Of a DNA stretch of 64,000 nt, positions 1 through 64,000 are shown one piece after another. The DNA comes from Vulgatibacter incomptus (GTDB taxonomy: Bacteria; Myxococcota; Myxococcia; Myxococcales; Vulgatibacteraceae), in NCBI RefSeq assembly GCF_001263175.1, contig NZ_CP012332.1, forward strand, positions 3,535,501-3,599,500, in the 5' to 3' direction. The notes beneath the pieces were generated by a model. The model was not told where the DNA came from, searched no databases, and saw only the letters and a list, made by a program, of their open reading frames with translations. The stretch's first letter is position 1. Each line of letters starts with the position of its first letter. The position numbers were made by a program, and so were the translations under genes.

Positions 1-1
1 G

Positions 2-658
2 GGGCTCCACTTCGTCTCCGCGGCGAACAAGTTCACCGTGCAGGGCGCCCACGACGCGCTCGTCATGCTCTCGGGGACCCTCCGCACCCTCGCCGTCTCG
101 CTCTTCAAGATCGCCAACGACATCCGCCTCCTGGCCTGCGGACCGCGCTGCGGCTTCCACGAGCTCGACCTGCCCGAGAACGAGCCCGGTTCTTCCATCA
201 TGCCCGGCAAGGTCAACCCCACGCAGTGCGAGGCGTTGACCATGATCGCGGTGCAGGTGATGGCTAACGACGTCGCAGTTGGGTTCGCCGGCGCGTCGGG
301 CTACCTCGAGATGAACGTCTACAAGCCGCTGATGATCGCCGGCGTGATGCAGTCGCTCCGCATCCTCGCCGACGGCTGCCACAACTTCCGGCGCTTCCTG
401 ATCGAGGGGACCAAGCCGAATCGAAAGCAGATCGATCGGGATCTCGAGAGATCCCTCATGCTCGTGACGGCGTTCTCTCCGGTGATCGGCTACGACAAGG
501 CGTCGAAGATCGCCCACCTCGCCGAGGAGCAGGATCTGACGCTGAAGAAAGCGGCGCTGCGCCTCGGCTACGTCGACGAGGAGGAGTTCGATCGCATCGT
601 CGATCCGCGCAAGATGGTCCATCCCGATGGCGCGGACCAGGAAGGAGCGGGGCGATGA
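2..658 (+). CDS. fumC: Fumarate hydratase class II, C-terminal part (cut by window start)
   Basis: Class II fumarase interconverts fumarate and malate in the TCA cycle. The open frame enters from the left edge (first whole codon at base 2) and gives 218 residues to the TGA at 656-658. It shows the family signature [11 protein letters not shown], the flexible loop carrying the catalytic serine, followed by the helical core and the C-terminal domain ending in DPRKMVHP, typical of FumC. Aspartate ammonia-lyase has a similar signature, but the residues around the loop ([23 protein letters not shown]) fit fumarase better. The stop overlaps the malic enzyme start as ATGA, so the two malate-handling enzymes are translationally coupled. 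Confidence 0.9.
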
Positions 659-2289
659 AGACCGACCTGCGCGGAACGGAGCTCCTCCTCGACCCACGGC
701 TGACCAAGTCGACGGCGTTCACGGCGAAGGAGCGCGAATCGCTCGGCCTGGTCGGGCTCCTGCCTGACGCGGTCGAAGACGAGGACCTACAGATCCGGCG
801 CGTCCATCAGCAGCTCGGCCACAAGAACACGGACCTCGACCGCTACATCTATCTCAACGCCCTCCTCGATCACGACGAGACCCTCTTCTACAAGGTCCTC
901 ATGAGCGATCCGGCGCACTTCCTGCCGATCGTTTACGACCCCACCATCGCCGAGGCGTGCCTGAAGTTCGGCCACATCTACCGCGGCCCCCGCGGGATGT
1001 ACCTCTCGCTGAGCCGAAAAGGACACGTCCGCGACGTGCTGAGAAACTGGCCCGAGAAGGACGTCCGGGTCATCTGCGTCACCGACGGAGGCCGCATCCT
1101 CGGCCTCGGCGACATCGGCGCCAACGGCATGGGCATCCCCATCGGCAAGCTCCAGCTCTACACCGCCACCGCCGCCGTCCCTCCTCGCGTGCTCCTGCCC
1201 GCCTTCCTGGACGCGGGGACCAACAACGACGAGCTCCTCCACGATCCCCTCTACCTGGGTCTGCGCCGGACTCGCCCGCGCACCGAGGAGCTCTACGAGT
1301 TCGTCGACGAGTTCGTGAGCGCGGTGCAGGACGTCTTCCCCCTCTGCTGCATCCACTTCGAGGACTGGACCGGGGTCGACGCCGTCCACCTCCTGAAGCG
1401 CTACCGCGACAAGGTCTGCTGCTACAACGACGACATCCAGGGTACGGCGGCGGTCACGCTCGCCGGCCTCATGAACGCGGTCCGCATCAAGGGAAGCAAG
1501 CTCTCCGAGGAGAGGATCCTCTTCCTCGGCGCCGGCTCTGCGGGGATCGGCATCGCCGACCTGGTTGCGTCCGCCATGCGCCAGGAGGGCTTGAGCGAGG
1601 AGGAGGCCCGGGGGCGGATCTCCCTCTTCGATATCCACGGGCTGATCGAGTCGAGCCGCAAGGACCTCGAGGACTTCCAGAAGCCCTACGCCCACTCCAT
1701 GAAGCCAACGAAGGACTTCGTCGAGGCGATCGAGGCCTTCAAGCCGACCGCGATCATCGGCGTCAGCACCGTCGGGAAGGCGTTCAATAAGAAGGTCGTG
1801 GAAGCGATGGGCCGTCTCAACCACCGGCCGATCATTTTCGCGCTCTCCAACCCCACCGACCACGCCGAGTGCACGCCGCGGGAGGCCTACGGCTGGACCA
1901 ACGGCCGCGCGATCTACGCAGCCGGCGTGCAGTTCCCGCCCCTGCACCTCGACGGCAAGACCCTCGTTCCGTCCCAGGCGAACAACGTCTACATCTTCCC
2001 GGCGATGGGGATGGCAATCTACGCGACCCAGGCGAAGCGGGTCACGGACGAGATGTTCGTCGCGGCCGCGAAGGCCGTGGCCGACCAGGTCACCCAGCAC
2101 CAACTCGACGACGGAATGCTCTTTCCGCCGCAGTCGAACCTCCTCGAGGTCGAGCTGGACACGGCGAGCAAGGTCGCAGAGTCGATCTTCGAGAAGGGAC
2201 TCGCGCGCGTCGAACGGCCGGACGACGTGGGCTCGTTCATCCGATCGCATGCCTACGAGCCGCGGTACCCGAGCTTCACCCGACATTGA
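655..2289 (+). CDS. maeA: NAD-dependent malic enzyme
   Basis: A 544-residue oxidative decarboxylase turning malate into pyruvate and CO2; the length is close to the usual 560-570 residues of bacterial large-form malic enzymes. The N-terminal malic domain carries the substrate-site segment [17 protein letters not shown] and the metal-site stretch FEDWTG. The motif [15 protein letters not shown] follows, then a Rossmann fold beginning [15 protein letters not shown] and the segment [11 protein letters not shown]. The start is fixed by the 4-base ATGA overlap with fumC. Together the pair takes fumarate to malate to pyruvate. Nothing looks damaged, and a very long open frame on the opposite strand is only a codon-bias shadow. 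Confidence 0.95.
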
Positions 2290-2328
2290 AGGATCGCGCG
2301 CCTGTGGGTCGGGTGTTAGATCCGCCGA

Positions 2329-3222
2329 GTGACACGCGTTCGCCCCATCGCCCGCGACCTCCTGACCGACAGCAGCCGGACCGTGGTGGCGGCCAGGCAG
2401 TCGCACGTCGGCAAGTTGGCTCCAAGCCACCCACCTGTGACGCACAGCCACGCGGCGCTCGGCTTCTACCTTGGCGGGCGATCGCGCGTGGAGCTGAACG
2501 GGGAATGGAACCTCCGTGAAGGCGATGTCCTGCTGGTGCCTGCGGGCGAACCGCATCGCATGCTCGAGACGGACGGCCTGGAGCTCTGGGGCTTGAGCTT
2601 CTGCGTGCCGTGTTTCGCTTCGGATGGGAGCGCGTCGCTCCTCGAGCCTTTCGAGCGCGTGCGCGACGGGGCCTCTGCGGTCGTGCGAATCCCTTCGGAT
2701 CGCCACGCCTACCTCGAAGGGCTCTTTCGGGAGCTCGAGAACCTCGGGCGCGAGCCACAGGGGCCGAGCGAAGCTCTCGACGCCATTCAGAGGAGCCTGC
2801 TCACCCTCATCCTGGCCGAGGTCGACCGGGCCTCGAGCTCGAGCGGGGCTCATCGAGCGACCGGCGGTAGTGTCGTGACCGAAGCGCTTCGCTTCATCGA
2901 GCGCAATTGCCTTCGGCCCCTGACCCTCAACGACGTCGCCGCAGCGGTCAGGCGGAGCCCCACCTACGTGACCACCGCGCTGACGCAGGCCACCGGTCGA
3001 AGCGCCGTGCAGTGGATCGTGAGCGGACGGATGGCCGAGGCGAAGCGGCTCCTGCTCCACTCCGACGAGATGGTCGACGTCGTCGCCGAGCGCGTGGGCT
3101 ACGCCGACGCGACGCACTTCATCCGGATGTTCCGGCGCGAGTACGGCGCCACGCCGGCTGCGTGGCGAGCGGCTCAGACACGCGGTCCGCGGGTCGACCA
3201 CGGATCCGGGACCGAGCGCTGA
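2329..3222 (+). CDS. AraC-family transcriptional regulator with cupin sensor domain
   Basis: 297 residues beginning at a GTG. The N-terminal half looks like the cupin-type AraC ligand-binding domain (HSHAALGFYLGGRS at about residues 40-55 and GDVLLVPAGEPHRM). The C-terminal ~100 residues hold two helix-turn-helix units: LTLNDVAAAVRRSPTYV and the second with VAERVGYADATHFIRMFRR, the standard AraC signature. The ligand and target are unknown. The gene converges on the methyltransferase and oxidoreductase pair with a 7-base gap, so it is not in their operon. The single GTG start is a choice; no strong ribosome site is visible. Confidence 0.88.
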   Translation: MTRVRPIARDLLTDSSRTVVAARQSHVGKLAPSHPPVTHSHAALGFYLGGRSRVELNGEWNLREGDVLLVPAGEPHRMLETDGLELWGLSFCVPCFASDGSASLLEPFERVRDGASAVVRIPSDRHAYLEGLFRELENLGREPQGPSEALDAIQRSLLTLILAEVDRASSSSGAHRATGGSVVTEALRFIERNCLRPLTLNDVAAAVRRSPTYVTTALTQATGRSAVQWIVSGRMAEAKRLLLHSDEMVDVVAERVGYADATHFIRMFRREYGATPAAWRAAQTRGPRVDHGSGTER

Positions 3223-3229
3223 AGCGGCC

Positions 3230-3847
3230 TCAGGGGAGCCGCCGCGCCTTCAACACCATGTCGTGAACGGTGATGGTGCCGCCTCCGTGCGCCGAGGCGC
3301 TGCGCGGCCGCGTTCCGCTGATGAGGAGCTCCCAGCCGTCAGTCTCGAGCGTCGCCGCCACCTCCTCGGCCGTGAAGTAGAGGTCGGGGATCGGAGGTCG
3401 ACCGATCGCCGTCTCGAGATCGGAGGGATGGTGCGCGACGAAGAGCAACGTCCCTCCCGGCCGCACGGCCATGGCGAGCCGGCCGAAAAATCCGCCCCGC
3501 TCCTCGGGCGCGACGTGAAGGAAGTGGGCCGAGACCAGGTCGTACGCCTCCGAGGGCGGCTGCCAATCGAGCAGGTCTGCCTGGAGCCACCGCACCTGCC
3601 CTGCACTATCAGCTTCGCGCGCACAATCGAGCGCCACGTTCGAGTGGTCCACCGCCGTCACGGTCCAGCCGCACTTGGCGAGCCAGATCGCGTCCGCGCC
3701 CTCGCCGCAACCGACGTCCAGTGCGGCCCCGGGAGGGAGGTCGGCGGCCGTCTCCGCGAGCAGCACGTTCGGCTCCCCGCTCCATGGGGCGGCCTTGCGA
3801 TGGCGGTACATCCGGTCCCAGAAGTCCGCATCGGATCCGTGGGTCAT
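3230..3847 (-). CDS. Class I SAM-dependent methyltransferase
   Basis: A small soluble methyltransferase (205 residues) of the Methyltransf_25/TehB-like type. Motif I is ALDVGCGEGADAIWLA, the acidic end of strand 2 is TAVDHSN, and motif IV-like YDLVSAHFLH follows. The first residues (DFWDRMYRHRKAAPWSGEPN) match the usual N-terminal cap of this family. I place the start at 3847 because AAGGAG sits six bases ahead of that ATG; an in-frame ATG at 3874 would overlap the upstream stop as TGATG and is also possible. It follows the thioredoxin-reductase-like gene in the same operon, a common pairing for small-molecule detoxification. The substrate is unknown. Confidence 0.85.
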   Translation of the reverse strand: MTHGSDADFWDRMYRHRKAAPWSGEPNVLLAETAADLPPGAALDVGCGEGADAIWLAKCGWTVTAVDHSNVALDCAREADSAGQVRWLQADLLDWQPPSEAYDLVSAHFLHVAPEERGGFFGRLAMAVRPGGTLLFVAHHPSDLETAIGRPPIPDLYFTAEEVAATLETDGWELLISGTRPRSASAHGGGTITVHDMVLKARRLP

Positions 3848-3873
3848 GCAGGCTCCTTCGTGGTCGACGCCCA

Positions 3874-4791
3874 TCAGAGCGCCCCGGCCAACGCGAGCTC
3901 CATCGAGAGCTCGAGGTTGATCATCGCAGCGGCGTGCGTACCAGCGTTCGCAGCGAAGATGGCGGCCTGCATGCGGGTCGTCAGATCGCCCGCCGCGTAG
4001 ACGCCGGGGACGGAGGTCTCGCGCTTCATCGGGTCCACCCGAACGTAGCCGTCGTCGTCGAGCTCGACGCCTAGCGCACGGACCAGCTCCACCTGCCGCT
4101 GTGGAGGATGCGCGAAGAGCACGTCACAGGGCACGGCGGCGCCGCTCGAGAGCTCGACGGCCTCGAGCCGATTGTCCCGCGCGACAAGACGCGACACGGG
4201 TGCCGTCTCGAGCCGGATGCCCGCGGCCTCGAGTTGGGCGCGCACGTCCGGCGCGACGTCAAAGCTCCCGTCAGTGAAGACCGTGACGTCGCGAGACCAC
4301 CCGCGCGCCTGGAGAGCGAAAGGGACCAAGTGCGACGCGCCCGCGGCCAGAGCGAGGATGCCCCACCGGCGGTCCTGCACCTCCCAGCCATGGCAGTAGG
4401 GGCACTGGATGACGGAGTGTCCCCAGAGCTCGCGGAAGCCATCGATCGGGAGCATCTCGTCGACCATCCCCGTGCACAGCAGAACGCGCCGAGCATCCAC
4501 GCGTTCCGACGTCAGGTCCACGCGAAACGCCCCGCGCGACCCCGAGATGGATTCGACGCGCACCTCCCTGGACTCGACGTTCGGGTAGCGAGCGAGCTGC
4601 TCGCGGCCGATCCGTCGAAACTCGCCCGGCGGCGTCCCGTCTTGCGTCACGAAGTTCTGCATGTGCTCCGCAGCCGCGTTTCGCCGCGGCCCGGAATCGC
4701 TAAGCAGAACTCGCTTGCGCGCACGGCCGAGCGCAAGCGCGGCGGAGAGGCCGGCAGGGCCACCTCCCACGATGACGACGTCGTAGAGCAT
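3874..4791 (-). CDS. Thioredoxin-reductase-like FAD/NAD(P) oxidoreductase
   Basis: 305 residues. The FAD-binding motif VVIVGGGPAGLSAALALGRA is at the N-terminus, the redox pair is in CPYCHGWEV near residue 140, and the C-terminal FAD motif GVYAAGDLT near residue 270. The CPYC spacing and the C-terminal MQAAIFAANAGTHAAAMIN fit the TrxR-like/HcaD-like group rather than the housekeeping TrxB, and there is no partner thioredoxin gene nearby. The start at 4791 is set by GAGGAG eight bases upstream; the open frame extends 31 codons further but begins in poor coding sequence. It is the first gene of a two-gene operon with the methyltransferase. Confidence 0.85.
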   Translation of the reverse strand: MLYDVVIVGGGPAGLSAALALGRARKRVLLSDSGPRRNAAAEHMQNFVTQDGTPPGEFRRIGREQLARYPNVESREVRVESISGSRGAFRVDLTSERVDARRVLLCTGMVDEMLPIDGFRELWGHSVIQCPYCHGWEVQDRRWGILALAAGASHLVPFALQARGWSRDVTVFTDGSFDVAPDVRAQLEAAGIRLETAPVSRLVARDNRLEAVELSSGAAVPCDVLFAHPPQRQVELVRALGVELDDDGYVRVDPMKRETSVPGVYAAGDLTTRMQAAIFAANAGTHAAAMINLELSMELALAGAL

Positions 4792-5187
4792 GTCGGTTCT
4801 CCTCGGATCGAGCGATTGCGTCTCCACGTTCCCGGCGCCGGCCATGCAGCTCCGCGAACGACCAGGCGATTCCAAGAGCGACATCCGCTCTCATTTCGCC
4901 ATGCCGCATTCGTAACGCCGAGCGCCGAGGCGTTGTAGAGCGCGGGCTACGATCGGATCGGCGAGGTTTTCGATCGGAGGGCCTATGCGGAAGCTGCGCG
5001 GCGCCTCATGGCTGTCGCGCTTCGCGGCCAGGCAAACCTCGAAGGCGGCCTTGCTATCAAGTGGGGACTTGCGATCGACGAGCGACGGGGAGGCTGCTGA
5101 TCCTGGTGGCCGCCACATTCGGCCATTCGTCGAGCACCTTCGCCCTTTCGGTTGCCGACGAGCACCGCTTGGAGCGCGCCTTCAACG
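4792..5187. other. Intergenic stretch, no supported gene
   Basis: About 400 bases between the oxidoreductase promoter region and the end of the unknown gene at 5188. Short open frames in 4940-5200 have amino-acid content that looks partly coding (for example a plus-strand frame ending in WGLAIDERRGGC), but none has a start with a ribosome site or a recognisable domain. It may hold the remains of a decayed gene. Confidence 0.4.
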
Positions 5188-5853
5188 CTATGGGGAATGG
5201 TAAAGATAGAGGTACTCAGCCCCTTCGAAGACCTCATCGCCATCGACAGAACGAAGCCGCAACGTTCCGCCACTTCGTTGCGCGCGCACCCTACCCGGGC
5301 CCCCGCATCGTTTGACGAACACCAAAAGGGGCGCGACTCCTCTTGCCCGTGTGTCTGCGTTTATCCTCGCTCCGATGAAGGTCCCATTTTCGTCAGGTAC
5401 CGACGTCTCGATCCATGGAGTTCCAGCGTAGGTTCCGATATCGCCGACCACATCCTCCTCCGTAGCGGACAATAACCAGCCTTCGAGTTTTTCTAGCGTG
5501 TCGACCCAACTGTAAAATCCACGAGGCAGGAACGTGCCGCCAAAGCGATCCGCGCCCTGTCGAAAGGGATGTTGCGCGGCGGCCATCTCGAGAGCCTTTG
5601 TGACTCTTTCAACCCATGCGAAACGGTCATCTCGCTCAATATGTCGCTCGTATGCCCGTCGTTGAACGGCAGTGATCTCCGGCGAATCGAGATCGATTTC
5701 CTGCTCGGAACTCGGATCAAACCGCGCGTGCCCATACGTCACAGTTCGCCCGCTCGGGTCGAACGCCACATTCGATCGTTCGTCGAGTCCAGCCTCTGCG
5801 AGAAGGAGAAGTTCAGCTCGGCCTTTCAAGTGGGCGACGTAGACAGTCGACAT
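5188..5853 (-). CDS. Unknown 221-residue protein downstream of zorD
   Basis: I do not recognise this protein. It starts MSTVYVAHLKGRAELLLLAEAG and has no signal peptide, membrane helix or clear catalytic motif. It is acidic and aromatic-rich, with a C-terminal run EYLYLYHSP. A GAGG ribosome site precedes the ATG at 5853. It lies 101 bases after the zorD stop on the same strand, so it could be read through from the Zorya operon, but nothing in its sequence ties it to a defence role and the gap could hold a terminator. Base composition is lower in GC than in the flanking metabolic genes. Confidence 0.6.
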   Translation of the reverse strand: MSTVYVAHLKGRAELLLLAEAGLDERSNVAFDPSGRTVTYGHARFDPSSEQEIDLDSPEITAVQRRAYERHIERDDRFAWVERVTKALEMAAAQHPFRQGADRFGGTFLPRGFYSWVDTLEKLEGWLLSATEEDVVGDIGTYAGTPWIETSVPDENGTFIGARINADTRARGVAPLLVFVKRCGGPGRVRAQRSGGTLRLRSVDGDEVFEGAEYLYLYHSP

Positions 5854-5954
5854 ACTCGGACCTCAGGGTTGGGGTGGTCGCAGCGGGACTGCAGCACCGG
5901 ACACGGCGGCCTAGACTTTCGCGACAACCGTTCTCAAACAGACCATGGCTGGAC

Positions 5955-8851
5955 TCACCTCCCGGCGTTGACCGTCGCGTCGAAGAGGTCGGAGGCGTCG
6001 GCGTCCGTGGCGGCAGGCGGCGCCAGTACCGAGCGGCTGAGGAGGCGCTTGCGCTCGAGGAGGTTGTGGAGGGTCACGTCGAACGAGTGATCCTGGTAGC
6101 GGGGGTGGATCGCGAGCACGTGGTGGACGTGGACCGGCCGGTTCTGGCCGATGCGGTAGATCCGGTCGTTGCACTGATCCTCGACGGCAGGATTCCACCA
6201 ACGCGAGAGGTGGATCACGTGATTCGCCGCCGTGAGCGTGAGGCCGACGCCGCCTGCCTTGGGTGAAAGCAGCATCACGTCGAACCCCGAGCGCCGCTGA
6301 AACTCATCCACGCGGGACTTTCGTTTGTCGCCCGCGACGCCGCCGTTGATGACCATGGGTGGAGACGTCAGGCGGTAGCGCCGCTGCAGAAGCTCCGCGA
6401 GGATCCCCTGCTCTTCGAGGAACTCGAGGAAGACGAGCGCCTTCTCACCCCTCTCGAAAACCCCGTCGAGAATTTCGACACACCCGTGGACGCGTGCGGA
6501 GGCGTCAATCCAAGCGCCGTCGCTCGTCGAGGCATCCGCGAACGGATGCAGCGAAATCCGCCGGAGGGCGTGGAGCGCCTCCAACATCCCGCCCTTCTTC
6601 TGGCTGCCGCGGGCGTACTCGAGGGCCTTGGCATACTCGGTGGCCTGGACCTCCGGCATCGGGATTCGCCTCACGTGGAGGCTCCTCTCCGGCAACCCAT
6701 GGAGATGGTCCTCCTTCATCCTCCGCTTCATCAACGGGGGCGGCGGTTTCTCGGTCAGCGCCACCTGGAGCTCCTCGAGGCGCTCCTCGGTGGCTTCGTT
6801 CTCGTAGGTTCCGAGGAAATCCTTGAGCGACCCCAGGCGTCCGGCCCAGGCCGTGTCGACGATGCTCCACAGGTCGGCTAGGCGGTTCTCGACCGGCGTG
6901 CCCGTCATGGCAATGAGGAAATCGGTCTTCATCGCCTTCACGGCGTCGGTGACGCCGGCCGCAGGGTTCTTGATCTTCTGCGCCTCGTCGAGAACCACGC
7001 AACCCCACGAAACGCGACCGAAGCTGTGCTGGTAGTCGCGAAGGGTTTCGAAGGTCGTCAGAACCCAGTCCGCGTTCTGGAAGCGGGAGACGTCGAGCGT
7101 CGGGAGCCCGCCTGCGAGATCACCTCCCGTACCCTTCGTCGTTCGCAGCCCGCTGAGCCCCGCGCCGAATCCTTCGCAGAGGATGCCGAGGCCAGGGCGG
7201 AGAAGATGCCGATCGTGCTCGTCGCGCCAGTTCCGGAGCAGGCCGGTCGGAGCAACTACGAGCAGGGGCTTGCGGCCCACGACGCCCTCGTCCTGCCGCT
7301 CTCGCAGCCAGGCAAGGAACGACAACGCAGTGAGCGTCTTGCCCAAGCCCATGTCGTCCGCCAGCAGAGCGCCGGGGTGCCCGGCGATCCAGTGGTCCTG
7401 CAGCCACTCCAGTCCCTCGACCTGATGCTGCAGCAAGCTCGTCGCGAGGTTCCCGGGCCGGCGAACCTTCGGAGCCGCCATTCGGCGGACGGTGGGCCGG
7501 TATTCGACTTCCTCCAGATTATCCTTCACGAGGAGTGCGAGCTTGGCCGGCTTCTCCTCATCGACGGTCGGCAGCGCCTCCTGCGGCTCGGCCTCGTGCA
7601 CCACCTCGACAGAAGGGTAGCGGTCGAGGACGTCCACGAGCTGCCGGACGGCGGCCAACGAGTCGGTTGTGGCCGGGACGTCGACCTCCTCCACCCGAAT
7701 CGACTCGGTTCCGAGGGCGATCGCGCCTTCCAAGTCGGCGGCAAGAGCGCGGACCTCTGTCGGTTCGAGGCGGAGTTCGACGTCGCCGATCCGAAGTCCC
7801 ACGTGCTCCGGCGGCATCCACTGCGACGCCGATTGCGAGTACCAGGGAACCACCTTTGGCTGCCAGAGACCGACGGCCTTCACTCGGTCGCTGAAGCCCT
7901 CGTCCCAGAAGAGGCCTTCGAGCTGTTCTTCGTTCAGCTCGTCCCCGAGCGCCTCGCGCACGAAGGCGCGCGGGTTCTTCAAGAAGGCCGTTCGCTCGGC
8001 GACGCTCCCTGCTTGCGCTCGCCGTGCCACCTCCAGCGCCTTCTTCACCTGCGGCGGAAGCACGAGGAACCATCCGCCGCCGACGGCGTACCTCGTAGGC
8101 ACCTGCGTCCTCCTCCGGTAGGACGCGGCGAACTCCTTCTGCATGCCGGGCGGCAGCACCTCCCGCGCTTCGTGCTCAACCGAATCCAACCCTTCGATCG
8201 TCTCGATCTGGCAAGGCACCGGATCGAAGTCCGGCTCGCCCTGCTCGTTGCGGAAAGGACGAAGCGTGAAGCTAGGCGCCGAGGCGACTCGGAACTCGGT
8301 GAGATATTTGTCGGTGGCGCCTTCCGGAAGGAGCTCCTTGATCGCGGCCCACGCGAGCATGCGGGAGTCGAGGTCCGTAGGCGGGGAGGCGTTGAATCCG
8401 TCGATCGCCTCCAGGGCCGAGAAGAGCGCGGCGTCCAACGTGCGCACGGTGCTCCCCATGCGCAGCTCCGCGCCGATCCGCTCGTAGAAGGAGACCGGCC
8501 GACCGTCGATGTGGCGGAGCGTGACGAGGAGCCGGAAATCGGAGCTCGTCAGGGTGCCCTTGGCTTCGATCGCCAAGAAGAGCGCGGCGCGCGGAGGGAG
8601 GCCGAGCGAGCGCAGCTCGGAGTCGTGGAGGCCGGCGATCGAAGCGTGGGGGACGAGGACGGTGGCCCCCTCCAGGACTGCCTGCTCCTCCGAAACGAGG
8701 CGGAGCAGCGGTCCCACGCGAATTGGGTTACCGGATTCGTCGACAAGGGTTCGAGCCGCCCAGCCATCTAATTCGAGTTGAGCCCCGCCCCCCGCGCCGT
8801 GAATCGATATCCCTGCTGCGAGACCTCTCGTCCGAACGTACCCGTATTCAT
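5955..8851 (-). CDS. zorD: Zorya ZorD: SNF2-family helicase (frame broken near its start)
   Basis: ZorD is the large helicase/nuclease effector of type I Zorya. The main frame gives 920 residues from a GTG at 8717. It has a long N-terminal region of about 430 residues, then the SNF2 core: Walker A ADDMGLGKT (about 453-461), DEAQKIKN, and the C-terminal helicase lobe with GGVGLTLTAA, WWNPAVEDQ and RIYRIGQ. The true start is probably ATG 8851, five bases after the zorC stop. It opens MNTGTFGREVSQQGYRF and runs to a six-G run (8788-8793 on the plus strand); adding one G there joins it seamlessly to the upstream extension of the main frame (QLELDGWAARTLVDESG). As given, the gene is frameshifted, most likely by a homopolymer undercall. 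Confidence 0.88.
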
Positions 8852-8856
8852 GTCAT

Positions 8857-10269
8857 TCAAACCCGCAGTCCGGTCTGCAGCCCGATCCACTCACGCACCT
8901 TGGGCATCCACGAACCTCCCGCATAATGCGTTTGCTCGAGTGGCGCCTCGCCTCTCAAGTCCCACCCGTCGTAGCGACGCCGGTAGAACTGCGGCGCACC
9001 GGACCCACCGGAAGGCCAGCCGCGGCATCTCCCCATATGGCTCCATTCCGCGATGTCCACCGAACCTCTCGGGCCACGAATCTGCATCAGCAATACGGAC
9101 TTGGATTGGTCCTGCTCGCCATGAACGGTACCGAATTGACGACCGTCCATGTTCAAGCGCCCGGTCGCAATTCTGTAGGCATCGAGTCCGAAGACGACCC
9201 ATGCCTGAACGACCACGCCTGCGTCGAAATACTTGCCCCAGAACGCCCGCCGCGCATCCCAGTGCCGCTTGTCCGCCGTGCCATCCAACACTCTGAAGAA
9301 CGCCTCGAGGCTCTGGCGCACGAGCCATCGGTGCATTACCCCGCGATGGCGTTCGTCGACTCCGAACCACCGGCTCGTGTCGATGCGTGGATCCCCGTAG
9401 TAGTCGAGAAACAGTCGCTCCAGCCACTTGCGTCCTGCCTCGTCCGGGTCGCGGTCGACGTAGGGACCTAGCAGCGCTCCGGGCAGCTTGGTCCGAAGCG
9501 ATGGGTACGGGAACTGTCCGGCGCCGACCGCCATTGCAACGACACGCTGCGCCGCCGGCGACGTCGGCGCCAAGCCGCGGGAGAGCTCACGCCCCAAGCG
9601 ATCCAACAGCGCGTCGGCCACGAGGTGGACGAACCGGGCGTTCTGGAGGTCGTCGGTGAACCCAGCCCCTTCCAACAGCACCGGAATGCCGTCAGACCGA
9701 CGCCAGAGCTGGTCCGCGAACGCCCCAGGTCCATCGGCTTCCAACAACTTCCACGTCTCGTTGCGCTCCCGCCAGGCGATCCCCTGCGGGCTCGCCGAAT
9801 CCCGAAGGAGCTGGTCGATTGCGAGACGCCACTCGTCGAAGGTCGGCGCCGCCTGGGGATAGTCGCGAAGGAACGCCTTCACGGCCGCCAGAAGCGCGGA
9901 GGGTCGGCCAGCGACACGGAGCCAACCGACGTAGGCCTTCAGGAGCTCGCTAGAGGAACCGAGCCACCGGTCCGCGTGCTCGGCCCCCTCCGGCATGAAG
10001 AGGACCCATGGCAGAGCGCGAAGGTGGCGCCTCGGAAGCCCGTCCAACGACTTCGTCGACTCCCAGTGGGCTCGAACCTCTCGGAGCACCTGATCCAGCT
10101 CGACGAGCGGGGGTACCTTCCCTCCCGACTTTTCGAGGGCCTGGAAGACCTCGAACGCCGCGGCTTTGACGTTCCTCGGCGCGAGGCCGGCGATCGAGTG
10201 CCCCAGATCCCATCGACCGGAGGAAGCCCTACGGCTCTCGAGCTGCGCCTTGAGACCATCGCCGCTCAA
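8857..10269 (-). CDS. zorC: Zorya ZorC (EH-signature domain protein)
   Basis: 470 residues, the DNA-associated third component of type I Zorya. The C-terminal part carries the EH-signature block, seen as IAEWSHMGRCRGW with the Glu and His that name the domain, preceded by KSVLLMQI. I place the start at a TTG (10269) that overlaps the zorB stop as TTGA; a GGTGGTGGAG ribosome site lies just before it, and the frame upstream of that point is antisense-like noise inside zorB. No ATG is available. The 4-base overlap implies translational coupling to zorB. Published type I ZorC proteins are somewhat longer, so a short N-terminus is possible. Confidence 0.87.
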   Translation of the reverse strand: MSGDGLKAQLESRRASSGRWDLGHSIAGLAPRNVKAAAFEVFQALEKSGGKVPPLVELDQVLREVRAHWESTKSLDGLPRRHLRALPWVLFMPEGAEHADRWLGSSSELLKAYVGWLRVAGRPSALLAAVKAFLRDYPQAAPTFDEWRLAIDQLLRDSASPQGIAWRERNETWKLLEADGPGAFADQLWRRSDGIPVLLEGAGFTDDLQNARFVHLVADALLDRLGRELSRGLAPTSPAAQRVVAMAVGAGQFPYPSLRTKLPGALLGPYVDRDPDEAGRKWLERLFLDYYGDPRIDTSRWFGVDERHRGVMHRWLVRQSLEAFFRVLDGTADKRHWDARRAFWGKYFDAGVVVQAWVVFGLDAYRIATGRLNMDGRQFGTVHGEQDQSKSVLLMQIRGPRGSVDIAEWSHMGRCRGWPSGGSGAPQFYRRRYDGWDLRGEAPLEQTHYAGGSWMPKVREWIGLQTGLRV

Positions 10270-11048
10270 AACTCCACCACCTCGGAGACGGCCGGACGCT
10301 CGTCCGTGGAGGGCGGCGTCATGAGGACCCGTAGATCGATCCTGCGATTTCGCGCTCGGGCCTCGGGGGTCGATTCCAGAGCTACCCGCCGGGAATCCGC
10401 ATAGCCCGCCACACCGAAGAGCGGCTCGCCTCGTTCGTTCCGGAAGGAAAGCAGCTCCGCACTCCTCGAAGTCAGCACCTCGTAGGTCCGGATGGCTCGC
10501 GCCGCGGAGAGCTGCCAGTTGTCCTTGAACCGCATCCCAGGCAGGAGCGGCACGTCGTCCGTGTGCCCCTCGATGACGACCGCCTCGACGTTCGCGTCGT
10601 AGGTTCGCTGCGGGCAACGGTCGATCGAACCTACGGTGAAGCAGGGAAGGACGGTCGCCAAATTGTCGGCCAGCACCGCGAGCCGCTCCCGTCCGCCCGG
10701 ATTGAAGTCGTCGAAACCCGACCGGAAGAGAATCTCCTCCGGGAGTCGAAGCACGCCGTGCTCGACGTCGATCTCCACCGCCAGACCTTCCCGAGCGAGA
10801 CGCGTCTGGATGGTCGATAAGAGCTGGGCGCGAGCGGCATCCGCCCCCTTGAGCTGCTTGACCTCCTCCTGCTTCTGCTCTTCCGCCTGGCGAAGGCTGT
10901 CCTCCGCACGGCGGAGATTGAAGGCGAAGACCATCAGCGTGATGATGAAAACGAAGAGCAGACCGGCCATCAGGTCGCTCACCGAGACCAGATAGCTCCC
11001 CTCTTCTGCCGCCCCACCTACCGCAGCCGCCCGACGAAGCCTGCTCAT
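10266..11048 (-). CDS. zorB: Zorya ZorB: OmpA/MotB-like motor subunit
   Basis: 260 residues. A short cytoplasmic N-terminus is followed by one membrane helix (about 22-44) with a conserved Asp in VSDLMAGLLFVF, the ion-carrying residue equivalent to MotB Asp. A coiled coil (about 46-85) and a C-terminal OmpA-like peptidoglycan-binding domain follow (VVIEGHTDDVPLL, NWQLSAARAI, GYADSRRV, RNRRIDLRV). In Zorya, ZorB dimerises inside the ZorA pentamer and anchors the motor to the wall. The ATG overlaps the zorA stop (ATGA) and the stop overlaps the zorC TTG. All the key positions expected of the family are present. Confidence 0.93.
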   Translation of the reverse strand: MSRLRRAAAVGGAAEEGSYLVSVSDLMAGLLFVFIITLMVFAFNLRRAEDSLRQAEEQKQEEVKQLKGADAARAQLLSTIQTRLAREGLAVEIDVEHGVLRLPEEILFRSGFDDFNPGGRERLAVLADNLATVLPCFTVGSIDRCPQRTYDANVEAVVIEGHTDDVPLLPGMRFKDNWQLSAARAIRTYEVLTSRSAELLSFRNERGEPLFGVAGYADSRRVALESTPEARARNRRIDLRVLMTPPSTDERPAVSEVVEF

Positions 11049-12634
11049 CCAACCCGCCTCTGCAGGCCGCTCGCGATCCGATCGACCTGCTCGGTGAGCT
11101 TCTTCACCTCGACTGGGAGGTCGCCGAGGTCGTCACCCATGGTGGAGACCGCCTGGACGAGGTGCTTCGACGCCTTGCCGAACTGCTCGTCGATCTCGAG
11201 CAAGAAGTGCTTCACCTGATCCGAGTATCGGTGGAGGCCTTCGTCGAGCTGTTGGAACGCGGCGGCGAGGCTCCGGTCCGTATCGGCGAAGCGGTTCTGA
11301 TAGTCGGCCCAGCTCGCGCTCGTGGCGTGTACCGCGGTTGCGAGCTGCACCGAGGCCTCCCCCATCGACTGCGCTGCCGTCTGCGTGACGTCGGATGCGG
11401 CTCCGAGCCGGTCGCCTGTGACCTTCAGGTTCTCGCCTGCTCGCTCGACCGCAAGGGCCGTGTTCTGGAACTTCCCATGAACGCCGTCCATCGCGCGCGT
11501 CAGCGAGTCGAACCGCTCCAACGTCTGCTTCGTCCCCTCGATCAAGGAAGCCCACCCTCCGATAGCGGTCTCCAGCTTCGCCATCGAGACCTCGAGGCGG
11601 TTCGTCGTCGCCGCTATCGGTGACGTCAGGGCGTGCCCGGCCTCCTGCATGGCGCCGAGGGAGTTCTCCAAGACGTCCTGGACCCTCTCGAGCGTCTGCG
11701 CCATCGCCGAGATCTCGCTGCCGGCGGCACCCGACATCGTGCGCTGGAACTCTTGCACGAGGCTGGTCAGAAGCTTCTCGTTGCTCTCGCCCCGATCGCT
11801 CCGCACGCCGTTCACCGCCTCGATGAGACGGTCGAGCGCTGGGGTCAGGCGGCCCGCCACCCGCTCGTCGAGGGCCTCGGCGATATGAATGGCCAGCGTG
11901 TCGTTGAACTGCTTGAGCTGGGTGGTCTGCTCCTTCGACTCCTCGAGCTGCTTCGCCGCGAGGGCCTCGGCGGTCACGAACTCGAGGCGATCGTCCAAGG
12001 AGGCAGCGAACCTCTCGATCGCGGCGCCCGAATTGGCCACGAGAGTCCGCTCGCCCAAGGTGAACAGCATCGAACAGGTCAGGCCGCAGATCGACGTCAG
12101 GAAGGCCATCGAAGCGCCAGCGAGGAGATCGCCGAGCGAGCTCTTCATCGCCTCGATGTCCGCGACGTTGATCCCGAGGTTCGCAAGGTGGATGCCCGCC
12201 GCGAGACCGACGAACGTCCCCAGGATCCCGAGACCGGTGAGGATGTTCGGGACCGCTCCGTAACGACGAAGGTTCAAGCGGTCGGCCATCAGCCGCTCGG
12301 CTTGGAAGAACGCGGACGCCTCCAAGGGGGTCCGCACCGGCGCCGCGGCCCCACCGAGCGATGCCGGGAACTCGAACGTCCGCCGGTACTCGCGCCACGT
12401 CTTGCCCAGCACGCGATTTTCCAGGAAGCGCGCGTCGTGGTCCTCGTAGTTCGCCCGGAACGCCGACTTCCCGTCAGCGGTCGCGAGCGTGCCGATCCCT
12501 TTCTCGGCGTCTACCCGGACCGAACGCAGCTTTCCCCACATCATCAGGAAAGGGACGACACCGACCGCGACGATGAAGAGACAGGAGACCCAAACCGATT
12601 CGGTCGAAGTCAGAAGCTTGGCGATTTCGGTCAT
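11045..12634 (-). CDS. zorA: Zorya ZorA: MotA/ExbB-like motor subunit with long tail
   Basis: 529 residues. Membrane helices lie at about 15-35 (VSCLFIVAVGVVPFLMMW) and in the MotA/ExbB core (ILTGLGILGTFVGLAAGIHL and GASMAFLTSICGLTCSMLF). A cytoplasmic coiled-coil tail of about 300 residues rich in Ala, Glu, Gln and Thr follows, which is the diagnostic ZorA feature and is proposed to transmit infection sensing to the effectors. The start is the ATG at 12634; the open frame upstream (57 codons) reads through promoter-like sequence. It is the first gene of zorABCD, all minus strand and overlapping, with a VWA gene divergent about 260 bases away. Confidence 0.93.
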   Translation of the reverse strand: MTEIAKLLTSTESVWVSCLFIVAVGVVPFLMMWGKLRSVRVDAEKGIGTLATADGKSAFRANYEDHDARFLENRVLGKTWREYRRTFEFPASLGGAAAPVRTPLEASAFFQAERLMADRLNLRRYGAVPNILTGLGILGTFVGLAAGIHLANLGINVADIEAMKSSLGDLLAGASMAFLTSICGLTCSMLFTLGERTLVANSGAAIERFAASLDDRLEFVTAEALAAKQLEESKEQTTQLKQFNDTLAIHIAEALDERVAGRLTPALDRLIEAVNGVRSDRGESNEKLLTSLVQEFQRTMSGAAGSEISAMAQTLERVQDVLENSLGAMQEAGHALTSPIAATTNRLEVSMAKLETAIGGWASLIEGTKQTLERFDSLTRAMDGVHGKFQNTALAVERAGENLKVTGDRLGAASDVTQTAAQSMGEASVQLATAVHATSASWADYQNRFADTDRSLAAAFQQLDEGLHRYSDQVKHFLLEIDEQFGKASKHLVQAVSTMGDDLGDLPVEVKKLTEQVDRIASGLQRRVG

Positions 12635-12892
12635 GACGTCCGAGATAAAAATTCGAGGAGAGACCGAGACCTCGGAACACCGATCCTGCCGGGGCCGCCG
12701 CTCGGGGTGGGTGAAGTCCCGGGAGTTTACCCAACCCCGCGCCAGGACTGAAGAAAGACGTAACGGTTGCCAGAGGGGTCCTGCCTGCTGGCGATGGACT
12801 CCCACCTATCCCTCCAGCTGTCAGCCCTCCTCCCTCTTGGCGCGTCCTTTCCCCCGACCGCCGCGGACGAGACGCCGGTCGAAGGAGGAGTG

Positions 12893-14241
12893 ATGACCGA
12901 GACGACCCCGAAGTTCGAGATTCGCCTGATGAACCGCCGAATCGAGCCGATGGCGCAGACCCTCGTGGCGGCAGTTCGGATCGACGCGCCTCGGGCGGAG
13001 GTCCACCGCGCGCCGCTGGACCTCGTCGCATGCGTGGACGTCTCGGGGTCGATGCAGGGAGCGAAGATCGAGCGAGCCAGGCAGTCGCTGGAAAAGCTGG
13101 TGGAGCAGCTGTCCGCAGGGGATCGACTGGGGATCGTGGCGTTCGAGTCGCGGGTCCATCTTATTCTCGAACCCCTTCTCATGACGCCGGAGGGGAAGCT
13201 CGAGGCCCGGCGCCGGATCGAAGGGCTGGTCCCGATGGGATCGACCGCGATGAGCAGCGGCCTGCGCACAAGTCTCGAGCTCCTGGCCCGAGAGCAGCGG
13301 CCTGGCGCGATTCGGCGGGTGCTCCTGTTCACCGACGGGCACGCGAACGCCGGCCTTCACGAGGGAGATCTGCCGGGGTTCACTGCGCTGCTGAAAGAGA
13401 GCGCGCACGGCGTGAGCGCCTCGTTCTTCGGCTACGGGGAGGATCACGACGGTGGGTTCCTGTCGGCGCTCGCGGATCTGGCCGGCGGCAACTACCACCA
13501 CGCCGCCGATGCCGACGCGATCCTCGCGCCTTCGCCCGCGAGCTGGGCGGGCTCCTCTCGGTGGTCGCGACGGACATCGAGGTCTCGGTGCGGCCCTGCC
13601 CGGGCACTGGCGCCCCTGCGTTCCTCAACGACTTCCGCGTCGAGGCCCTGGGCGGCGCACGCACCCTTCACCTCCCCGAGCTGTATGCCGAGGAGCGGCG
13701 GTGGATCGTCTTCGAGCTGCCCTTCGCGCAGCCGGCGGATCCGCATCATGGCCCCAAGACGGTGGCGGAAGTGGAGGTCGTGTGGCGGCAGATGCCGCTT
13801 GGCGGGCGACAGCGGATCGCGCTCCGGGCGGAGGTAGAGCTGGTCGATCGCGCCCTCATCGAGCTGCCGGATCCGGAGGTGCGGGAGCAGCGCGCGCTAC
13901 TGCGGGCCGCGGAAGCCCAGCGCCGGGCGGCAGTACTCGCCGAGCGCGGGCGGTTCCAGGAAGCCGCATTGGCGATCGAGTACATGGCGACCGAGGCCAA
14001 GGCGTTGGGCACGCCGATGGGGGCTCAGCTTGCAAGCCTCCTCGCCGAGACTGCCGCCAACTACGGCAATGCGCAGGTATACGTCGCCAACCGCTCCACC
14101 CTAGCTGGCCTGCGAAAGGGAATGGGACGCAGCCGCGCTTCGGGGACCGTCGCCGACTCGCTCTTCGAAACGTCGACGCAGACCGAGATGCGGCGGCGGT
14201 TCCGCGGCCCGAAGCCGCCGAAGCCCGACGGCATGCCCTAA
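12893..14241 (+). CDS. VWA-domain protein, frame broken in the middle
   Basis: A von Willebrand factor A protein of roughly 448 residues once joined. The start ATG at 12893 follows a strong AAGGAGGAG. The N-terminal part has the metal-ion site DVSGSM (about residue 53), then GSTAMSSG and FTDGHANAG. The coding frame changes at about 13525-13545: before it reads YHHAADADAILA, after it FARELGGLLSVVATDIEVSV, and one extra G (CTCGGCGCC for CTCGCGCC) would join them. The rest has the beta-rich arm and Ala/Arg-rich helical tail common in Ca-activated chloride-channel-like VWA proteins. It lacks a signal peptide. It sits divergent from zorA, but a functional link is unproven. Confidence 0.78.
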
Positions 14242-14372
14242 AGCCCAGGCCGTGAACGATTGCCGTTGATGCCGAAGGGTCCCTCCAGGGAACCTGCTGC
14301 CCGGGCTCCCACTCCTATCGCTCCGCACCCATGCCTTCGCCGATGGCATCATCCCCGGCCAAAGATTTCGAC

Positions 14373-15161
14373 ATGAACGTACATCGAGCCCTCGCCGTCG
14401 CCGGCCTCGCGACCGCCTTCTCCCTGGCCGGCTGCCGGGCTTCGCCGACGCCCGAGGAGCCGAATCGGCTGGCCGTTTCCTATGCGGAGGCGGCGAAGTG
14501 GAACCACGAAGCCTTTGCCTCGTCGCTCTGCCCCTACCCGAAGAAGACGGGCTTCATTTCGGGTTACGAGTGTTCTGATCTCACCCGCGAACGAGCGCGG
14601 TGCCTCGCGTTCATCCTCGACCGCGAGCGCGCGTCGCTCGTCGACCAACCGGACGGCAAGGAATGGAGGGACCTCGACGGCTTCTACGAGGATTGGCTCC
14701 GCGCCCGCTGTGGAGTCGATGAGTCCCTTCTCTGGGTCGACCTCGACACGCGCGAGTGGTCCGACGGCACTGCGCAGTACCTGCGAGAAGACCGATGCGT
14801 CCAGCGCATGCTCGAGGAGCGACTCTACTTTCACGCTTCGCGCGTCGGGAGAACGGACGGCTTCTGGCGGCTGGTCGAGGCCCGTCAGGCGGCGGGCGCT
14901 CGGGTGCGAGCCAAGCTCGAGCAGGCCCGTGCGGCGACCGAAAAACCCGCGGTAGTGAACACCGATCCGATTGGCTCCGTCCGATCGGAATCGTGGCGGG
15001 AGCTCGTCTACCGGCTGGACGTTGCGCTTGCGCGCCCAGCGATCCTGGCGCAGCAGCACTGCAGAGAGCTGCACCGTGAGGGCGATTGCGAGGCGAAGTT
15101 GACCCTCTACTTCCACTCGATCGGCGAAGACGCAGACGGGCTCGATGTCTGCAAGTTCTAA
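14373..15161 (+). CDS. Putative lipoprotein, unknown function
   Basis: 262 residues with a typical lipoprotein signal: MNVHRALAVAGLATAFSLAGC, lipobox LAGC, so it is probably anchored to a membrane after export. The mature part is charged, has several Cys residues (CPYPKK, YECSD, RARC, ARCGVD, REDRCVQ, QQHC, GDCEAK) that could form disulfides, and no domain I recognise. The start at 14373 is chosen for the signal peptide; an in-frame ATG at 14331 would add 14 residues ahead of it. The next gene lies 84 bases downstream on the same strand and they may be co-transcribed. Confidence 0.65.
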   Translation: MNVHRALAVAGLATAFSLAGCRASPTPEEPNRLAVSYAEAAKWNHEAFASSLCPYPKKTGFISGYECSDLTRERARCLAFILDRERASLVDQPDGKEWRDLDGFYEDWLRARCGVDESLLWVDLDTREWSDGTAQYLREDRCVQRMLEERLYFHASRVGRTDGFWRLVEARQAAGARVRAKLEQARAATEKPAVVNTDPIGSVRSESWRELVYRLDVALARPAILAQQHCRELHREGDCEAKLTLYFHSIGEDADGLDVCKF

Positions 15162-15245
15162 GCGTCTTCGCGGACACATGCCGAGATCTTGCCGTTCGGT
15201 GACCGAGGCGCATAATCGTTCACTATTCCACACGGAGAAGCATCG

Positions 15246-16244
15246 ATGTCCGACCTGGGCCAGCGCACCCTCGAGCAGTATCGATCCGCCGTTTCCATCG
15301 ATCCGGAGTGGTCCGTCCCCACCGAACGAGGGTTCGTGTGGTGGCCGTTTCGACAGGCCCAGCGCGTGGAGGCTTCCGAGCCATGGAGGGATCCGGAAGG
15401 GCACTGGTGCGCGCGCGTCGCGGCCGAAACCGACCTCGTCGTCGCCCCTCCTAGCGGCGAGATCGACGCAAAGCTGACCGCCATGGCCTTCTCCGTCGCG
15501 CTCAGCGGCGTCGTTCGCGATCCGCAGACCGGCGTGGTCCGCCTGCGCACCTCCATGCTCATCACCGAGCAGAACGCCGGATGGGCCAGAAAACTCTTCT
15601 GCCATTCCGCTGCGCTTCAGGTTTCGACCGCGTTCCGGATGGGCCTCTGGTTTGCCAAAGAGACCGACGGCAGGCCGGCCTCATCGGCCCACCCGTCGAG
15701 CGGTCTGCGCGACACGCCCGACGAAATGCTCGGCTTCATCGACGACGTCGTTCGTCCCATGGGCTCCGGAGCGACAAGGTGGTCCGCCGACGAGGAGTTC
15801 GACGAGCTCACCGGCTACTTCCAGTCCTTCGGCTTTCCTGCGGGGGATCAGCCCAGAGTACTGGCGCGATGGTGGACGATTCTTCCCCTCGGCGCCGAAT
15901 CGGCGCGGCCCGACGCTCCGTCGATCATGCTGCGCGTGCTGGACCGCGCTCCTCACCCAATGTTCGGCGCTGGTGTCACGCTCATGCTCATGCTGCCTGT
16001 GCCGCTCCACCCGGGAAACGGCGACCTCGCTGCGCAGCTCAACCTTCTGGAGGTTCGAGAAGGCGATGGGCCACACACGCTCGGCTCCTGGGGCCCCGTT
16101 CCCGGCGGCCCCACGGGGATGAGCTTGGGTCACATCTGCTTCCTCCCCAATTTCGTCTACGAGAGAGGCCTCCTGGCGAACGTCTGCTTTTCGATGGCGG
16201 CGCATGCCAAGCTCATCTCGAGCCAGCTCGCGACCTCGGAGTGA
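15246..16244 (+). CDS. Unknown 332-residue protein
   Basis: I do not recognise the family with confidence. The protein begins MSDLGQRTLEQYRSAV behind GGAG, is soluble, Trp/Phe/Pro-rich, and has a globular alpha/beta look (VALSGVVRDPQTGVVRLRTSML; VTLMLMLPVPLHPGNGD). It loosely recalls large cytosolic immunity-type proteins from contractile or contact toxin loci, but that is only an impression. It follows the Cys-rich lipoprotein in the same direction and precedes the DUF262 gene by about 280 lower-GC bases in which I see no gene. Confidence 0.55.
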   Translation: MSDLGQRTLEQYRSAVSIDPEWSVPTERGFVWWPFRQAQRVEASEPWRDPEGHWCARVAAETDLVVAPPSGEIDAKLTAMAFSVALSGVVRDPQTGVVRLRTSMLITEQNAGWARKLFCHSAALQVSTAFRMGLWFAKETDGRPASSAHPSSGLRDTPDEMLGFIDDVVRPMGSGATRWSADEEFDELTGYFQSFGFPAGDQPRVLARWWTILPLGAESARPDAPSIMLRVLDRAPHPMFGAGVTLMLMLPVPLHPGNGDLAAQLNLLEVREGDGPHTLGSWGPVPGGPTGMSLGHICFLPNFVYERGLLANVCFSMAAHAKLISSQLATSE

Positions 16245-16523
16245 GCCGAAACGCGTGTTTCGCGTAGGCGGAAAGGCGTCATCGCCCGATCCAGAGATGA
16301 ACTGCAGAAACGAATAAGTGAATTACTGTAGAATGCAGGATACCGGTGTCGAAAACAGGCGTACCACCTGCGACTCAAGAGTGCCCGGACGGATTCCTCC
16401 GTCTTTCGGGTGAAGGCGATCAAGGTCGACCTGCTTTTGCTGCTTGCCTGAAGGCGTGACAACGATGTTCGCTAGCGGATAACCTGGGCCGTTCACGGCA
16501 GGATAGTCCGCGCTTTGGTGCCT

Positions 16524-18371
16524 ATGTCCACGTTCGACTCGACCAAGACCCAGCTAGGCGTACTTCTCACAAGAGTGGTGGAGGGCAAGCTTCAGTTGCC
16601 CGACTTCCAACGGGGGTGGGTATGGGACGACGAGCACATCCGGTCCTTGCTGGTCAGCATCGCCCGCTCGTTCCCTATCGGCGCGGTGATGCTACTCGAG
16701 ACCGGCGGCGAGACCCGCTTCCAGGTGCGTCCCGTCGAGGGCGTTGATCTACCGCAGAACGCCTCTGACCTTGCGGCAGAGCTGATCCTCGACGGGCAGC
16801 AGCGCCTTACATCGCTCACCCAAGTGCTGAAGCTCGACAAGCCCGTCGCCACACGCGACGCGAAGAAGCGCGAGCTTCGGCTTCACTATTACTTCGACAT
16901 CGAGAGGGCATTGCAGGGGCCGGAGTCGCTCGCGGAAGCCATCGTCGCCGTCGACGAGCAGCGAACGCTGAGAAGCGACTTCGGCCGTAAGGTCGAGCTG
17001 GACCTCAGTACGCGCGAGAAGGAGATCGACGCGTTCTACTTCCCATGCAACCAGATCCTGAACTCCGACGATTGGGAGCAGCTCCTGTCGGAGCACGCCC
17101 CAGACAAGCTCGCGCGGTTCATGAAGTTCCGGCGACAGATCGTCGAGCCGTTCCGCAGCTACATGCTGCCGGTCATCAGCCTGAAGAAGGAGACGTCAAA
17201 GGAGGCGGTTTGCCTCGTGTTCGAGAAGGTGAACACGGGAGGCGTTCCGCTCTCTGTCTTTGAGCTCGTCACGGCCACGTGGGCCGCCGACGGATTCAAT
17301 CTGCGCGACGATTGGTTCGGGCCCCGAGGCAAGGGGGGCCGTCAGTCGCGTCTGGGTAAGCGCGCGCTCCTACGCGATTTGCAGCCGACGGACTTCCTCC
17401 AAGGCGTTTCGCTTCTCCACTCGTTGGAGCGGCGAGCGCAGGATCTGGCTGCGGGGCGCTCCGGGAAGGAAGCCACCGGCCTAACTGCGAAGCGAGAGCA
17501 CATCCTCGAAATGCCGCTCGCAGCGTTTCAGAGGTGGTCCGAGCCATTGACCAAGGGCTTCGAACAGGCGGAGCGCTTCCTCCGGAGCGAGGGCTTCCAC
17601 CATCCAAAGTTCCTCCCCTATCGTACGCAGCTCACGCCTCTCGCTGCGGTGCTCGCGCACCTCGGTGAGCGTTGGCTCGAGCCGCAGATCAAGTCGAAGC
17701 TTGCGCGGTGGTTCTGGTGCGGCGTCTTTGGAGAGCTCTACGGCGGCGCGGTCGAGACCCGTATCGCGCTCGACGTACAACAGCTCCTCGCATGGGTTGG
17801 CGGGACCTTGTCGCAGGAGCCGGCAACGGTCCAAGCGGCGGGCTTCAATCCCAATCGCCTCGACACGCTGCGCTCTCGCACGAGCGCCGCCTATCGTGGA
17901 CTCTACGTGCTGATCCAGAGAGACGGCGCCTGCGACTTCTTCTGGAAGACGCGAATGGTCGACCTCGATCGCGACGACGTGAAGCTGGACATCCACCACA
18001 TCTTTCCGAAGAAGTGGTGCGAGGATGCTGGCATCCCTCCGCGCGTCTTCGACGCGATCGTCAACAAGACCGCCATCTCCTACAGGGCGAACAGGATGAT
18101 TGGCGGCAAGGCGCCGTCGCTTTACCTCGCGCAAATCCAGGACCACGCCCAGGTGAAGGCCGGCGGTGCCGCGATGGACGAGATCCTCATGAGCCATTTG
18201 ATCGACCCGTCGCTCCTGCGGGCCGACTCATTCGATGCGTTCTACGCCGCCCGCAAGACGGCGCTGCTCGCTATCATCGAACGTGCGATGGGCAAGGTGT
18301 CGATCGAGGCTTCGCCCGTCGTTGTCAACGAGGATGACGGGGACGACGAGGAAGAGGGCGAGGCCGCCTAA
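16524..18371 (+). CDS. GmrSD-type (DUF262/DUF1524) nuclease-like protein
   Basis: 615 residues. The N-terminal DUF262 domain has LQLPDFQRGWVWDDEHIRSL and the hallmark DGQQRLTSL (about residue 95), the ParB-like NTP-binding fold of GmrS. The C-terminal segment LDIHHIFPKKW, followed by NKTAISYRANR, is the HNH-like core of DUF1524 (GmrD). A single fused S-D chain is the common form of type IV enzymes acting on modified phage DNA, though many DUF262 proteins in islands have other targets. The start ATG 16524 is preceded by in-frame GTG and TTG codons. Flanked by Zorya and the methylase cluster, it supports reading 5-40 kb as a defence island. Confidence 0.85.
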   Translation: MSTFDSTKTQLGVLLTRVVEGKLQLPDFQRGWVWDDEHIRSLLVSIARSFPIGAVMLLETGGETRFQVRPVEGVDLPQNASDLAAELILDGQQRLTSLTQVLKLDKPVATRDAKKRELRLHYYFDIERALQGPESLAEAIVAVDEQRTLRSDFGRKVELDLSTREKEIDAFYFPCNQILNSDDWEQLLSEHAPDKLARFMKFRRQIVEPFRSYMLPVISLKKETSKEAVCLVFEKVNTGGVPLSVFELVTATWAADGFNLRDDWFGPRGKGGRQSRLGKRALLRDLQPTDFLQGVSLLHSLERRAQDLAAGRSGKEATGLTAKREHILEMPLAAFQRWSEPLTKGFEQAERFLRSEGFHHPKFLPYRTQLTPLAAVLAHLGERWLEPQIKSKLARWFWCGVFGELYGGAVETRIALDVQQLLAWVGGTLSQEPATVQAAGFNPNRLDTLRSRTSAAYRGLYVLIQRDGACDFFWKTRMVDLDRDDVKLDIHHIFPKKWCEDAGIPPRVFDAIVNKTAISYRANRMIGGKAPSLYLAQIQDHAQVKAGGAAMDEILMSHLIDPSLLRADSFDAFYAARKTALLAIIERAMGKVSIEASPVVVNEDDGDDEEEGEAA

Positions 18372-18454
18372 GCGTACATCGTGCATCCGGCGAAGATGCC
18401 GACGTCATCTAGGCGGCCGTACACCCTAGGCTCGTCGAGCGGCTCCTCCTCGCG

Positions 18455-19591
18455 TCATGATAGCGACCGCAGGGTCTCGACGAGATCGAGCCGCTCCCAT
18501 CCGAACAGGTCGCCGTCAGGCTTCCTGCCAAAGTGGCCGTAGGCAGCGGTGGGCTCGTAAATCGGACGGCGGAGCTGCAGACGCTCGATGATCGCCTTCG
18601 GCGTGAGCGGCACCGCCTGCCGGAGCCGCTCCGCGAGAAGGCCATCCGGCACTCGACCGGTACCGAAGGTCTCCACGTAAAGCGCCAGCGGCTCCGCCAC
18701 CCCGATCGCGTACGCGAGCTGGATCACGCAGCGCCCGGCGAGCCCGGCGGCAACCACGTTCTTGGCCAAATGCCGGGCGGCGTAGGCCGCGGAGCGATCG
18801 ACCTTGGTCGGATCCTTCCCAGAAAACGCGCCGCCGCCGTGGGGCGCCGCGCCGCCGTAGGTGTCGACGATGATCTTGCGTCCGGTAAGCCCCGTGTCGG
18901 CGGCCGGTCCTCCCGATACGAAGGAACCCGACGGGTTGACCAGCACGCGGGTGCGGTCGTCGAGCCACTTCGAGGGGAGAACCTCCCGCAGCGCGGTGCG
19001 GACAATCTCCTCCACTTCGACTCCAGGCGCGTGCTGGTGCGAGACCACCGCAGTGTGGATCCTCGAGGGCCTGCCGTCCCGATACTCGACCGTGAGTTGG
19101 GACTTCGCGTCGGGGCCGAGGACGCCCGGGTGCCGCCGCCGCCAAGCCGCAAGGTACTCGAGGACCCGGTGGGCGTAGAGGATCGGCGCCGGCATGAGCT
19201 CGTCGGTCTCGTCGCAGGCGTACCCGAACATGAGCCCCTGGTCGCCGGCGCCCTCCCCTTCCTCGCCCTTGGCGTCGACGGCCGCCCCGATCTCCCGGGC
19301 CTGCTCCTGTAGCGCTACCCGCACCTCCGTCGAGTCGGCGCCGAACGCATCGTCCTCATAGCCGATCGATCGGATTGCTCGGCGCGCAATCGCCGCCGCA
19401 TCCATCCCGGGCTCGCTCGTCTCGCCCGCGATCACGCAGAGTCGCTTCGTGACGAGAACCTCAATCGCTGCGCGACCCAGCGGATCGCGCGCGAGGATCG
19501 CGTCGGTGATCGCGTCCGAGATCCGGTCGGCCACCTTGTCCGGATGCCCCTCGGAAACGGACTCGCTCGTGAAAAGAAAATTGCCGTTCAT
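18455..19591 (-). CDS. metK: S-adenosylmethionine synthetase
   Basis: 378 residues, slightly short for MetK. It makes SAM from methionine and ATP. Family signatures are present: [13 protein letters not shown] at the N-terminus, [16 protein letters not shown] in the middle, and the phosphate loop [22 protein letters not shown]. The start is ATG 19591, whose N-terminal FTSESV matches the family exactly; the open frame extends 26 codons upstream into the preceding gene. It lies inside the defence island between DUF262 and the methylase cluster. Whether this is the only metK of the genome or an accessory copy supplying SAM cannot be told from the window. Confidence 0.93.
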
Positions 19592-19596
19592 ACTCC

Positions 19597-20202
19597 CTAC
19601 TTGTCGCCGTCGCTCAACTGCAGCTCGTTCAATTGGCTCGAATCCGCGCCCTGCGCGCTGACCACGCAATTGAAGACCTCCGACTTGCCAGCGCCCGGGA
19701 GGGGTGCCGCCATGCCGAGGGCGCTCCGCAACGCGGCACCATCCGACGTCGTCGCTCCGCCGAACGTCATCCCCGTCGGCTGGAACTCCGTGCCCATCAG
19801 CGGCGACGCCCGAACTAGATCGGCCATCGTCCCGAGCCCGCCGATCTGCTGGAAGAACGAGCGCGCGCAGCCCGTGCAGACCGACTTCGCTCCCCCTGCA
19901 CTCAGGAGGCCACCGAAGGAGATCGCATGGAGCGTCCCTCTACAGCTCGGGCAGGGCTGCGACCAAGGCCAGCCCGCCGCCCAAAGCAGCCGCAACGCTC
20001 CGATCGGAATCGCCGACTTGTTCGGACCGAAGCCGAAGCAGCTCGCCCGCTGGGGAAACGACAACCAGGGGTCAAGCCCGTCGCCGCGAGCGAGCACCTG
20101 ACGGATAACTTCCGCTGTCTCGACCATGGGCTCGTTCCTGTCCTCGGGTGGCCTAGCACGGTCGCGCGCGGACGCGATCTTTTCTTCGTTGGTCATCGTC
20201 AC
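19597..20202 (-). CDS. Unknown zinc-ribbon-like protein upstream of metK
   Basis: 201 residues from GTG 20202 (an ATG two codons inside, at 20196, is as likely). Two Cys pairs, CPSC near residue 82 and CTGC about 25 residues later, suggest a zinc ribbon. The rest is Gly/Ala-rich and gives no family match I can name. The stop is only five bases ahead of the metK start, so both are probably one transcript, yet no ribosome site for metK is obvious apart from sequence inside this gene. It is not a known MetK partner. Confidence 0.5.
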
Positions 20203-20886
20203 TGGAGGCCTCCCACGGCCTGGAAGCTCCCACGCATCTTGTTCGAAATGAGTTCTCGCGCGTGAAACGGAACGGACACGGACACACCTCTCTCGCCGCG
20301 GCTTCCCGCGTAGCTGCTTCGAAAACTGGGCGCATACGAACGTCGCAGCGGTCCCCGGAGAGGAATCGCGCGACTAGGTGTCTGAGTGGGGGGCTTACTC
20401 GATTAGAACGTCAGCATCGAACCACCTCTCCGAAGGAAAACTCCGGAGAGAGCGGGAGCTCCGTCCGGACACGCTTGCTCACGTCGTTGCTGTGAGCCCC
20501 ATGCTCGCGAATGCGAGAAGGCACCTTGGGCGTCCGCCAGGAAGTCGGGTCCGATGAATTCGGACCACTCGACATGGTGTTGGAATGTTTAACGGATTTC
20601 GTGACGCCTGTCGACTCCCATGACACAACGATGCCCAGGCCGCTCCCTACCCTCGCGCCGTACGTTCGGCTCGCCGCGGACCCAGCTGCGAAGGAATCGG
20701 CCCGATTTTCGGAGGCGGCGAGGTCGATGTCGGCCCCTCATGCTAGAAGCGTGTGCAGGGTCGAGCGCGGTCGTGCTCCGTCATCGAGGCCAGCCCAGGA
20801 GAAGTCGAGCCGGATTCGAAAAGCTTCGCAATCTGACCGAATTCGACGAAGAATCCGTGAACGACCTCCATCTAGAGACACACACC
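20203..20886. other. Intergenic region of about 680 bases, no supported gene
   Basis: Divergent promoter space between the zinc-ribbon/metK pair and the DUF3293 gene. No open frame here has both a start signal and protein-like composition. An imperfect inverted repeat CTCTCCG/CGGAGAG sits at about 20423-20450, without a following T run, so I do not call it a terminator. No tRNA-like cloverleaf was found by eye. Confidence 0.4.
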
Positions 20887-21780
20887 ATGGCAAGAGACCC
20901 CAAGACCATTTCCGGCTTGTTGGAGGAGGCGCTCGACCCGCGCGAATCCTGCTGGAAGGTGCATGGCAGCCGCGTCAATGGCCACCCGGAACACTCGCCG
21001 AACACCCTGAAGGTCATGGAGTTCCTCCGGTCGTTCGGGTTGAAAGCGACCCCCACCTGCGCCATGGGAATCTGCTGCGCCGATAGCTACTCCATCGACG
21101 TGGGCTTCCTAGACGGCGGTTTCTACGGCCGCACCGCCGAATACGAGTCGGTGAGAAGCCTTCTGGCGTCCGGCGAGCTCGACAGGGACGCTCTCGCCGA
21201 ATACCGCCTCGAGATGGCCGAACGGGCCGACGAGGAGGGAGCCTGGGTGAGGGGGCCTCGCGCCGCCCTGTTCATCGCCCTCGGGCTTGGCCTGCGCGTG
21301 CCCTCGAAATTCTGCAAGGCACACGGCCTCGAAGGCGTCACGTTCGAGCAGCTCGCCATGGAGGCCCGATTCGAGAGATTTTACCGGACCACGACCTTCG
21401 TCGCGTTCGATGGCGAGCGGCGCATCGAGATCCGCATCGGCGACCATCATCGGACCGACCTCGACAAGATACTCGACGCGCGCGGTGCAAAAGAATGGGC
21501 CTATGTGACGGCATGGAACCCTCGATCAGTCGAGGCCTCGCGGGAGGGGAACGACGCGGCTCAGGAACGGCTTCGTCAAGCGCTGCGCGCCGAAGGGATC
21601 GACTTCCTTGAGGGGATGAGCGAGCCCGCCGACGGAAGCCCAGGGGAAGCGAGCCTCCTCGCGTTCATTGTTCAGGAGCGCGCCGCCGCGATGGGTCGGG
21701 CGTTCGTTCAGAACGCGATCGTCGTCGGGGCAATGGACGAGCCAGCAGAGCTACTCTGGCTACACCCGCCCGGAGCCTAA
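20887..21780 (+). CDS. DUF3293-domain protein
   Basis: 297 residues from ATG 20887. The N-terminal ~130 residues are unfamiliar and include the Cys-bearing segment TPTCAMGICCADSYS. The C-terminal ~140 residues look like DUF3293 (TTFVAFDGERRIEIRIG, then AYVTAWNPRS and NDAAQERLRQAL), a small domain of unknown function often found alone. The fusion to an extra N-terminal module makes this protein about twice the usual length. It lies 190 bases ahead of the DUF499 gene on the same strand; a role with that cluster is possible but unsupported. Confidence 0.65.
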   Translation: MARDPKTISGLLEEALDPRESCWKVHGSRVNGHPEHSPNTLKVMEFLRSFGLKATPTCAMGICCADSYSIDVGFLDGGFYGRTAEYESVRSLLASGELDRDALAEYRLEMAERADEEGAWVRGPRAALFIALGLGLRVPSKFCKAHGLEGVTFEQLAMEARFERFYRTTTFVAFDGERRIEIRIGDHHRTDLDKILDARGAKEWAYVTAWNPRSVEASREGNDAAQERLRQALRAEGIDFLEGMSEPADGSPGEASLLAFIVQERAAAMGRAFVQNAIVVGAMDEPAELLWLHPPGA

Positions 21781-21970
21781 GCACACTTAAAGGCTCGCTA
21801 TCCCTCCTTCGCCGGGTGCCAGGAGGGGTCCCGGACTAAGAATCGCGCCGTCGTCCGTCAGAATCCTCGTGCAGATCGCGTCTTTGAAAAGATTCTCCGC
21901 GCATGGTCTAGAGTGCCCTGCGCCGTCCTCGTTCGAAGAACGACGAACGAGATCCCAGACCGGAGCCCTG

Positions 21971-24900
21971 ATGAGCCTCTCGACCCTCTGCAAGCCCCGT
22001 GCATCTGTCTTCGAGCGCGATCGCCGCGCCACCGTCCTTAACCTCGACACCTTCCTCGACGGCCGGGTCTCGGGAGAGGAGTTCTTCCGCGAGAACTACT
22101 TCACCGCGGGGATGGACACCCTCGTCCAGACCTGCTTCCGGCACCTGTCGGGTCGCAGTGGATCGTCTACCTTCCTGCTCTCCCAGGCCATGGGCGGCGG
22201 CAAGACCCACAGCATGATCGGCCTCGGCCTTCTCGCTCGGGATCCGGCGCTGCGTCGAAGCGTCCTCGGGGACGCCGACCCCGCGCCCAACCTTGGCAAG
22301 GTCCGGGTGATCGGCTTCCAAGGTCGCAACACGGGGACCGACTTCGGAATCTGGGGCGCCCTCGCCGATCAGATCGGCCGTCGCGATCACTTCCACAGAT
22401 TCTACGCGCCTCTCTCCGCCCCGTCGCCCGGGGGGTGGAAGGAGTTGCTCAAGGATCAGCCGACGATCATCCTCCTGGACGAGCTGCCGCCCTACATGGT
22501 GCACGCGCGGTCGGTGTCCATCGGCGCCAGCGACCTCTCCGCGGTGACGGCGGTGGCCCTCTCCAACCTCCTGGTGGCAGTTTCGGACCTCGACAACGTC
22601 TGCGTAATAATCTCGGACCTTGGCGGTACCGCCTGGGGAGAGGGCGGAACGGCGATCACCGGCTCTATCAAGAGCTTCGAGCGCGAGACCAACCGGATCG
22701 CGGTCAACATCACCCCGGTAAATCCCCAGGGTGACGAGCTCTATCACATCCTTCGCTGTCGCCTCTTCGATGGGGTTCCCGCGAAGGAGGATGTGGAGAG
22801 AGTCGCCCGCACCTACCGCGACGCCCACGCCGAAGCGGTGAAGATGGGTCTAACCACCACCCAGTCCGAGTCGCTGTACCAGCAGATCCTCGACTCGTAT
22901 CCGTTCCACCCAGCCTGGCGGGATCTGGTGGGCCGCTTCAAGGAGAACGAAGGCTTCCAGCAGACCCGCGGCGTAATCCGGCTCATGCAGATGTTGATCG
23001 GAAACCTCTGGACTACTGGCCAGGCCGATCGCTCCGACCTCGTCCATCCCTACGATCTGGACCTCGCCAACGACGAGATCGCCGGCGAGGTGCGGACCAT
23101 CAACCAGCACCTCACTCCGGCGATCGCCAACGATATCTCCGATCGGGGCCACGCCGAAGCGGAGGAGATCGACAAGAAGACCGGTACGACCGACGGCACC
23201 GACGCCGCCCGCCTCCTTCTCGTCGCTTCGCTCTCCACCATTCCCAACGCGCTCCACGGCCTTCGAGAGTTCGAGCTCTACGACATCCTCCAGCGGCCCG
23301 GCCGAGATCTCTCCTCCTTCAAGTCCGCCGTCCTGGACGTTCTCGAGACCCGCGCCTGGTACCTGCACCGCTCGCCCGACCAGCGGCTCTTCTTCAAGAA
23401 CCAGCAGAACTTGGCTGCAAAGCTGCGCACTTATGCCCAGGCGCTCCACAAGGAGATCGTCCTCAAGGAGCTGCGAACCTTCCTCGAGAAGCGCTTCGAG
23501 CCGCAGCTCAAAGACGCCTACCAGTCGTTGGCAGTGCTCCCCGCCATGGACGAGGTGGAGCTCGACCAGGATCGGGTGGTGCTCATCCTCACCGAGCCAC
23601 GCGGCGGGGAGGGCGGCCTCGCCCTCAGCTCGGAGTGGCAGGCGTGGTGGCAGAACCAGACTTTCAAGAACCGGGTGGTCTTCCTCACCGGCTCGCGCTT
23701 GGTGATGCAGAACGTGAACGATTGCGCCCGACAGTACCGGGCCCTGCAGAGCATCGAGGACGAGCTACGGACGGATAGCACGCCCCCCAACGATCCACAG
23801 TGGAAGGTTCTGGACGGCCTCCGGGACCGCATCGGCAACCAGCTCGGCTCCGCCCTCACCCAGGCCTTCGACACGCTGATCTATCCGAGCATCAACGAGA
23901 AGCTGCGGCCCCAAGGGATCTCCTTCGAGTTCCGCGGGAATTCGCTTAGCGGCGAGGATGCGGTCCGCAAGGCCCTCAAGGAGGCCCAGAAGCTCGAGAC
24001 CGACACTACCTCCGATACCTTCCGAGCGCGGGCGGAGGCGCGGCTCTTCACCGCAAAGTCGATGCTCTGGAGTGAGGTCCGGCGCAAGGCCGCCACCTCC
24101 ACCAACTGGCCTTTCCACTCGGCAAAGGCCCTCGAGGACCTGAAGGTCGACACCGTCAAAAAGGGCCACTGGCGCGACCAGGCGAACTATGTGGAGAAGG
24201 GACCGTTTCCAAAGGCGAAGACGTCGGTGGCCATCGAGGTGCTGGGCCGCAACGACGAGACCGGGGTCACCTGGCTGCGGATCGATCCGCTACACGGCGA
24301 CACTGTGTACTTTGAGAAAGGCGACTCTATCCCCACCACCGCGTCCCCAAAGGTGGACGACTTTCAGCGTTTCGAGGCGTCCGGGCTGCGATACCGCTTC
24401 ATCTGCGTGGACAGCCGAGGCGAGCATCCCGACGGCGATCCAGTGGACTGGAAGGGCCGGATCGTCGTCCGCTACCAAATCGATCAGGCGAACGGCCGCG
24501 TCAAGCTGCAGGCAATACCAAAGGGCCAGATCCGCTACTCCACCGACGGCGGCTCGCCAGAGAACGGCGCCACCTACGAGGGGCCCTTCGTCCCCCCCGA
24601 CTCGTGCCGGATGGTTCTCGCCGTGGCAGAGGCCCAAGGGATCAAGTCGGAGCCCCTTCAGGTATCCATGCCCAGGCGGCACGAGGACGGAAGGCCGAAG
24701 TTCGAGGTGAAGGCCAACGCTCCTTGCCGGTGGAAGAAGCGGCACCGGCTCGACGCCACCGCGGACGTCTGGGCGTGGCTGGAGAAGCTGGAGAAGCATG
24801 ACGGCACCGCGCGCCACCTCACTATCAACGCCCAGAGCGAGGACGGCGGCCAAACCCTGCGGTTCCAGGGGACGCACGAAGACGGCTACCCCGCGGCGGC

Positions 24901-25069
24901 GCTGCGCGTGCTCTTCGAGCAAGTGCAATCAGTGGTGGGCGGCCATTCGCTGCGCCTCGACGTCCTCGCGGTAAACTTCGCCGCGGGACAGAACCTCCTC
25001 GACTGGATCGCGTCGGACCGCGCCGAGCTGCAGCCGAATGAGGTGGAGCAGGTGTACGCCCATGTCTGA
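21971..25069 (+). CDS. DUF499 AAA+-like ATPase, first gene of methylase-helicase cluster
   Basis: 1032 residues. The Walker A is LSQAMGGGKTHSM (about 71-83) and the Walker B ILLDELPPYM (about 170), characteristic of DUF499 proteins, P-loop ATPases found with methylases in antiphage loci. A helical middle and a beta-rich C-terminal part follow (repeated short strands, DSRGEHPDGDPVDWKGRIVVRY). The ATG at 21971 is chosen because the family start MSLSTLCKPR lies there; 34 extra codons upstream are unconvincing. The stop overlaps the DUF3780 start by eight bases. It probably powers remodelling or loading for the methylase and helicase; this is inferred from context. Confidence 0.87.
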   Translation: MSLSTLCKPRASVFERDRRATVLNLDTFLDGRVSGEEFFRENYFTAGMDTLVQTCFRHLSGRSGSSTFLLSQAMGGGKTHSMIGLGLLARDPALRRSVLGDADPAPNLGKVRVIGFQGRNTGTDFGIWGALADQIGRRDHFHRFYAPLSAPSPGGWKELLKDQPTIILLDELPPYMVHARSVSIGASDLSAVTAVALSNLLVAVSDLDNVCVIISDLGGTAWGEGGTAITGSIKSFERETNRIAVNITPVNPQGDELYHILRCRLFDGVPAKEDVERVARTYRDAHAEAVKMGLTTTQSESLYQQILDSYPFHPAWRDLVGRFKENEGFQQTRGVIRLMQMLIGNLWTTGQADRSDLVHPYDLDLANDEIAGEVRTINQHLTPAIANDISDRGHAEAEEIDKKTGTTDGTDAARLLLVASLSTIPNALHGLREFELYDILQRPGRDLSSFKSAVLDVLETRAWYLHRSPDQRLFFKNQQNLAAKLRTYAQALHKEIVLKELRTFLEKRFEPQLKDAYQSLAVLPAMDEVELDQDRVVLILTEPRGGEGGLALSSEWQAWWQNQTFKNRVVFLTGSRLVMQNVNDCARQYRALQSIEDELRTDSTPPNDPQWKVLDGLRDRIGNQLGSALTQAFDTLIYPSINEKLRPQGISFEFRGNSLSGEDAVRKALKEAQKLETDTTSDTFRARAEARLFTAKSMLWSEVRRKAATSTNWPFHSAKALEDLKVDTVKKGHWRDQANYVEKGPFPKAKTSVAIEVLGRNDETGVTWLRIDPLHGDTVYFEKGDSIPTTASPKVDDFQRFEASGLRYRFICVDSRGEHPDGDPVDWKGRIVVRYQIDQANGRVKLQAIPKGQIRYSTDGGSPENGATYEGPFVPPDSCRMVLAVAEAQGIKSEPLQVSMPRRHEDGRPKFEVKANAPCRWKKRHRLDATADVWAWLEKLEKHDGTARHLTINAQSEDGGQTLRFQGTHEDGYPAAALRVLFEQVQSVVGGHSLRLDVLAVNFAAGQNLLDWIASDRAELQPNEVEQVYAHV

Positions 25070-25724
25070 GCGCAGCCGTGGCAAATCCGGAGCCTCGCGG
25101 TCGAAGGCCGCCGGCGAATCCACGAAGGGGGCGGCGTCCAAGGCGATGGGCCTGGGCTTCCTTCCCGAGGAGGCGCGCCACGGCTTCGTGCTGCACCTAC
25201 CATCGAGCCCCTCACCCGACTCCGAGGTGTCGATCTCGGAGCATCGCGAGTTCGAGGTCGACGAGGGACGCCTGCGGCTCCCCGTGCTGACCAAAGGCGA
25301 TCCCGCGGTTCGCGTCGTCCTGCGTCGCGGCCAGTGGGAGGCGCTGGCCGGCGCGTTCTGGGCCGAGGCCACCCAGCGCCTCAAACGGTCCGGCCTCGAG
25401 GCGATCCGACAGCCGAAGAGGGGCGACGTGCCGCTGCATCCGCTCCTCGGCAAAGAGCTGTGCGTCCTCGCCTGGGCAATCGAGGACGCCGATCCCCAGA
25501 TCATCCCCGAGGCCATCCGCAACTGGGAGGGACTAGCCCCCGAGGAGCGCTGGTGGCTCTACACCATGACTGCCGCCGCCACCGGCCAGGCCCATCAGCG
25601 GGGTATCGGCTGGCGGAAGGCCCTGCGCTTCGCCCTCACCGAGAACCCGATAACCAAGGGCGACGGCCTGCCCCCTCGCGCCCGCAAGCAGCTCCTTCAG
25701 AGCAACCAGTTGAGCCTGCTATGA
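25062..25724 (+). CDS. DUF3780-family protein of the methylase cluster
   Basis: 220 residues. A basic, Ser/Lys-rich N-terminal tail (about 30 residues) precedes a compact domain starting LGFLPEEARHGFVLHLP. DUF3780 proteins occur almost only between DUF499 and DUF1156 genes and have no known activity; I recognise it by its content (EERWWLYTMTAAATGQAHQRGIGWRKAL) and position. It overlaps DUF499 by eight bases at the start and DUF1156 by four (ATGA) at the end, so the complex parts are produced together. The size suggests an adaptor rather than an enzyme. Confidence 0.8.
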   Translation: MSERSRGKSGASRSKAAGESTKGAASKAMGLGFLPEEARHGFVLHLPSSPSPDSEVSISEHREFEVDEGRLRLPVLTKGDPAVRVVLRRGQWEALAGAFWAEATQRLKRSGLEAIRQPKRGDVPLHPLLGKELCVLAWAIEDADPQIIPEAIRNWEGLAPEERWWLYTMTAAATGQAHQRGIGWRKALRFALTENPITKGDGLPPRARKQLLQSNQLSLL

Positions 25725-28632
25725 GCAAGAAGACCTTCATCGAGACTCAGTTCCCTATCGCTCGCCTCTCTGCCGAGAGCTACAGGGAGCGAAAGGCCGT
25801 TTCGGGGCAGACGCTGACCGGCATTGGAAAATGGTGGGGACGGAAACCGCTGGTGTTGGTTCGGGCGAGCATACTAGGAATGCTCATTCCGGCGAGCCAC
25901 GATCCAAAGCGCGATGCCGAGATCTTCCTCAAGCTGATGACCATGGATGACGGTGGTTTATGGCTTCGTCGCAAGGCTACCTTGCCGGATCGAGAGCTAC
26001 TCGCGGCGGCGCCCGCGTACCGACAGGAGTGGAAAGATACTGACGATCGTGAGTCGCTGAGGGACCTGATTTGGGAGAGCCTGCCTCCAGAAGAGAGAGA
26101 ACGGCTCAACGAAAAGCGCCGGTTTAGCCTGTCCCGCGATTCATTCGAAGCGTTGTCATATTCAGACAAGCTAAAAGTCTGCCTCCGTCCGGAGCACATC
26201 AGAGGCCCCGATCTAGAAGCTTGGAGCGAGATCAATGCTCATCTTGGAACTTCCGCAGGCAGCCTGGAAGAGCTGGTCGCCGAGCTTGGACGAAAGCGAT
26301 TTGGTCGATTACCCCAGGTCGGCGATTCGTTCTGCGGGGGGGGAGTATTCCTTTCGAAGCTGCAAGGCTCGGCTGCGAGACCTACGCGAGCGATCTAAAC
26401 CCAGTTGCAGGCCTTCTCACTTGGTCCAGTTTGAATCTGGTTGGAGGAGGCCGCGACGTTCGCAATCGCGTAAGAGCTGCGCAATCGGCTGCTTTTCGCG
26501 CCGCTGAAGCACAAATCGAAGATTGGGGCCTTGAGCAAAACGAACAGGGGTGGCGAGCCGAGGCATTTCTTTACTGCGTCGAAGTAAAGCCTCCTGATTG
26601 CGATTACTACATTCCTCTGGCGCCGAGCTGGCTTGTCGACGAATATCTCAGGACGGTAGTTATTTGGCGCCACGACGAAGGAATTGACAGGCTTAGACCC
26701 GATGTGGTCGAGATTTCTGCCGCTGAACTTCGCGAATTCAAGAATACAAAGGGCGCGACATTGGTCGACGGGCGAGTTATTGACCCGTTCGACCCCAATC
26801 GATCCTGGTCTGTCGAATCCCTTCGCGGCCCTGACGGCCTTCGCCTTTGGGAGACCGACGAAGTAGTACCCAGGAAAGATGACCTCTTTCAAGAGCGCCT
26901 TTACTGTATTCGCTGGATGGACACGGAAGGAAACCGGCTTTACCGTTCACCAAACAGTTGTGATTTCGAGAGAGAGGCGAAAGCACTTCGCCTACTGAAC
27001 GAAAGAATCGCGAATTGGCGGATGAAAGGATTTATTCCATCAGCGCCAATTCCGTTGGATGGTGATAAGACTTCCGAACCGGTCCGGACACGCGGCTGGA
27101 CTTGCTGGAGCCATCTTTTTAATCCCAGGCAGCTCCTGACTCACGGACTTGTCGCGAGCCAGTCTCTATCGAACCTCCATCAAGATCGTGTCTTGGCCGC
27201 TGCCGCGATGCTCAACCTGGGTAGGCTCGCCGATTGGAACTCCCGCCTATCGTGCTGGCTCTCGAGTCCAACTCAGATCGCGGGTGGCAAGAACACATTC
27301 CTGAACCAAGCGCTGAATCCTCTTTACAACTACTCGGCGCGTCCTCTTTCCATGATGGCATCGGCTCAGATCGACTTTGATTCAGAGCGTCCGATTCGAG
27401 CTGCATCGGCTGTCGAAATCGGCGACGCCCGAGATGTGAATCGAGAATGCGATCTCTGGATAACTGACCCCCCATACGCGGATGCGGTCCAGTACCACGA
27501 ACTGGGAGACTTCTTCCTTGCTTGGTACGGAAAGCACATCAGGGGTGCTTTCTCGGATTGGCTCCCAGACGCTCGCGGACAGCTTGCAGTGCGCGGCGAA
27601 GGCGAGGACTTCAAAAAGAGCATGGTTGAGATTTACTCCAACCTTGCCCGCCATATGCCAGACGACGGGATGCAGCTCGTCATGTTCACCCACCAGAATC
27701 CCGCTGTATGGGCGGACCTGGGAATGATCCTCTGGGCCGCCGGTCTACGGGTTACTGCCGCGTGGACTGTAGCCACCGAAACCCCCGTCGGCGGCATCAA
27801 GAAGGGCAACTACGTCCAGGGTACCGTCCTACTCGTGATGCGAAAGCGGGTCGAGGAGAAGCACGGCTTCCTAGACGAGGTCTACCCAGAGGTCGAAGAT
27901 GAGGTGAAGCGCCAGATCGATTCCATGCGCGCCCTCGACGACGGCGCCGAGCCCAACTTCGGCGACACCGACTACCAGCTCGCCGCCTATGCCGCCGCCC
28001 TTCGCGTACTCACTGGCTACCAGACCCTGGACGGACAGGACGTGAGCCACGAGCTCTTTCGCGCGAAGCCCACGGGCAGAGGAGCGGTGGCCGAAAAGTC
28101 CCGCTTCGAGCGGGTGATCGATCGCGGCATACAGATCGCCTGCGACTATCTGATTCCCCGCGGGCTCGAGGCGGCGTGGCCGAGCCTCTCGGCCGACGAG
28201 CGCCTCTATCTGCGCGCGCTAGACGTGGAGAGCCGCGGCGAGCGCCGGCAGGGCGTCTTCCAGGAGCTGGCCCGGGGCTTCGGCGTCCGCGAGCTCATGC
28301 CTTTGCTTCAGGGCGGTCGCGCCAACCAGAGCCGGGTCCGCACGCCCTCTGAGTTCGGCCGTCGCGATCTCGGCGGCGGCGGCGCCTTCGCCTCCACGCC
28401 CCTGCGCCACCTCCTCTTCGCCGTCCACGCCACCGTCGCCGATGAAGGGAAGCCGGAGGTCGGCCGAAACTACCTAAAGGAGCTCCTCCCCGACTACTGG
28501 GGCGATCGCACCCGCCTCACCGCGATCCTGGACTGGCTCGCGAGCCTCGCCCACGGCGACGACGACCGTTGGACCGCGGACGCAGAGGGCGCGCGCCTCC
28601 TCGCCGGCCGGCTGCGCACCGATCATGGCTGA
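25721..28632 (+). CDS. DUF1156 DNA adenine methylase, frame broken in a poly-G run
   Basis: About 970 residues once joined. The N-terminal frame (25721-26398) has the DUF1156 opening FIETQFPIARLSAESYRERKA and GKWWGRKPLVLVRASILG, and reaches GDSFCGGG. At a run of eight G (26336-26343) it should continue SIPFEAARLGCETYASDLNPV, which is encoded one frame over; nine G would restore it. The second part carries the catalytic DPPY motif (LWITDPPYADAVQYHEL) and ends at 28632. DUF1156 proteins are N6-adenine-type methylases of antiphage clusters and probably mark self DNA. The first ~2 kb is lower in GC than both neighbours, a sign of transfer. As given, the gene is split; undercall, phase variation or slippage could explain it. 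Confidence 0.85.
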
Positions 28633-28635
28633 GCG

Positions 28636-31422
28636 ATGATCCGGCGACACTCTTCCAGGCAGCGGCGGATGGACAGGAGCGTGTTGCGCGATCGCCTGCG
28701 CGGCGCAGTCTCCTACGACCGCATCGCGGGCTACTTTCGGTCCAGCCTCTTCGAGGTGGCGGGGGAGGAACTGGAGGCAGTGGACGGCCCCATCCGCATC
28801 GTCTGCAACTCCGACCTCGATCCCGAGGATGTAAAGACGGCGGTCGCCGCGAAGGAGGCTCTGCGCCGGAGCTGGTGTGCCGGCAAGCCGGAGGAGCTGC
28901 CGGACGACGCCAGGCCCCGCATCCGCCGCCTCTACGATCTGCTCACCGCCACGCTCCCAAATGGCGAGCGCAAGCTGCAGGTGAAGGTGCTGCCGGACGC
29001 CGCCTTCGGCCTGGTCCACGGCAAGGCGGGCCTTGTCCGCTACGCCGACGGCCGTGCCACCTCCTTCCTCGGCAGCGTCAACGAGAGCGCCACGGCGTGG
29101 CGGCTCAACTACGAGCTGCTCTGGGAGGACGACGCCCCGGAGGCGATCGCCTGGGTGCAGGAGGAGTTCGACCACCTCTGGCACTCGCCCGATGCCGTCG
29201 ACCTCGCCTGCTGTCCCTTCGTCGAGGCCGATGTTCTGCGCGTGGCGGAGCGGCGGGTGATCGGCGTCGATGAGTGGCGCCTGGATCCCGCGCCGGCGGC
29301 GGTGGCGGTCGAGAGCCCGCTCTACCGCCGCGAGCAGGGCCTGTGGCCCCACCAGAAGTACTTCGCCAACCTATCCCTCGCGCGCCACCGCATGGGCGGC
29401 GCGCGGCTGGTCCTCGCCGACCAGGTGGGCCTGGGCAAGACCATCCAGCTCGCCATGGCCGCGCTACTCATGGCCATGGAAGACGACGGGCCCATCCTCG
29501 TCCTCGCGCCCAAGCCGCTGCTGCGTCAATGGCAGGGCGAACTCCTCGAGCTGTTACAGCTCCCCTCCGCCCGGTGGTCGGGCAGCTCGTGGATCGATGA
29601 GCACGAGATCGAGCATCCCGCCGCTGGCGTCGAGGGCCTACGCTCCTGCCCCCGGCGAATCGGCCTCGTCTCCCAGGGGCTCATCACCCACGGCAACCCG
29701 AAGGTGCAAGCCGCCCTGCTCGCGAGACATTACGTCTGCGTCATCGTCGACGAGGCGCACCGAGCCCGCCGCAGCGAGCTTCCCAAAATCGACGACGGCG
29801 CCGATAGGGTGAACGCCAAGCCCGACCCCAACAACCTGATGCGCTTCCTCCTCGATCTCTCAAGGAAGACGAAGAGCATGCTGCTGGCCACCGCGACGCC
29901 GGTGCAACTCCACCCGGTGGAGGCCTGGGACCTGCTTCGAATTCTCGCTCAGGGGAGCCCCTCCGTCCTTGGGCAGGGGCTCGGTTTCAGCCCCTGGTGG
30001 AAGGCCCACCGCTGCCTCGAGCTGTCCACAGGCGCGGCTCCGATGCCCGAGCATCCGCAGGACGCCTGGAACCATGTGCGCGATCCGCTTCCCTCGCGCG
30101 CCGAGGATCCGATTGTCGCCGAGATCCGCGACGAGCTGGGCCTCCACGACGACCAATGGTCGCTCTTGCCGGAGGACTACCAGCGCCTCCCCGCCGCCCT
30201 CCGCGGCACCCAGGTGGAGCCAGATCTCTTCCCGACCTACGCCCAGAAGCACAACCCGCTCCTGAGATGCATCGTACGCCGCTCGCGCGAGTACCTGGAG
30301 AACACTCTCAACCCCGACACCAAGCAGCCGTGGCTCCAGCCCGTGCGCGTGCGCCTCTTCGGCGAGGGCGACGACGAGGCGCTGGCGCTTACCTCCTACC
30401 TGTCCGACGCCTACGAGGCGGCGGAGGAGTTCACCGAGGCGCTGGGCAAGCGGATTCCCGGCGGCGCCGGCTTCTTCCGCACGCTGCTCCTGCGCCGGCT
30501 CGGCAGCTCCCTCGAGGCTGGCAAACGCACCATCCGAGGACTCCTCGGGATCGAGGGCGGGGTGGCCGCCGACCTCGACGACACCGACGAGGAGTCGGAC
30601 GAAGGGAAGGCGCCCATCGCCGACTCCGACTTCCGCAACTTTTCCGGCGCCGAGCGCAAGGCATTGCTCCGCTGCCTCACGCTCCTCGAGGAGAGCCTGG
30701 AGCAGGACCCCAAGCTGGAGGCGGTGCTCTCCTACCTGCTGGGCACGCGAAAGGGCCTCGCCGAGCCCTGGCGTGACCGTGGGTGTATCCTCTTCTCACA
30801 GTATTTCGACACCGCCTTCTGGATGGGCGAGCGGATCGCCGCGCATCCGGCGTTCGCAGAGGAGGACATCGGCCTCTACGCCGGCTCCGGCCGCTCCGGT
30901 ATCTGGAGCCGCGGCACGTTCCGTCGCTGCGACCGCGAGGTGCTCAAGGCGCAGGTGCGCGACGGTACTTTGCGCCTCTTGCTCGGCACCGACGCCGCCT
31001 CCGAAGGCCTTAACCTTCAGCGCCTCGGTACCCTCATCCACATCGATCTGCCCTGGAACCCCACCCGCCTTGAGCAGCGCAAGGGTCGCATCCAGCGCAT
31101 CGGCCAACGCCACCCCGAGGTCTGGATCGCCAACCTGCGCTACAGCGACTCCGTCGAGGACCGCGTCCACCAGCTCCTCTCCCAGCGCCTCCAGGAGATC
31201 CACACACTCTTCGGCCAAATCCCCGATACCCTCGAAGACGCCTGGGTCCAGGTGGCCCTAGGCCACCGGGCCGAAGCAGCTCGTCTCATCGACCGCGCAA
31301 GCGTCATGCGCCAAAACCCCTTCGATGAAAAGTACAGCCGCGTCGAGGATGCCGACTGGGAGTCCTCCCCCGCCGTCCTTGATCCCATCGAAATCCAGGA
31401 GCGCATGAAGAACGGCTGGTGA
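28636..31422 (+). CDS. PLD-domain SNF2 helicase, last gene of methylase cluster
   Basis: 928 residues. The N-terminal ~220 residues form a phospholipase D-like domain with an H-x-K site (LVHGKAGLV) followed by FLGSVNESATAW, a nuclease-type fold seen in many restriction effectors. The SNF2 helicase core follows: Walker A ADQVGLGKTIQ (about 265), DEAHRARR, a linker of ~300 residues, and a C-terminal lobe with GTDAASEGLNLQ, LPWNPTRLEQRKGR and QRIGQRHPE. It begins three bases after the methylase stop. PLD plus translocase in one chain suggests the cleaving effector of the cluster, with the methylase giving self protection. This is inferred. Confidence 0.88.
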   Translation: MIRRHSSRQRRMDRSVLRDRLRGAVSYDRIAGYFRSSLFEVAGEELEAVDGPIRIVCNSDLDPEDVKTAVAAKEALRRSWCAGKPEELPDDARPRIRRLYDLLTATLPNGERKLQVKVLPDAAFGLVHGKAGLVRYADGRATSFLGSVNESATAWRLNYELLWEDDAPEAIAWVQEEFDHLWHSPDAVDLACCPFVEADVLRVAERRVIGVDEWRLDPAPAAVAVESPLYRREQGLWPHQKYFANLSLARHRMGGARLVLADQVGLGKTIQLAMAALLMAMEDDGPILVLAPKPLLRQWQGELLELLQLPSARWSGSSWIDEHEIEHPAAGVEGLRSCPRRIGLVSQGLITHGNPKVQAALLARHYVCVIVDEAHRARRSELPKIDDGADRVNAKPDPNNLMRFLLDLSRKTKSMLLATATPVQLHPVEAWDLLRILAQGSPSVLGQGLGFSPWWKAHRCLELSTGAAPMPEHPQDAWNHVRDPLPSRAEDPIVAEIRDELGLHDDQWSLLPEDYQRLPAALRGTQVEPDLFPTYAQKHNPLLRCIVRRSREYLENTLNPDTKQPWLQPVRVRLFGEGDDEALALTSYLSDAYEAAEEFTEALGKRIPGGAGFFRTLLLRRLGSSLEAGKRTIRGLLGIEGGVAADLDDTDEESDEGKAPIADSDFRNFSGAERKALLRCLTLLEESLEQDPKLEAVLSYLLGTRKGLAEPWRDRGCILFSQYFDTAFWMGERIAAHPAFAEEDIGLYAGSGRSGIWSRGTFRRCDREVLKAQVRDGTLRLLLGTDAASEGLNLQRLGTLIHIDLPWNPTRLEQRKGRIQRIGQRHPEVWIANLRYSDSVEDRVHQLLSQRLQEIHTLFGQIPDTLEDAWVQVALGHRAEAARLIDRASVMRQNPFDEKYSRVEDADWESSPAVLDPIEIQERMKNGW

Positions 31423-31429
31423 CCGTCCA

Positions 31430-32540
31430 CCCCGATACTCCACGCGGCGGCTGCGGCGCATTCTCGTCATGCCCCGCCCGTAGACCGTGCCCACGAGCGC
31501 ATGCATGCCATACAGAAGTCGGTCGCGCGCGACCGAGCGCAGCACTCCTTCGAGCGACGGACGGAGGGTCGTCCAGTCCCGGTCGAAGCGAGCGATAGGC
31601 TGCTCGTGGGTGGTTCCATGCACGCGGTGATCAGCGCGTCCTATCCACTCAACAAGATGGGCTTCGAGGGCGGCGACAGCGTCGAACGACCTGCCCGCAA
31701 GGGCGATGCATTCGCGTATTTCACGCCGGATTCGGTATTTCCCTTGGTCCGCCCGGCGCGCCTTCGGGGGCACGTCCCAGTCCTTGCACAAGCCGATATA
31801 GCGAGCGGCGAAGATCGCCGTGCCCGCCTCGTGGTTGATCTTTCGCACGAGTGACTTGGGGTTGTCGTGAGCAGTGTCCGCCGCACGCGGCCGAAGTACT
31901 TGAAGGCGGCCGTGAGCCCTTCGAACCAGTCGTCCTGCCGCTCCCACAGGAATGCCTTCACGAAGATGCGCCGCGAAAAGCTAAGAACCGCCACGAAGAG
32001 GTGGACGGGGATCTCCAGATCGCCGATGCGGACGCGCTTCTCACCGAAGTCGATCTGCATCTGGACCTCGCCGACGCGGACGCGCTTCTCACCGAAGTCG
32101 ATCTGCATCTGCTCGCCCGGCGCCATTTCGAACCGGACCGTCGCAAGCTGGGAAGCACGATGCGCTCGCCGGTGCTCTTAGACGGCAGGCTGGGTCCTCC
32201 TCACGTCGGCTTCGATGCCCTCGGCAGCGAGCAGGTCGTGCACCACCGCGGCGGTGCCCTCGGCGGTGCTGTCGAACAGCGCAACCGCCTTGGCCTTCGC
32301 GTCGTCGTCGAGCTTCCGCTGCTTCAGGTAAACCTGAATGCCGGGGGCGGCGCCGTCGCGGATGTACCGCTTGACCGTGTTCCGGGCGACGCCCAGCTCG
32401 GCAGCAATCCGCTTTGCGCCCCAGCCCAACCTAGCAAGGACTCGCATCTGCTGGACGACCTACGCCTCGTTCATCGGCACCTCGGCGACCTGCGGGGGTG
32501 CCACGACTCTTGCCTCCATCTTCACTCGAGCCTCCGTTTC
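31430..32540 (-). pseudogene. istA: Decayed IS21-family istA transposase
   Basis: Fragments of an IS21 IstA read on the minus strand in more than one frame. From high to low coordinates: an N-terminal helix-turn-helix (ARLGWGAKRIAAELGVARNTV, with an in-frame TAG just before MRVLARL at about 32466), a stretch of lost sequence, the start of the DDE domain (MQIDFGEKRVR, VHLFVAVLSFSRRIFV), then a frame change to GTAIFAARYIGLCKDWDV and ALEAHLVEWIGRADHRVHGTTHE. A 48-base tandem duplication near 32031-32126 repeats 16 codons (MQIDFGEKRVR with variants). No istB is present; the remnant ends beside the helicase stop. Confidence 0.82.
32031..32126. repeat. 48-base tandem duplication inside istA remnant
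   Basis: Two copies of a 48-base unit start at 32031 and 32079 (GACGCGCTTCTCACCGAAGT and the same again). They are nearly identical and in frame, duplicating 16 codons of the IstA catalytic domain opening, which no functional IstA has. Confidence 0.8.
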
Positions 32541-32767
32541 AGAGGCCGGGCGAGGGGATCAGAAGTTCTGTCGCAAGGGGGTCAATAGTTCAGACGCTCT
32601 ACACCCGCACTGGCTCGCCCAAGGACCAGGGCCTCGAGCGTGATACCCGGCCGAACGCACCGAAGCGCGCCGAGAGGTCGCTCCGCGACGGCGTCCGCGA
32701 TCCCATCGAGCATGGAGCTCGAGAAACCTGCGCGCCCGCGGGTCCACGGAACCGTGCGAAGCGGGCT

Positions 32768-34143
32768 CCTAGCAGGTTGCTGAAAAACCCTGCGGTCCCC
32801 CGCACCGCAGGGATCGACCCGATAGGATCGCTACCGTAGAATCGCGCGCTCTTGCGGAGGAAGCGATGCGCGGCAAACTCGAGCGGCAGGCGTCGATGCT
32901 CACCCTGATCGGACCGGAACAGCGGGTGCCCAGGGACCACCCGATCCGCCGGATCAAGCTGCTCGCCGACCGTGAGCTCCAGCGCCTCTCGCCCGTCTTC
33001 GAGTCGATGTACAGCGGCACCGGCCGCCCCTCGATCCCGCCCGAGATCATCCTGAAGGCCTGCCTCCTCATCGCGCTCTTCAGCATCCGGAGCGAGCGGC
33101 AGTTCTGCGAGCGCCTCGACTACGACCTGATGTTCCGCTTCTTCCTGGACATGGGCATGACCGAGGAAAGCTTCGATGCCTCGACCTTCTCGAAGAACAA
33201 GGAGCGGCTGATCAGGGCGGATGTCGCGCGCCTCTTCTTTGAGGGCGTGGTCCGCCAGGCTAAGGAGGCGAAGCTGATCTCGGCCGAGCACTTCACGGTC
33301 GACGGCACGCTGATCGAGGCGTGGGCGTCGATGAAGAGCTTCAAGAAGAAGGGCGCGAAGGATAACGAGCCGCCAGACGATCCGGGGAACCCAACCATCG
33401 ATTTCCACGGCGAGAAGCGCGCCAACGCCACGCACGAATCGTCTACCGACCCGGATGCGCGGCTTGCCCGGAAGGGCGCAGGCAAGGAGGCGAAGCTGGC
33501 GCTGTCGGGCCACGTGCTGATGGAGAACCGGAACGGCCTCTGCATCGACATCTCGATCTCGCACGCTGACGGAACTGCCGAACGCCGCGAGGCGCTGCGC
33601 ATGCTGCAGCGTCAGAAGAGAAAAGGCTTCTCGCCAGCTACGCTGGGCGCCGACAAGGGCTACGACACCGCCGACTTCGTGCACGACGTCTTTGTCGAAG
33701 GTGTCGTTCCGCACGTCGCCCGAAAGCGAAAGCACTCGAACGTCGACGCGCGGCAAGCGCGCCAGATTGGGTACCGCCACAGTCAGAGATGCAGGAAGAA
33801 GGTCGAGGAGATCTTCGGCTGGATGAAGACCGTAGGTGGGCTGAGGAAGACCCGCTACCGAGGCGTCGAACGAACCCAGCTCTGCGCCTACTTCACAGGC
33901 GCAGCGTACAACCTGCTGCGTCTCTCGCGGCTGCTCGGGAGCGCGGCGTGAGCGCCGATCCGTGCTGCGCGCCAATGAGCGCCGCCGTGGAGGCATCGCA
34001 TTCGTACGGCGCGAGGCTCGGACCGATTTACGAGCGTGCGGGACGGCGAAATCCATGCGCTCGACCTCTCGTTACCCAGGCACCACCACGGGCCCAGGCA
34101 GCGACTCGCGCCCAAAAACAGAGTTCTTCAGCAACCTGCTAGG
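32768..34143 (+). mobile_element. IS5-family insertion sequence, complete with ends
   Basis: A 1376-base element with a 17-base perfect terminal inverted repeat: CCTAGCAGGTTGCTGAA at 32768-32784 and its complement at 34127-34143. CTAG at each extreme end may be a duplicated or preferred palindromic target, as for several IS5 subgroups, in which case the true ends start at GCAGG. It carries one intact transposase and about 190 bases after it. It was inserted between the istA debris and the orphan gene at 34229. The matched ends and intact reading frame suggest a recent arrival. Confidence 0.85.
32866..33951 (+). CDS. IS5-family transposase (DDE)
   Basis: 361 residues, full length for the group. 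The N-terminal helical domain (DHPIRRIKLLADREL, FCERLDYDLMFRFFLD, FDASTFSKNKERL) is typical of DUF772-containing IS5-like transposases. The catalytic triad is visible: Asp in HFTVDGTLIEAW, Asp in LGADKGYDTADF, and Glu in KKVEEIFGWMK followed by GLRKTRYRG. There are no stops or shifts, so it may be active. The start ATG at 32866 is preceded by GGAGGAAGCG. It lies wholly inside the inverted repeats at 32768 and 34143. Confidence 0.93.
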   Translation: MRGKLERQASMLTLIGPEQRVPRDHPIRRIKLLADRELQRLSPVFESMYSGTGRPSIPPEIILKACLLIALFSIRSERQFCERLDYDLMFRFFLDMGMTEESFDASTFSKNKERLIRADVARLFFEGVVRQAKEAKLISAEHFTVDGTLIEAWASMKSFKKKGAKDNEPPDDPGNPTIDFHGEKRANATHESSTDPDARLARKGAGKEAKLALSGHVLMENRNGLCIDISISHADGTAERREALRMLQRQKRKGFSPATLGADKGYDTADFVHDVFVEGVVPHVARKRKHSNVDARQARQIGYRHSQRCRKKVEEIFGWMKTVGGLRKTRYRGVERTQLCAYFTGAAYNLLRLSRLLGSAA

Positions 34144-34228
34144 CCCCTAACGCTTGTTCGACGGAATTCTCCATACCCGCGAACGAGAGCCGACGCACTA
34201 CGCCGAGGCGGATGAACGAAAAAACTTC

Positions 34229-34978
34229 TCACGGCCACAAAAAGATATCCGCAGCAGGCTTCCTAGCCTTGAGTGTGAACCAAGGGCTCGTAGTCGCATT
34301 CTCGATGATTTGCATTTGCCAGTTGAGTAGGGCCTTCAGTCGCTTTCCCTGTATGGAACGCCAGCGCTGGGGAGGATCCGTAGCACCGGACACGGCCTTC
34401 TCCCACGGGTCCTGAAAGAGCTCACCGAGCGCGAACTCGATTGCCGACATTGGCGTCGGAAACACGTTGGGATGCCTGGGGACCGGAAATCCGTGATCCA
34501 CAGACGCGAATGTGTGGAAGAAGCAGCCCGGAGCGTTCGCGTCTCCAAGCTCCATCTTCCAGCAGGTTATGGGGATGACGACCCCCTCGTCGAAGACGGA
34601 GATCACGGTCGATGCAAGACCGTTAAAACCGATGAGGAGCTCTTCCTTCGCCTTCTTCCCCGGCCGTTTAGGATCCTTCACCTTGTACTTCGCTGCCTTG
34701 ATCTCCCATATCCCGGAAACCTCCGCGAAGATCCGGCGATTTGAAGATTTGTTCGCCGGCTCGAACTCCCCCTCGCTTAAGCGCGTCCGAAGCGGTCGCT
34801 CCCTGGGAATCTCCAATGCCAAGGTACCTCCCTTCTGCGTGACAAGGCCTTGGATTTCACCTGCCAGCTCCTCGAGTTGGAACGACGTCGGGTCGAGAAA
34901 GCTGTCGGACAAGTTCCGCAGTGCTTCTATCTCCGAAAGTAGCTCAGCTGGACGAAAGAGAAGGTTCGCCATGGTCAC
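34229..34978 (-). CDS. Orphan 249-residue protein, last gene of methylase/GHKL operon
   Basis: I do not recognise this family. It starts with GTG 34978, overlapping the stop of the receiver-like gene as GTGA; ATG 34972 is an alternative and GGAGAG lies just ahead of both. The N-terminal ~60 residues are helical (LLSEIEALRNLSDSFLD). A beta-rich core follows with AEVSGIWEIKAAKYKV, where the WEIK could be the E-x-K half of a nuclease site but no convincing partner Asp is seen, then SVFDEGVVIPITCWKMEL and a conserved-looking PGCFFHTFASVDHGFPVPRHPNVFPT. The C-terminus ends WRSIQGKRLKALLNWQ. There is no signal or membrane helix. By position it is the output protein of the operon. Confidence 0.7.
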   Translation of the reverse strand: MTMANLLFRPAELLSEIEALRNLSDSFLDPTSFQLEELAGEIQGLVTQKGGTLALEIPRERPLRTRLSEGEFEPANKSSNRRIFAEVSGIWEIKAAKYKVKDPKRPGKKAKEELLIGFNGLASTVISVFDEGVVIPITCWKMELGDANAPGCFFHTFASVDHGFPVPRHPNVFPTPMSAIEFALGELFQDPWEKAVSGATDPPQRWRSIQGKRLKALLNWQMQIIENATTSPWFTLKARKPAADIFLWP

Positions 34979-36129
34979 TTCTCTCCATCATCGTCGTCAT
35001 CGAACGCGATTCTCTCGCGATCCAGCGGATGGACTACCGCGGCAAACTCTGCGTCGTCTCGGACGCTGGCAATTGTCGCGTACGCCGTGCCTGCATACGC
35101 CGGCCAGAGGTCCGGCACCATACGAACTGCGTCTTCGAGCCTGCAAAGCTCGTCGGCAGGCGAGAGGTCGCGGTCAACGCAAACGACCGGCGATGCGATC
35201 TCAAGGCGTTCCAGTTGAGACTCTGCCCTTTCCTCAAGCTTCTGATGAAACGCCTCTGGATCGCGAGCTCCTTCGGCGCGGATGCCCCAGGCGTATTGCT
35301 CGACGCCGGCCCGCCACCAGCGAGGTCCCATAAAGCCGCGAAGAATGCCGTCGTAGCGACATGCGTTAAGATCGCCCGCGAGCGCGGACTCGCCACGGAA
35401 GACCATACGCAGGGCAGCAGGAGTGATGCGAAGTTGTGCCGCCACCCACTGCTCGGCCCAGAGAAACGTGGGGTACGGCAAGATCGAATGCAGCAACCAT
35501 CGAAGGAACAGTAACCCATTTGTTCCAGCCGAGAACTCGGAAAGCGGCACCTGGCAGAGTACGACGTCGTCGAGCGCACGCGAGCGCCAAAGAACGCGCC
35601 CGTCGAGCCCCAAGAGGCGCTGAAGAGCAGCTTCGACGCCGCCGTGCTCCACGTCCTTCCAAGAGCCGGAGATCGCCCGTACGGCAGCGGCTAGCTCTGT
35701 CGAGCGATCGAAGCGGGTTTTGTCGGATTTGTCGAACACCCATTCCAAGTTGTTGAGACGGGCGACCACATGCGCGGCCCGACTAGTAGTATGAAGTCGG
35801 CTCGAGATATCGCCGATATGTCCTGTGTGAATTGCGAAGGCGGTGTAATCAGCCCCACCTCCGTTCCGGAAATCCGCGTGCTCGCGCAGGACGGCTGCAA
35901 GTGCGAGCCCATTCGATGGCCTAAGGGAGAGCTGTTCGAGCTTCTCTCGTTCCTCCCATTTCTCGATCATGAAATCCATGAGCACCAGATCAGCCCAGTC
36001 GAGATCGTCTGCATCGACATCGTTGGGATGCCTCGGACGTGATGACGCACAACCCTGGAGCCCGAGGGCGTGCGACTTCGCGTCCTCGTCATCTACAACT
36101 AAGATGCGCGGAAGATTCTCATTGGACAT
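34975..36129 (-). CDS. Receiver-like protein with unknown C-terminal domain
   Basis: 384 residues. The N-terminal ~140 residues look like a two-component receiver: RILVVDDEDAKS (acidic pair at 13-14), LVLMDF with the probable phospho-acceptor Asp 52, Thr 102 in FAIHTGHIGD, and Lys 134 in VFDKSDK. A long insert lies between the first strand and the acceptor. The remaining ~240 residues (LGLDGRVLWRSRALDDVVLCQVPL, LRWLLHSILPYPTFLWAEQWVA, RWWRAGVEQYAWGIRAEG) match no DNA-binding output domain I know, so this is not an ordinary transcription factor. It starts at ATG 36129, four bases after the kinase-like gene, and overlaps the next gene. The C-terminus is very acidic (FDDDDDGEK). Confidence 0.78.
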   Translation of the reverse strand: MSNENLPRILVVDDEDAKSHALGLQGCASSRPRHPNDVDADDLDWADLVLMDFMIEKWEEREKLEQLSLRPSNGLALAAVLREHADFRNGGGADYTAFAIHTGHIGDISSRLHTTSRAAHVVARLNNLEWVFDKSDKTRFDRSTELAAAVRAISGSWKDVEHGGVEAALQRLLGLDGRVLWRSRALDDVVLCQVPLSEFSAGTNGLLFLRWLLHSILPYPTFLWAEQWVAAQLRITPAALRMVFRGESALAGDLNACRYDGILRGFMGPRWWRAGVEQYAWGIRAEGARDPEAFHQKLEERAESQLERLEIASPVVCVDRDLSPADELCRLEDAVRMVPDLWPAYAGTAYATIASVRDDAEFAAVVHPLDRERIAFDDDDDGEK

Positions 36130-36133
36130 GGCG

Positions 36134-38482
36134 CTACTTGTCTCCAGGAAACATGAACTTGATAGCGGTGGCAAACCCATTCTCGGGTGCTACGAATGCG
36201 ATTTCAGCGCCGTAGTCGTCGAGCATCCGTCGTGTAATCGGAAGCCCGAGTCCCATGCCTTGGCCGAGCACCGGATCGACCTCAGATGTAGTGGATTCGA
36301 ATGGCCTGAACCAAGCTTCAGCGCGAGCGAGGTCAACGCGAACGCCGGAATTCTGAATCAGCACGTGGACCGTACCGTCCGGATCACTACCGGCTGATGC
36401 TACTATCCGGCCTTTCAGTCCTGCGGCCTTCACGGCGTTACTTAGCAGATTCGTGAACACGGCCGTCAGCTCAGCTGGGAACATCGGCGGCGATTTCAGG
36501 TCGGCACCAATCTGGCTTTCGATACGAATGCCACGCCGCTCAGCAGTATGAGCAAGCAGCCGGCTCGCAACATCGAACCGCTCTGCCAGCCTCTGCCGCG
36601 AGCGGCGCCGGCGCGCGTCAGGGGTCACGATGTCGGTCAGATACGATGCCTCGCGCTCGAGACCTCGGCGAAGGTCGCCAATAGCCTGCAGGATCTTCTT
36701 GAGCTTCTGGCGTTGGTCCCGCATTAGTTGCGGATCCGACGCAAGCTCGTCGAGTGCGTGTTCCACTGCTTGGCTCGCCCCGAGCAATGCTCGAATCTCG
36801 TGAACGAACGCGGACATCTGGGTGCCTACCGACGCGAGGACCCGAAGCAGCGACTGTTCAGAGATCATCTCCTCAGCCGAGTCCGCCTGCGCCCTAATCT
36901 CCTCAAGCGCTTGACTGAGCTTCTTAGCAAGCTCCGCGGCCTCATCAGAACGGGATGCGGTCGCGGCAGCAACCCAGTGTGCGCGAGCTGCCGATAGCGC
37001 CTCGGTTGCACTATCGAGGCTCGCTTTCAGCGTTATTGGGCCGGTGGGTATGCGCCCCGGCGCTGCCGTCGGATCTTGCATCGCAGGACTGGCTGGGGCT
37101 CCGCCTGCGTTTCCGTGGCCTCGCTTGCGAGTCTCGCTACGCGCCTTTCGGTCCGGATAGGACGCTGCAGCTTGAACGCGCGTACACAGGTCGAGACCTG
37201 TCCGCACTAAGACAACCAGATCGTCGTATCCGCCCTCCGGAATAAAGCCTTCACGGTTGACCAACATTCTCAGACTAGGCGCATTATCGTGGGTCAGAAA
37301 CACGCCGCCGAAGTAGTTGTTGTTCGGAAAGCCCATGACAGGCGCGTCTCCGTCGATGGGATCTAGATCATCGAGGTCCCAGTCCTTTAGCGTGTCGAGA
37401 GTTCGTGATCGACGCGTGTAGTCAGAGTCCAGACGCAGCCAGTCGTTATGGGGCTCGCCATACGGAAGAACACGGAAACCCTCCATAAATACTCGGATGC
37501 CGCTAGTTCGGGTTGCCCAGGTCCGCTTGTCACCCTTGGCAGCGAGTGGCCCAACGCGGAGGAAAATTCGCGCATCGAAAAATGGACCAACATCTGGGGC
37601 CGGGTGCACGACCGACGTTCGATATGAAATTGTTCCTGGTCGCTCTCTGAGAGTTCGTTTCGTCGGCGCCACCGCGTACTGGACTGGTTCTCCAACTCGG
37701 GACCGGATTTCAATGACCCAAGCGGCGTGCTCCTCCATCAGTTGCCAGTATTCCTCGCCCGCCGCAAATTCTCCCTCAAGCTTGACACTGAACTCCTGTC
37801 CACTCGCCTCCGCGCCTCGTACCAGTGGTTCATTGAAAACAAGGGGTTCAGCCACGATGGACTTTCTCAGCTGTTTCGTAAGAAACGGCGGGGGCGCGAA
37901 TGACTCAACCTCCGCGAAGAAGCGCGCCCGCTCGGCGGGCGTCCATTTCCGCCGAAGTCGAGACAGACGAAGAGCGGTCCCCGTCTTCGCCTTGGGCGAA
38001 GCGCCATTTTGCATCACGACCACAGCATCGCTGCCTTCAATCTGATCGAGCGTCTCGAAGAGCTCGATTTTGTCCCAGTCGATACGGGCCTGGACATCCG
38101 AGACGGTGCCACCGTTCGCTACGCTAATGCTCTGTACCTCGAGCAAACGGGCCAGCTTGTGCGCGGCCAGACGCCCGATTCCCTTTGCCCCTGTGTACCG
38201 CCGCTTGAGGCGCCCCGACAAACGCAGGCCGTCGTCTTTCATTCGCGACGCGACCCGCAAGAAACCTTGCTCGAACTGGTCTGGAGTCATTCCAGACCCA
38301 TTATCGGTAATTAGAATGACGCCTCTGTCGGGGTCGTTCAGCCGTTGGCCGACCACAATAACCTCGGTCGCATCGGCATCGTAGGAATTCTTGATTAACT
38401 CGATGAGGGCAGTCGAGTCGCGCCCAACCAGAAGTTCGCCGAGCTCGCGAAAGAGATGGGTGTCGATTGTGAAGCTGGCCAT
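36134..38482 (-). CDS. Protein with two GHKL ATPase domains and a histidine-kinase H-box
   Basis: 782 residues. The N-terminal domain is an HSP90/MutL-type GHKL ATPase: N-box ELIKNSYDADATE (28-40), DNGSGM (60-65), GAKGIGRLAAHKLA (98-111), then a transducer-like region to about 440. A Pro/Ala linker and coiled coil lead to a kinase-like half: H-box MSAFVHEIRALLG with His 561, then a second GHKL fold with N-box FTNLLSNAVKA (676-686), F-box WFRPFEST, and GQGMGLGLPI (740-749). The second domain has QNSG where the usual D-x-G-x-G is expected, so its ATP chemistry may be altered. There are no membrane helices: a cytosolic sensor. It sits between methylase and receiver-like genes, one base from the former. 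Confidence 0.85.
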   Translation of the reverse strand: MASFTIDTHLFRELGELLVGRDSTALIELIKNSYDADATEVIVVGQRLNDPDRGVILITDNGSGMTPDQFEQGFLRVASRMKDDGLRLSGRLKRRYTGAKGIGRLAAHKLARLLEVQSISVANGGTVSDVQARIDWDKIELFETLDQIEGSDAVVVMQNGASPKAKTGTALRLSRLRRKWTPAERARFFAEVESFAPPPFLTKQLRKSIVAEPLVFNEPLVRGAEASGQEFSVKLEGEFAAGEEYWQLMEEHAAWVIEIRSRVGEPVQYAVAPTKRTLRERPGTISYRTSVVHPAPDVGPFFDARIFLRVGPLAAKGDKRTWATRTSGIRVFMEGFRVLPYGEPHNDWLRLDSDYTRRSRTLDTLKDWDLDDLDPIDGDAPVMGFPNNNYFGGVFLTHDNAPSLRMLVNREGFIPEGGYDDLVVLVRTGLDLCTRVQAAASYPDRKARSETRKRGHGNAGGAPASPAMQDPTAAPGRIPTGPITLKASLDSATEALSAARAHWVAAATASRSDEAAELAKKLSQALEEIRAQADSAEEMISEQSLLRVLASVGTQMSAFVHEIRALLGASQAVEHALDELASDPQLMRDQRQKLKKILQAIGDLRRGLEREASYLTDIVTPDARRRRSRQRLAERFDVASRLLAHTAERRGIRIESQIGADLKSPPMFPAELTAVFTNLLSNAVKAAGLKGRIVASAGSDPDGTVHVLIQNSGVRVDLARAEAWFRPFESTTSEVDPVLGQGMGLGLPITRRMLDDYGAEIAFVAPENGFATAIKFMFPGDK

Positions 38483-38483
38483 T

Positions 38484-40190
38484 TCACAACTCCTCGCCCT
38501 TGGGTATCCGTTGACGGGTCAGCTCCGTGAGTGAATTACGCATCAGGTCGATCTTCGCGCGCGATACTCCGATCCCACGGCGAAGGACGAGGTCGTCAGC
38601 GATGGCACGGGCCGCCGGCTCGTCGCCGCAGCGCAGGGCTTCGTCCACATGTTGGAACGCTCTGATCGCGTCTAGGGCGATCGGCACCGGTAGCTTACAA
38701 AGGGCCGTCAGGTCGAGCTTCAGCACGCCACCTCCATACCTCCGCCCGTTCAACTCCGACCATAGCGCCACGAACGTCGTCGCGAAACCGATCGTCACGA
38801 CCTCCGGAGGTACGTCACACGCCGCGTTCCACCTTGCGGCATAGAGCGCGTTCGTACAGCGAAAGGTTCCCCGGTTGAGCACCAGCAAGGGAGGCCCTAG
38901 ACGCGTCGATGTCACGAAGGCATCTGGCCTCTCCGAAAGATCGACCCGATACCACGGCTCGCGCTTGGAACATTTGTAGCGCTTGTCGACCCCCGCCTTC
39001 AGTCCATCCTCGATCCATCGCTGAACACCCGGCGCGGGCTCCATTGCCGCGGTCGGACGAACGAGGAACGCCCGGGCCCCCGACTCGGCAGCCGCCTCGT
39101 GGTCTTCCGGAGTGAACTCCAGCCCGGCCAGCCACCTTGTTCGAGAGAGAATCGGAACGCGAGCGCTAGCAGGAATACCAATGTCAACCAACTCTTCTTC
39201 AGAGCGAATGAAATGACTGTTCGCCCCGGTTACGATTCCAATTTGGGGCGTCGCCAGCTCTCCGAATCTTACCGTTTGCCTCGACGACTCGATCGTTCCC
39301 ATGACCCGGAGAGCCTCGGCTGCGATTCGCCGCCCGTTTGGCAGGGTCGTGCCCCGAGGCAAGGGGGCATTTCCCTTCAAAACCGCACTCAACTCGTCTG
39401 CGGTATCGACCGAGAGCACTTGCAGGGAACCACGGCATCCGAATCCTTCCGCGGCGATCAGGACTACAGGCTCGTCGGTACCATCAAACAGTCGCTGGCG
39501 AAGATGAATCAAGCGCACCCGCTCGAAGCGCTGCTCGAGTGCAGCACGGACCGCCATCGCATAGTCAGCTTGGAGGATTGCTTCTGGGACCAACATTCCG
39601 AGCCTGCCGCTCGGCTCCAAGAAGGCGAGCGCATGCAAAACGAAATACGCCCAGAGACTTGCCGTTTCGGGGAGTCGGTGTCCGCTTTCCTCGGCTATGC
39701 GACGCGCCAATGCTCGTCGCTCATCCTTGAGCCAGTGGTGTCGCACGTAGGGCGGGTTTCCGACGATCGCGTGGAATGGCGCTCCGGGTAGTTCGGCCGG
39801 CTGGACAGCGAGAAAGTCCTTGAACACAACATTGGCTTCGACCAAGTCGGAACAATCGTGAACAAATCGAGCGCACGTCTCGTCGATGTCGACTCCAAAG
39901 ACGTTCCGTCCAGGCTGCCGGCGCCCCATCCCCTTGAGAATGGATGCAGCGGCCTGCATGAATGCGCATCCGCCGAAGCTCGGATCGAGGATATTCCCAT
40001 TGGCGTCCGCGATAGCCCATTGAGCGATACATACAGCAACATCATCTGGTGTGTAGTAAGCTCCGAGGAACCGCCGTTGCGGAACGGATAGGCCGTTAAT
40101 CTGCAGCAAACCGGCCTCCTCCGTTTCGCCGAGGGGGCCGCCGTCCTGGAACTGCTCCGAATTCGCGCTTATCGCCAGGTTCCTCGCCAT
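38484..40190 (-). CDS. N6-adenine DNA methyltransferase (Eco57I/TaqI-like), no nuclease domain
   Basis: 568 residues. The methyltransferase core has FLGAYYTPDDVA, a variant motif I (ILDPSFGGCAFMQAA, about 68-82), the acidic VFGVDIDET, and the catalytic motif VGNPPYVRHHWL (NPPY near 145-148). The C-terminal ~300 residues resemble a TaqI-type target-recognition region (GIVTGANSHFI, WYRVDLSERP, LVLNRGTFRCTNAL). No N-terminal or C-terminal nuclease is fused, so it would only modify DNA. The start is the second of two tandem ATGs, which has the better spacing from GGAGGG. It is the first gene of a four-gene minus-strand operon ending at 34229 and probably provides the self mark. Confidence 0.88.
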   Translation of the reverse strand: MARNLAISANSEQFQDGGPLGETEEAGLLQINGLSVPQRRFLGAYYTPDDVAVCIAQWAIADANGNILDPSFGGCAFMQAAASILKGMGRRQPGRNVFGVDIDETCARFVHDCSDLVEANVVFKDFLAVQPAELPGAPFHAIVGNPPYVRHHWLKDERRALARRIAEESGHRLPETASLWAYFVLHALAFLEPSGRLGMLVPEAILQADYAMAVRAALEQRFERVRLIHLRQRLFDGTDEPVVLIAAEGFGCRGSLQVLSVDTADELSAVLKGNAPLPRGTTLPNGRRIAAEALRVMGTIESSRQTVRFGELATPQIGIVTGANSHFIRSEEELVDIGIPASARVPILSRTRWLAGLEFTPEDHEAAAESGARAFLVRPTAAMEPAPGVQRWIEDGLKAGVDKRYKCSKREPWYRVDLSERPDAFVTSTRLGPPLLVLNRGTFRCTNALYAARWNAACDVPPEVVTIGFATTFVALWSELNGRRYGGGVLKLDLTALCKLPVPIALDAIRAFQHVDEALRCGDEPAARAIADDLVLRRGIGVSRAKIDLMRNSLTELTRQRIPKGEEL

Positions 40191-40193
40191 CAT

Positions 40194-40465
40194 CGCCCTC
40201 CGAGTTTCTGGTAGCCCGGAAGGGTAAATGCCGTGGCGCTGAGGGATGGGGCGAGCGGCACTTTAGCGTCCCCTTGTCCTCGTTGCCGGCATCGGAATGC
40301 TCCCGCGGGTCGGGAGGTGTTCTCGGGGACCCACGCCGCCCTTGGGGCGGGTCCTATCACGATCAGTTAGGTGCGCTCAAGATGGACGTCGTCCTTGTTT
40401 GGACGGTTTTCTCAGCATGATTCCAGTTCGGGAGGTTCAGATCGCCCCCCGCGGCCGTCCGGTCT
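40194..40465. other. Divergent intergenic region
   Basis: Space between the methyltransferase operon start and the ECF41-type promoter. It should contain the promoter for the minus-strand operon, but I cannot pick a convincing -35/-10 pair by eye. No gene is supported here. Confidence 0.4.
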
Positions 40466-40492
40466 TGTCACAACGGATCACCGGCCGGTGTC
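40466..40492 (+). promoter_or_regulatory. ECF41-type sigma promoter, copy 1
   Basis: TGTCACA at 40466-40472, a 16-base spacer, and TGTC at 40489-40492. The known ECF41 consensus is TGTCACA, 16 bases, CGTC, so this differs at one base. It lies about 50 bases ahead of the decarboxylase/sigma pair, implying that the sigma factor drives its own operon. The same arrangement is repeated at 45024. Confidence 0.8.
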
Positions 40493-40541
40493 CCCATGTC
40501 GGAACCAAGAGAAGCCCCACAAGGGCAACCCAGGAGGCGAC

Positions 40542-41123
40542 ATGGCGAGCAAAACTCGAATCCCGAAGGCCAAGCTGACCGGACCCTACGGCGCGATGGT
40601 CAAATGGATGTCCCGCAGGACGTTCGGCGACGTTCTCGAGCCGGCCGAGGTGGCCTGGCACAACCGGAAGGTGCTGAACTTCACCTTCAACGTCGGCCGC
40701 ATGGCGTCGAGGTGGGACCAGTGCGACCAAAACCTGAAGTCTTTCGCCCACATGGCGGTGGCCAGCCTGGTCGGCTGCAGGTTCTGCCTGGACCTCGGAT
40801 ACTTCCAGGCCCACAACGAGGGGCTCGACCTGACCAAGGCGCGTGAGGTGCCCATGTGGCGCGAATCCCGCGTCTTCACGCCGCTGGAGCGCGAGGTCAT
40901 GGAGTACGCCGAGGCGATGACGCACACGCCGCCCACCGTAACCGACGAGATGTCGGCCCGGCTGCTCGAGGAGCTCGGCGCGCCAGCGCTGGTGGAGCTC
41001 ACCGCGTTCATCGCGCTGGCGAACCTGTACACTCGCACCAACACCGCGCTCGGCGTCGAGTCCCAGGGGTTCGCGAAGGCCTGTGGGCTCCAGCCTCTCG
41101 CTATGGCCTCGGCAGCGACATGA
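40542..41123 (+). CDS. Carboxymuconolactone decarboxylase-family protein, copy 1
   Basis: 193 residues of the AhpD/CMD fold. The redox-type motif is SLVGCRFCLDLGYFQAHNEG (CxxC followed by His), typical of family members that act as peroxidase-like or ring-opening enzymes; the actual substrate is unknown. The start ATG follows CAGGAGGCGAC. The stop overlaps the ECF41 sigma start (ATGA). Pairing of CMD, oxidoreductase or epimerase genes with ECF41 sigma factors is the known regulon pattern. A close paralogue lies at 45105; the two differ by scattered substitutions only. Confidence 0.9.
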   Translation: MASKTRIPKAKLTGPYGAMVKWMSRRTFGDVLEPAEVAWHNRKVLNFTFNVGRMASRWDQCDQNLKSFAHMAVASLVGCRFCLDLGYFQAHNEGLDLTKAREVPMWRESRVFTPLEREVMEYAEAMTHTPPTVTDEMSARLLEELGAPALVELTAFIALANLYTRTNTALGVESQGFAKACGLQPLAMASAAT

Positions 41124-41992
41124 AGAACGCCCCCTTCGTCACCCACCGCAGCCTCCTCTTCACCGTCGCCTACGAGATGCTCGGCTCGGCCGCCGACGCC
41201 GAGGACGTGGTGCAAGAGGCCTGGCTGCGGTGGGCGGACACCGACCAGGCAGCCGTGCAGGAGCCGCGGGCCTATCTGATCCAGATCGTCACCCGCCAGG
41301 CGCTGAACCGGCTACGCACCCTGTCCCGCCGACGCGAGGACTACGTCGGCGATTGGCTGCCCGAACCGGTGCTGACCAGCCCGGACGTGGGCGAGGACCT
41401 CGAGCTCGCCGAGAGCATCTCGATGGCGATGCTCACCGTGCTCGAGACGCTCGGCCCGACGGAACGGGCGGTCTTCGTGCTGCGCGAGGTCTTCCAGGCG
41501 CCGTACGAGGAGATCGCCGAGGCCATCGGCAAGACGCCGGCAGCGGTGCGGCAGATCGCGCACCGGGCGCGGGATCATGTCGCCGCCCGCCGGCCGCGGC
41601 TGCGCGTGGACCACACGGAGCAGCAGGCCGCCGTCGAGAGGTTCCTGGCCGCGATCCGCACGGGCGATGTGCAGGGCCTGCTCGAGGTCCTGGCACCGGA
41701 CGTCGTGATGGTCACCGACAGCGGTGGTCTGGTGCCGGCCGCGCCGAAGCCGATCGTGGGCGCGGACAAGCTGGCCGCCTTCCTCATCGGCGTGACCGCC
41801 AACGCGTCCGGGAGGCACGCGGGCACTGCGGTGTGGATCAACGGCGCACCAGCCGCTCGGATCGACGTCGACGGCGAGGTCGCCGCCGCGCTCAGCCTGA
41901 CCGTCGAGAACGGCCGGATCACCCGGATCTACACGATGAGGAACCCGCACAAGCTGGCGCGGCTCGACGCGGAGGCCACCCTCGCTCGGTAG
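41120..41992 (+). CDS. ECF41-family RNA polymerase sigma factor, copy 1
   Basis: 290 residues. Sigma region 2 is in SLLFTVAYEMLGSAADAEDVVQE with WLRWADTD; region 4 in LGPTERAVFVLREVF and YEEIAEAIGKTPAAVRQIAHRAR. The extra ~110-residue C-terminal SnoaL-like domain (QAAVERFLAAIRTGD, APDVVMVTDSGG, MRNPHKLARL) defines the ECF41 group, where it controls sigma activity in place of an anti-sigma factor. There is no anti-sigma gene nearby, as expected. It is translationally coupled to the CMD gene. The promoter at 40466 fits its own group consensus, so it is probably autoregulated. Confidence 0.93.
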   Translation: MKNAPFVTHRSLLFTVAYEMLGSAADAEDVVQEAWLRWADTDQAAVQEPRAYLIQIVTRQALNRLRTLSRRREDYVGDWLPEPVLTSPDVGEDLELAESISMAMLTVLETLGPTERAVFVLREVFQAPYEEIAEAIGKTPAAVRQIAHRARDHVAARRPRLRVDHTEQQAAVERFLAAIRTGDVQGLLEVLAPDVVMVTDSGGLVPAAPKPIVGADKLAAFLIGVTANASGRHAGTAVWINGAPAARIDVDGEVAAALSLTVENGRITRIYTMRNPHKLARLDAEATLAR

Positions 41993-42029
41993 CCGCGAGG
42001 TCAAGGCGCCCTCCCGAATCGTGGCAACG

Positions 42030-42082
42030 GGAGCCCGTGCTGCCTGCGGACGGCGGCGTTGCGCGCTTCGGCACGCGAAGCG
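42030..42082 (-). pseudogene. Remnant of a glutathione S-transferase 3' end
   Basis: Read on the minus strand this stretch gives SRAEARNAAVRRQHGL, nearly the same as the C-terminus of the intact GST at 48509 (KRAEARNVAVRKERGL). It lies just after sigma copy 1 and is a scar of a lost duplicate. Confidence 0.6.
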
Positions 42083-42147
42083 GCCGCCTGCCGAGAGCTG
42101 GCGGCCCCAGGTGAATCACCCTCCTTCGCCGGGCGCAGTTCGGCCCG

Positions 42148-42498
42148 TCAGCGATCGAGGATCGTCTCGAAGCCGCCGATGATCATCCGCTGCCCGTCGA
42201 AGGGCATCGCGCCGAGCTCTTTCATGCGGGGATCGCTCATGACCTTCTCGACTGCCGCGTTCCGAACCGCCTTGTTCGGGTACTCCACCCACGAGAAGAC
42301 GACGACTTCGTTCGACTTCGCGTGCACGGCGGTCTTGAAATCGTTCACCTTTCCGCTCGGCACGTCGTCTCCCCAGGCCTCCACGACTCGCGTCGCCCCG
42401 TGCTCCTTGAAGATCGCCGCAGCCTTCGCCGCATGCTCCCGATAGACCTCCTTCTTGTCGACCGGAACCCCCACCACGAATCCATCCACATACGACAT
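42148..42498 (-). CDS. DUF1428-family protein (dimeric alpha-beta barrel)
   Basis: 116 residues beginning MSYVDGFVVGVPVDKKEVYREHA, the exact opening style of the DUF1428/YbaA family, with VVEAWGDDVPSGKVNDFKTAV, VVFSWVEYP and MPFDGQRMIIGGFE. The function of the family is unknown; the fold is a ferredoxin-like barrel. The start ATG 42498 follows GGAGGAGAAGCC. The open frame runs 195 codons further upstream in poor coding sequence, which I reject. It is the only minus-strand gene within the sigma/lipoprotein cluster. Confidence 0.9.
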   Translation of the reverse strand: MSYVDGFVVGVPVDKKEVYREHAAKAAAIFKEHGATRVVEAWGDDVPSGKVNDFKTAVHAKSNEVVVFSWVEYPNKAVRNAAVEKVMSDPRMKELGAMPFDGQRMIIGGFETILDR

Positions 42499-42793
42499 GG
42501 CTTCTCCTCCTGGCCTTCGGCCCACCGGCGCGGTGGATCGGTGCCGCCTCCCCGCGGGTGACCAGCGGCGGCCTATGAGTGACGCCCGGGAACGTCGGAA
42601 ATCATCGGTGTGTGCCGGGCGCCCGGGATCACGATGGCCTGGGGGCTGCGACGCGCCTCCTGATGAACGATGCCCCCCGAGCGGCAACCGCTTCGACTTG
42701 CCCGACCGCCGTGGCGCAAGGCTCGGCTTCGAGGCGACCCTGGCAAGATGAGCACAAAGCAAACTGCTTTGACTTGAAGTAAGATCCCGCGAC

Positions 42794-43813
42794 ATGAAAA
42801 TCCTACCCGTGCTCTCACTCCTCGTTGCGATCCTCGCCGCAGGCTGCGGCACGTCCGATTCCGGTCCCGACCAGCAGGACGGAGCTGGCGGTTCCGCAGG
42901 ATCTGCTGGTTCCGCTGGATCTGCCGGATCCGGTGGAACCGATCGAACCGGAGGTACAGGTGGGAAGGGGGGCGACGGCGGTTCCGACGGTGAGATCCCC
43001 ACGGAGGCCGAGGTCGTCTGCCGTCTCTGGAAAAATGGGCACGTCGAGAACGAGACGGTCCCATGGGTCGCCGGGGCCGACAAATGCGATCACGGCACGC
43101 TGAGCGAGGTTGCGATCGAGAATACGCTGCGGCGGATCAACATGTTCCGCGCGCTCTCCGGGCTGCCGCCCGTGACCGAGAATCGCGACCAGCGCGAGCA
43201 ACAGCAGGACTGCGCCGTGCTGATGAATGTGAACAACTTTCTCACCCACGAGCCACCGGAGAGCTTTGCTTGCTGGACGCAGGCGGGCGCGAATGGCGCG
43301 GGGTCGAGCAACCTCGCTCTGGGCTACGAGACGCCCGGACTCGCGATCCACGGTCTCATGGCCGACGTCGGCGTGGAGAGCCTGGGCCACCGTCGGTGGC
43401 TACTGGGCTACTCCCTCGGCAAGGTGGGCATCGGCTTCGCCGGCAAGGCGACCTGCGTCAGCGTCTTCGACAACACGGGGCGGGCCGATCGCGCCTGGAC
43501 CGCCTTCCCGCCCGCCGGGCCTACGCCGATTGGAATGCTGAGCGATAGGTGGGGAAGTCTCGCCGCGTGGTCGTTCCACCCGAAAGACAAGATCGATGGC
43601 GCCCAGGTCTCGATGCAGAAGTTGCCCGACTTGGCCGAGGTCCCGATCGAAAGATCCTGGACCCGGAGTGACGGCGCCCAGATCCCCGACGCCATCGCTT
43701 GGCAGCCGCGGCGTCGCTTCGTGGCGGGTGAGACCTATCGGATCACCATCACCCGCCCCTCCAAGGAGGCGGTGACCTACGACGTGGAGCTGGTGGACTG
43801 CGACGGCAATTGA
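42794..43813 (+). CDS. CAP-like lipoprotein, copy 1
   Basis: 339 residues. The lipoprotein signal MKILPVLSLLVAILAAGC is followed by a Gly/Ser/Ala-rich spacer of about 45 residues, then a domain resembling the CAP/SCP superfamily: INMFRALSGLPPVTENRDQREQ, a His-bearing FLTHEPPESFACW, SSNLALGY, and LGHRRWLLGYSLGKVGIGF. A C-terminal beta segment (YRITITRPSKE) ends ELVDCDGN. It is likely an outer-surface protein; activity is unknown. Copies 2 and 3 lie at 43893 and 46587, with the same layout and four Cys positions kept. Confidence 0.82.
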   Translation: MKILPVLSLLVAILAAGCGTSDSGPDQQDGAGGSAGSAGSAGSAGSGGTDRTGGTGGKGGDGGSDGEIPTEAEVVCRLWKNGHVENETVPWVAGADKCDHGTLSEVAIENTLRRINMFRALSGLPPVTENRDQREQQQDCAVLMNVNNFLTHEPPESFACWTQAGANGAGSSNLALGYETPGLAIHGLMADVGVESLGHRRWLLGYSLGKVGIGFAGKATCVSVFDNTGRADRAWTAFPPAGPTPIGMLSDRWGSLAAWSFHPKDKIDGAQVSMQKLPDLAEVPIERSWTRSDGAQIPDAIAWQPRRRFVAGETYRITITRPSKEAVTYDVELVDCDGN

Positions 43814-43828
43814 CGCCCGCCGCAGAAG

Positions 43829-43870
43829 CGGCTCGGCGCGGAGTCGGCCCTCGTTCGATCGGTTGCTGGT
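43829..43870 (+). repeat. Scar of a sigma gene 3' end ahead of lipoprotein copy 2
   Basis: About 40 bases match the last codons and stop region of sigma copy 2 (46523-46562), including TCGATCGGTTGCTG. It stands alone here, showing that an ECF41 gene once preceded this lipoprotein too. Confidence 0.7.
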
Positions 43871-43892
43871 CTATGAGATAGGAGCCTGAAAC

Positions 43893-44891
43893 ATGCGAAC
43901 TCTACCCGTGCTCTCGATCCTCGTTGCGCTGCTCGCCGCAGGCTGCGGCGCGTCCGAATCCGATCCCGATCGGCAGAATGGCACTGGCGGTTCCGCAGGA
44001 TCCGATGGATCAGGTGGATCAAGTGGAACCGGCGGTTCCGGTGGGACGGGGGGCGGCGGCGGTTCCGGTGGAAGGGGCCCCACGGAGAAAGAGACGGTCT
44101 GCCGCCTCTGGAACGAAGGGCACATCCAGAACGAGCGGGAACCTTGGATCGCCGGCGCCGACATCTGCGATCACGGCACGCTGAGCGAAGTGGCGATCGA
44201 GGACACGCTGCGGCGGATCAACATGTTCCGCGCCCTCTCCGGGCTGCCGCCGGTGACCGAGAATCTCGAGCAGCGCGAGCAGGAGCAGGCCTGCGCCGTG
44301 CTGATGAACGCGAACAGAAGTATCTCCCACTATCCGCCGCAAAGCTGGAACTGCTGGACGGAGGAGGCCGCGTGGGGCGCGGCTTCGAGCAACCTCGCGC
44401 TGGGCTTCAAACTGCCCGGCAACGCGATCGACGCCCTGATGGGCGACACCGGCATAGACAGCGTGGGCCACCGGCGGTGGCTGCTGGGCTACTTCCTCGG
44501 CAAGGTGGGCATCGGCTTCGCCGGCAAGTCCGCCTGCGTCAGCGTCTTCGACAACACGGGGCAAACCGACCGCGAGTGGACCGCCTACCCGCCCCCCGGG
44601 CCTGCGCCGCTGCCCATGGTGCGCGACGTTCAGTGGGGTCCCGTAGCTTGGTCGTTCCACCCGAGAGACAAGATCGCGGGCGCCCAGGTCTCGATGCAGA
44701 GGTTGCCCGACTTGGAGGAGGTCGAGGTCGAAAAAACCTCGATCCAGGCTGACGGCGGCGGGATCCCCGACGCCATCGTCTGGAAGCCGCTTCGCGTCGC
44801 GGCGGGTGAATCCTATCGGATCACCATCACCCGCCCCTCGAAGGAGCCGCTGACCTACGACGTCGAAGTGGTGGACTGCGACGGTATTTGA
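43893..44891 (+). CDS. CAP-like lipoprotein, copy 2
   Basis: 332 residues, the same architecture as copy 1: lipobox LAAGC, Gly/Ser spacer (GGSAGSDGSGGSSGTGG), CAP-like core with INMFRALSGLPPV, SISHYPPQSWNCW, SVGHRRWLLGYFLGKVGIGF, and the C-terminal YRITITRPSKE. Many synonymous and some amino-acid changes separate it from copies 1 and 3, so the duplication is not fresh. The start ATG 43893 is preceded by GGAGCCTGAAAC. Function is unknown; the surface location is inferred from the signal. Confidence 0.82.
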   Translation: MRTLPVLSILVALLAAGCGASESDPDRQNGTGGSAGSDGSGGSSGTGGSGGTGGGGGSGGRGPTEKETVCRLWNEGHIQNEREPWIAGADICDHGTLSEVAIEDTLRRINMFRALSGLPPVTENLEQREQEQACAVLMNANRSISHYPPQSWNCWTEEAAWGAASSNLALGFKLPGNAIDALMGDTGIDSVGHRRWLLGYFLGKVGIGFAGKSACVSVFDNTGQTDREWTAYPPPGPAPLPMVRDVQWGPVAWSFHPRDKIAGAQVSMQRLPDLEEVEVEKTSIQADGGGIPDAIVWKPLRVAAGESYRITITRPSKEPLTYDVEVVDCDGI

Positions 44892-45023
44892 CGCCCGCCG
44901 CAAATAGCGCAGCAACCAGACCCGCGAGTCCTCCACCGATCCGCAAGGCTCGCCTCGCGCCAAAGGGGACGACGTGCCGGAAGCTCGTCTTTCGCCACGT
45001 CGCTCAAGAAATTCCGCCGGACC

Positions 45024-45050
45024 TGTCACAACCGATCCCCGGCCGGTGTC
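45024..45050 (+). promoter_or_regulatory. ECF41-type sigma promoter, copy 2
   Basis: TGTCACA at 45024-45030, a 16-base spacer, and TGTC at 45047-45050, the same as the element at 40466 with only a few spacer changes. It lies about 55 bases before the second decarboxylase/sigma pair. Confidence 0.8.
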
Positions 45051-45104
45051 CCCATGTCGAACCCGAGAGAAGCCCCAACTAACGGGGGCAACCCAGGAGG
45101 CGAC

Positions 45105-45686
45105 ATGGCGAGCAACACCCGAGTCCCCAAGGCCAAGCTGACCGGACCCTACGCCGCGGTGGTGAAGTGGGTGAGCCGCCGGATGTTCGGCAGCGTCCCC
45201 GAGCCGCTGGAAGTGGCATGGCACAACCGGAAGGTCTTGAGCTCCACCTTCAAGATGGGCCGCATGGCATCGAAGTGGGACCAGTGCGACAAGAACCTGA
45301 AGTCCTTCGCGCACATGGCGGTGGCGAGCCTGGTGGGCTGCGGGTTCTGCCTGGATCTCGGCTACTTCCAGGCGCACAACGAGGGGCTGGACGTGGCGAA
45401 GGCGCGGGAGGTGCCCAGGTGGCGCGACTCCCTCGTCTTTTCGCGGCTGGAGCGCGACGTGATGGAGTACGCCGAAGCAATGACGCAGACGCCGCCCACG
45501 GTGACGGACGCGCTGTCGGCCCGGCTCTTGGACCAGCTCGGCGCGCCGGCGATGGTGGAGCTCACCGCGTTCATCGCGCTGACGAACCTCTACACCCGCA
45601 ACAACAACGCGCTCGGACTGGAGTCCCAGGGGTACGCGAAGGCCTGTGGGCTCGAGCCGCTCGCGGTGGCCTCGGCGGCGGCATGA
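45105..45686 (+). CDS. Carboxymuconolactone decarboxylase-family protein, copy 2
   Basis: 193 residues, a close paralogue of the protein at 40542 with identical length and the redox motif SLVGCGFCLDLGYFQAHNEG. The CAGGAGGCGAC ribosome site ahead of its ATG is conserved as well, and the stop overlaps sigma copy 2 as ATGA. Differences are mostly conservative, which suggests that both copies are functional. It lies between lipoprotein copies 2 and 3. Confidence 0.9.
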   Translation: MASNTRVPKAKLTGPYAAVVKWVSRRMFGSVPEPLEVAWHNRKVLSSTFKMGRMASKWDQCDKNLKSFAHMAVASLVGCGFCLDLGYFQAHNEGLDVAKAREVPRWRDSLVFSRLERDVMEYAEAMTQTPPTVTDALSARLLDQLGAPAMVELTAFIALTNLYTRNNNALGLESQGYAKACGLEPLAVASAAA

Positions 45687-46567
45687 AGAGAGACCCCTTT
45701 GTCACGCACCGCAGCCTCCTGTTCACGGTCGCCTACGAGATGCTGGGCTCGGCGGCGGACGCGGAGGACGTGGTGCAGGAGGCCTGGCTGCGGTGGGCGG
45801 ATACGGACCAGGAAGCCGTGCGGGAGCCCCGGGCGTACTTGATCCGGACGGTCACCCGCCAGGCGCTGAACCGGCTGCGCACACTGTCGCGCCGACGCGA
45901 GGACTACGTCGGCGATTGGCTGCCGGAGCCGGTGCTGACGAGCCCCGAGGTGGCGGACGACGTCGAGCTCGCGGAGAGCGTCTCGATGGCGATGCTCACG
46001 GTGCTGGAGACGCTCGGCCCGGCCGAGCGGGCGGTCTTCGTGCTGCGCGAGGTCTTCCAGTCGCCGTACGAGGAGATCGCGGAGGCGATCGGCAAGTCAC
46101 CGGCGGCGGTGCGGCAGATCGCGCATCGGTCGCGGGAGCACGTCGCCGCCCGGCGGCCGCGGATGCGCGTGGACCGGGCGGAGCAGCGGGCGGCGGTGGA
46201 GAAGTTCCTCGCGGCGATCGACACGGGCGACGTGCGGAGCCTGCTGGAGGTCCTGGCGCCGGACGTGGTGATGGTCACCGACAGCGGCGGGCTGGTGCCG
46301 GCGGCGCGGCGGCCGATCGTGGGCGCGGACAACCTGGTCGCGTTCCTCGGGGGCCTCGTCGCCAAGGCGCCCTCGGATTTCGCCAGCGCCGCGGTGTGGC
46401 TCAACGGCGCGCCAGGCGTTCGGTTCGACCTGGGCGGCGAGGTGGCCGCGGCGCTCAGCCTCACCGTCGAGGACGGCCGGATCACCCGGATCTACGCGAT
46501 CCGAAACCCGTACAAGCTGGCGCGGCTCGGCGAGGAGTCGGCCCTCGCTCGATCGGTTGCTGATTGA
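45683..46567 (+). CDS. ECF41-family RNA polymerase sigma factor, copy 2
   Basis: 294 residues, a paralogue of copy 1 through regions 2 and 4 (YEMLGSAADAEDVVQEAWLR; LGPAERAVFVLREVFQSPYEEI) and the SnoaL-like tail (LEVLAPDVVMVTDSGGLVPA). It ends a few residues later than copy 1 (LARSVAD). As the two sigmas sit behind near-identical promoters, each could cross-activate the other. No anti-sigma gene is present. The next gene, lipoprotein copy 3, starts 20 bases later, so it belongs to this transcript. Confidence 0.93.
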   Translation: MKRDPFVTHRSLLFTVAYEMLGSAADAEDVVQEAWLRWADTDQEAVREPRAYLIRTVTRQALNRLRTLSRRREDYVGDWLPEPVLTSPEVADDVELAESVSMAMLTVLETLGPAERAVFVLREVFQSPYEEIAEAIGKSPAAVRQIAHRSREHVAARRPRMRVDRAEQRAAVEKFLAAIDTGDVRSLLEVLAPDVVMVTDSGGLVPAARRPIVGADNLVAFLGGLVAKAPSDFASAAVWLNGAPGVRFDLGGEVAAALSLTVEDGRITRIYAIRNPYKLARLGEESALARSVAD

Positions 46568-46586
46568 TGAAGTAGGATCCGGGATC

Positions 46587-47582
46587 ATGCGAACACTCTC
46601 CGTGCTCCCGATCCTCGTTGCGCTCCTCGCCGCAGGCTGTGGCGCGTCCAACTCCGATCCCGACAAGCAGGAGGGCGCTGGCAGTTCCGCGGGATCCGCT
46701 GGATCGGCTGGATCAGATGGAACCGGCGGAACCGGTGGGATGGGGGGCGACGGCGGTTCCGGTGGAGAGGGCCCGACAGCGGCAGAGACAGTCTGCCGCC
46801 TCTGGAACGAAGGACACGTCGAGAACGAAAAGGTCCCGTGGATCGCCGGGGACGACATCTGCGATCACGGCACGCTGAGTGAGGTGGCGATCGAGGACAC
46901 GCTGCGGCGGATCAACATGTTCCGCGCCCTTTCGGAGCTGCCGCCCGTGACCGAGAATCGCGACCAGCGGGAGCAGGAGCAGGCCTGCGCCGTGCTGATG
47001 AACGCGAACAACGCTCTCGACCACGAGCCACCGCCAGATTGGGCTTGTTGGTCGGAGCAGGGTGCGGTGGGCGCGGGCTCGAGCAACCTCTCGCTGGGCT
47101 ACCCGACGCCCGGCGACGCGATCGACGGCCAAATGGCCGACGTCAGCGTCCCCGACAGCGTGGGACACCGCCGGTGGCTGCTGGGCTACGTCCTCGGCAA
47201 GGTGGGCATCGGCTCTGCCGGCAGGGCGACCTGCGTCAGCGTCTTCGACGACATGGGACGGACCGACCGCTCCTGGACCGCCTACCCGCCCGCCGGGCCT
47301 GCGCCGATCGCCATGGTGACCAAACTGCGTCCGGTCGCGTGGTCATTCCACCCGAAAGACGGGATCAAGGGCGCCGAGGTCTCGATGCAGAGGTTGCCCG
47401 GCGGGGAGGAGGTGGCGATCGAGAGCTGGATCCCAAAGTCAGGCATCAAGATCCCCGACGCCATCATCTGGCAGCCGCCGCCCGTCCAGGCGGGCGAGTC
47501 CTACCGGATCAGCATTACCCGCCCCTCGAAGGAAACGGTGACCTACGACGTGGAGCTCGTGGACTGCGCCCCCGGCACCTGA
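46587..47582 (+). CDS. CAP-like lipoprotein, copy 3
   Basis: 331 residues. Signal MRTLSVLPILVALLAAGC, Gly/Ser spacer, CAP-like core (INMFRALSELPPV, ALDHEPPPDWACW, SVGHRRWLLGYVLGKVGIG) and C-terminal YRISITRPSKE. It lies 20 bases after sigma copy 2 and is the only one of the three still behind a sigma gene, so it probably shows the ancestral gene order: decarboxylase, sigma, lipoprotein. If so, the lipoprotein is part of the ECF41 regulon. The start at 46587 was chosen because the signal peptide begins there. Confidence 0.82.
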   Translation: MRTLSVLPILVALLAAGCGASNSDPDKQEGAGSSAGSAGSAGSDGTGGTGGMGGDGGSGGEGPTAAETVCRLWNEGHVENEKVPWIAGDDICDHGTLSEVAIEDTLRRINMFRALSELPPVTENRDQREQEQACAVLMNANNALDHEPPPDWACWSEQGAVGAGSSNLSLGYPTPGDAIDGQMADVSVPDSVGHRRWLLGYVLGKVGIGSAGRATCVSVFDDMGRTDRSWTAYPPAGPAPIAMVTKLRPVAWSFHPKDGIKGAEVSMQRLPGGEEVAIESWIPKSGIKIPDAIIWQPPPVQAGESYRISITRPSKETVTYDVELVDCAPGT

Positions 47583-47630
47583 CGCCGCCGCACGGGGAGT
47601 TGGCCGCAGCCGGAATGACAAGGCATGCGA

Positions 47631-47666
47631 GCGCGGCTCGACGCTGAGGCGGCCCTCGCCCGGTAG
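47631..47666 (+). repeat. Scar of a third ECF41 gene 3' end
   Basis: 36 bases ending CCCGGTAG match the end of sigma copy 1 (41957-41992) at 32 positions, stop codon included. No sigma gene remains here, only this tail ahead of the DsrE-like gene. Confidence 0.7.
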
Positions 47667-47724
47667 GGAACCCGAAAGGCCGCGCTGGTGTCTTTCCCTG
47701 TGAATCCCTTCTCAGGAGAACACC

Positions 47725-48240
47725 ATGCTTCGTCCCCTTCCGCTCCTCGCCGCCGCCGCCCTGCTCCTGACCTCGTTCTCCGCCGCCGCTGCCACAGCGA
47801 GCGAGGGGCCCGCCGCCCCGCGCTACGACGACGCGGACGCCCTGAAGGGGCAGAAGACGGGTAAGGGCGTCTTCCTTGTGAACATCGGCGAGGCACAGAA
47901 GCTGGCCCGCTACCTGAAGGTGATCCACGGGAGCCACCAGGGGATGGCGGAGCAGAAGGTGACGCCCGACTTCGTGGTCGTCTTCGTCGGCCCCGGCGTG
48001 CAGTTCCTCACCACCACTCCCTCGGCGGAGGTCGCCGGATCGCCTGCGCTGAAGGACGTCGCCAACACGGTCGAGGCGCTCCGGGCCGCTGGGATCCGGA
48101 TGGAGATCTGCTCGGTGGCCACAGCGGCGATGGGCGTGGACAACGCGAAGGTCCTGCCGGGGATCAAGGTGGTCCGCGACGGCTTCGTCTCCGCGATCGG
48201 CTACCAGGCACAGGGCTACGGGCTCGTTCCCGTGAATTGA
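47725..48240 (+). CDS. Exported DsrE/DsrF-like family protein
   Basis: 171 residues with a cleavable-type signal (MLRPLPLLAAAALLLTSFSAAAA). The mature domain shows the DsrE-like alpha/beta pattern: GVFLVNIGEAQKLARYLKVI, PDFVVVFVGPGVQFL, and VEALRAAGIRMEICSVATAAMGV, with one Cys in the position that often bears the reactive thiol. The C-terminus IKVVRDGFVSAIGYQAQGYGLVPV is typical for this family. The ATG follows AGGAGAACACC. The role is unknown; related proteins handle sulfur or are structural homologues only. Confidence 0.82.
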   Translation: MLRPLPLLAAAALLLTSFSAAAATASEGPAAPRYDDADALKGQKTGKGVFLVNIGEAQKLARYLKVIHGSHQGMAEQKVTPDFVVVFVGPGVQFLTTTPSAEVAGSPALKDVANTVEALRAAGIRMEICSVATAAMGVDNAKVLPGIKVVRDGFVSAIGYQAQGYGLVPVN

Positions 48241-48394
48241 CGGTCGGATGCCCGCGCTGCCGCGGGCCCTCCTCTCCGTTGGGCGCGCGAAGGGTGAGCA
48301 CGATTCGAAACCGTGGGTTTAGATTTGTGCGTCGCAACGCCCGCGCATTCGGCGGCTCGAGCTCGAGCCGCTGCGGTTGCGATCCTCGGCTGGT

Positions 48395-48505
48395 CCCGCC
48401 TCCGACGAGCACCGAGCCTAAGGGCTGGCCGTTGGCTGCCAAGGCCTCCGCCGCCGCGTCCACGCAGCGGCGAAGGAACTCCGTTTCTGCCTCGGTGAAC
48501 GCCGG
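48395..48505 (-). pseudogene. N-terminal fragment of a nucleoside deaminase
   Basis: On the minus strand this stretch encodes FTEAETEFLRRCVDAAAEAL followed by GQPLGSVLV, matching the opening helix and first strand of CMP/dCMP or guanine deaminases. The catalytic zinc motifs that should follow are absent, as the similarity ends within about 40 codons. It starts just after the GST stop on the same strand and looks like a truncated leftover. Confidence 0.55.
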
Positions 48506-48508
48506 TGG

Positions 48509-49129
48509 CTACTGGAGCCCGCGCTCCTTGCGGACGGCGACGTTGCGGGCCTCGGCACGCTTCAGCGCAGGGCGCTCGTTCAAGCGGGCGACGTAGGACT
48601 CGAAGATCGGCTCGGGAGCGAGCAGCCCGAACCCGAGCATGTAGCGGATCGTGCCGCCGAAAATCACGTCGGCCATCGAGAAGCGGTCGCCGAGAATGTA
48701 CGAGCGATCGCGCAGGGCGCTCCGCACCGCCTCGAGCATCGCGTCGTGGTTGCCCCACCCTGCCGCTCCCTCGTTGAAGCTCCAGCCTTCCCGCTTCGCC
48801 ATCGAGCCCGGCTCGACTACCGAGGGCGCAAAGAGCGACCAGCGCAGGTACGTGGCCCGCGCCGGATCGTCGGTGCGCGGCGCGAGCTCCCCCAGCGAAT
48901 AGCGGTCGGCGAGGTAGAGGCCGATCGCCGCCGACTCCGTGACCACGGCTCCTCCATCGACGAGGATGGGGAGCTTGCCCATGGAGTTCAGCGCGAGGAT
49001 CTCCGGGGCCTTCTGCCCGCCGGCCTTAGCGTCGACGAAGTGGAGCTCGTACGGGGCGCCGACCTCCTCGAGCATCCAGACGACGTTCGCGGCGCGGGTG
49101 TAGGGGTGGTGGTAGAGGACGATGGACAT
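48509..49129 (-). CDS. Glutathione S-transferase family protein
   Basis: 206 residues: thioredoxin-like N-terminal domain with LYHHPYTRAANVVWMLEEVG, the cis-Pro stretch MGKLPILVDGG and the glutathione-contact pair TESAAIGLYL, then the all-helical C-terminal domain with the N-capping GDRFSMADVIFG. The start at 49129 follows AGGAGTCGTCG; 43 codons upstream belong to the promoter. The substrate is unknown. A scar of a second copy lies at 42030, so this gene also took part in the duplications of this region. Confidence 0.9.
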   Translation of the reverse strand: MSIVLYHHPYTRAANVVWMLEEVGAPYELHFVDAKAGGQKAPEILALNSMGKLPILVDGGAVVTESAAIGLYLADRYSLGELAPRTDDPARATYLRWSLFAPSVVEPGSMAKREGWSFNEGAAGWGNHDAMLEAVRSALRDRSYILGDRFSMADVIFGGTIRYMLGFGLLAPEPIFESYVARLNERPALKRAEARNVAVRKERGLQ

Positions 49130-49327
49130 CGACGACTCCTTGCGAGTGGTTCGGCGCCGGATGATTCCCCGATCGGTCCGGTAGGGGAACTCCGAAGTTC
49201 GCCGAAGTTCTCCTGGGATCGACGAGGGTCGTCGAACTCTCGACCAACGCACATGCAATCGCCCGGCAGGGCTCCTCCCCCACGCCTACACTGCCCGCCA
49301 ACCATCCGTTCGCGTGAGGAGAGTGCG

Positions 49328-50035
49328 ATGCCGGGGAAGAAGAAGGTCTGCGTCGTGGTCGGAGTGGGGCCTGGCAACGGTGCGGCGCTCGCGCATCGTT
49401 TCGCCAAGGATGGCTACGCCGTCGCCCTCCTCGCCCGCTCGAGCGCCACGTCGTCGAAGCTCGCGAGCGAGCTGCCCGATGCACGTGCGTTCGCGTGTGA
49501 CGTGAGCGACGCCGGCTCGGTCGCGCGCGCGTTCGCCTCGATCCGCGACGAGATGGGGGAGGTGGACGTCGTGGCGTACAACGCGGGATCGGGCGTTTTC
49601 GGCACGCTCGACGACGTGACCGGCGCCGACTTCGAGGCCTCGTGGCGGGTGAATTCGCTCGGGCTCCTCCTGGTCGCGAAGGAGGTCGCGCCCGCCATGA
49701 AGGCGGCGAAGTCGGGCGCGATCATCGTGACCGGAGCGACCGCGTCGCGTCGGGGCGTGGCGCGGACGACCGCGTTCGCCCCCGCGAAGGCAGCGCAGAG
49801 GAGCCTCTGCGAGTCACTCGCCCGACAGCTCGGGCCACACGGGATCCACGTCGGGCTGATCATCGTCGACGGCGTGGTCGACATGCCGCGAACCCGCGAG
49901 TGGATGAAGGACAAACCGGACGAGTTCTTCATCCAGCCGAGTGGCGTCGCCGAGCTCGCGTCTTTCCTCGTGCGTCAGGACAGGTCCGCGTGGACCTTCG
50001 AGGCGGAGGCGCGCCCCTTCGGCGAGTCCTGGTAG
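49328..50035 (+). CDS. Short-chain dehydrogenase-like protein lacking the usual Tyr
   Basis: 235 residues with an SDR Rossmann fold: VVVGVGPGNGAALAHRFAKDG as a variant of TGxxxGxG, CDVSDAG, and AYNAGSG for NAG. The Ser of the catalytic set is in GATASRRG, and the Y-x-x-x-K site reads FAPAK, so the catalytic Tyr is Phe. Such SDRs exist and may be non-catalytic or use another residue. It starts at ATG 49328 with GAGGAGAG before it. It is divergent from the GST gene, sharing a 200-base promoter region. Confidence 0.88.
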   Translation: MPGKKKVCVVVGVGPGNGAALAHRFAKDGYAVALLARSSATSSKLASELPDARAFACDVSDAGSVARAFASIRDEMGEVDVVAYNAGSGVFGTLDDVTGADFEASWRVNSLGLLLVAKEVAPAMKAAKSGAIIVTGATASRRGVARTTAFAPAKAAQRSLCESLARQLGPHGIHVGLIIVDGVVDMPRTREWMKDKPDEFFIQPSGVAELASFLVRQDRSAWTFEAEARPFGESW

Positions 50036-50145
50036 GCGCCGGGAGATAGGGCCCCGCCAGCGTGGGCCAGGAGGCGCCCGGGAACCTCCCGGGGCGGGAC
50101 GGTGTCAAAGGTGACGAGCCGCCCTACCCCGAGGAGAGCAACAGG

Positions 50146-50616
50146 ATGCCGCGCCCCGATCGCTTGGAGAATCCCGCACACGTTGTCTTCCGAGTCTTCA
50201 CGAGCTCGATCTTCCTCGTCGCCGGCATCCAGCATTTGGCGGCACCGGGCGAGGTGGCGGCGCGTCTCGTCGAGGCGCCGCTCGGGCACCTGGCCACCGC
50301 GGTCGCGCCTGCGGAGACACTGGTGCTGGGGATTGGCGCGGTCCTCGTCGCCGCCGGCCTAGCCTTGCTCCTCGGTTTGCTCACCCGGGTGTCGGCGATT
50401 GTCCTGGCCGCCTGCCTGATCCCGATCACGATCTCGGTGCAGGTGGGCTCCGCCGCGACGCTCGGCCCTCTTTTCAAGAACGTCGCGATCTTTGGAGCGC
50501 TCGTGCGCCTCGCCGTCTCGGGAGGCGGAGCCTGGAGCCTCGACGCGCTCCTGTCCCGCCGCATCCCCGCGGAAGGGATGGTCCCCGACCGAGCGAGGGG
50601 CGCTCAGGCGCGCTGA
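50146..50616 (+). CDS. DoxX-family membrane protein
   Basis: 156 residues with four predicted membrane helices (VFRVFTSSIFLVAGIQHL, LVLGIGAVLVAAGLALLLG, SAIVLAACLIPITIS, NVAIFGALVRLAVSG), the standard DoxX/SURF4-like layout. The start ATG at 50146 has GAGGAGAGCAACAGG upstream; the frame extends 28 codons further without a signal. The function is poorly defined, sometimes redox or membrane integrity. The 3' end overlaps the convergent PEBP gene by 13 bases. Confidence 0.85.
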   Translation: MPRPDRLENPAHVVFRVFTSSIFLVAGIQHLAAPGEVAARLVEAPLGHLATAVAPAETLVLGIGAVLVAAGLALLLGLLTRVSAIVLAACLIPITISVQVGSAATLGPLFKNVAIFGALVRLAVSGGGAWSLDALLSRRIPAEGMVPDRARGAQAR

Positions 50617-51083
50617 TAGGTGCCGACCAGCCGGTTCATGCCCACGACCTTGGGCTCGATTCGCTGGAGGAGCTCCCAGAGCGTAAGGCCCGGCTCGATC
50701 GGCGCGTCGTCGTTCAGCGCGAGGATCCAGAAGTAGTACTGGTGCTTGCCGTGCCCGTTGGGAGGCATCGGGCCGCCGTAGCCGACCTTGCCGAAGTCGT
50801 TGCGCCCGTTCGTGTGCTCGTTCGTTCCCTCGGGCAGGCTCCGGACGGTCCCGGGGACGTTGTAGTGCACCCAGTGCACGAAACCGTAGGTGCCAGCATT
50901 CGACACAACTGGCGCGTCGGGATCGTGGCAGAACATAACGAAGGCGCGGGTGCCGTCCGGCACGTGGTCCCAGGACAGGGCCGGAGAGACGTCGGCACCC
51001 TCACCCGTGTGCTTCGAGGGGATGGCAGCGCCGTCGCCGAACGACGAGCTGTGCAGCAGCATCTTGGACAGAGCAAATCCCAC
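50604..51083 (-). CDS. YbhB/YbcL-type PEBP-like protein
   Basis: 159 residues from a GTG at 51083. The phosphatidylethanolamine-binding-protein fold is shown by SPALSWDHVPDGTRAFVMFCHDPDAP, FVHWVHYNVPG, and GYGGPMPPNGHGKHQYYFWI. There is no signal peptide, so it is cytosolic like E. coli YbhB. The ligand and role are unknown. It converges on the DoxX gene with a small overlap of coding ends. I prefer the GTG because the family core begins soon after it. Confidence 0.9.
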   Translation of the reverse strand: MGFALSKMLLHSSSFGDGAAIPSKHTGEGADVSPALSWDHVPDGTRAFVMFCHDPDAPVVSNAGTYGFVHWVHYNVPGTVRSLPEGTNEHTNGRNDFGKVGYGGPMPPNGHGKHQYYFWILALNDDAPIEPGLTLWELLQRIEPKVVGMNRLVGTYQRA

Positions 51084-51314
51084 GGTCGCCTCTCGGAGAT
51101 GGGTCGAGAGCGAAGGCTAGATCCCTTTGGCAGCTTCGGCTCGAATGAGCCCCGAAGAGATGTTCGATCGGGCTCTCATCCACCTCGTCGACACGAAGCC
51201 GCCCTGCCGCCGACGGTCGAAAACCGAGAGGCCTGCCACCGGATCGCCGATGATTCTCCGGCACGGGCGGCGTCCAAGGTTGGCAACGAGCCGAGCCGAA
51301 AAGCTCAAGGGGAG

Positions 51315-52549
51315 GGCGGTTTCAAGCGGTGAACGCACCACGAGGTGCGTCTGTGGCACCCTCCGTCTGAGAGGTGCCGAGGAATGTGGGCTCGTAGCAA
51401 GGCAAGTCGGCTGACCATCGACGATCACCTAGAGCTCCAGCGCCGGTTCCGGAGTGGAGATTCGCTCGCTGTCCGGCGGCGGCGGTCGGATGCTCGGCGA
51501 AATCGGTCCAGCGCCTACTCCGCAAGACGGGCGGCTTGGCCCCTCGCGCCCCACGCGTTCGGAGGCAAGGCCCTCCGTGGTCGAACGCGCGGAGGTCTCC
51601 CGCGGCATCCAAGCCGGCGAGTCGTTCAGGAAGATTGCCACGAGGATCGGGCGCGCGCCCTCGACGGTATCGCGCGAGGTCCGGGCGGCTGGAGGGCGTG
51701 AGGCGTACCGGGCGCACCTAGCCGAGAAAGGGGCGCGCCAGCGTGCCCGTCGGCCCAAGCCCTTCAAGCTCGTGGAAAACGCCCTGCTTCGCCAGGCGGT
51801 GGAGGACGGCCTGCGCCAGCGGTGGTCGCCGCAGCAAATTGCTGCGATGCTGAAGGTCGACCACCCCAAGGCCCCCGAGCTTCGCGTGTCACACGAGACC
51901 ATCTACATCTCCCTTTTCGTGCAGGCCCGCGGGGCTCTCCGGAATGAACTCGCCACGTGCCTTCGGACAGGACGAACCCGGCGGCACCCGGGCAAGCGCA
52001 CCGACCTCAAGGGCAAAATCAGCGACATGGTGATGATCAGCGAACGACCGGCAGAAGCCGATGACCGCGCGGTGCCTGGGCACTGGGAAGGCGACCTGAT
52101 CATAGGGAAGGACAGCAAATCGGCGATCGGTACGTTGGTCGAGCGCAAGAGCCGATTCGTAGTGCTGTTCCCCTTGCCGAACGGGAGGACCGCGGAGGAG
52201 GTCCGCAAGGCGCTCGTCGCCGAGGTTCGGCGCCTCCCAGAGTGCCTCCGGCGCTCGATCACGTGGGACCAGGGGAAGGAGATGGCTCAGCACGCTCGCT
52301 TCTCCGTCGAGACCAACGTCTCCGTCTACTTCTGCGACCCGCACAGCCCCTGGCAGCGGGGCAGCAACGAAAACACCAACGGGCTACTCCGCCAGTACTT
52401 CCCCAAGGGCAAGGACCTCAGTACGTACACCCGACGAGAACTCAATACGGTGGCAGCTCAACTAAACGGACGCCCAAGACAGACGCTCGACTGGAGGACG
52501 CCGGGTGAGGTATTCAGCACATTCGTTGCGTCGATCGCTTGAGACCGCC
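51315..52549 (+). mobile_element. IS30-family insertion sequence, copy 1
   Basis: A 1235-base element with imperfect terminal inverted repeats: GGCGGTTTCAAGCG at 51315-51328 and CGCTTGAGACCGCC at 52536-52549. It encodes one transposase. A shorter decayed copy lies at 56913-57979 in the same orientation. I see no clear target duplication at either end. Confidence 0.8.
51384..52542 (+). CDS. IS30-family transposase, N-terminus frameshifted
   Basis: The main frame (51454-52542) contains the second helix-turn-helix (SFRKIATRIGRAPSTVSREV) and the IS30 DDE core: GHWEGDLIIGK, TLVERKSRFVVL, ITWDQGKEMAQH, YFCDPHSPWQRGSNENTNG, and a closing LNGRPRQTLDW. The true N-terminus starts at ATG 51384 (MWARSKASRLTIDDHLELQ). 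Compared with copy 2 it needs one extra base near 51464 and one near 51545 to keep a single frame. Either the copy is inactive or the assembly misses two bases. Confidence 0.85.
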
Positions 52550-52595
52550 GCCAAATCGCGAGACCAACGACGGGCTCGCCACGTACGGAGTTTCT

Positions 52596-52772
52596 ATGGA
52601 GACCTCCAAGGCGGGTCACGTCTTCTGGACCAGCGGCTGGCGCCTCTTGGAGCGATCGCCTTCCGGCGACATGAGGTGGACCGACAGCGTCGGCGGCGGC
52701 CTGGTCATGCTTCCCACCGAGGAGCTGCTCCTCCTCGGCTGCCAAGGCCAGACGTTGATCCTCTCGCGCTGA
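52596..52772 (+). CDS. Small unknown protein after IS30
   Basis: 58 residues (METSKAGHVFWTSGWRLLE to QGQTLILSR), just downstream of the IS30 right end. No domain is recognisable and no strong ribosome site is seen. It may be the truncated tail of a gene cut by the insertion. Confidence 0.3.
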   Translation: METSKAGHVFWTSGWRLLERSPSGDMRWTDSVGGGLVMLPTEELLLLGCQGQTLILSR

Positions 52773-52866
52773 GCCTGCAGAGGCCTTCTTCATCGGGGGC
52801 GCCTGGCGATCGCGACCATTCCCGTGCGCCGCGACGAGACGTGGCGGGAGACCGAAGCCTCCCATG

Positions 52867-55800
52867 CTATGGCGCGGGCTGGTGCGGTGCCTCACCGTAG
52901 AAGTCGAGTCCCCAGCAATCGAGCTTCCCGTCGGTTCGCACGCCGCAGCTATGAAGAACTCCCGCGCTCACCCGGGCAAAGGTCGAATTCGGCGGCGGGG
53001 TCCCGCCCCTGGAATCGCCCCAGCACGCTGCCGTCCCGTCCAAGCGGACACCGCACGCATGTCTGTCTCCTGCGTCGATGAACACGTATGACCCGGCGGG
53101 TACATCGGTAGTGGTCAGCGCGCCCTCACACTCGATTTCGCCAGCAAGGTCGAGCCCGCAGGCGAAATCCAAACCGAGTGCGATTTGCTGGTACAAACCT
53201 GTCATTTGCCATGGAGAGCTTCCCCAACAGGTCGCCGCGCCGGTCGAATCCAGGGCGCAGACATTAGGCCCCCTGGAGCTCACTTGCGTGAACGCGCCGG
53301 CAGGCGCCGACGTCAGGCCGGCCTCGCCCCAGCAGAGGAGGCCACCATCGTTGGCGTCGATTCCACAGGAGACGTTGGTGCCCATGGAGACCGAGGCGAA
53401 GGGCCCCGGGAACGGGGCAGTCGGAGCCAAGCCAATTTGATTGTCGCCCCAGCAGATGATCGAGCCATCGGACTTGACGCCACAGCCGTTGGCGTAGGAC
53501 AGGCCCACTTCCTTGTAGGAACCCGCCGGAGGCTGGAGGAGTCCGCTCAGGTCCGAGCCGAAGCAAACGAGCGCGCCGCCCGTCTGGACTCCGCAGGAGT
53601 ATCCCGCGCCCGCGACGACGTCTTTGAATCCAGGCACGACCACCCGCCGGGGACTCGTGGAGCCGTACGCTCGCGAATCGACGGTGGTGAGAAGGCGGTA
53701 GTATCGCCCCTGATCGACCGGAGCATCGAGGACTTGAAAGTATGAACCGGTCGCCCCGGGAATGTCGACGTAACCGCCGTCGGCATCGGCGACCGAACGC
53801 TGCCATTGGAAGGCCGCGACCCCCGCCCCCCCTCGCCTGCCCGTGACGGGGTCAGAAACGGTGGGCTGGGCGTAGTCGTAGAGAGCCCGCACCCGGTAGG
53901 TGGCCGAGGGAGGCGCAGACGATGTCGCCGAAAACCCGAGCTGTACGAACGAAAGGATCGGGTCGACCTCCACGGTGGAATCGACGGTGACGGTTCCGCC
54001 GGGAGCGCCGGCGTCCACGTGGCTCAACTCGGTTCCAACCGACTCCCAGCCGGCTCCATCCCGTTCGATCTCGAAGTCGATCACCGTCGCTAGGCCCCGG
54101 GCGCCGGTTCCTGAGGCACTTCGTGCCGAATCTCCGGAAGCGTAGACGGACTCGATCGCATATTCATGGTACGTGCCCCGCGGTTCGAATGAACTCCAGC
54201 TCAGCTCGACCCCGTCGGTGCGCGTGCCCTCCGTGGCACTGACTGAGTACACGTACCCGGGTCCGAACGTGGCGGAGGTATCGTCGAATACTTGAGTCGA
54301 GCTCGAAACGGTTTCGATCGCGATACCGTCTCGTATCACTCGGTAGCCCTCGAGCACCAGCGGAGCCCGAGCCCCAATTGCTTCCTGAGAGTAGGCGACG
54401 GATCCGTCGTCCATCGGCATCTCGACGCGGTAGGCGCCAGGATTCGAGCTCGGATCCGGGACGCTCCAGGTGAGAAGGACGCCCTCCGGCCGCTCGTACG
54501 TCAAAGACGTGATCCTCGGCGGGCTGACGACCCGAGGCACACTTCTGTCGGCGAAGGCGCGTGCGGAAGGCCCGAGCGAAGCGAGCGGCGCGCCGGTTCG
54601 AAAGAGATTGAACCCTGTTGGCTGCGGCGCCGCCGTGCGGCCCGTCACCTCCGGGGAGAACGGCGTGGTCATGAGCCCGTCTTGCAGGTACTCAGCGAGG
54701 ATCTTGAACTGAAAAGCGCGTCCGGGTACCGAGTTCACGACCCAACTCAAGTCGACACCCTCGTCGACCGTTCCGTCCGACGCGGAGAGGGCAACCGACG
54801 TTGTCCCCCCGCCGACGGGATGTCCAGGCTTCCCGCTCCATAAGCGAACCAATAGGGCTCGTCGTCGCGATGGATTTGAAGGTCGATGAGAATGGGGTCC
54901 GCTGCGCCCGCTTCGATGGAAACCGAGGTGGCGGTCGAACCGTCGGCGTAGGTCGAGACGACCTCGTAATTGTACCGGCGAGACGGTGTGATCACCGGAT
55001 CGGTCCAGTCGAGCCGCACGTCACGGAGCCGATCCTGCGAGGCCGCGATCGAGGGCGCCTCCACCGTGCCGCGCTCGACGTTGGTATCGACGACGGGCAG
55101 CGCGGGGTCGACCAGGATCTCCACGCCATCCCGCAGGACCGCAGTGCGGATCAAGGGCATGCTTCGATTCCCGACCGCCCAAATAGGGGAGCCGTCCTGC
55201 CCATCGCTTGCCACGGCGACGACTTCGTAAGTGTGTGCAGTGCCTTGGGCCTTGTCTCCCAAGAACCAGGACAAGGCGACGGAGGTGGCCGAACTGAACG
55301 CCGCAAGGTCGGTGGCTGCGATCGCGTTCGGCGCCGTCGCGCCGGCGTCGTCGAACGACCGCGCGGCGGAGGAGACGGCGAGGTCGATCGCCGCCCCGTC
55401 CCGATAGACCTCGAAACGCGCGAGGCCAGGGGGGCCGCGGTGACCCGTCGCGAAGGAGATTCGCTCTCCTCCCGACTCGAATACCTCGGTCAACGAGTAG
55501 TGCGAGTCGGGTCCCCGGGTCGCCGCCGGCTCCGTCCACGAGAGACGGACGAACGCCTGCTGGTCCAGGCTCGCCTGGAGCGACCCCGTTTCGAGCGTCC
55601 CCGGCGCGGCGGTCGTGTCCGTGAAGGACCTCGTAGTCGGGGCGAACGAGATCGCGGTCCCCGCCAACGGAGTCAGCCTGTATTCCGTGATCACCGGTGC
55701 TGCGCGAGCGCCCTGCACCGCATTCGACGAGATCGAGCTCCCATCGTCGAGGGCTGCCACGATCTCGTACGTATGAGGCCTGAGCGTTACGAGGGGTACC

Positions 55801-56690
55801 CCCCACGATAGCTCGACCCCGTGTGCGCTGGTCCCCTGTCCCGCAAGGAAAGGGGTCTCGGACAGCTCCGCGGCGTGTGCGTCGAAGTCATCGAACGTCC
55901 TGGTCGACGGATCCAGCCGAGGGCCCGCTTCACCGTCTCGAAGGATCCCGAAGTTGTCGATCCTCGGGGCGGCTCGTCGGCCAGTCACCGCGGCCGCTGA
56001 GACGCGACGTCCGTCCGCGAGAACGACGAAAACCGAATAGGAGTGGGTGACGCCGGCACGCGCTTCTGGCGCCTGCCAGGTCAGAGAGACCGCCAGGGGG
56101 GACTCAGCCACCGATAGCATCGGCGGATCGATCGTGCCGGGGCTCGCATCCTCGTCGAGGTACGCGAGCTCGACCCCAGAGAGCTCAGCCAGAAGAGCAC
56201 CATCGCGCACCAGCTCGACCGCGACGACGCCGGGGGAGCCGCGCCTGCCCGTCGCGTCCGTCGACCTCGCGCTCCTTCCGTGATCAAAATGCGCGATCGC
56301 GGCGTAGCGATGCTCGGCGCCCGGCGCCACCCGCGCGGCAGGCCACGAAACAAGGACCGCGTCCTCGCGGTTCTCCGTCGCCCCTACCTCTGGTGCGGAC
56401 GCCGTCCCGGCCTCCGCCTCGACGTCATCGTAGGACTCCGCCGCGCCCGAGAACCGCGCGATCTCCACGCCATCCCGCTCGATCGAGATCGCCCGGGCAC
56501 CCGTTGGCGCCTTCCACTCGAGGTGAACGGCGTCGGGTCGGTTCTCCGTCGCCACGAGCTCGGTGGGCGCCTTCGCCGGCTCGAGTTCCGCGGGAGACAT
56601 ATCCGATCCGCAGCCCGACGCGGCGAGCACCGCCAGTGCGGCCCACCCATGCGAGAGGAAACTCGGAAGACGCGGCAGCTGAAAGGTCAT
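52867..56690 (-). CDS. Giant lipoprotein with FN3-like repeats and RCC1-like C-terminus, frame broken
   Basis: About 1275 residues once joined. The N-terminal signal is a lipobox in AALAVLAASGC. Then come at least eight related modules of ~95 residues, each with a pattern like VxLSW or VRLSW, a Tyr strand, TGRRGxP and a line with RDGxxI, which look like degenerate fibronectin type III domains. The last ~240 residues are Cys/Trp/Gly repeats (CGVQTGGALVCFG, CGVKSDGSIICWG, CGIDANDGGLLCWG), typical of RCC1-like beta-propeller blades. The frame changes at a run of six C (54805-54810, plus strand): one more base would join SLDIPSAGG to TTSVALSASDG. It is surface exposed and perhaps adhesive or sensory; function is unknown. 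Confidence 0.8.
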
Positions 56691-56912
56691 GGCACGGTCC
56701 GTGTTTGGTCGAAAACGGTTCGCACCCTACAGCACGGATCCAATCGGTCAAAGAAATGCCGAAGTTGGCGAGCTCCGCAGTCCGATTCGATCTCGTTCCG
56801 TCTTCGTCGTCGCCTAGAGAGCGAGGGGCGACGCCTACCGGCCTTCCGACATCCTCGCCGACCCACTTCTTCCGCTAATCACTCCCGCAACCCGACGTTT
56901 GCCTGAATAGAT

Positions 56913-57979
56913 GGCGGTCTCAAGCGGTGAACGCACCACGGCGTGCGTTTGTGGCACTCTTCGCCTGAGAGGTGCCGAGGAATGTGGGCTCGTAGCAAGG
57001 CAAGTCGGCTGACCATCGAAGATCACCTGGAGCTCCAGCGCCGGTTCCGTAGCGGAGAATCGCTCGCTGTGGCCGCGGCGGCGGTCGGGTGCTCCGTGAA
57101 TTCAGTCCAGCGCCTTCTCCGCTAGATGGGCGGCATCGCGATTCGGGCTCCGATGCGCTCGGAGGCAAGACTCTCGATGGCTGAACGCGAGGAAGTCTCA
57201 AGCGGCGAACGCACGGCTTCGGCAGGAGGTCGAGGGCGGCCTGCGCCAGCGGTGGTCGCCGCAGCAAATAGCTGCGAGGCTGAAGGTCGACCACCCCAAC
57301 GACCCTGAGCTCCGCGTGTCACACGAGACCATCTACAGCTCCCTATTCGTGCAGGCCCGCGGTGCGCTGCGGAAGGAACTCGCTACCTGCCTTCGGACGG
57401 GGCGGACCCGGCGGCGACCGGAGAAGCGCACCGACCTCCATGGCAAGACCAACGACATGGTGATGATCAGCGAGCAGCCGGCAGAAGCCGAAGACCGCGC
57501 TGTGCCTGGCCACCGGGAAGGCGACCTGATCATCGGGAAGAACGGCAAGTCGGCGATCGGCACGCTGGTCGAGCGCAAGAGCCGATTCGTGGTGTTGCTC
57601 CCCCTGCCGAACGGGAGGACCGCTGAGGATGTCCGCAAGGCGCTCGTCGCCGAAGTCCGACGCCTCCCGGAGCACCTCCGGCGCTCGATCACATGGGACC
57701 AGGGGAAGGAGATGGCTCAGCACACTCGCTTCTCCGTCGAGACCAACGTCTCCGTCTACTTCTGCGACCCACACAGCCCCTGGCAGCGAGGCAGCAACGA
57801 AAACACCAATGGGCTTCTCCGCCAGTACTTCCCCAAGGGCGAGGACCTCAGCGCGTACACCCGACGAGAACTCAATACGGTGGCAGATCAACTAAACGGC
57901 CGGCCGAGGCAGACGCTCGACTAGAGGACGCCTGGTGAGGTATTCAGCACATTCGTTGCGTCGACCACTTGAGGCCGCC
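56913..57979 (+). mobile_element. IS30-family insertion sequence, decayed copy 2
   Basis: A 1067-base relative of copy 1 with terminal repeats GGCGGTCTCAAGCG (56913-56926) and CACTTGAGGCCGCC (57966-57979). It has lost about 170 bases inside the transposase but both ends are kept, so it might still be mobilised by copy 1. Confidence 0.8.
56982..57924 (+). pseudogene. IS30 transposase remnant
   Basis: Starts MWARSKASRLTIEDHLELQ, keeps the first helix-turn-helix (VAAAAVGCSVNSVQRLL), then hits a TAG at about 57123. An internal deletion removes the second helix-turn-helix region; the sequence resumes with GLRQRWSPQQIAARLKVDHP and a DDE domain in which GHWEGD reads GHREGD. The Trp codon of the final TLDW is replaced by a stop. 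It is not functional. Confidence 0.88.
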
Positions 57980-57988
57980 GAGTGAACG

Positions 57989-58471
57989 ATGGCCAAGAAG
58001 GAATCTGCGACCAACAAGGTGACGCCGTTTCTGATGTTCAACGATCAGCTCGAGGCCGCCGTCGAGTTCTATACCGCGACCTTTCCGGGCTCCGAGGTCC
58101 GATCGATGTCCCGCGCGTGTGTGGACGGACCCGTCACCTCAGCCGAGTTCATCGTCGGGGGCCAACGCTTCATGGGATTCAACGGCAGACCGCACTTCCG
58201 CTTCACCGAAGGGTTCTCGCTTTTCGTCTCGTGCGAGGATCAGCGCGAGGTCGACGAATACTGGGAGAAGATCGTTCGCGCCGGCGGCAAGCCGTCGAAG
58301 TGCGGCTGGATCACCGATCCGTTCGGCCTCTCGTGGCAGATCATCCCGAGGCGGTTCGTGGAGCTGGTCGGCGATCCGAATCCCGCGAAGGTCCATGCGG
58401 TCGTCACCGCGATGATGAAGATGACGAAGTTCGACGTCGCCGCGCTCGAGGAGGCCTACGCGGCGGCGTAG
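57989..58471 (+). CDS. VOC/PhnB-type protein (3-demethylubiquinone-methyltransferase-like fold)
   Basis: 160 residues of the glyoxalase/VOC superfamily: TPFLMFNDQLEAAVEFYTATFPGSEV opens the first module, EFIVGGQRFMGFNG and FSLFVSCEDQREVDEYW follow, with the closing GWITDPFGLSWQIIP. Despite the family name in databases this is not a methyltransferase. The C-terminal extension (MMKMTKFDVAALEEAYAA) is typical. It begins ten bases after the IS30 right end, so its original promoter may have been cut off. Confidence 0.9.
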   Translation: MAKKESATNKVTPFLMFNDQLEAAVEFYTATFPGSEVRSMSRACVDGPVTSAEFIVGGQRFMGFNGRPHFRFTEGFSLFVSCEDQREVDEYWEKIVRAGGKPSKCGWITDPFGLSWQIIPRRFVELVGDPNPAKVHAVVTAMMKMTKFDVAALEEAYAAA

Positions 58472-58539
58472 CGCCGGAACTTCTCCCGACCAGGGCCGGG
58501 GACGCGGAACGAACCGCGTCGCCCGGCAGAACGCCTCGG

Positions 58540-58953
58540 TCAGCTCCTCGAGGTGAACATCCAGTCGATGCCGAAGCGATCCTGGAGCGCGCCGAAGAGC
58601 CCGCCCCACGGCGCGTCCCCCAGCGGCTGTACGATGGTGCCCCCCTTCGACAGTCCGTCGAAGCTCCCGCGGGCCTGCGCGGCGTCGTCGAAATCGAGGG
58701 CCACGTCGACCGTGCCACCGGGCTGGGCCTTCGCCCCGTCGGGCGCGCCGTCGCTCAGGAAGATGGTGGCATCGCCGACCTGGAGGGCGGCATGCATCAC
58801 CTGGTTCTTGAGCGCAGCAGGACAGTCGGGCATCGCGTCGCCGAACCGCATGAGCGTGGTCACCTTCGCGCCGAGCGCCTTCTCGTAGAAGGGGATGGCC
58901 TCGTCGGCCTTGCCGTTGGCGTTCAGGTACGGGATCGCGGTCTTGATTGCCAT
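58540..58953 (-). CDS. VOC-family PhnB-like protein
   Basis: 137 residues: IPYLNANGKADEAIPFYEKALGAKV, QVMHAALQVGDATIFLSDG, VDVALDFDDA and the closing DRFGIDWMF, all standard PhnB-like features. The start at 58953 is supported by GGAGGGAGTCCACA; 63 codons upstream are promoter sequence. It is convergent with the VOC gene at 57989; the two are only distantly alike and are not a recent duplication. Substrate unknown. Confidence 0.9.
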   Translation of the reverse strand: MAIKTAIPYLNANGKADEAIPFYEKALGAKVTTLMRFGDAMPDCPAALKNQVMHAALQVGDATIFLSDGAPDGAKAQPGGTVDVALDFDDAAQARGSFDGLSKGGTIVQPLGDAPWGGLFGALQDRFGIDWMFTSRS

Positions 58954-59077
58954 TGTGGACTCCCTCCGGAGCTCGAAGCCCCGTACAGTTGGACGCTCGT
59001 TGGACTGTCGATGGCGGCCGGAATCATCGGTGAGCCGCTCAAAAAAGCGATCGCCGCCGCGGACGAGCCCCCGAAGA

Positions 59078-60565
59078 CTAGTTTGCCGGATTGACCAGGA
59101 TTCCACCCATACGGTAGGGCGCGGACGTCTCCGCCAGCACATCGACCAGGAGCTCGCCGTTCGCGCAGCCGAGACGGAGGAGGAACGAGCCGAGTCCGCG
59201 ATCCTCGACCGTCTTGTACGACCAGCAATCTCCGAAGGTCTTGGCTACGGATTCGAAGAATGGCAGGAGCCCGTCCTTCCAGGTGAACGCTTCTTCGACG
59301 AGGGCTTCGGTAGGCGCGGACGTGAGGAGGAGTAGACGCTGGCCAACGGTCTCGACCGCAGCCGCCGGCGTCGTGCTCATCCTCGGAACGACGTCGGTCT
59401 CAGGGTCGACCAGCAAGGCGAGGGTCGACACGCCCAGGCTCTGAATCTCCTCCACATCGCCAAGGGATCCTGTGCCGGTCAGGATCACGACGGCGCAGTC
59501 GTGCTCCGGCAGCAGGCCGAGGTAGGCGCCGTAGTCGGAGGTCGAGCCGTTGTGCCAGACGACCGTTCCAACCTTCGGCTCCTGGGTGACGATCCAACCC
59601 AGGCCGTAGCCGGTCGCGTCCGCGGTCTGGCTCGCAGCCAGCGTGTCGGCCTGGAGCACCGAAGCGTGGCCGAGCCCGTGCGATGCGAAGCGAGCGAGAT
59701 CCCCCACTGTAGTGAAGAGACCGCCGGCGGGCTCCATGGCGCCCATCCGCCAGGTCCCATTGGCGCGCTCGTAGCCGCCGAAGTGCGACGGCTGGAACCC
59801 GGGCGCGAGTCTCTCGCTGGGCACGTCCCAGACCGAATCGCGCATCCCGAGAGGGTCGAGCACGCGCTCCTGTACGAACGAGCGGTAGCTCATGCCGCTG
59901 GCTCTCGAGACGACGAGACCTGCCAGCGCCACGCCGATGTTCGAATAGGAACGGCGCGTGCCGGGGTCGAACAGCAGCTCGACTCCGCCGAGCGCAGCCA
60001 GCACATCCGCCTCAGTGATCTTCGCGTCCGGCCGCGTCCAATCGAGGCTGTCGTTGCCGTTCCGAGGAAGGCCCGAGGCGTGGCTGATCAAGTGCCGCAG
60101 GGTGACGGCGGGCTTGCCGCTCGGCGAGAGTACCGCGGCCACCTCGGGAAGCCAGACGGCAGCTTCGTCGTCGAGGACGAGCTTCCCCTCGTCGGCAAGG
60201 GCGAGGAGGGCCGTCGAGGTGACCAGCTTCGTGACCGAGCCGGCCCGGAAGAAGGTGTTCTCGTCCGGCGCCTTGCCAATTTTCGTGCCCTCGCCGAAGC
60301 CCGCCCGCCAAACGAGCTCGCCCCCGATGACGACGCCGATCGCCAGGTTCGGGTAGCCCTGGGCGGTCACGAAGCTCTCGACTCGCTGCCGGAGTGCCGC
60401 CGCCTGAGCCTCGGTGAACGCGGGCGCCTCCTGCCCGCCCTGACCACCCTGCCCGCCCTGTTCGTCTGTCCCGCCCTGCCCACCCTGCACCAATTCGTTG
60501 GGCGCAGTAGTCGCGCAGGCGCTGAGCAGCATCGCAGCGAGAATCGACAGGCGTCGTAGGTTCAT
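59078..60565 (-). CDS. Serine hydrolase lipoprotein (beta-lactamase/esterase class C fold)
   Basis: 495 residues. Signal and lipobox in LSILAAMLLSAC, then a Gln/Gly spacer (QGGTDEQGGQGGQGGQ). The class C-type catalytic domain has Ser-x-x-Lys in AGSVTKLVT, Tyr-x-Asn in RRSYSNIGVALAG, and HNGS in VVWHNGSTSDYG in place of the KTG box. These enzymes cleave small esters or peptides rather than beta-lactams in most cases. A C-terminal ~120-residue extension is unassigned. The start ATG 60565 follows GGGAGGGGAC. Confidence 0.9.
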   Translation of the reverse strand: MNLRRLSILAAMLLSACATTAPNELVQGGQGGTDEQGGQGGQGGQEAPAFTEAQAAALRQRVESFVTAQGYPNLAIGVVIGGELVWRAGFGEGTKIGKAPDENTFFRAGSVTKLVTSTALLALADEGKLVLDDEAAVWLPEVAAVLSPSGKPAVTLRHLISHASGLPRNGNDSLDWTRPDAKITEADVLAALGGVELLFDPGTRRSYSNIGVALAGLVVSRASGMSYRSFVQERVLDPLGMRDSVWDVPSERLAPGFQPSHFGGYERANGTWRMGAMEPAGGLFTTVGDLARFASHGLGHASVLQADTLAASQTADATGYGLGWIVTQEPKVGTVVWHNGSTSDYGAYLGLLPEHDCAVVILTGTGSLGDVEEIQSLGVSTLALLVDPETDVVPRMSTTPAAAVETVGQRLLLLTSAPTEALVEEAFTWKDGLLPFFESVAKTFGDCWSYKTVEDRGLGSFLLRLGCANGELLVDVLAETSAPYRMGGILVNPAN

Positions 60566-60633
60566 GTCCCCTCCCAAGAGGGTGCGGACGATAGCAAACT
60601 GCCGCGTGAGCAAAAGCTCGGATTCGAGACGCG

Positions 60634-61611
60634 CTACCTGCCCCGCCCTTCGGCAACGAAGCGCGCGACTACGGTCGTGATGGGGTCGTCACTCATGCCG
60701 GCTCGGATGATGATCTCGTTGTGGCCGAGGCCGTCGAGCTCGACGAACTCCGCATTGGCGTCGCGCTGGGCGAGCTCGCGTAGAGCGCGAAAGCCCTCGC
60801 GGCAGATCTCTTCGTCGTCCGTGCTGTCGACGAACAAGATGGGCGGGTGATCGGATCCCAGGTGGTGGATCGTGGAGTGCTCGGCAAGCGCAGCGTCGTC
60901 CGGGCCGAAGAGCGTGCTCATCACTTTCACTTGATCCGCCTTGAGGTAACGAAGCGACGCCCGCAGGTCGAAGATCCCATCGACGCTGATGACGCCCGCC
61001 ACCGTCCCCGGAGCAACGTCGTTCCGCTGGAGAATGCGCGGGTCCATCGCGAGCAAGGAGGCCAGGTGGCCTCCCGCCGAATGCCCCATGACGAAGATCC
61101 GCAGAGGATCGGCGCCGAGCTTTGCAGCGCTTTGCGCGACGAATCGTATGGCGCGCGCGATGTCGTCGAGGGAGTCGTCGCCGCGCTGCACTTGGGGGAA
61201 TTGCCGGTACCCGACGATGGCGGCTCCGATCCCCCGGTGCGCAAGGGCGGCTCCGACGTTGCCGTACGTGCCGAGCACCGGCTGGAGCCACCGCCGATCC
61301 TGCGCCGACCAGTATCCGCCGTGGACGAATACCACCATGGGGAACGGCTTCGTTTCACGCGGCAGGTACAGGTCGAGCTGCTGCTTCGGGTCGGAGCTCG
61401 CCGAGACGTAGGGCACATCCAGGCGCACGTCGAGATCGTCCAGCTTGCCGTGGAAGTTCCTTCGCGCGGGCCAGAAGTAGAGTCCCGCTGCCAGAAGGAC
61501 GAGCGCGGCAGCCGCGAGCCACCGCTTTCGGCGACCGGGCCTGGCACTCGTGGCGCCGGTTGTCGGTCGAGCCGGATCGGACTTCGGAGAAACGGCACCT
61601 GGATTCGTCAT
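60634..61611 (-). CDS. Membrane-anchored alpha/beta hydrolase (esterase-like)
   Basis: 325 residues. After a basic start there is one membrane helix (WLAAAALVLLAAGLYFW), then an alpha/beta-hydrolase fold of the carboxylesterase/HSL type: oxyanion HGGYWSAQ, nucleophile elbow GHSAGGHLAS, acid in LFVDSTDDEE, and His in LDGLGHNEII. It probably works in the periplasm. ATG 61611 with GGGGGACCGA ahead is preferred to the TTG four codons before. It is followed by the serine hydrolase on the same strand after a short gap; both may be one unit. Confidence 0.9.
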   Translation of the reverse strand: MTNPGAVSPKSDPARPTTGATSARPGRRKRWLAAAALVLLAAGLYFWPARRNFHGKLDDLDVRLDVPYVSASSDPKQQLDLYLPRETKPFPMVVFVHGGYWSAQDRRWLQPVLGTYGNVGAALAHRGIGAAIVGYRQFPQVQRGDDSLDDIARAIRFVAQSAAKLGADPLRIFVMGHSAGGHLASLLAMDPRILQRNDVAPGTVAGVISVDGIFDLRASLRYLKADQVKVMSTLFGPDDAALAEHSTIHHLGSDHPPILFVDSTDDEEICREGFRALRELAQRDANAEFVELDGLGHNEIIIRAGMSDDPITTVVARFVAEGRGR

Positions 61612-61670
61612 TCGGTCCCCCAATCACCAGAAATCGCTGCGGCGCCGACATGTAGGAAGCGTGGACTCGC

Positions 61671-63999
<2,329 letters not shown>

Positions 64000-64000
64000 C

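What the first reader, a model, noticed from the sequence alone, without database searches (positions are those of the whole stretch)
34229..40190. Candidate undescribed four-gene system: adenine methylase, double-GHKL kinase-like protein, receiver-like protein and orphan output protein
The sequence shows four minus-strand genes with overlaps or gaps of 1-4 bases: an N6-adenine methyltransferase without nuclease, a 782-residue protein with an HSP90/MutL-type GHKL domain, a histidine-kinase H-box and a second GHKL domain, a receiver-like protein whose output half is not DNA-binding, and a 249-residue orphan. A methylase coupled to phosphorelay-like parts in a defence island suggests that DNA modification state or infection is sensed by ATPase/phosphotransfer and passed to an effector. 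It matches no restriction-modification, BREX, DISARM or Detocs gene order that I know.
Basis: partly seen in the sequence, partly recalled or inferred. Interest (0 to 1): 0.8.

Follow-up and report, generated by a model that had tools for sequence, protein, structure and literature searches.

The report
Methylase-linked kinase–receiver–DUF2290-like defence cassette
Four neighbouring genes (a DNA-marking enzyme, a double-ATPase sensor kinase, a receiver protein and a protein of a phage-defence family) travel together across many bacterial and some archaeal phyla and probably form a restriction-like anti-phage system; a related kinase–receiver pair was known, but this four-gene version and the identity of its fourth protein seem not to have been described.

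Summary
In detail: four tightly spaced minus-strand genes encode an Eco57I-type N6-adenine methylase, a 782-aa GHKL–S5–H-box–HATPase protein, a true receiver protein with an unknown output half, and a 249-aa orphan. The set is conserved far beyond close relatives. In 85 testable loci holding the kinase, the next gene is the same receiver family in 83. The gene after that belongs to the orphan family in 52 of 78 sequences, the window included, mostly beside an N6 methylase. All four occur in Gemmatimonadota, Acidobacteriota, Verrucomicrobiota, Planctomycetota, Chloroflexota, Pseudomonadota, on plasmids and in viral contigs.

It is not wholly undescribed. Iyer 2008 placed paraMORC GHKL proteins in restriction–modification loci, and Bellieny-Rabelo 2021 described a kinase/receiver pair linked mainly to cytosine methylases. 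The window lies in a sister clade, fails both of their Pfam models, and carries an adenine methylase plus the fourth gene.

New here: the orphan is a divergent DUF2290 relative (hhalign probability 93–95%; shuffled controls at most 0.7%); DUF2290 belongs to the tested anti-T7 Helicase+DUF2290 system. Its confident model (pLDDT 92) matches no PDB fold.

Best reading: a restriction-like defence cassette in which the clamp-like kinase gates the effector. The defence role is likely; phosphotransfer is unproven.

The parts
38484..40193 (-). N6-adenine DNA methyltransferase, Eco57I/TaqI type, with M.Eco57I C-terminal domain and no nuclease domain; motif IV NPPY
   Evidence: PADLOC MTase_II 9e-82; EcoR124II M subunit 1.6e-5
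36134..38482 (-). paraMORC-type sensor kinase: N-terminal GHKL + S5 ATPase (about 1-440), H-box His561, C-terminal HATPase_c (671-778) with G1 Asp replaced by Asn711
   Evidence: (N-terminus like BbrUII/HgiDII)
34975..36129 (-). Receiver protein: receiver domain (D13, D14, phosphoacceptor D52, K134, numbered from ATG 36129) plus an output half of about 200 aa with no known fold match
34229..34978 (-). DUF2290-like fourth protein, proposed effector; conserved [DE]143, H155, P167, R168 (window: E143, H155, P167, R168)
31258..33951 (.). Insertion-sequence remnants (rve/IS21-like fragment; DUF772/DDE_Tnp_1 transposase 32866-33951 +) just downstream; boundary of the cassette, not part of it

Best explanation
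A mobile restriction-like anti-phage cassette. (1) The Eco57I-type methylase marks host DNA at a specific adenine site [domain shown; activity inferred]. (2) The GHKL-S5 N-terminus of the kinase acts as an ATP-driven, DNA-engaging clamp like MutL/MORC and detects DNA that lacks the mark or is otherwise foreign [intact ATPase motifs shown; sensing inferred]. (3) The clamp state is passed through the H-box helices (His561) and C-terminal HATPase to the receiver protein (Asp52) [residues shown; phosphotransfer inferred, and possibly reduced in this clade]. (4) The receiver's output half releases or activates the DUF2290-like protein, the effector, which attacks nucleic acid or shuts the cell down [slot and homology shown; activity inferred]. 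Probability that it is a restriction-like defence unit about 0.8; that phosphotransfer gates a DUF2290-like effector about 0.4.
For: Four-gene conservation across phyla with shuffled gene order: MTase first, last or divergent. Every one of the 17 loci in the window's own clade has an N6-type MTase beside the kinase. The orphan family goes with N6/N4 methylases in 44 of 51 loci and with C5 in 1. The orphan family is homologous to DUF2290: hhalign prob 93-95%, E 5e-8 to 3e-7 for one comparison, best of 60 column shuffles 0.7%. DUF2290 is in a tested anti-T7 system (PMC9122126). In two plasmid relatives (Bacteroides, Deinococcus) the slot after the receiver holds an HNH endonuclease and the receiver lacks its output half. 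Invariant N-terminal ATPase motifs and H-box His in 89/89, receiver Asp in 83/83. Defence-island and mobile contexts.
Against: No nuclease motif is recognised in the DUF2290-like protein and no PDB fold matches. The kinase G1 Asp is Asn in the window's clade. In cytosine-methylase relatives the same slot can hold an HhH-GPD glycosylase, so the slot is not always an effector. No experiment exists for any member that I found.
Confidence: 0.55

Rival explanations
1. The N-terminal MORC/MutL-like ATPase does the work as a DNA clamp or looping machine; the kinase-receiver part is a degenerate docking and dimerisation module and no phosphate is transferred.
For: G1-box Asp replaced by Asn in all members of the window's clade; N-terminal GHKL motifs invariant 89/89; paraMORC proposals of DNA looping in R-M systems (PMC2292703); a GHKL ATPase needed together with a nuclease for defence is shown for VcSduA (PMC12137116).
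Against: H-box His 89/89, receiver phosphoacceptor Asp 83/83 and acidic pair kept across phyla; most other members keep the G1 Asp (68 of 89).
Confidence: 0.22
2. A genuine two-component regulator that controls transcription of the methylase and neighbouring restriction genes, with no direct part in restriction.
For: Bellieny-Rabelo 2021 proposed signalling cascades controlling R-M systems; the receiver has an output half.
Against: The output half has no DNA-binding fold match of its own; receiver-only forms of about 210 aa exist beside HNH nucleases; the fourth gene would be left unexplained.
Confidence: 0.12
3. The DUF2290-like protein is not the effector but an adaptor or sensor; the receiver output half, or a host enzyme, is the effector.
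For: No nuclease motif; conserved [RH]x[DE] / H / R pattern could bind a ligand; DUF2290 works beside an SF1 helicase in another system, with unknown role.
Against: The slot is taken by an HNH nuclease in two plasmid relatives with a receiver-only partner, and by an unrelated protein with a PIN-like acidic pattern in actinobacterial members of the window's own clade (PIN identity not confirmed).
Confidence: 0.2
4. An epigenetic cassette (orphan methylase with regulator) without a defence role.
For: No experimental defence data; no classical restriction enzyme in the operon.
Against: Sporadic cross-phylum spread, plasmid and viral-contig carriage, defence neighbours, DUF2290 link.
Confidence: 0.08

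Closest known systems
HEF_HK / Response_reg_2 pair (Bellieny-Rabelo et al. 2021, PMC8011034)
   Same: HATPase_c_3 + H-box + HATPase_c kinase next to a receiver-like protein, beside DNA methylases and R-M genes, widely and patchily distributed
   Different: Window proteins fail PF19191 and PF19192; methylase is N6 not mainly C5; has the DUF2290-like fourth gene; kinase tree puts a true HEF_HK with the C5 clade, the window in its sister clade
paraMORC GHKL ATPases of R-M loci (Iyer et al. 2008, PMC2292703) and the Shedu-type VcSduA (PMC12137116)
   Same: N-terminal GHKL + S5 ATPase in R-M context; GHKL ATPase paired with an effector
   Different: No fused PD-(D/E)xK or DUF4263 nuclease; a histidine-kinase tail and a separate receiver protein instead
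Helicase + DUF2290 anti-phage system (Rousset et al. 2022, PMC9122126)
   Same: Shares the DUF2290-type protein (profile homology)
   Different: No SF1 helicase; DUF2290-like protein is coupled to methylase, kinase and receiver
BbrUII/HgiDII-type restriction enzymes
   Same: Related N-terminal ATPase domain (NCBIfam 1.4e-20 over residues 4-184, far below the family cut-off)
   Different: No C-terminal restriction domain; kinase core instead
Detocs three-gene phosphorelay defence system (from memory, not tested)
   Same: Two-component-like parts used in phage defence
   Different: No DNA methylase or DUF2290-like protein is recalled in Detocs

Membership tests
HEF_HK / Response_reg_2 two-component-like pair | Kinase matches HEF_HK (PF19191) | tested here: not met
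   No hit for the window protein at E<=1; only 5 of 30 relatives, best E 0.0011
HEF_HK / Response_reg_2 two-component-like pair | Receiver protein matches Response_reg_2 (PF19192) | tested here: not met
   PF19192 is absent from the families found for the 61 members; window genome no hit
HEF_HK / Response_reg_2 two-component-like pair | Kinase and receiver genes adjacent, in R-M loci | tested here: met
   83 of 85 loci; methylases in most loci
HEF_HK / Response_reg_2 two-component-like pair | Falls in the same kinase clade | tested here: not met
   V. penaeicida HEF_HK groups with the C5 clade (SH-aLRT 96-99), window in the other clade (99); quick tree, long branch for HEF_HK
paraMORC (GHKL ATPase of R-M systems) | GHKL domain with intact ATP motifs followed by S5-like region, in R-M context | tested here: met
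   HATPase_c_3 hit, motifs 89/89; S5 region inferred from the conserved GFRVxPYG...DDW...REG stretch
Type II restriction-modification | DNA methyltransferase with Type II-like architecture | tested here: met
Type II restriction-modification | Cognate restriction endonuclease | tested here: inconclusive
   None recognised in the operon; DUF2290-like protein is the candidate
Helicase + DUF2290 | DUF2290 protein over Pfam cut-off | tested here: not met
   No single-sequence Pfam hit for the window protein; homology only by profile comparison
Helicase + DUF2290 | Adjacent SF1 helicase | tested here: not met
   No helicase in the four-gene unit or adjacent to it in the window
BREX / DISARM / Hma | System-specific core proteins (BrxC/PglZ, DrmA/DrmB, HmaA/HmaC) within the unit | tested here: not met
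   PADLOC finds methylase-type hits for the MTase and only weak or REase-type ATPase hits for the kinase; none for the other two
Detocs | DtcABC gene set | not tested
   No Detocs model was compared; difference recalled from memory only

The most novel reading that the evidence does not exclude
A restriction-like immune system in which DNA-modification status is read by a MORC/MutL-type ATPase clamp and relayed by histidine-to-aspartate phosphotransfer to a receiver that switches on a DUF2290-class effector, so that DUF2290 is an effector shared by different sensors (an SF1 helicase in one system, a methylase-guided phosphorelay in the other).
Probability: 0.3. Interest if true: 0.85.

Novelty: new variant of a known kind. 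Interest (0 to 1): 0.63.

Why it matters
Restriction systems are normally thought to decide directly at the DNA. A cassette that puts a clamp ATPase, a histidine kinase and a receiver between the methylation mark and the effector would join two fields (restriction and two-component signalling) and may give a bacterial counterpart to MORC proteins, whose role in eukaryotic silencing is unclear. The DUF2290 link turns an orphan into a testable effector family and gives the unexplained Helicase+DUF2290 system a second, independent context.

Tried and rejected
Standard BREX, DISARM or Hma system: rejected. Direct membership in HEF_HK/Response_reg_2: rejected by Pfam and tree. Degenerate or truncated operon cut by the downstream insertion sequences: rejected, because relatives such as L021 and L022 have the same four genes and then opposite-strand genes. 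Known fold for the DUF2290-like protein: none in PDB or BFVD. Slot-4 protein of L011 and L029-L031 as a PIN nuclease: motif pattern only; Pfam, a DUF3368 search, profile comparison with eight PIN domains and a PDB profile search did not confirm it. Paralogue in the same genome: none beyond ordinary kinases. Neighbour-enrichment test with PADLOC: neighbours include Ssp/Dnd-like, Lamassu, AbiE, DRT, Avs and methylase genes, control regions mainly kinase-type hits; suggestive only, because the control comes from other genomes. A first attempt to pull PIN proteins out of loci by longest ORF failed and was redone from match coordinates.
Full report
Observation. The four ORFs are present as described, on the minus strand, with a 1-bp gap, a 4-bp gap and a 4-bp overlap between successive genes. 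The methylase carries N6_Mtase, Eco57I and M_Eco57I_C domains and no nuclease; the 782-aa protein has HATPase_c_3 at its N-terminus and HATPase_c at its C-terminus; the other two have no Pfam family. The N-terminal ATPase is nearest, among curated families, to BbrUII/HgiDII-type restriction enzymes, that is, the paraMORC class of Iyer et al. (PMC2292703). The receiver protein probably starts at 36129.

Conservation. tblastn against plasmids found the same gene order in Clavibacter and Paraburkholderia, and in Rhizobium with the methylase divergent; another member of the window's order has kinase–receiver–orphan–methylase. Across these and the plasmid loci, iterative HMM searches put the gene after the kinase into one receiver family in 83 of 85 cases, and the next gene into the orphan's family in 52 of 78 sequences, the window included. 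Three more slot-4 proteins fell just outside the threshold (E 0.004-0.006: L094, L078, L040) and show the same HxQ/H pattern by eye. The orphan family sits beside N6/N4 methylases in 44 of 51 loci and beside a C5 methylase in one; loci without it more often carry C5 methylases. A maximum-likelihood kinase tree splits into a C5-rich clade and an N6 clade; phylum labels need 37 changes over 21 phyla, consistent with wide horizontal transfer, although metagenome bins can be contaminated (L020 is titled Slackia but is likely a mis-binned contig). Viral contigs hold 71 relatives of the kinase, 48 with the receiver and 14 with the orphan.

What the fourth protein is. No member of the family has a confident Pfam hit, but one touched DUF2290 at E 0.04. 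DUF2290 proteins fetched from other genomes sit beside an SF1 helicase, as in the Helicase+DUF2290 anti-T7 system of Rousset et al. (PMC9122126). Profile-profile comparison aligns the orphan family with DUF2290 over about 60 columns at probability 93.4% and 94.8% in my own run. Sixty column-shuffled controls reached at most 0.7%, and reversed or unrelated profiles 0.5% or less. A DUF2290 HMM ranked slot-4 proteins in the top six among 1,160 ORFs, though the individual E-values are weak (0.0025 and above). The shared core is [RH]-x-[DE], a histidine (H155 of the orphan, 52/52), an R-[IF]-P element and a F..F...NF helix. AlphaFold2 gives the orphan a confident structure (pLDDT 92, pTM 0.89), with long antiparallel strands between helical ends, but nothing in PDB or BFVD matches with E below 0.04. 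So the family is placed, but its chemistry is not known.

Receiver and kinase. The receiver half matches solved receiver domains with probability 1.00; the phosphoacceptor Asp is 83/83 and the acidic pair nearly so. The output half has no fold match of its own. In relatives where an HNH nuclease occupies the fourth slot, the receiver is only about 210 aa long and lacks that half, which suggests that output half and fourth protein form a functional unit. The kinase keeps all N-terminal ATPase residues and the H-box His in 89/89. However, the G1-box Asp of the C-terminal kinase domain is Asn in the window's clade. In other GHKL proteins this Asp contacts adenine (established knowledge), so kinase activity here may be reduced; the clamp-only rival must stay open.

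Mechanism. Shown: gene composition, conservation, homology of each part, invariant residues, mobile and defence-island context. Inferred: self-marking by the methylase, foreign-DNA detection by the GHKL–S5 clamp, relay from His561 to Asp52, and effector action of the DUF2290-like protein. The strongest indirect support for an effector role is that HNH nucleases take the same slot in two plasmid relatives, and that DUF2290 proteins recur in a separate phage-defence system. In actinobacterial members of the window's own clade (L011, L029-L031) the slot holds an unrelated protein whose acidic-residue spacing looks PIN-like, but no profile confirmed that. A counter-example is the HhH-GPD glycosylase in the slot in two C5-methylase loci, which may serve repair of deaminated 5-methylcytosine.

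Comparison with what is known. The HEF_HK/Response_reg_2 pair (PMC8011034) is the closest described system and has the same logic, but the window's proteins match neither Pfam model, belong to the sister clade, use an N6 methylase and add the DUF2290-like gene. Literature searches on paraMORC, HEF_HK, DUF2290 and phage-defence kinases found no description of this quartet; the library holds open-licence papers only, so an unseen report or a REBASE entry is possible.

Surroundings. Downstream lie insertion-sequence genes, then a DUF499–DUF1156 methylase–PLD helicase set, now classed as a BREX-related/Hma-type defence system, and a GmrSD_N protein. The cassette therefore sits in a defence island.

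Limits. Gene calls in relatives are longest-ORF chains, methylase types were assigned by motif, the trees are quick ones with SH-aLRT only, and no coordinates of the models were available to check whether E143, H155 and R168 lie together.

Verdict. It is a new variant of a known kind (restriction-linked kinase–receiver modules) with a newly recognised DUF2290-like component.

Noticed in passing
window 21869-31422 (+): DUF499 ATPase, DUF1156 N6-methylase and PLD-helicase in a row: a DUF499-centred BREX-related (Hma-like) defence system next to the cassette; the methylase ORF at 26221 matches its PADLOC model only from model position 174, so its N-terminus may be missing or in another frame upstream.
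   Followed up: partly
window 16515-18371 (+): GmrSD_N (DUF262) protein of 618 aa, E 4.9e-30, another defence-type gene in the same island.
   Followed up: no
window 40371-41992 and 45054-46567 (+): Two similar tandem units of a carboxymuconolactone-decarboxylase-like protein followed by a sigma-factor-like protein, and between them two similar CAP-domain proteins with G/S-rich N-terminal stretches (42794-43813, 43893-44891): local duplications.
   Followed up: no
window 36134-38482 (-), residue 711: G1-box Asp to Asn in the kinase domain throughout the window's clade while the H-box His and the receiver Asp are kept.
   Followed up: partly
L049:11347-12009, L050:4990-5625: In C5-methylase relatives the gene after the receiver is an HhH-GPD DNA glycosylase, perhaps a functional stand-in for Vsr repair of deaminated 5mC.
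   Followed up: no
L011:12526-13107, L029:11388-12086, L030:11427-12122, L031:11629-12327: Actinobacterial members of the window's own clade replace the DUF2290-like protein by an unrelated protein of about 190-230 aa with DTGPL...E...GE...E spacing that looks PIN-like; not confirmed.
   Followed up: partly
L179:4974-11026 and L041: One Vibrio penaeicida genome carries both types: a true HEF_HK/Response_reg_2 locus with C5 methylase, and an N6-methylase/DUF2290-like locus.
   Followed up: partly
L108 (viral contig): A putative viral contig carries methylase, kinase, receiver and DUF2290-like genes followed by C5 methylase, Vsr-like and DUF262-like genes (the last three read from sequence).
   Followed up: no
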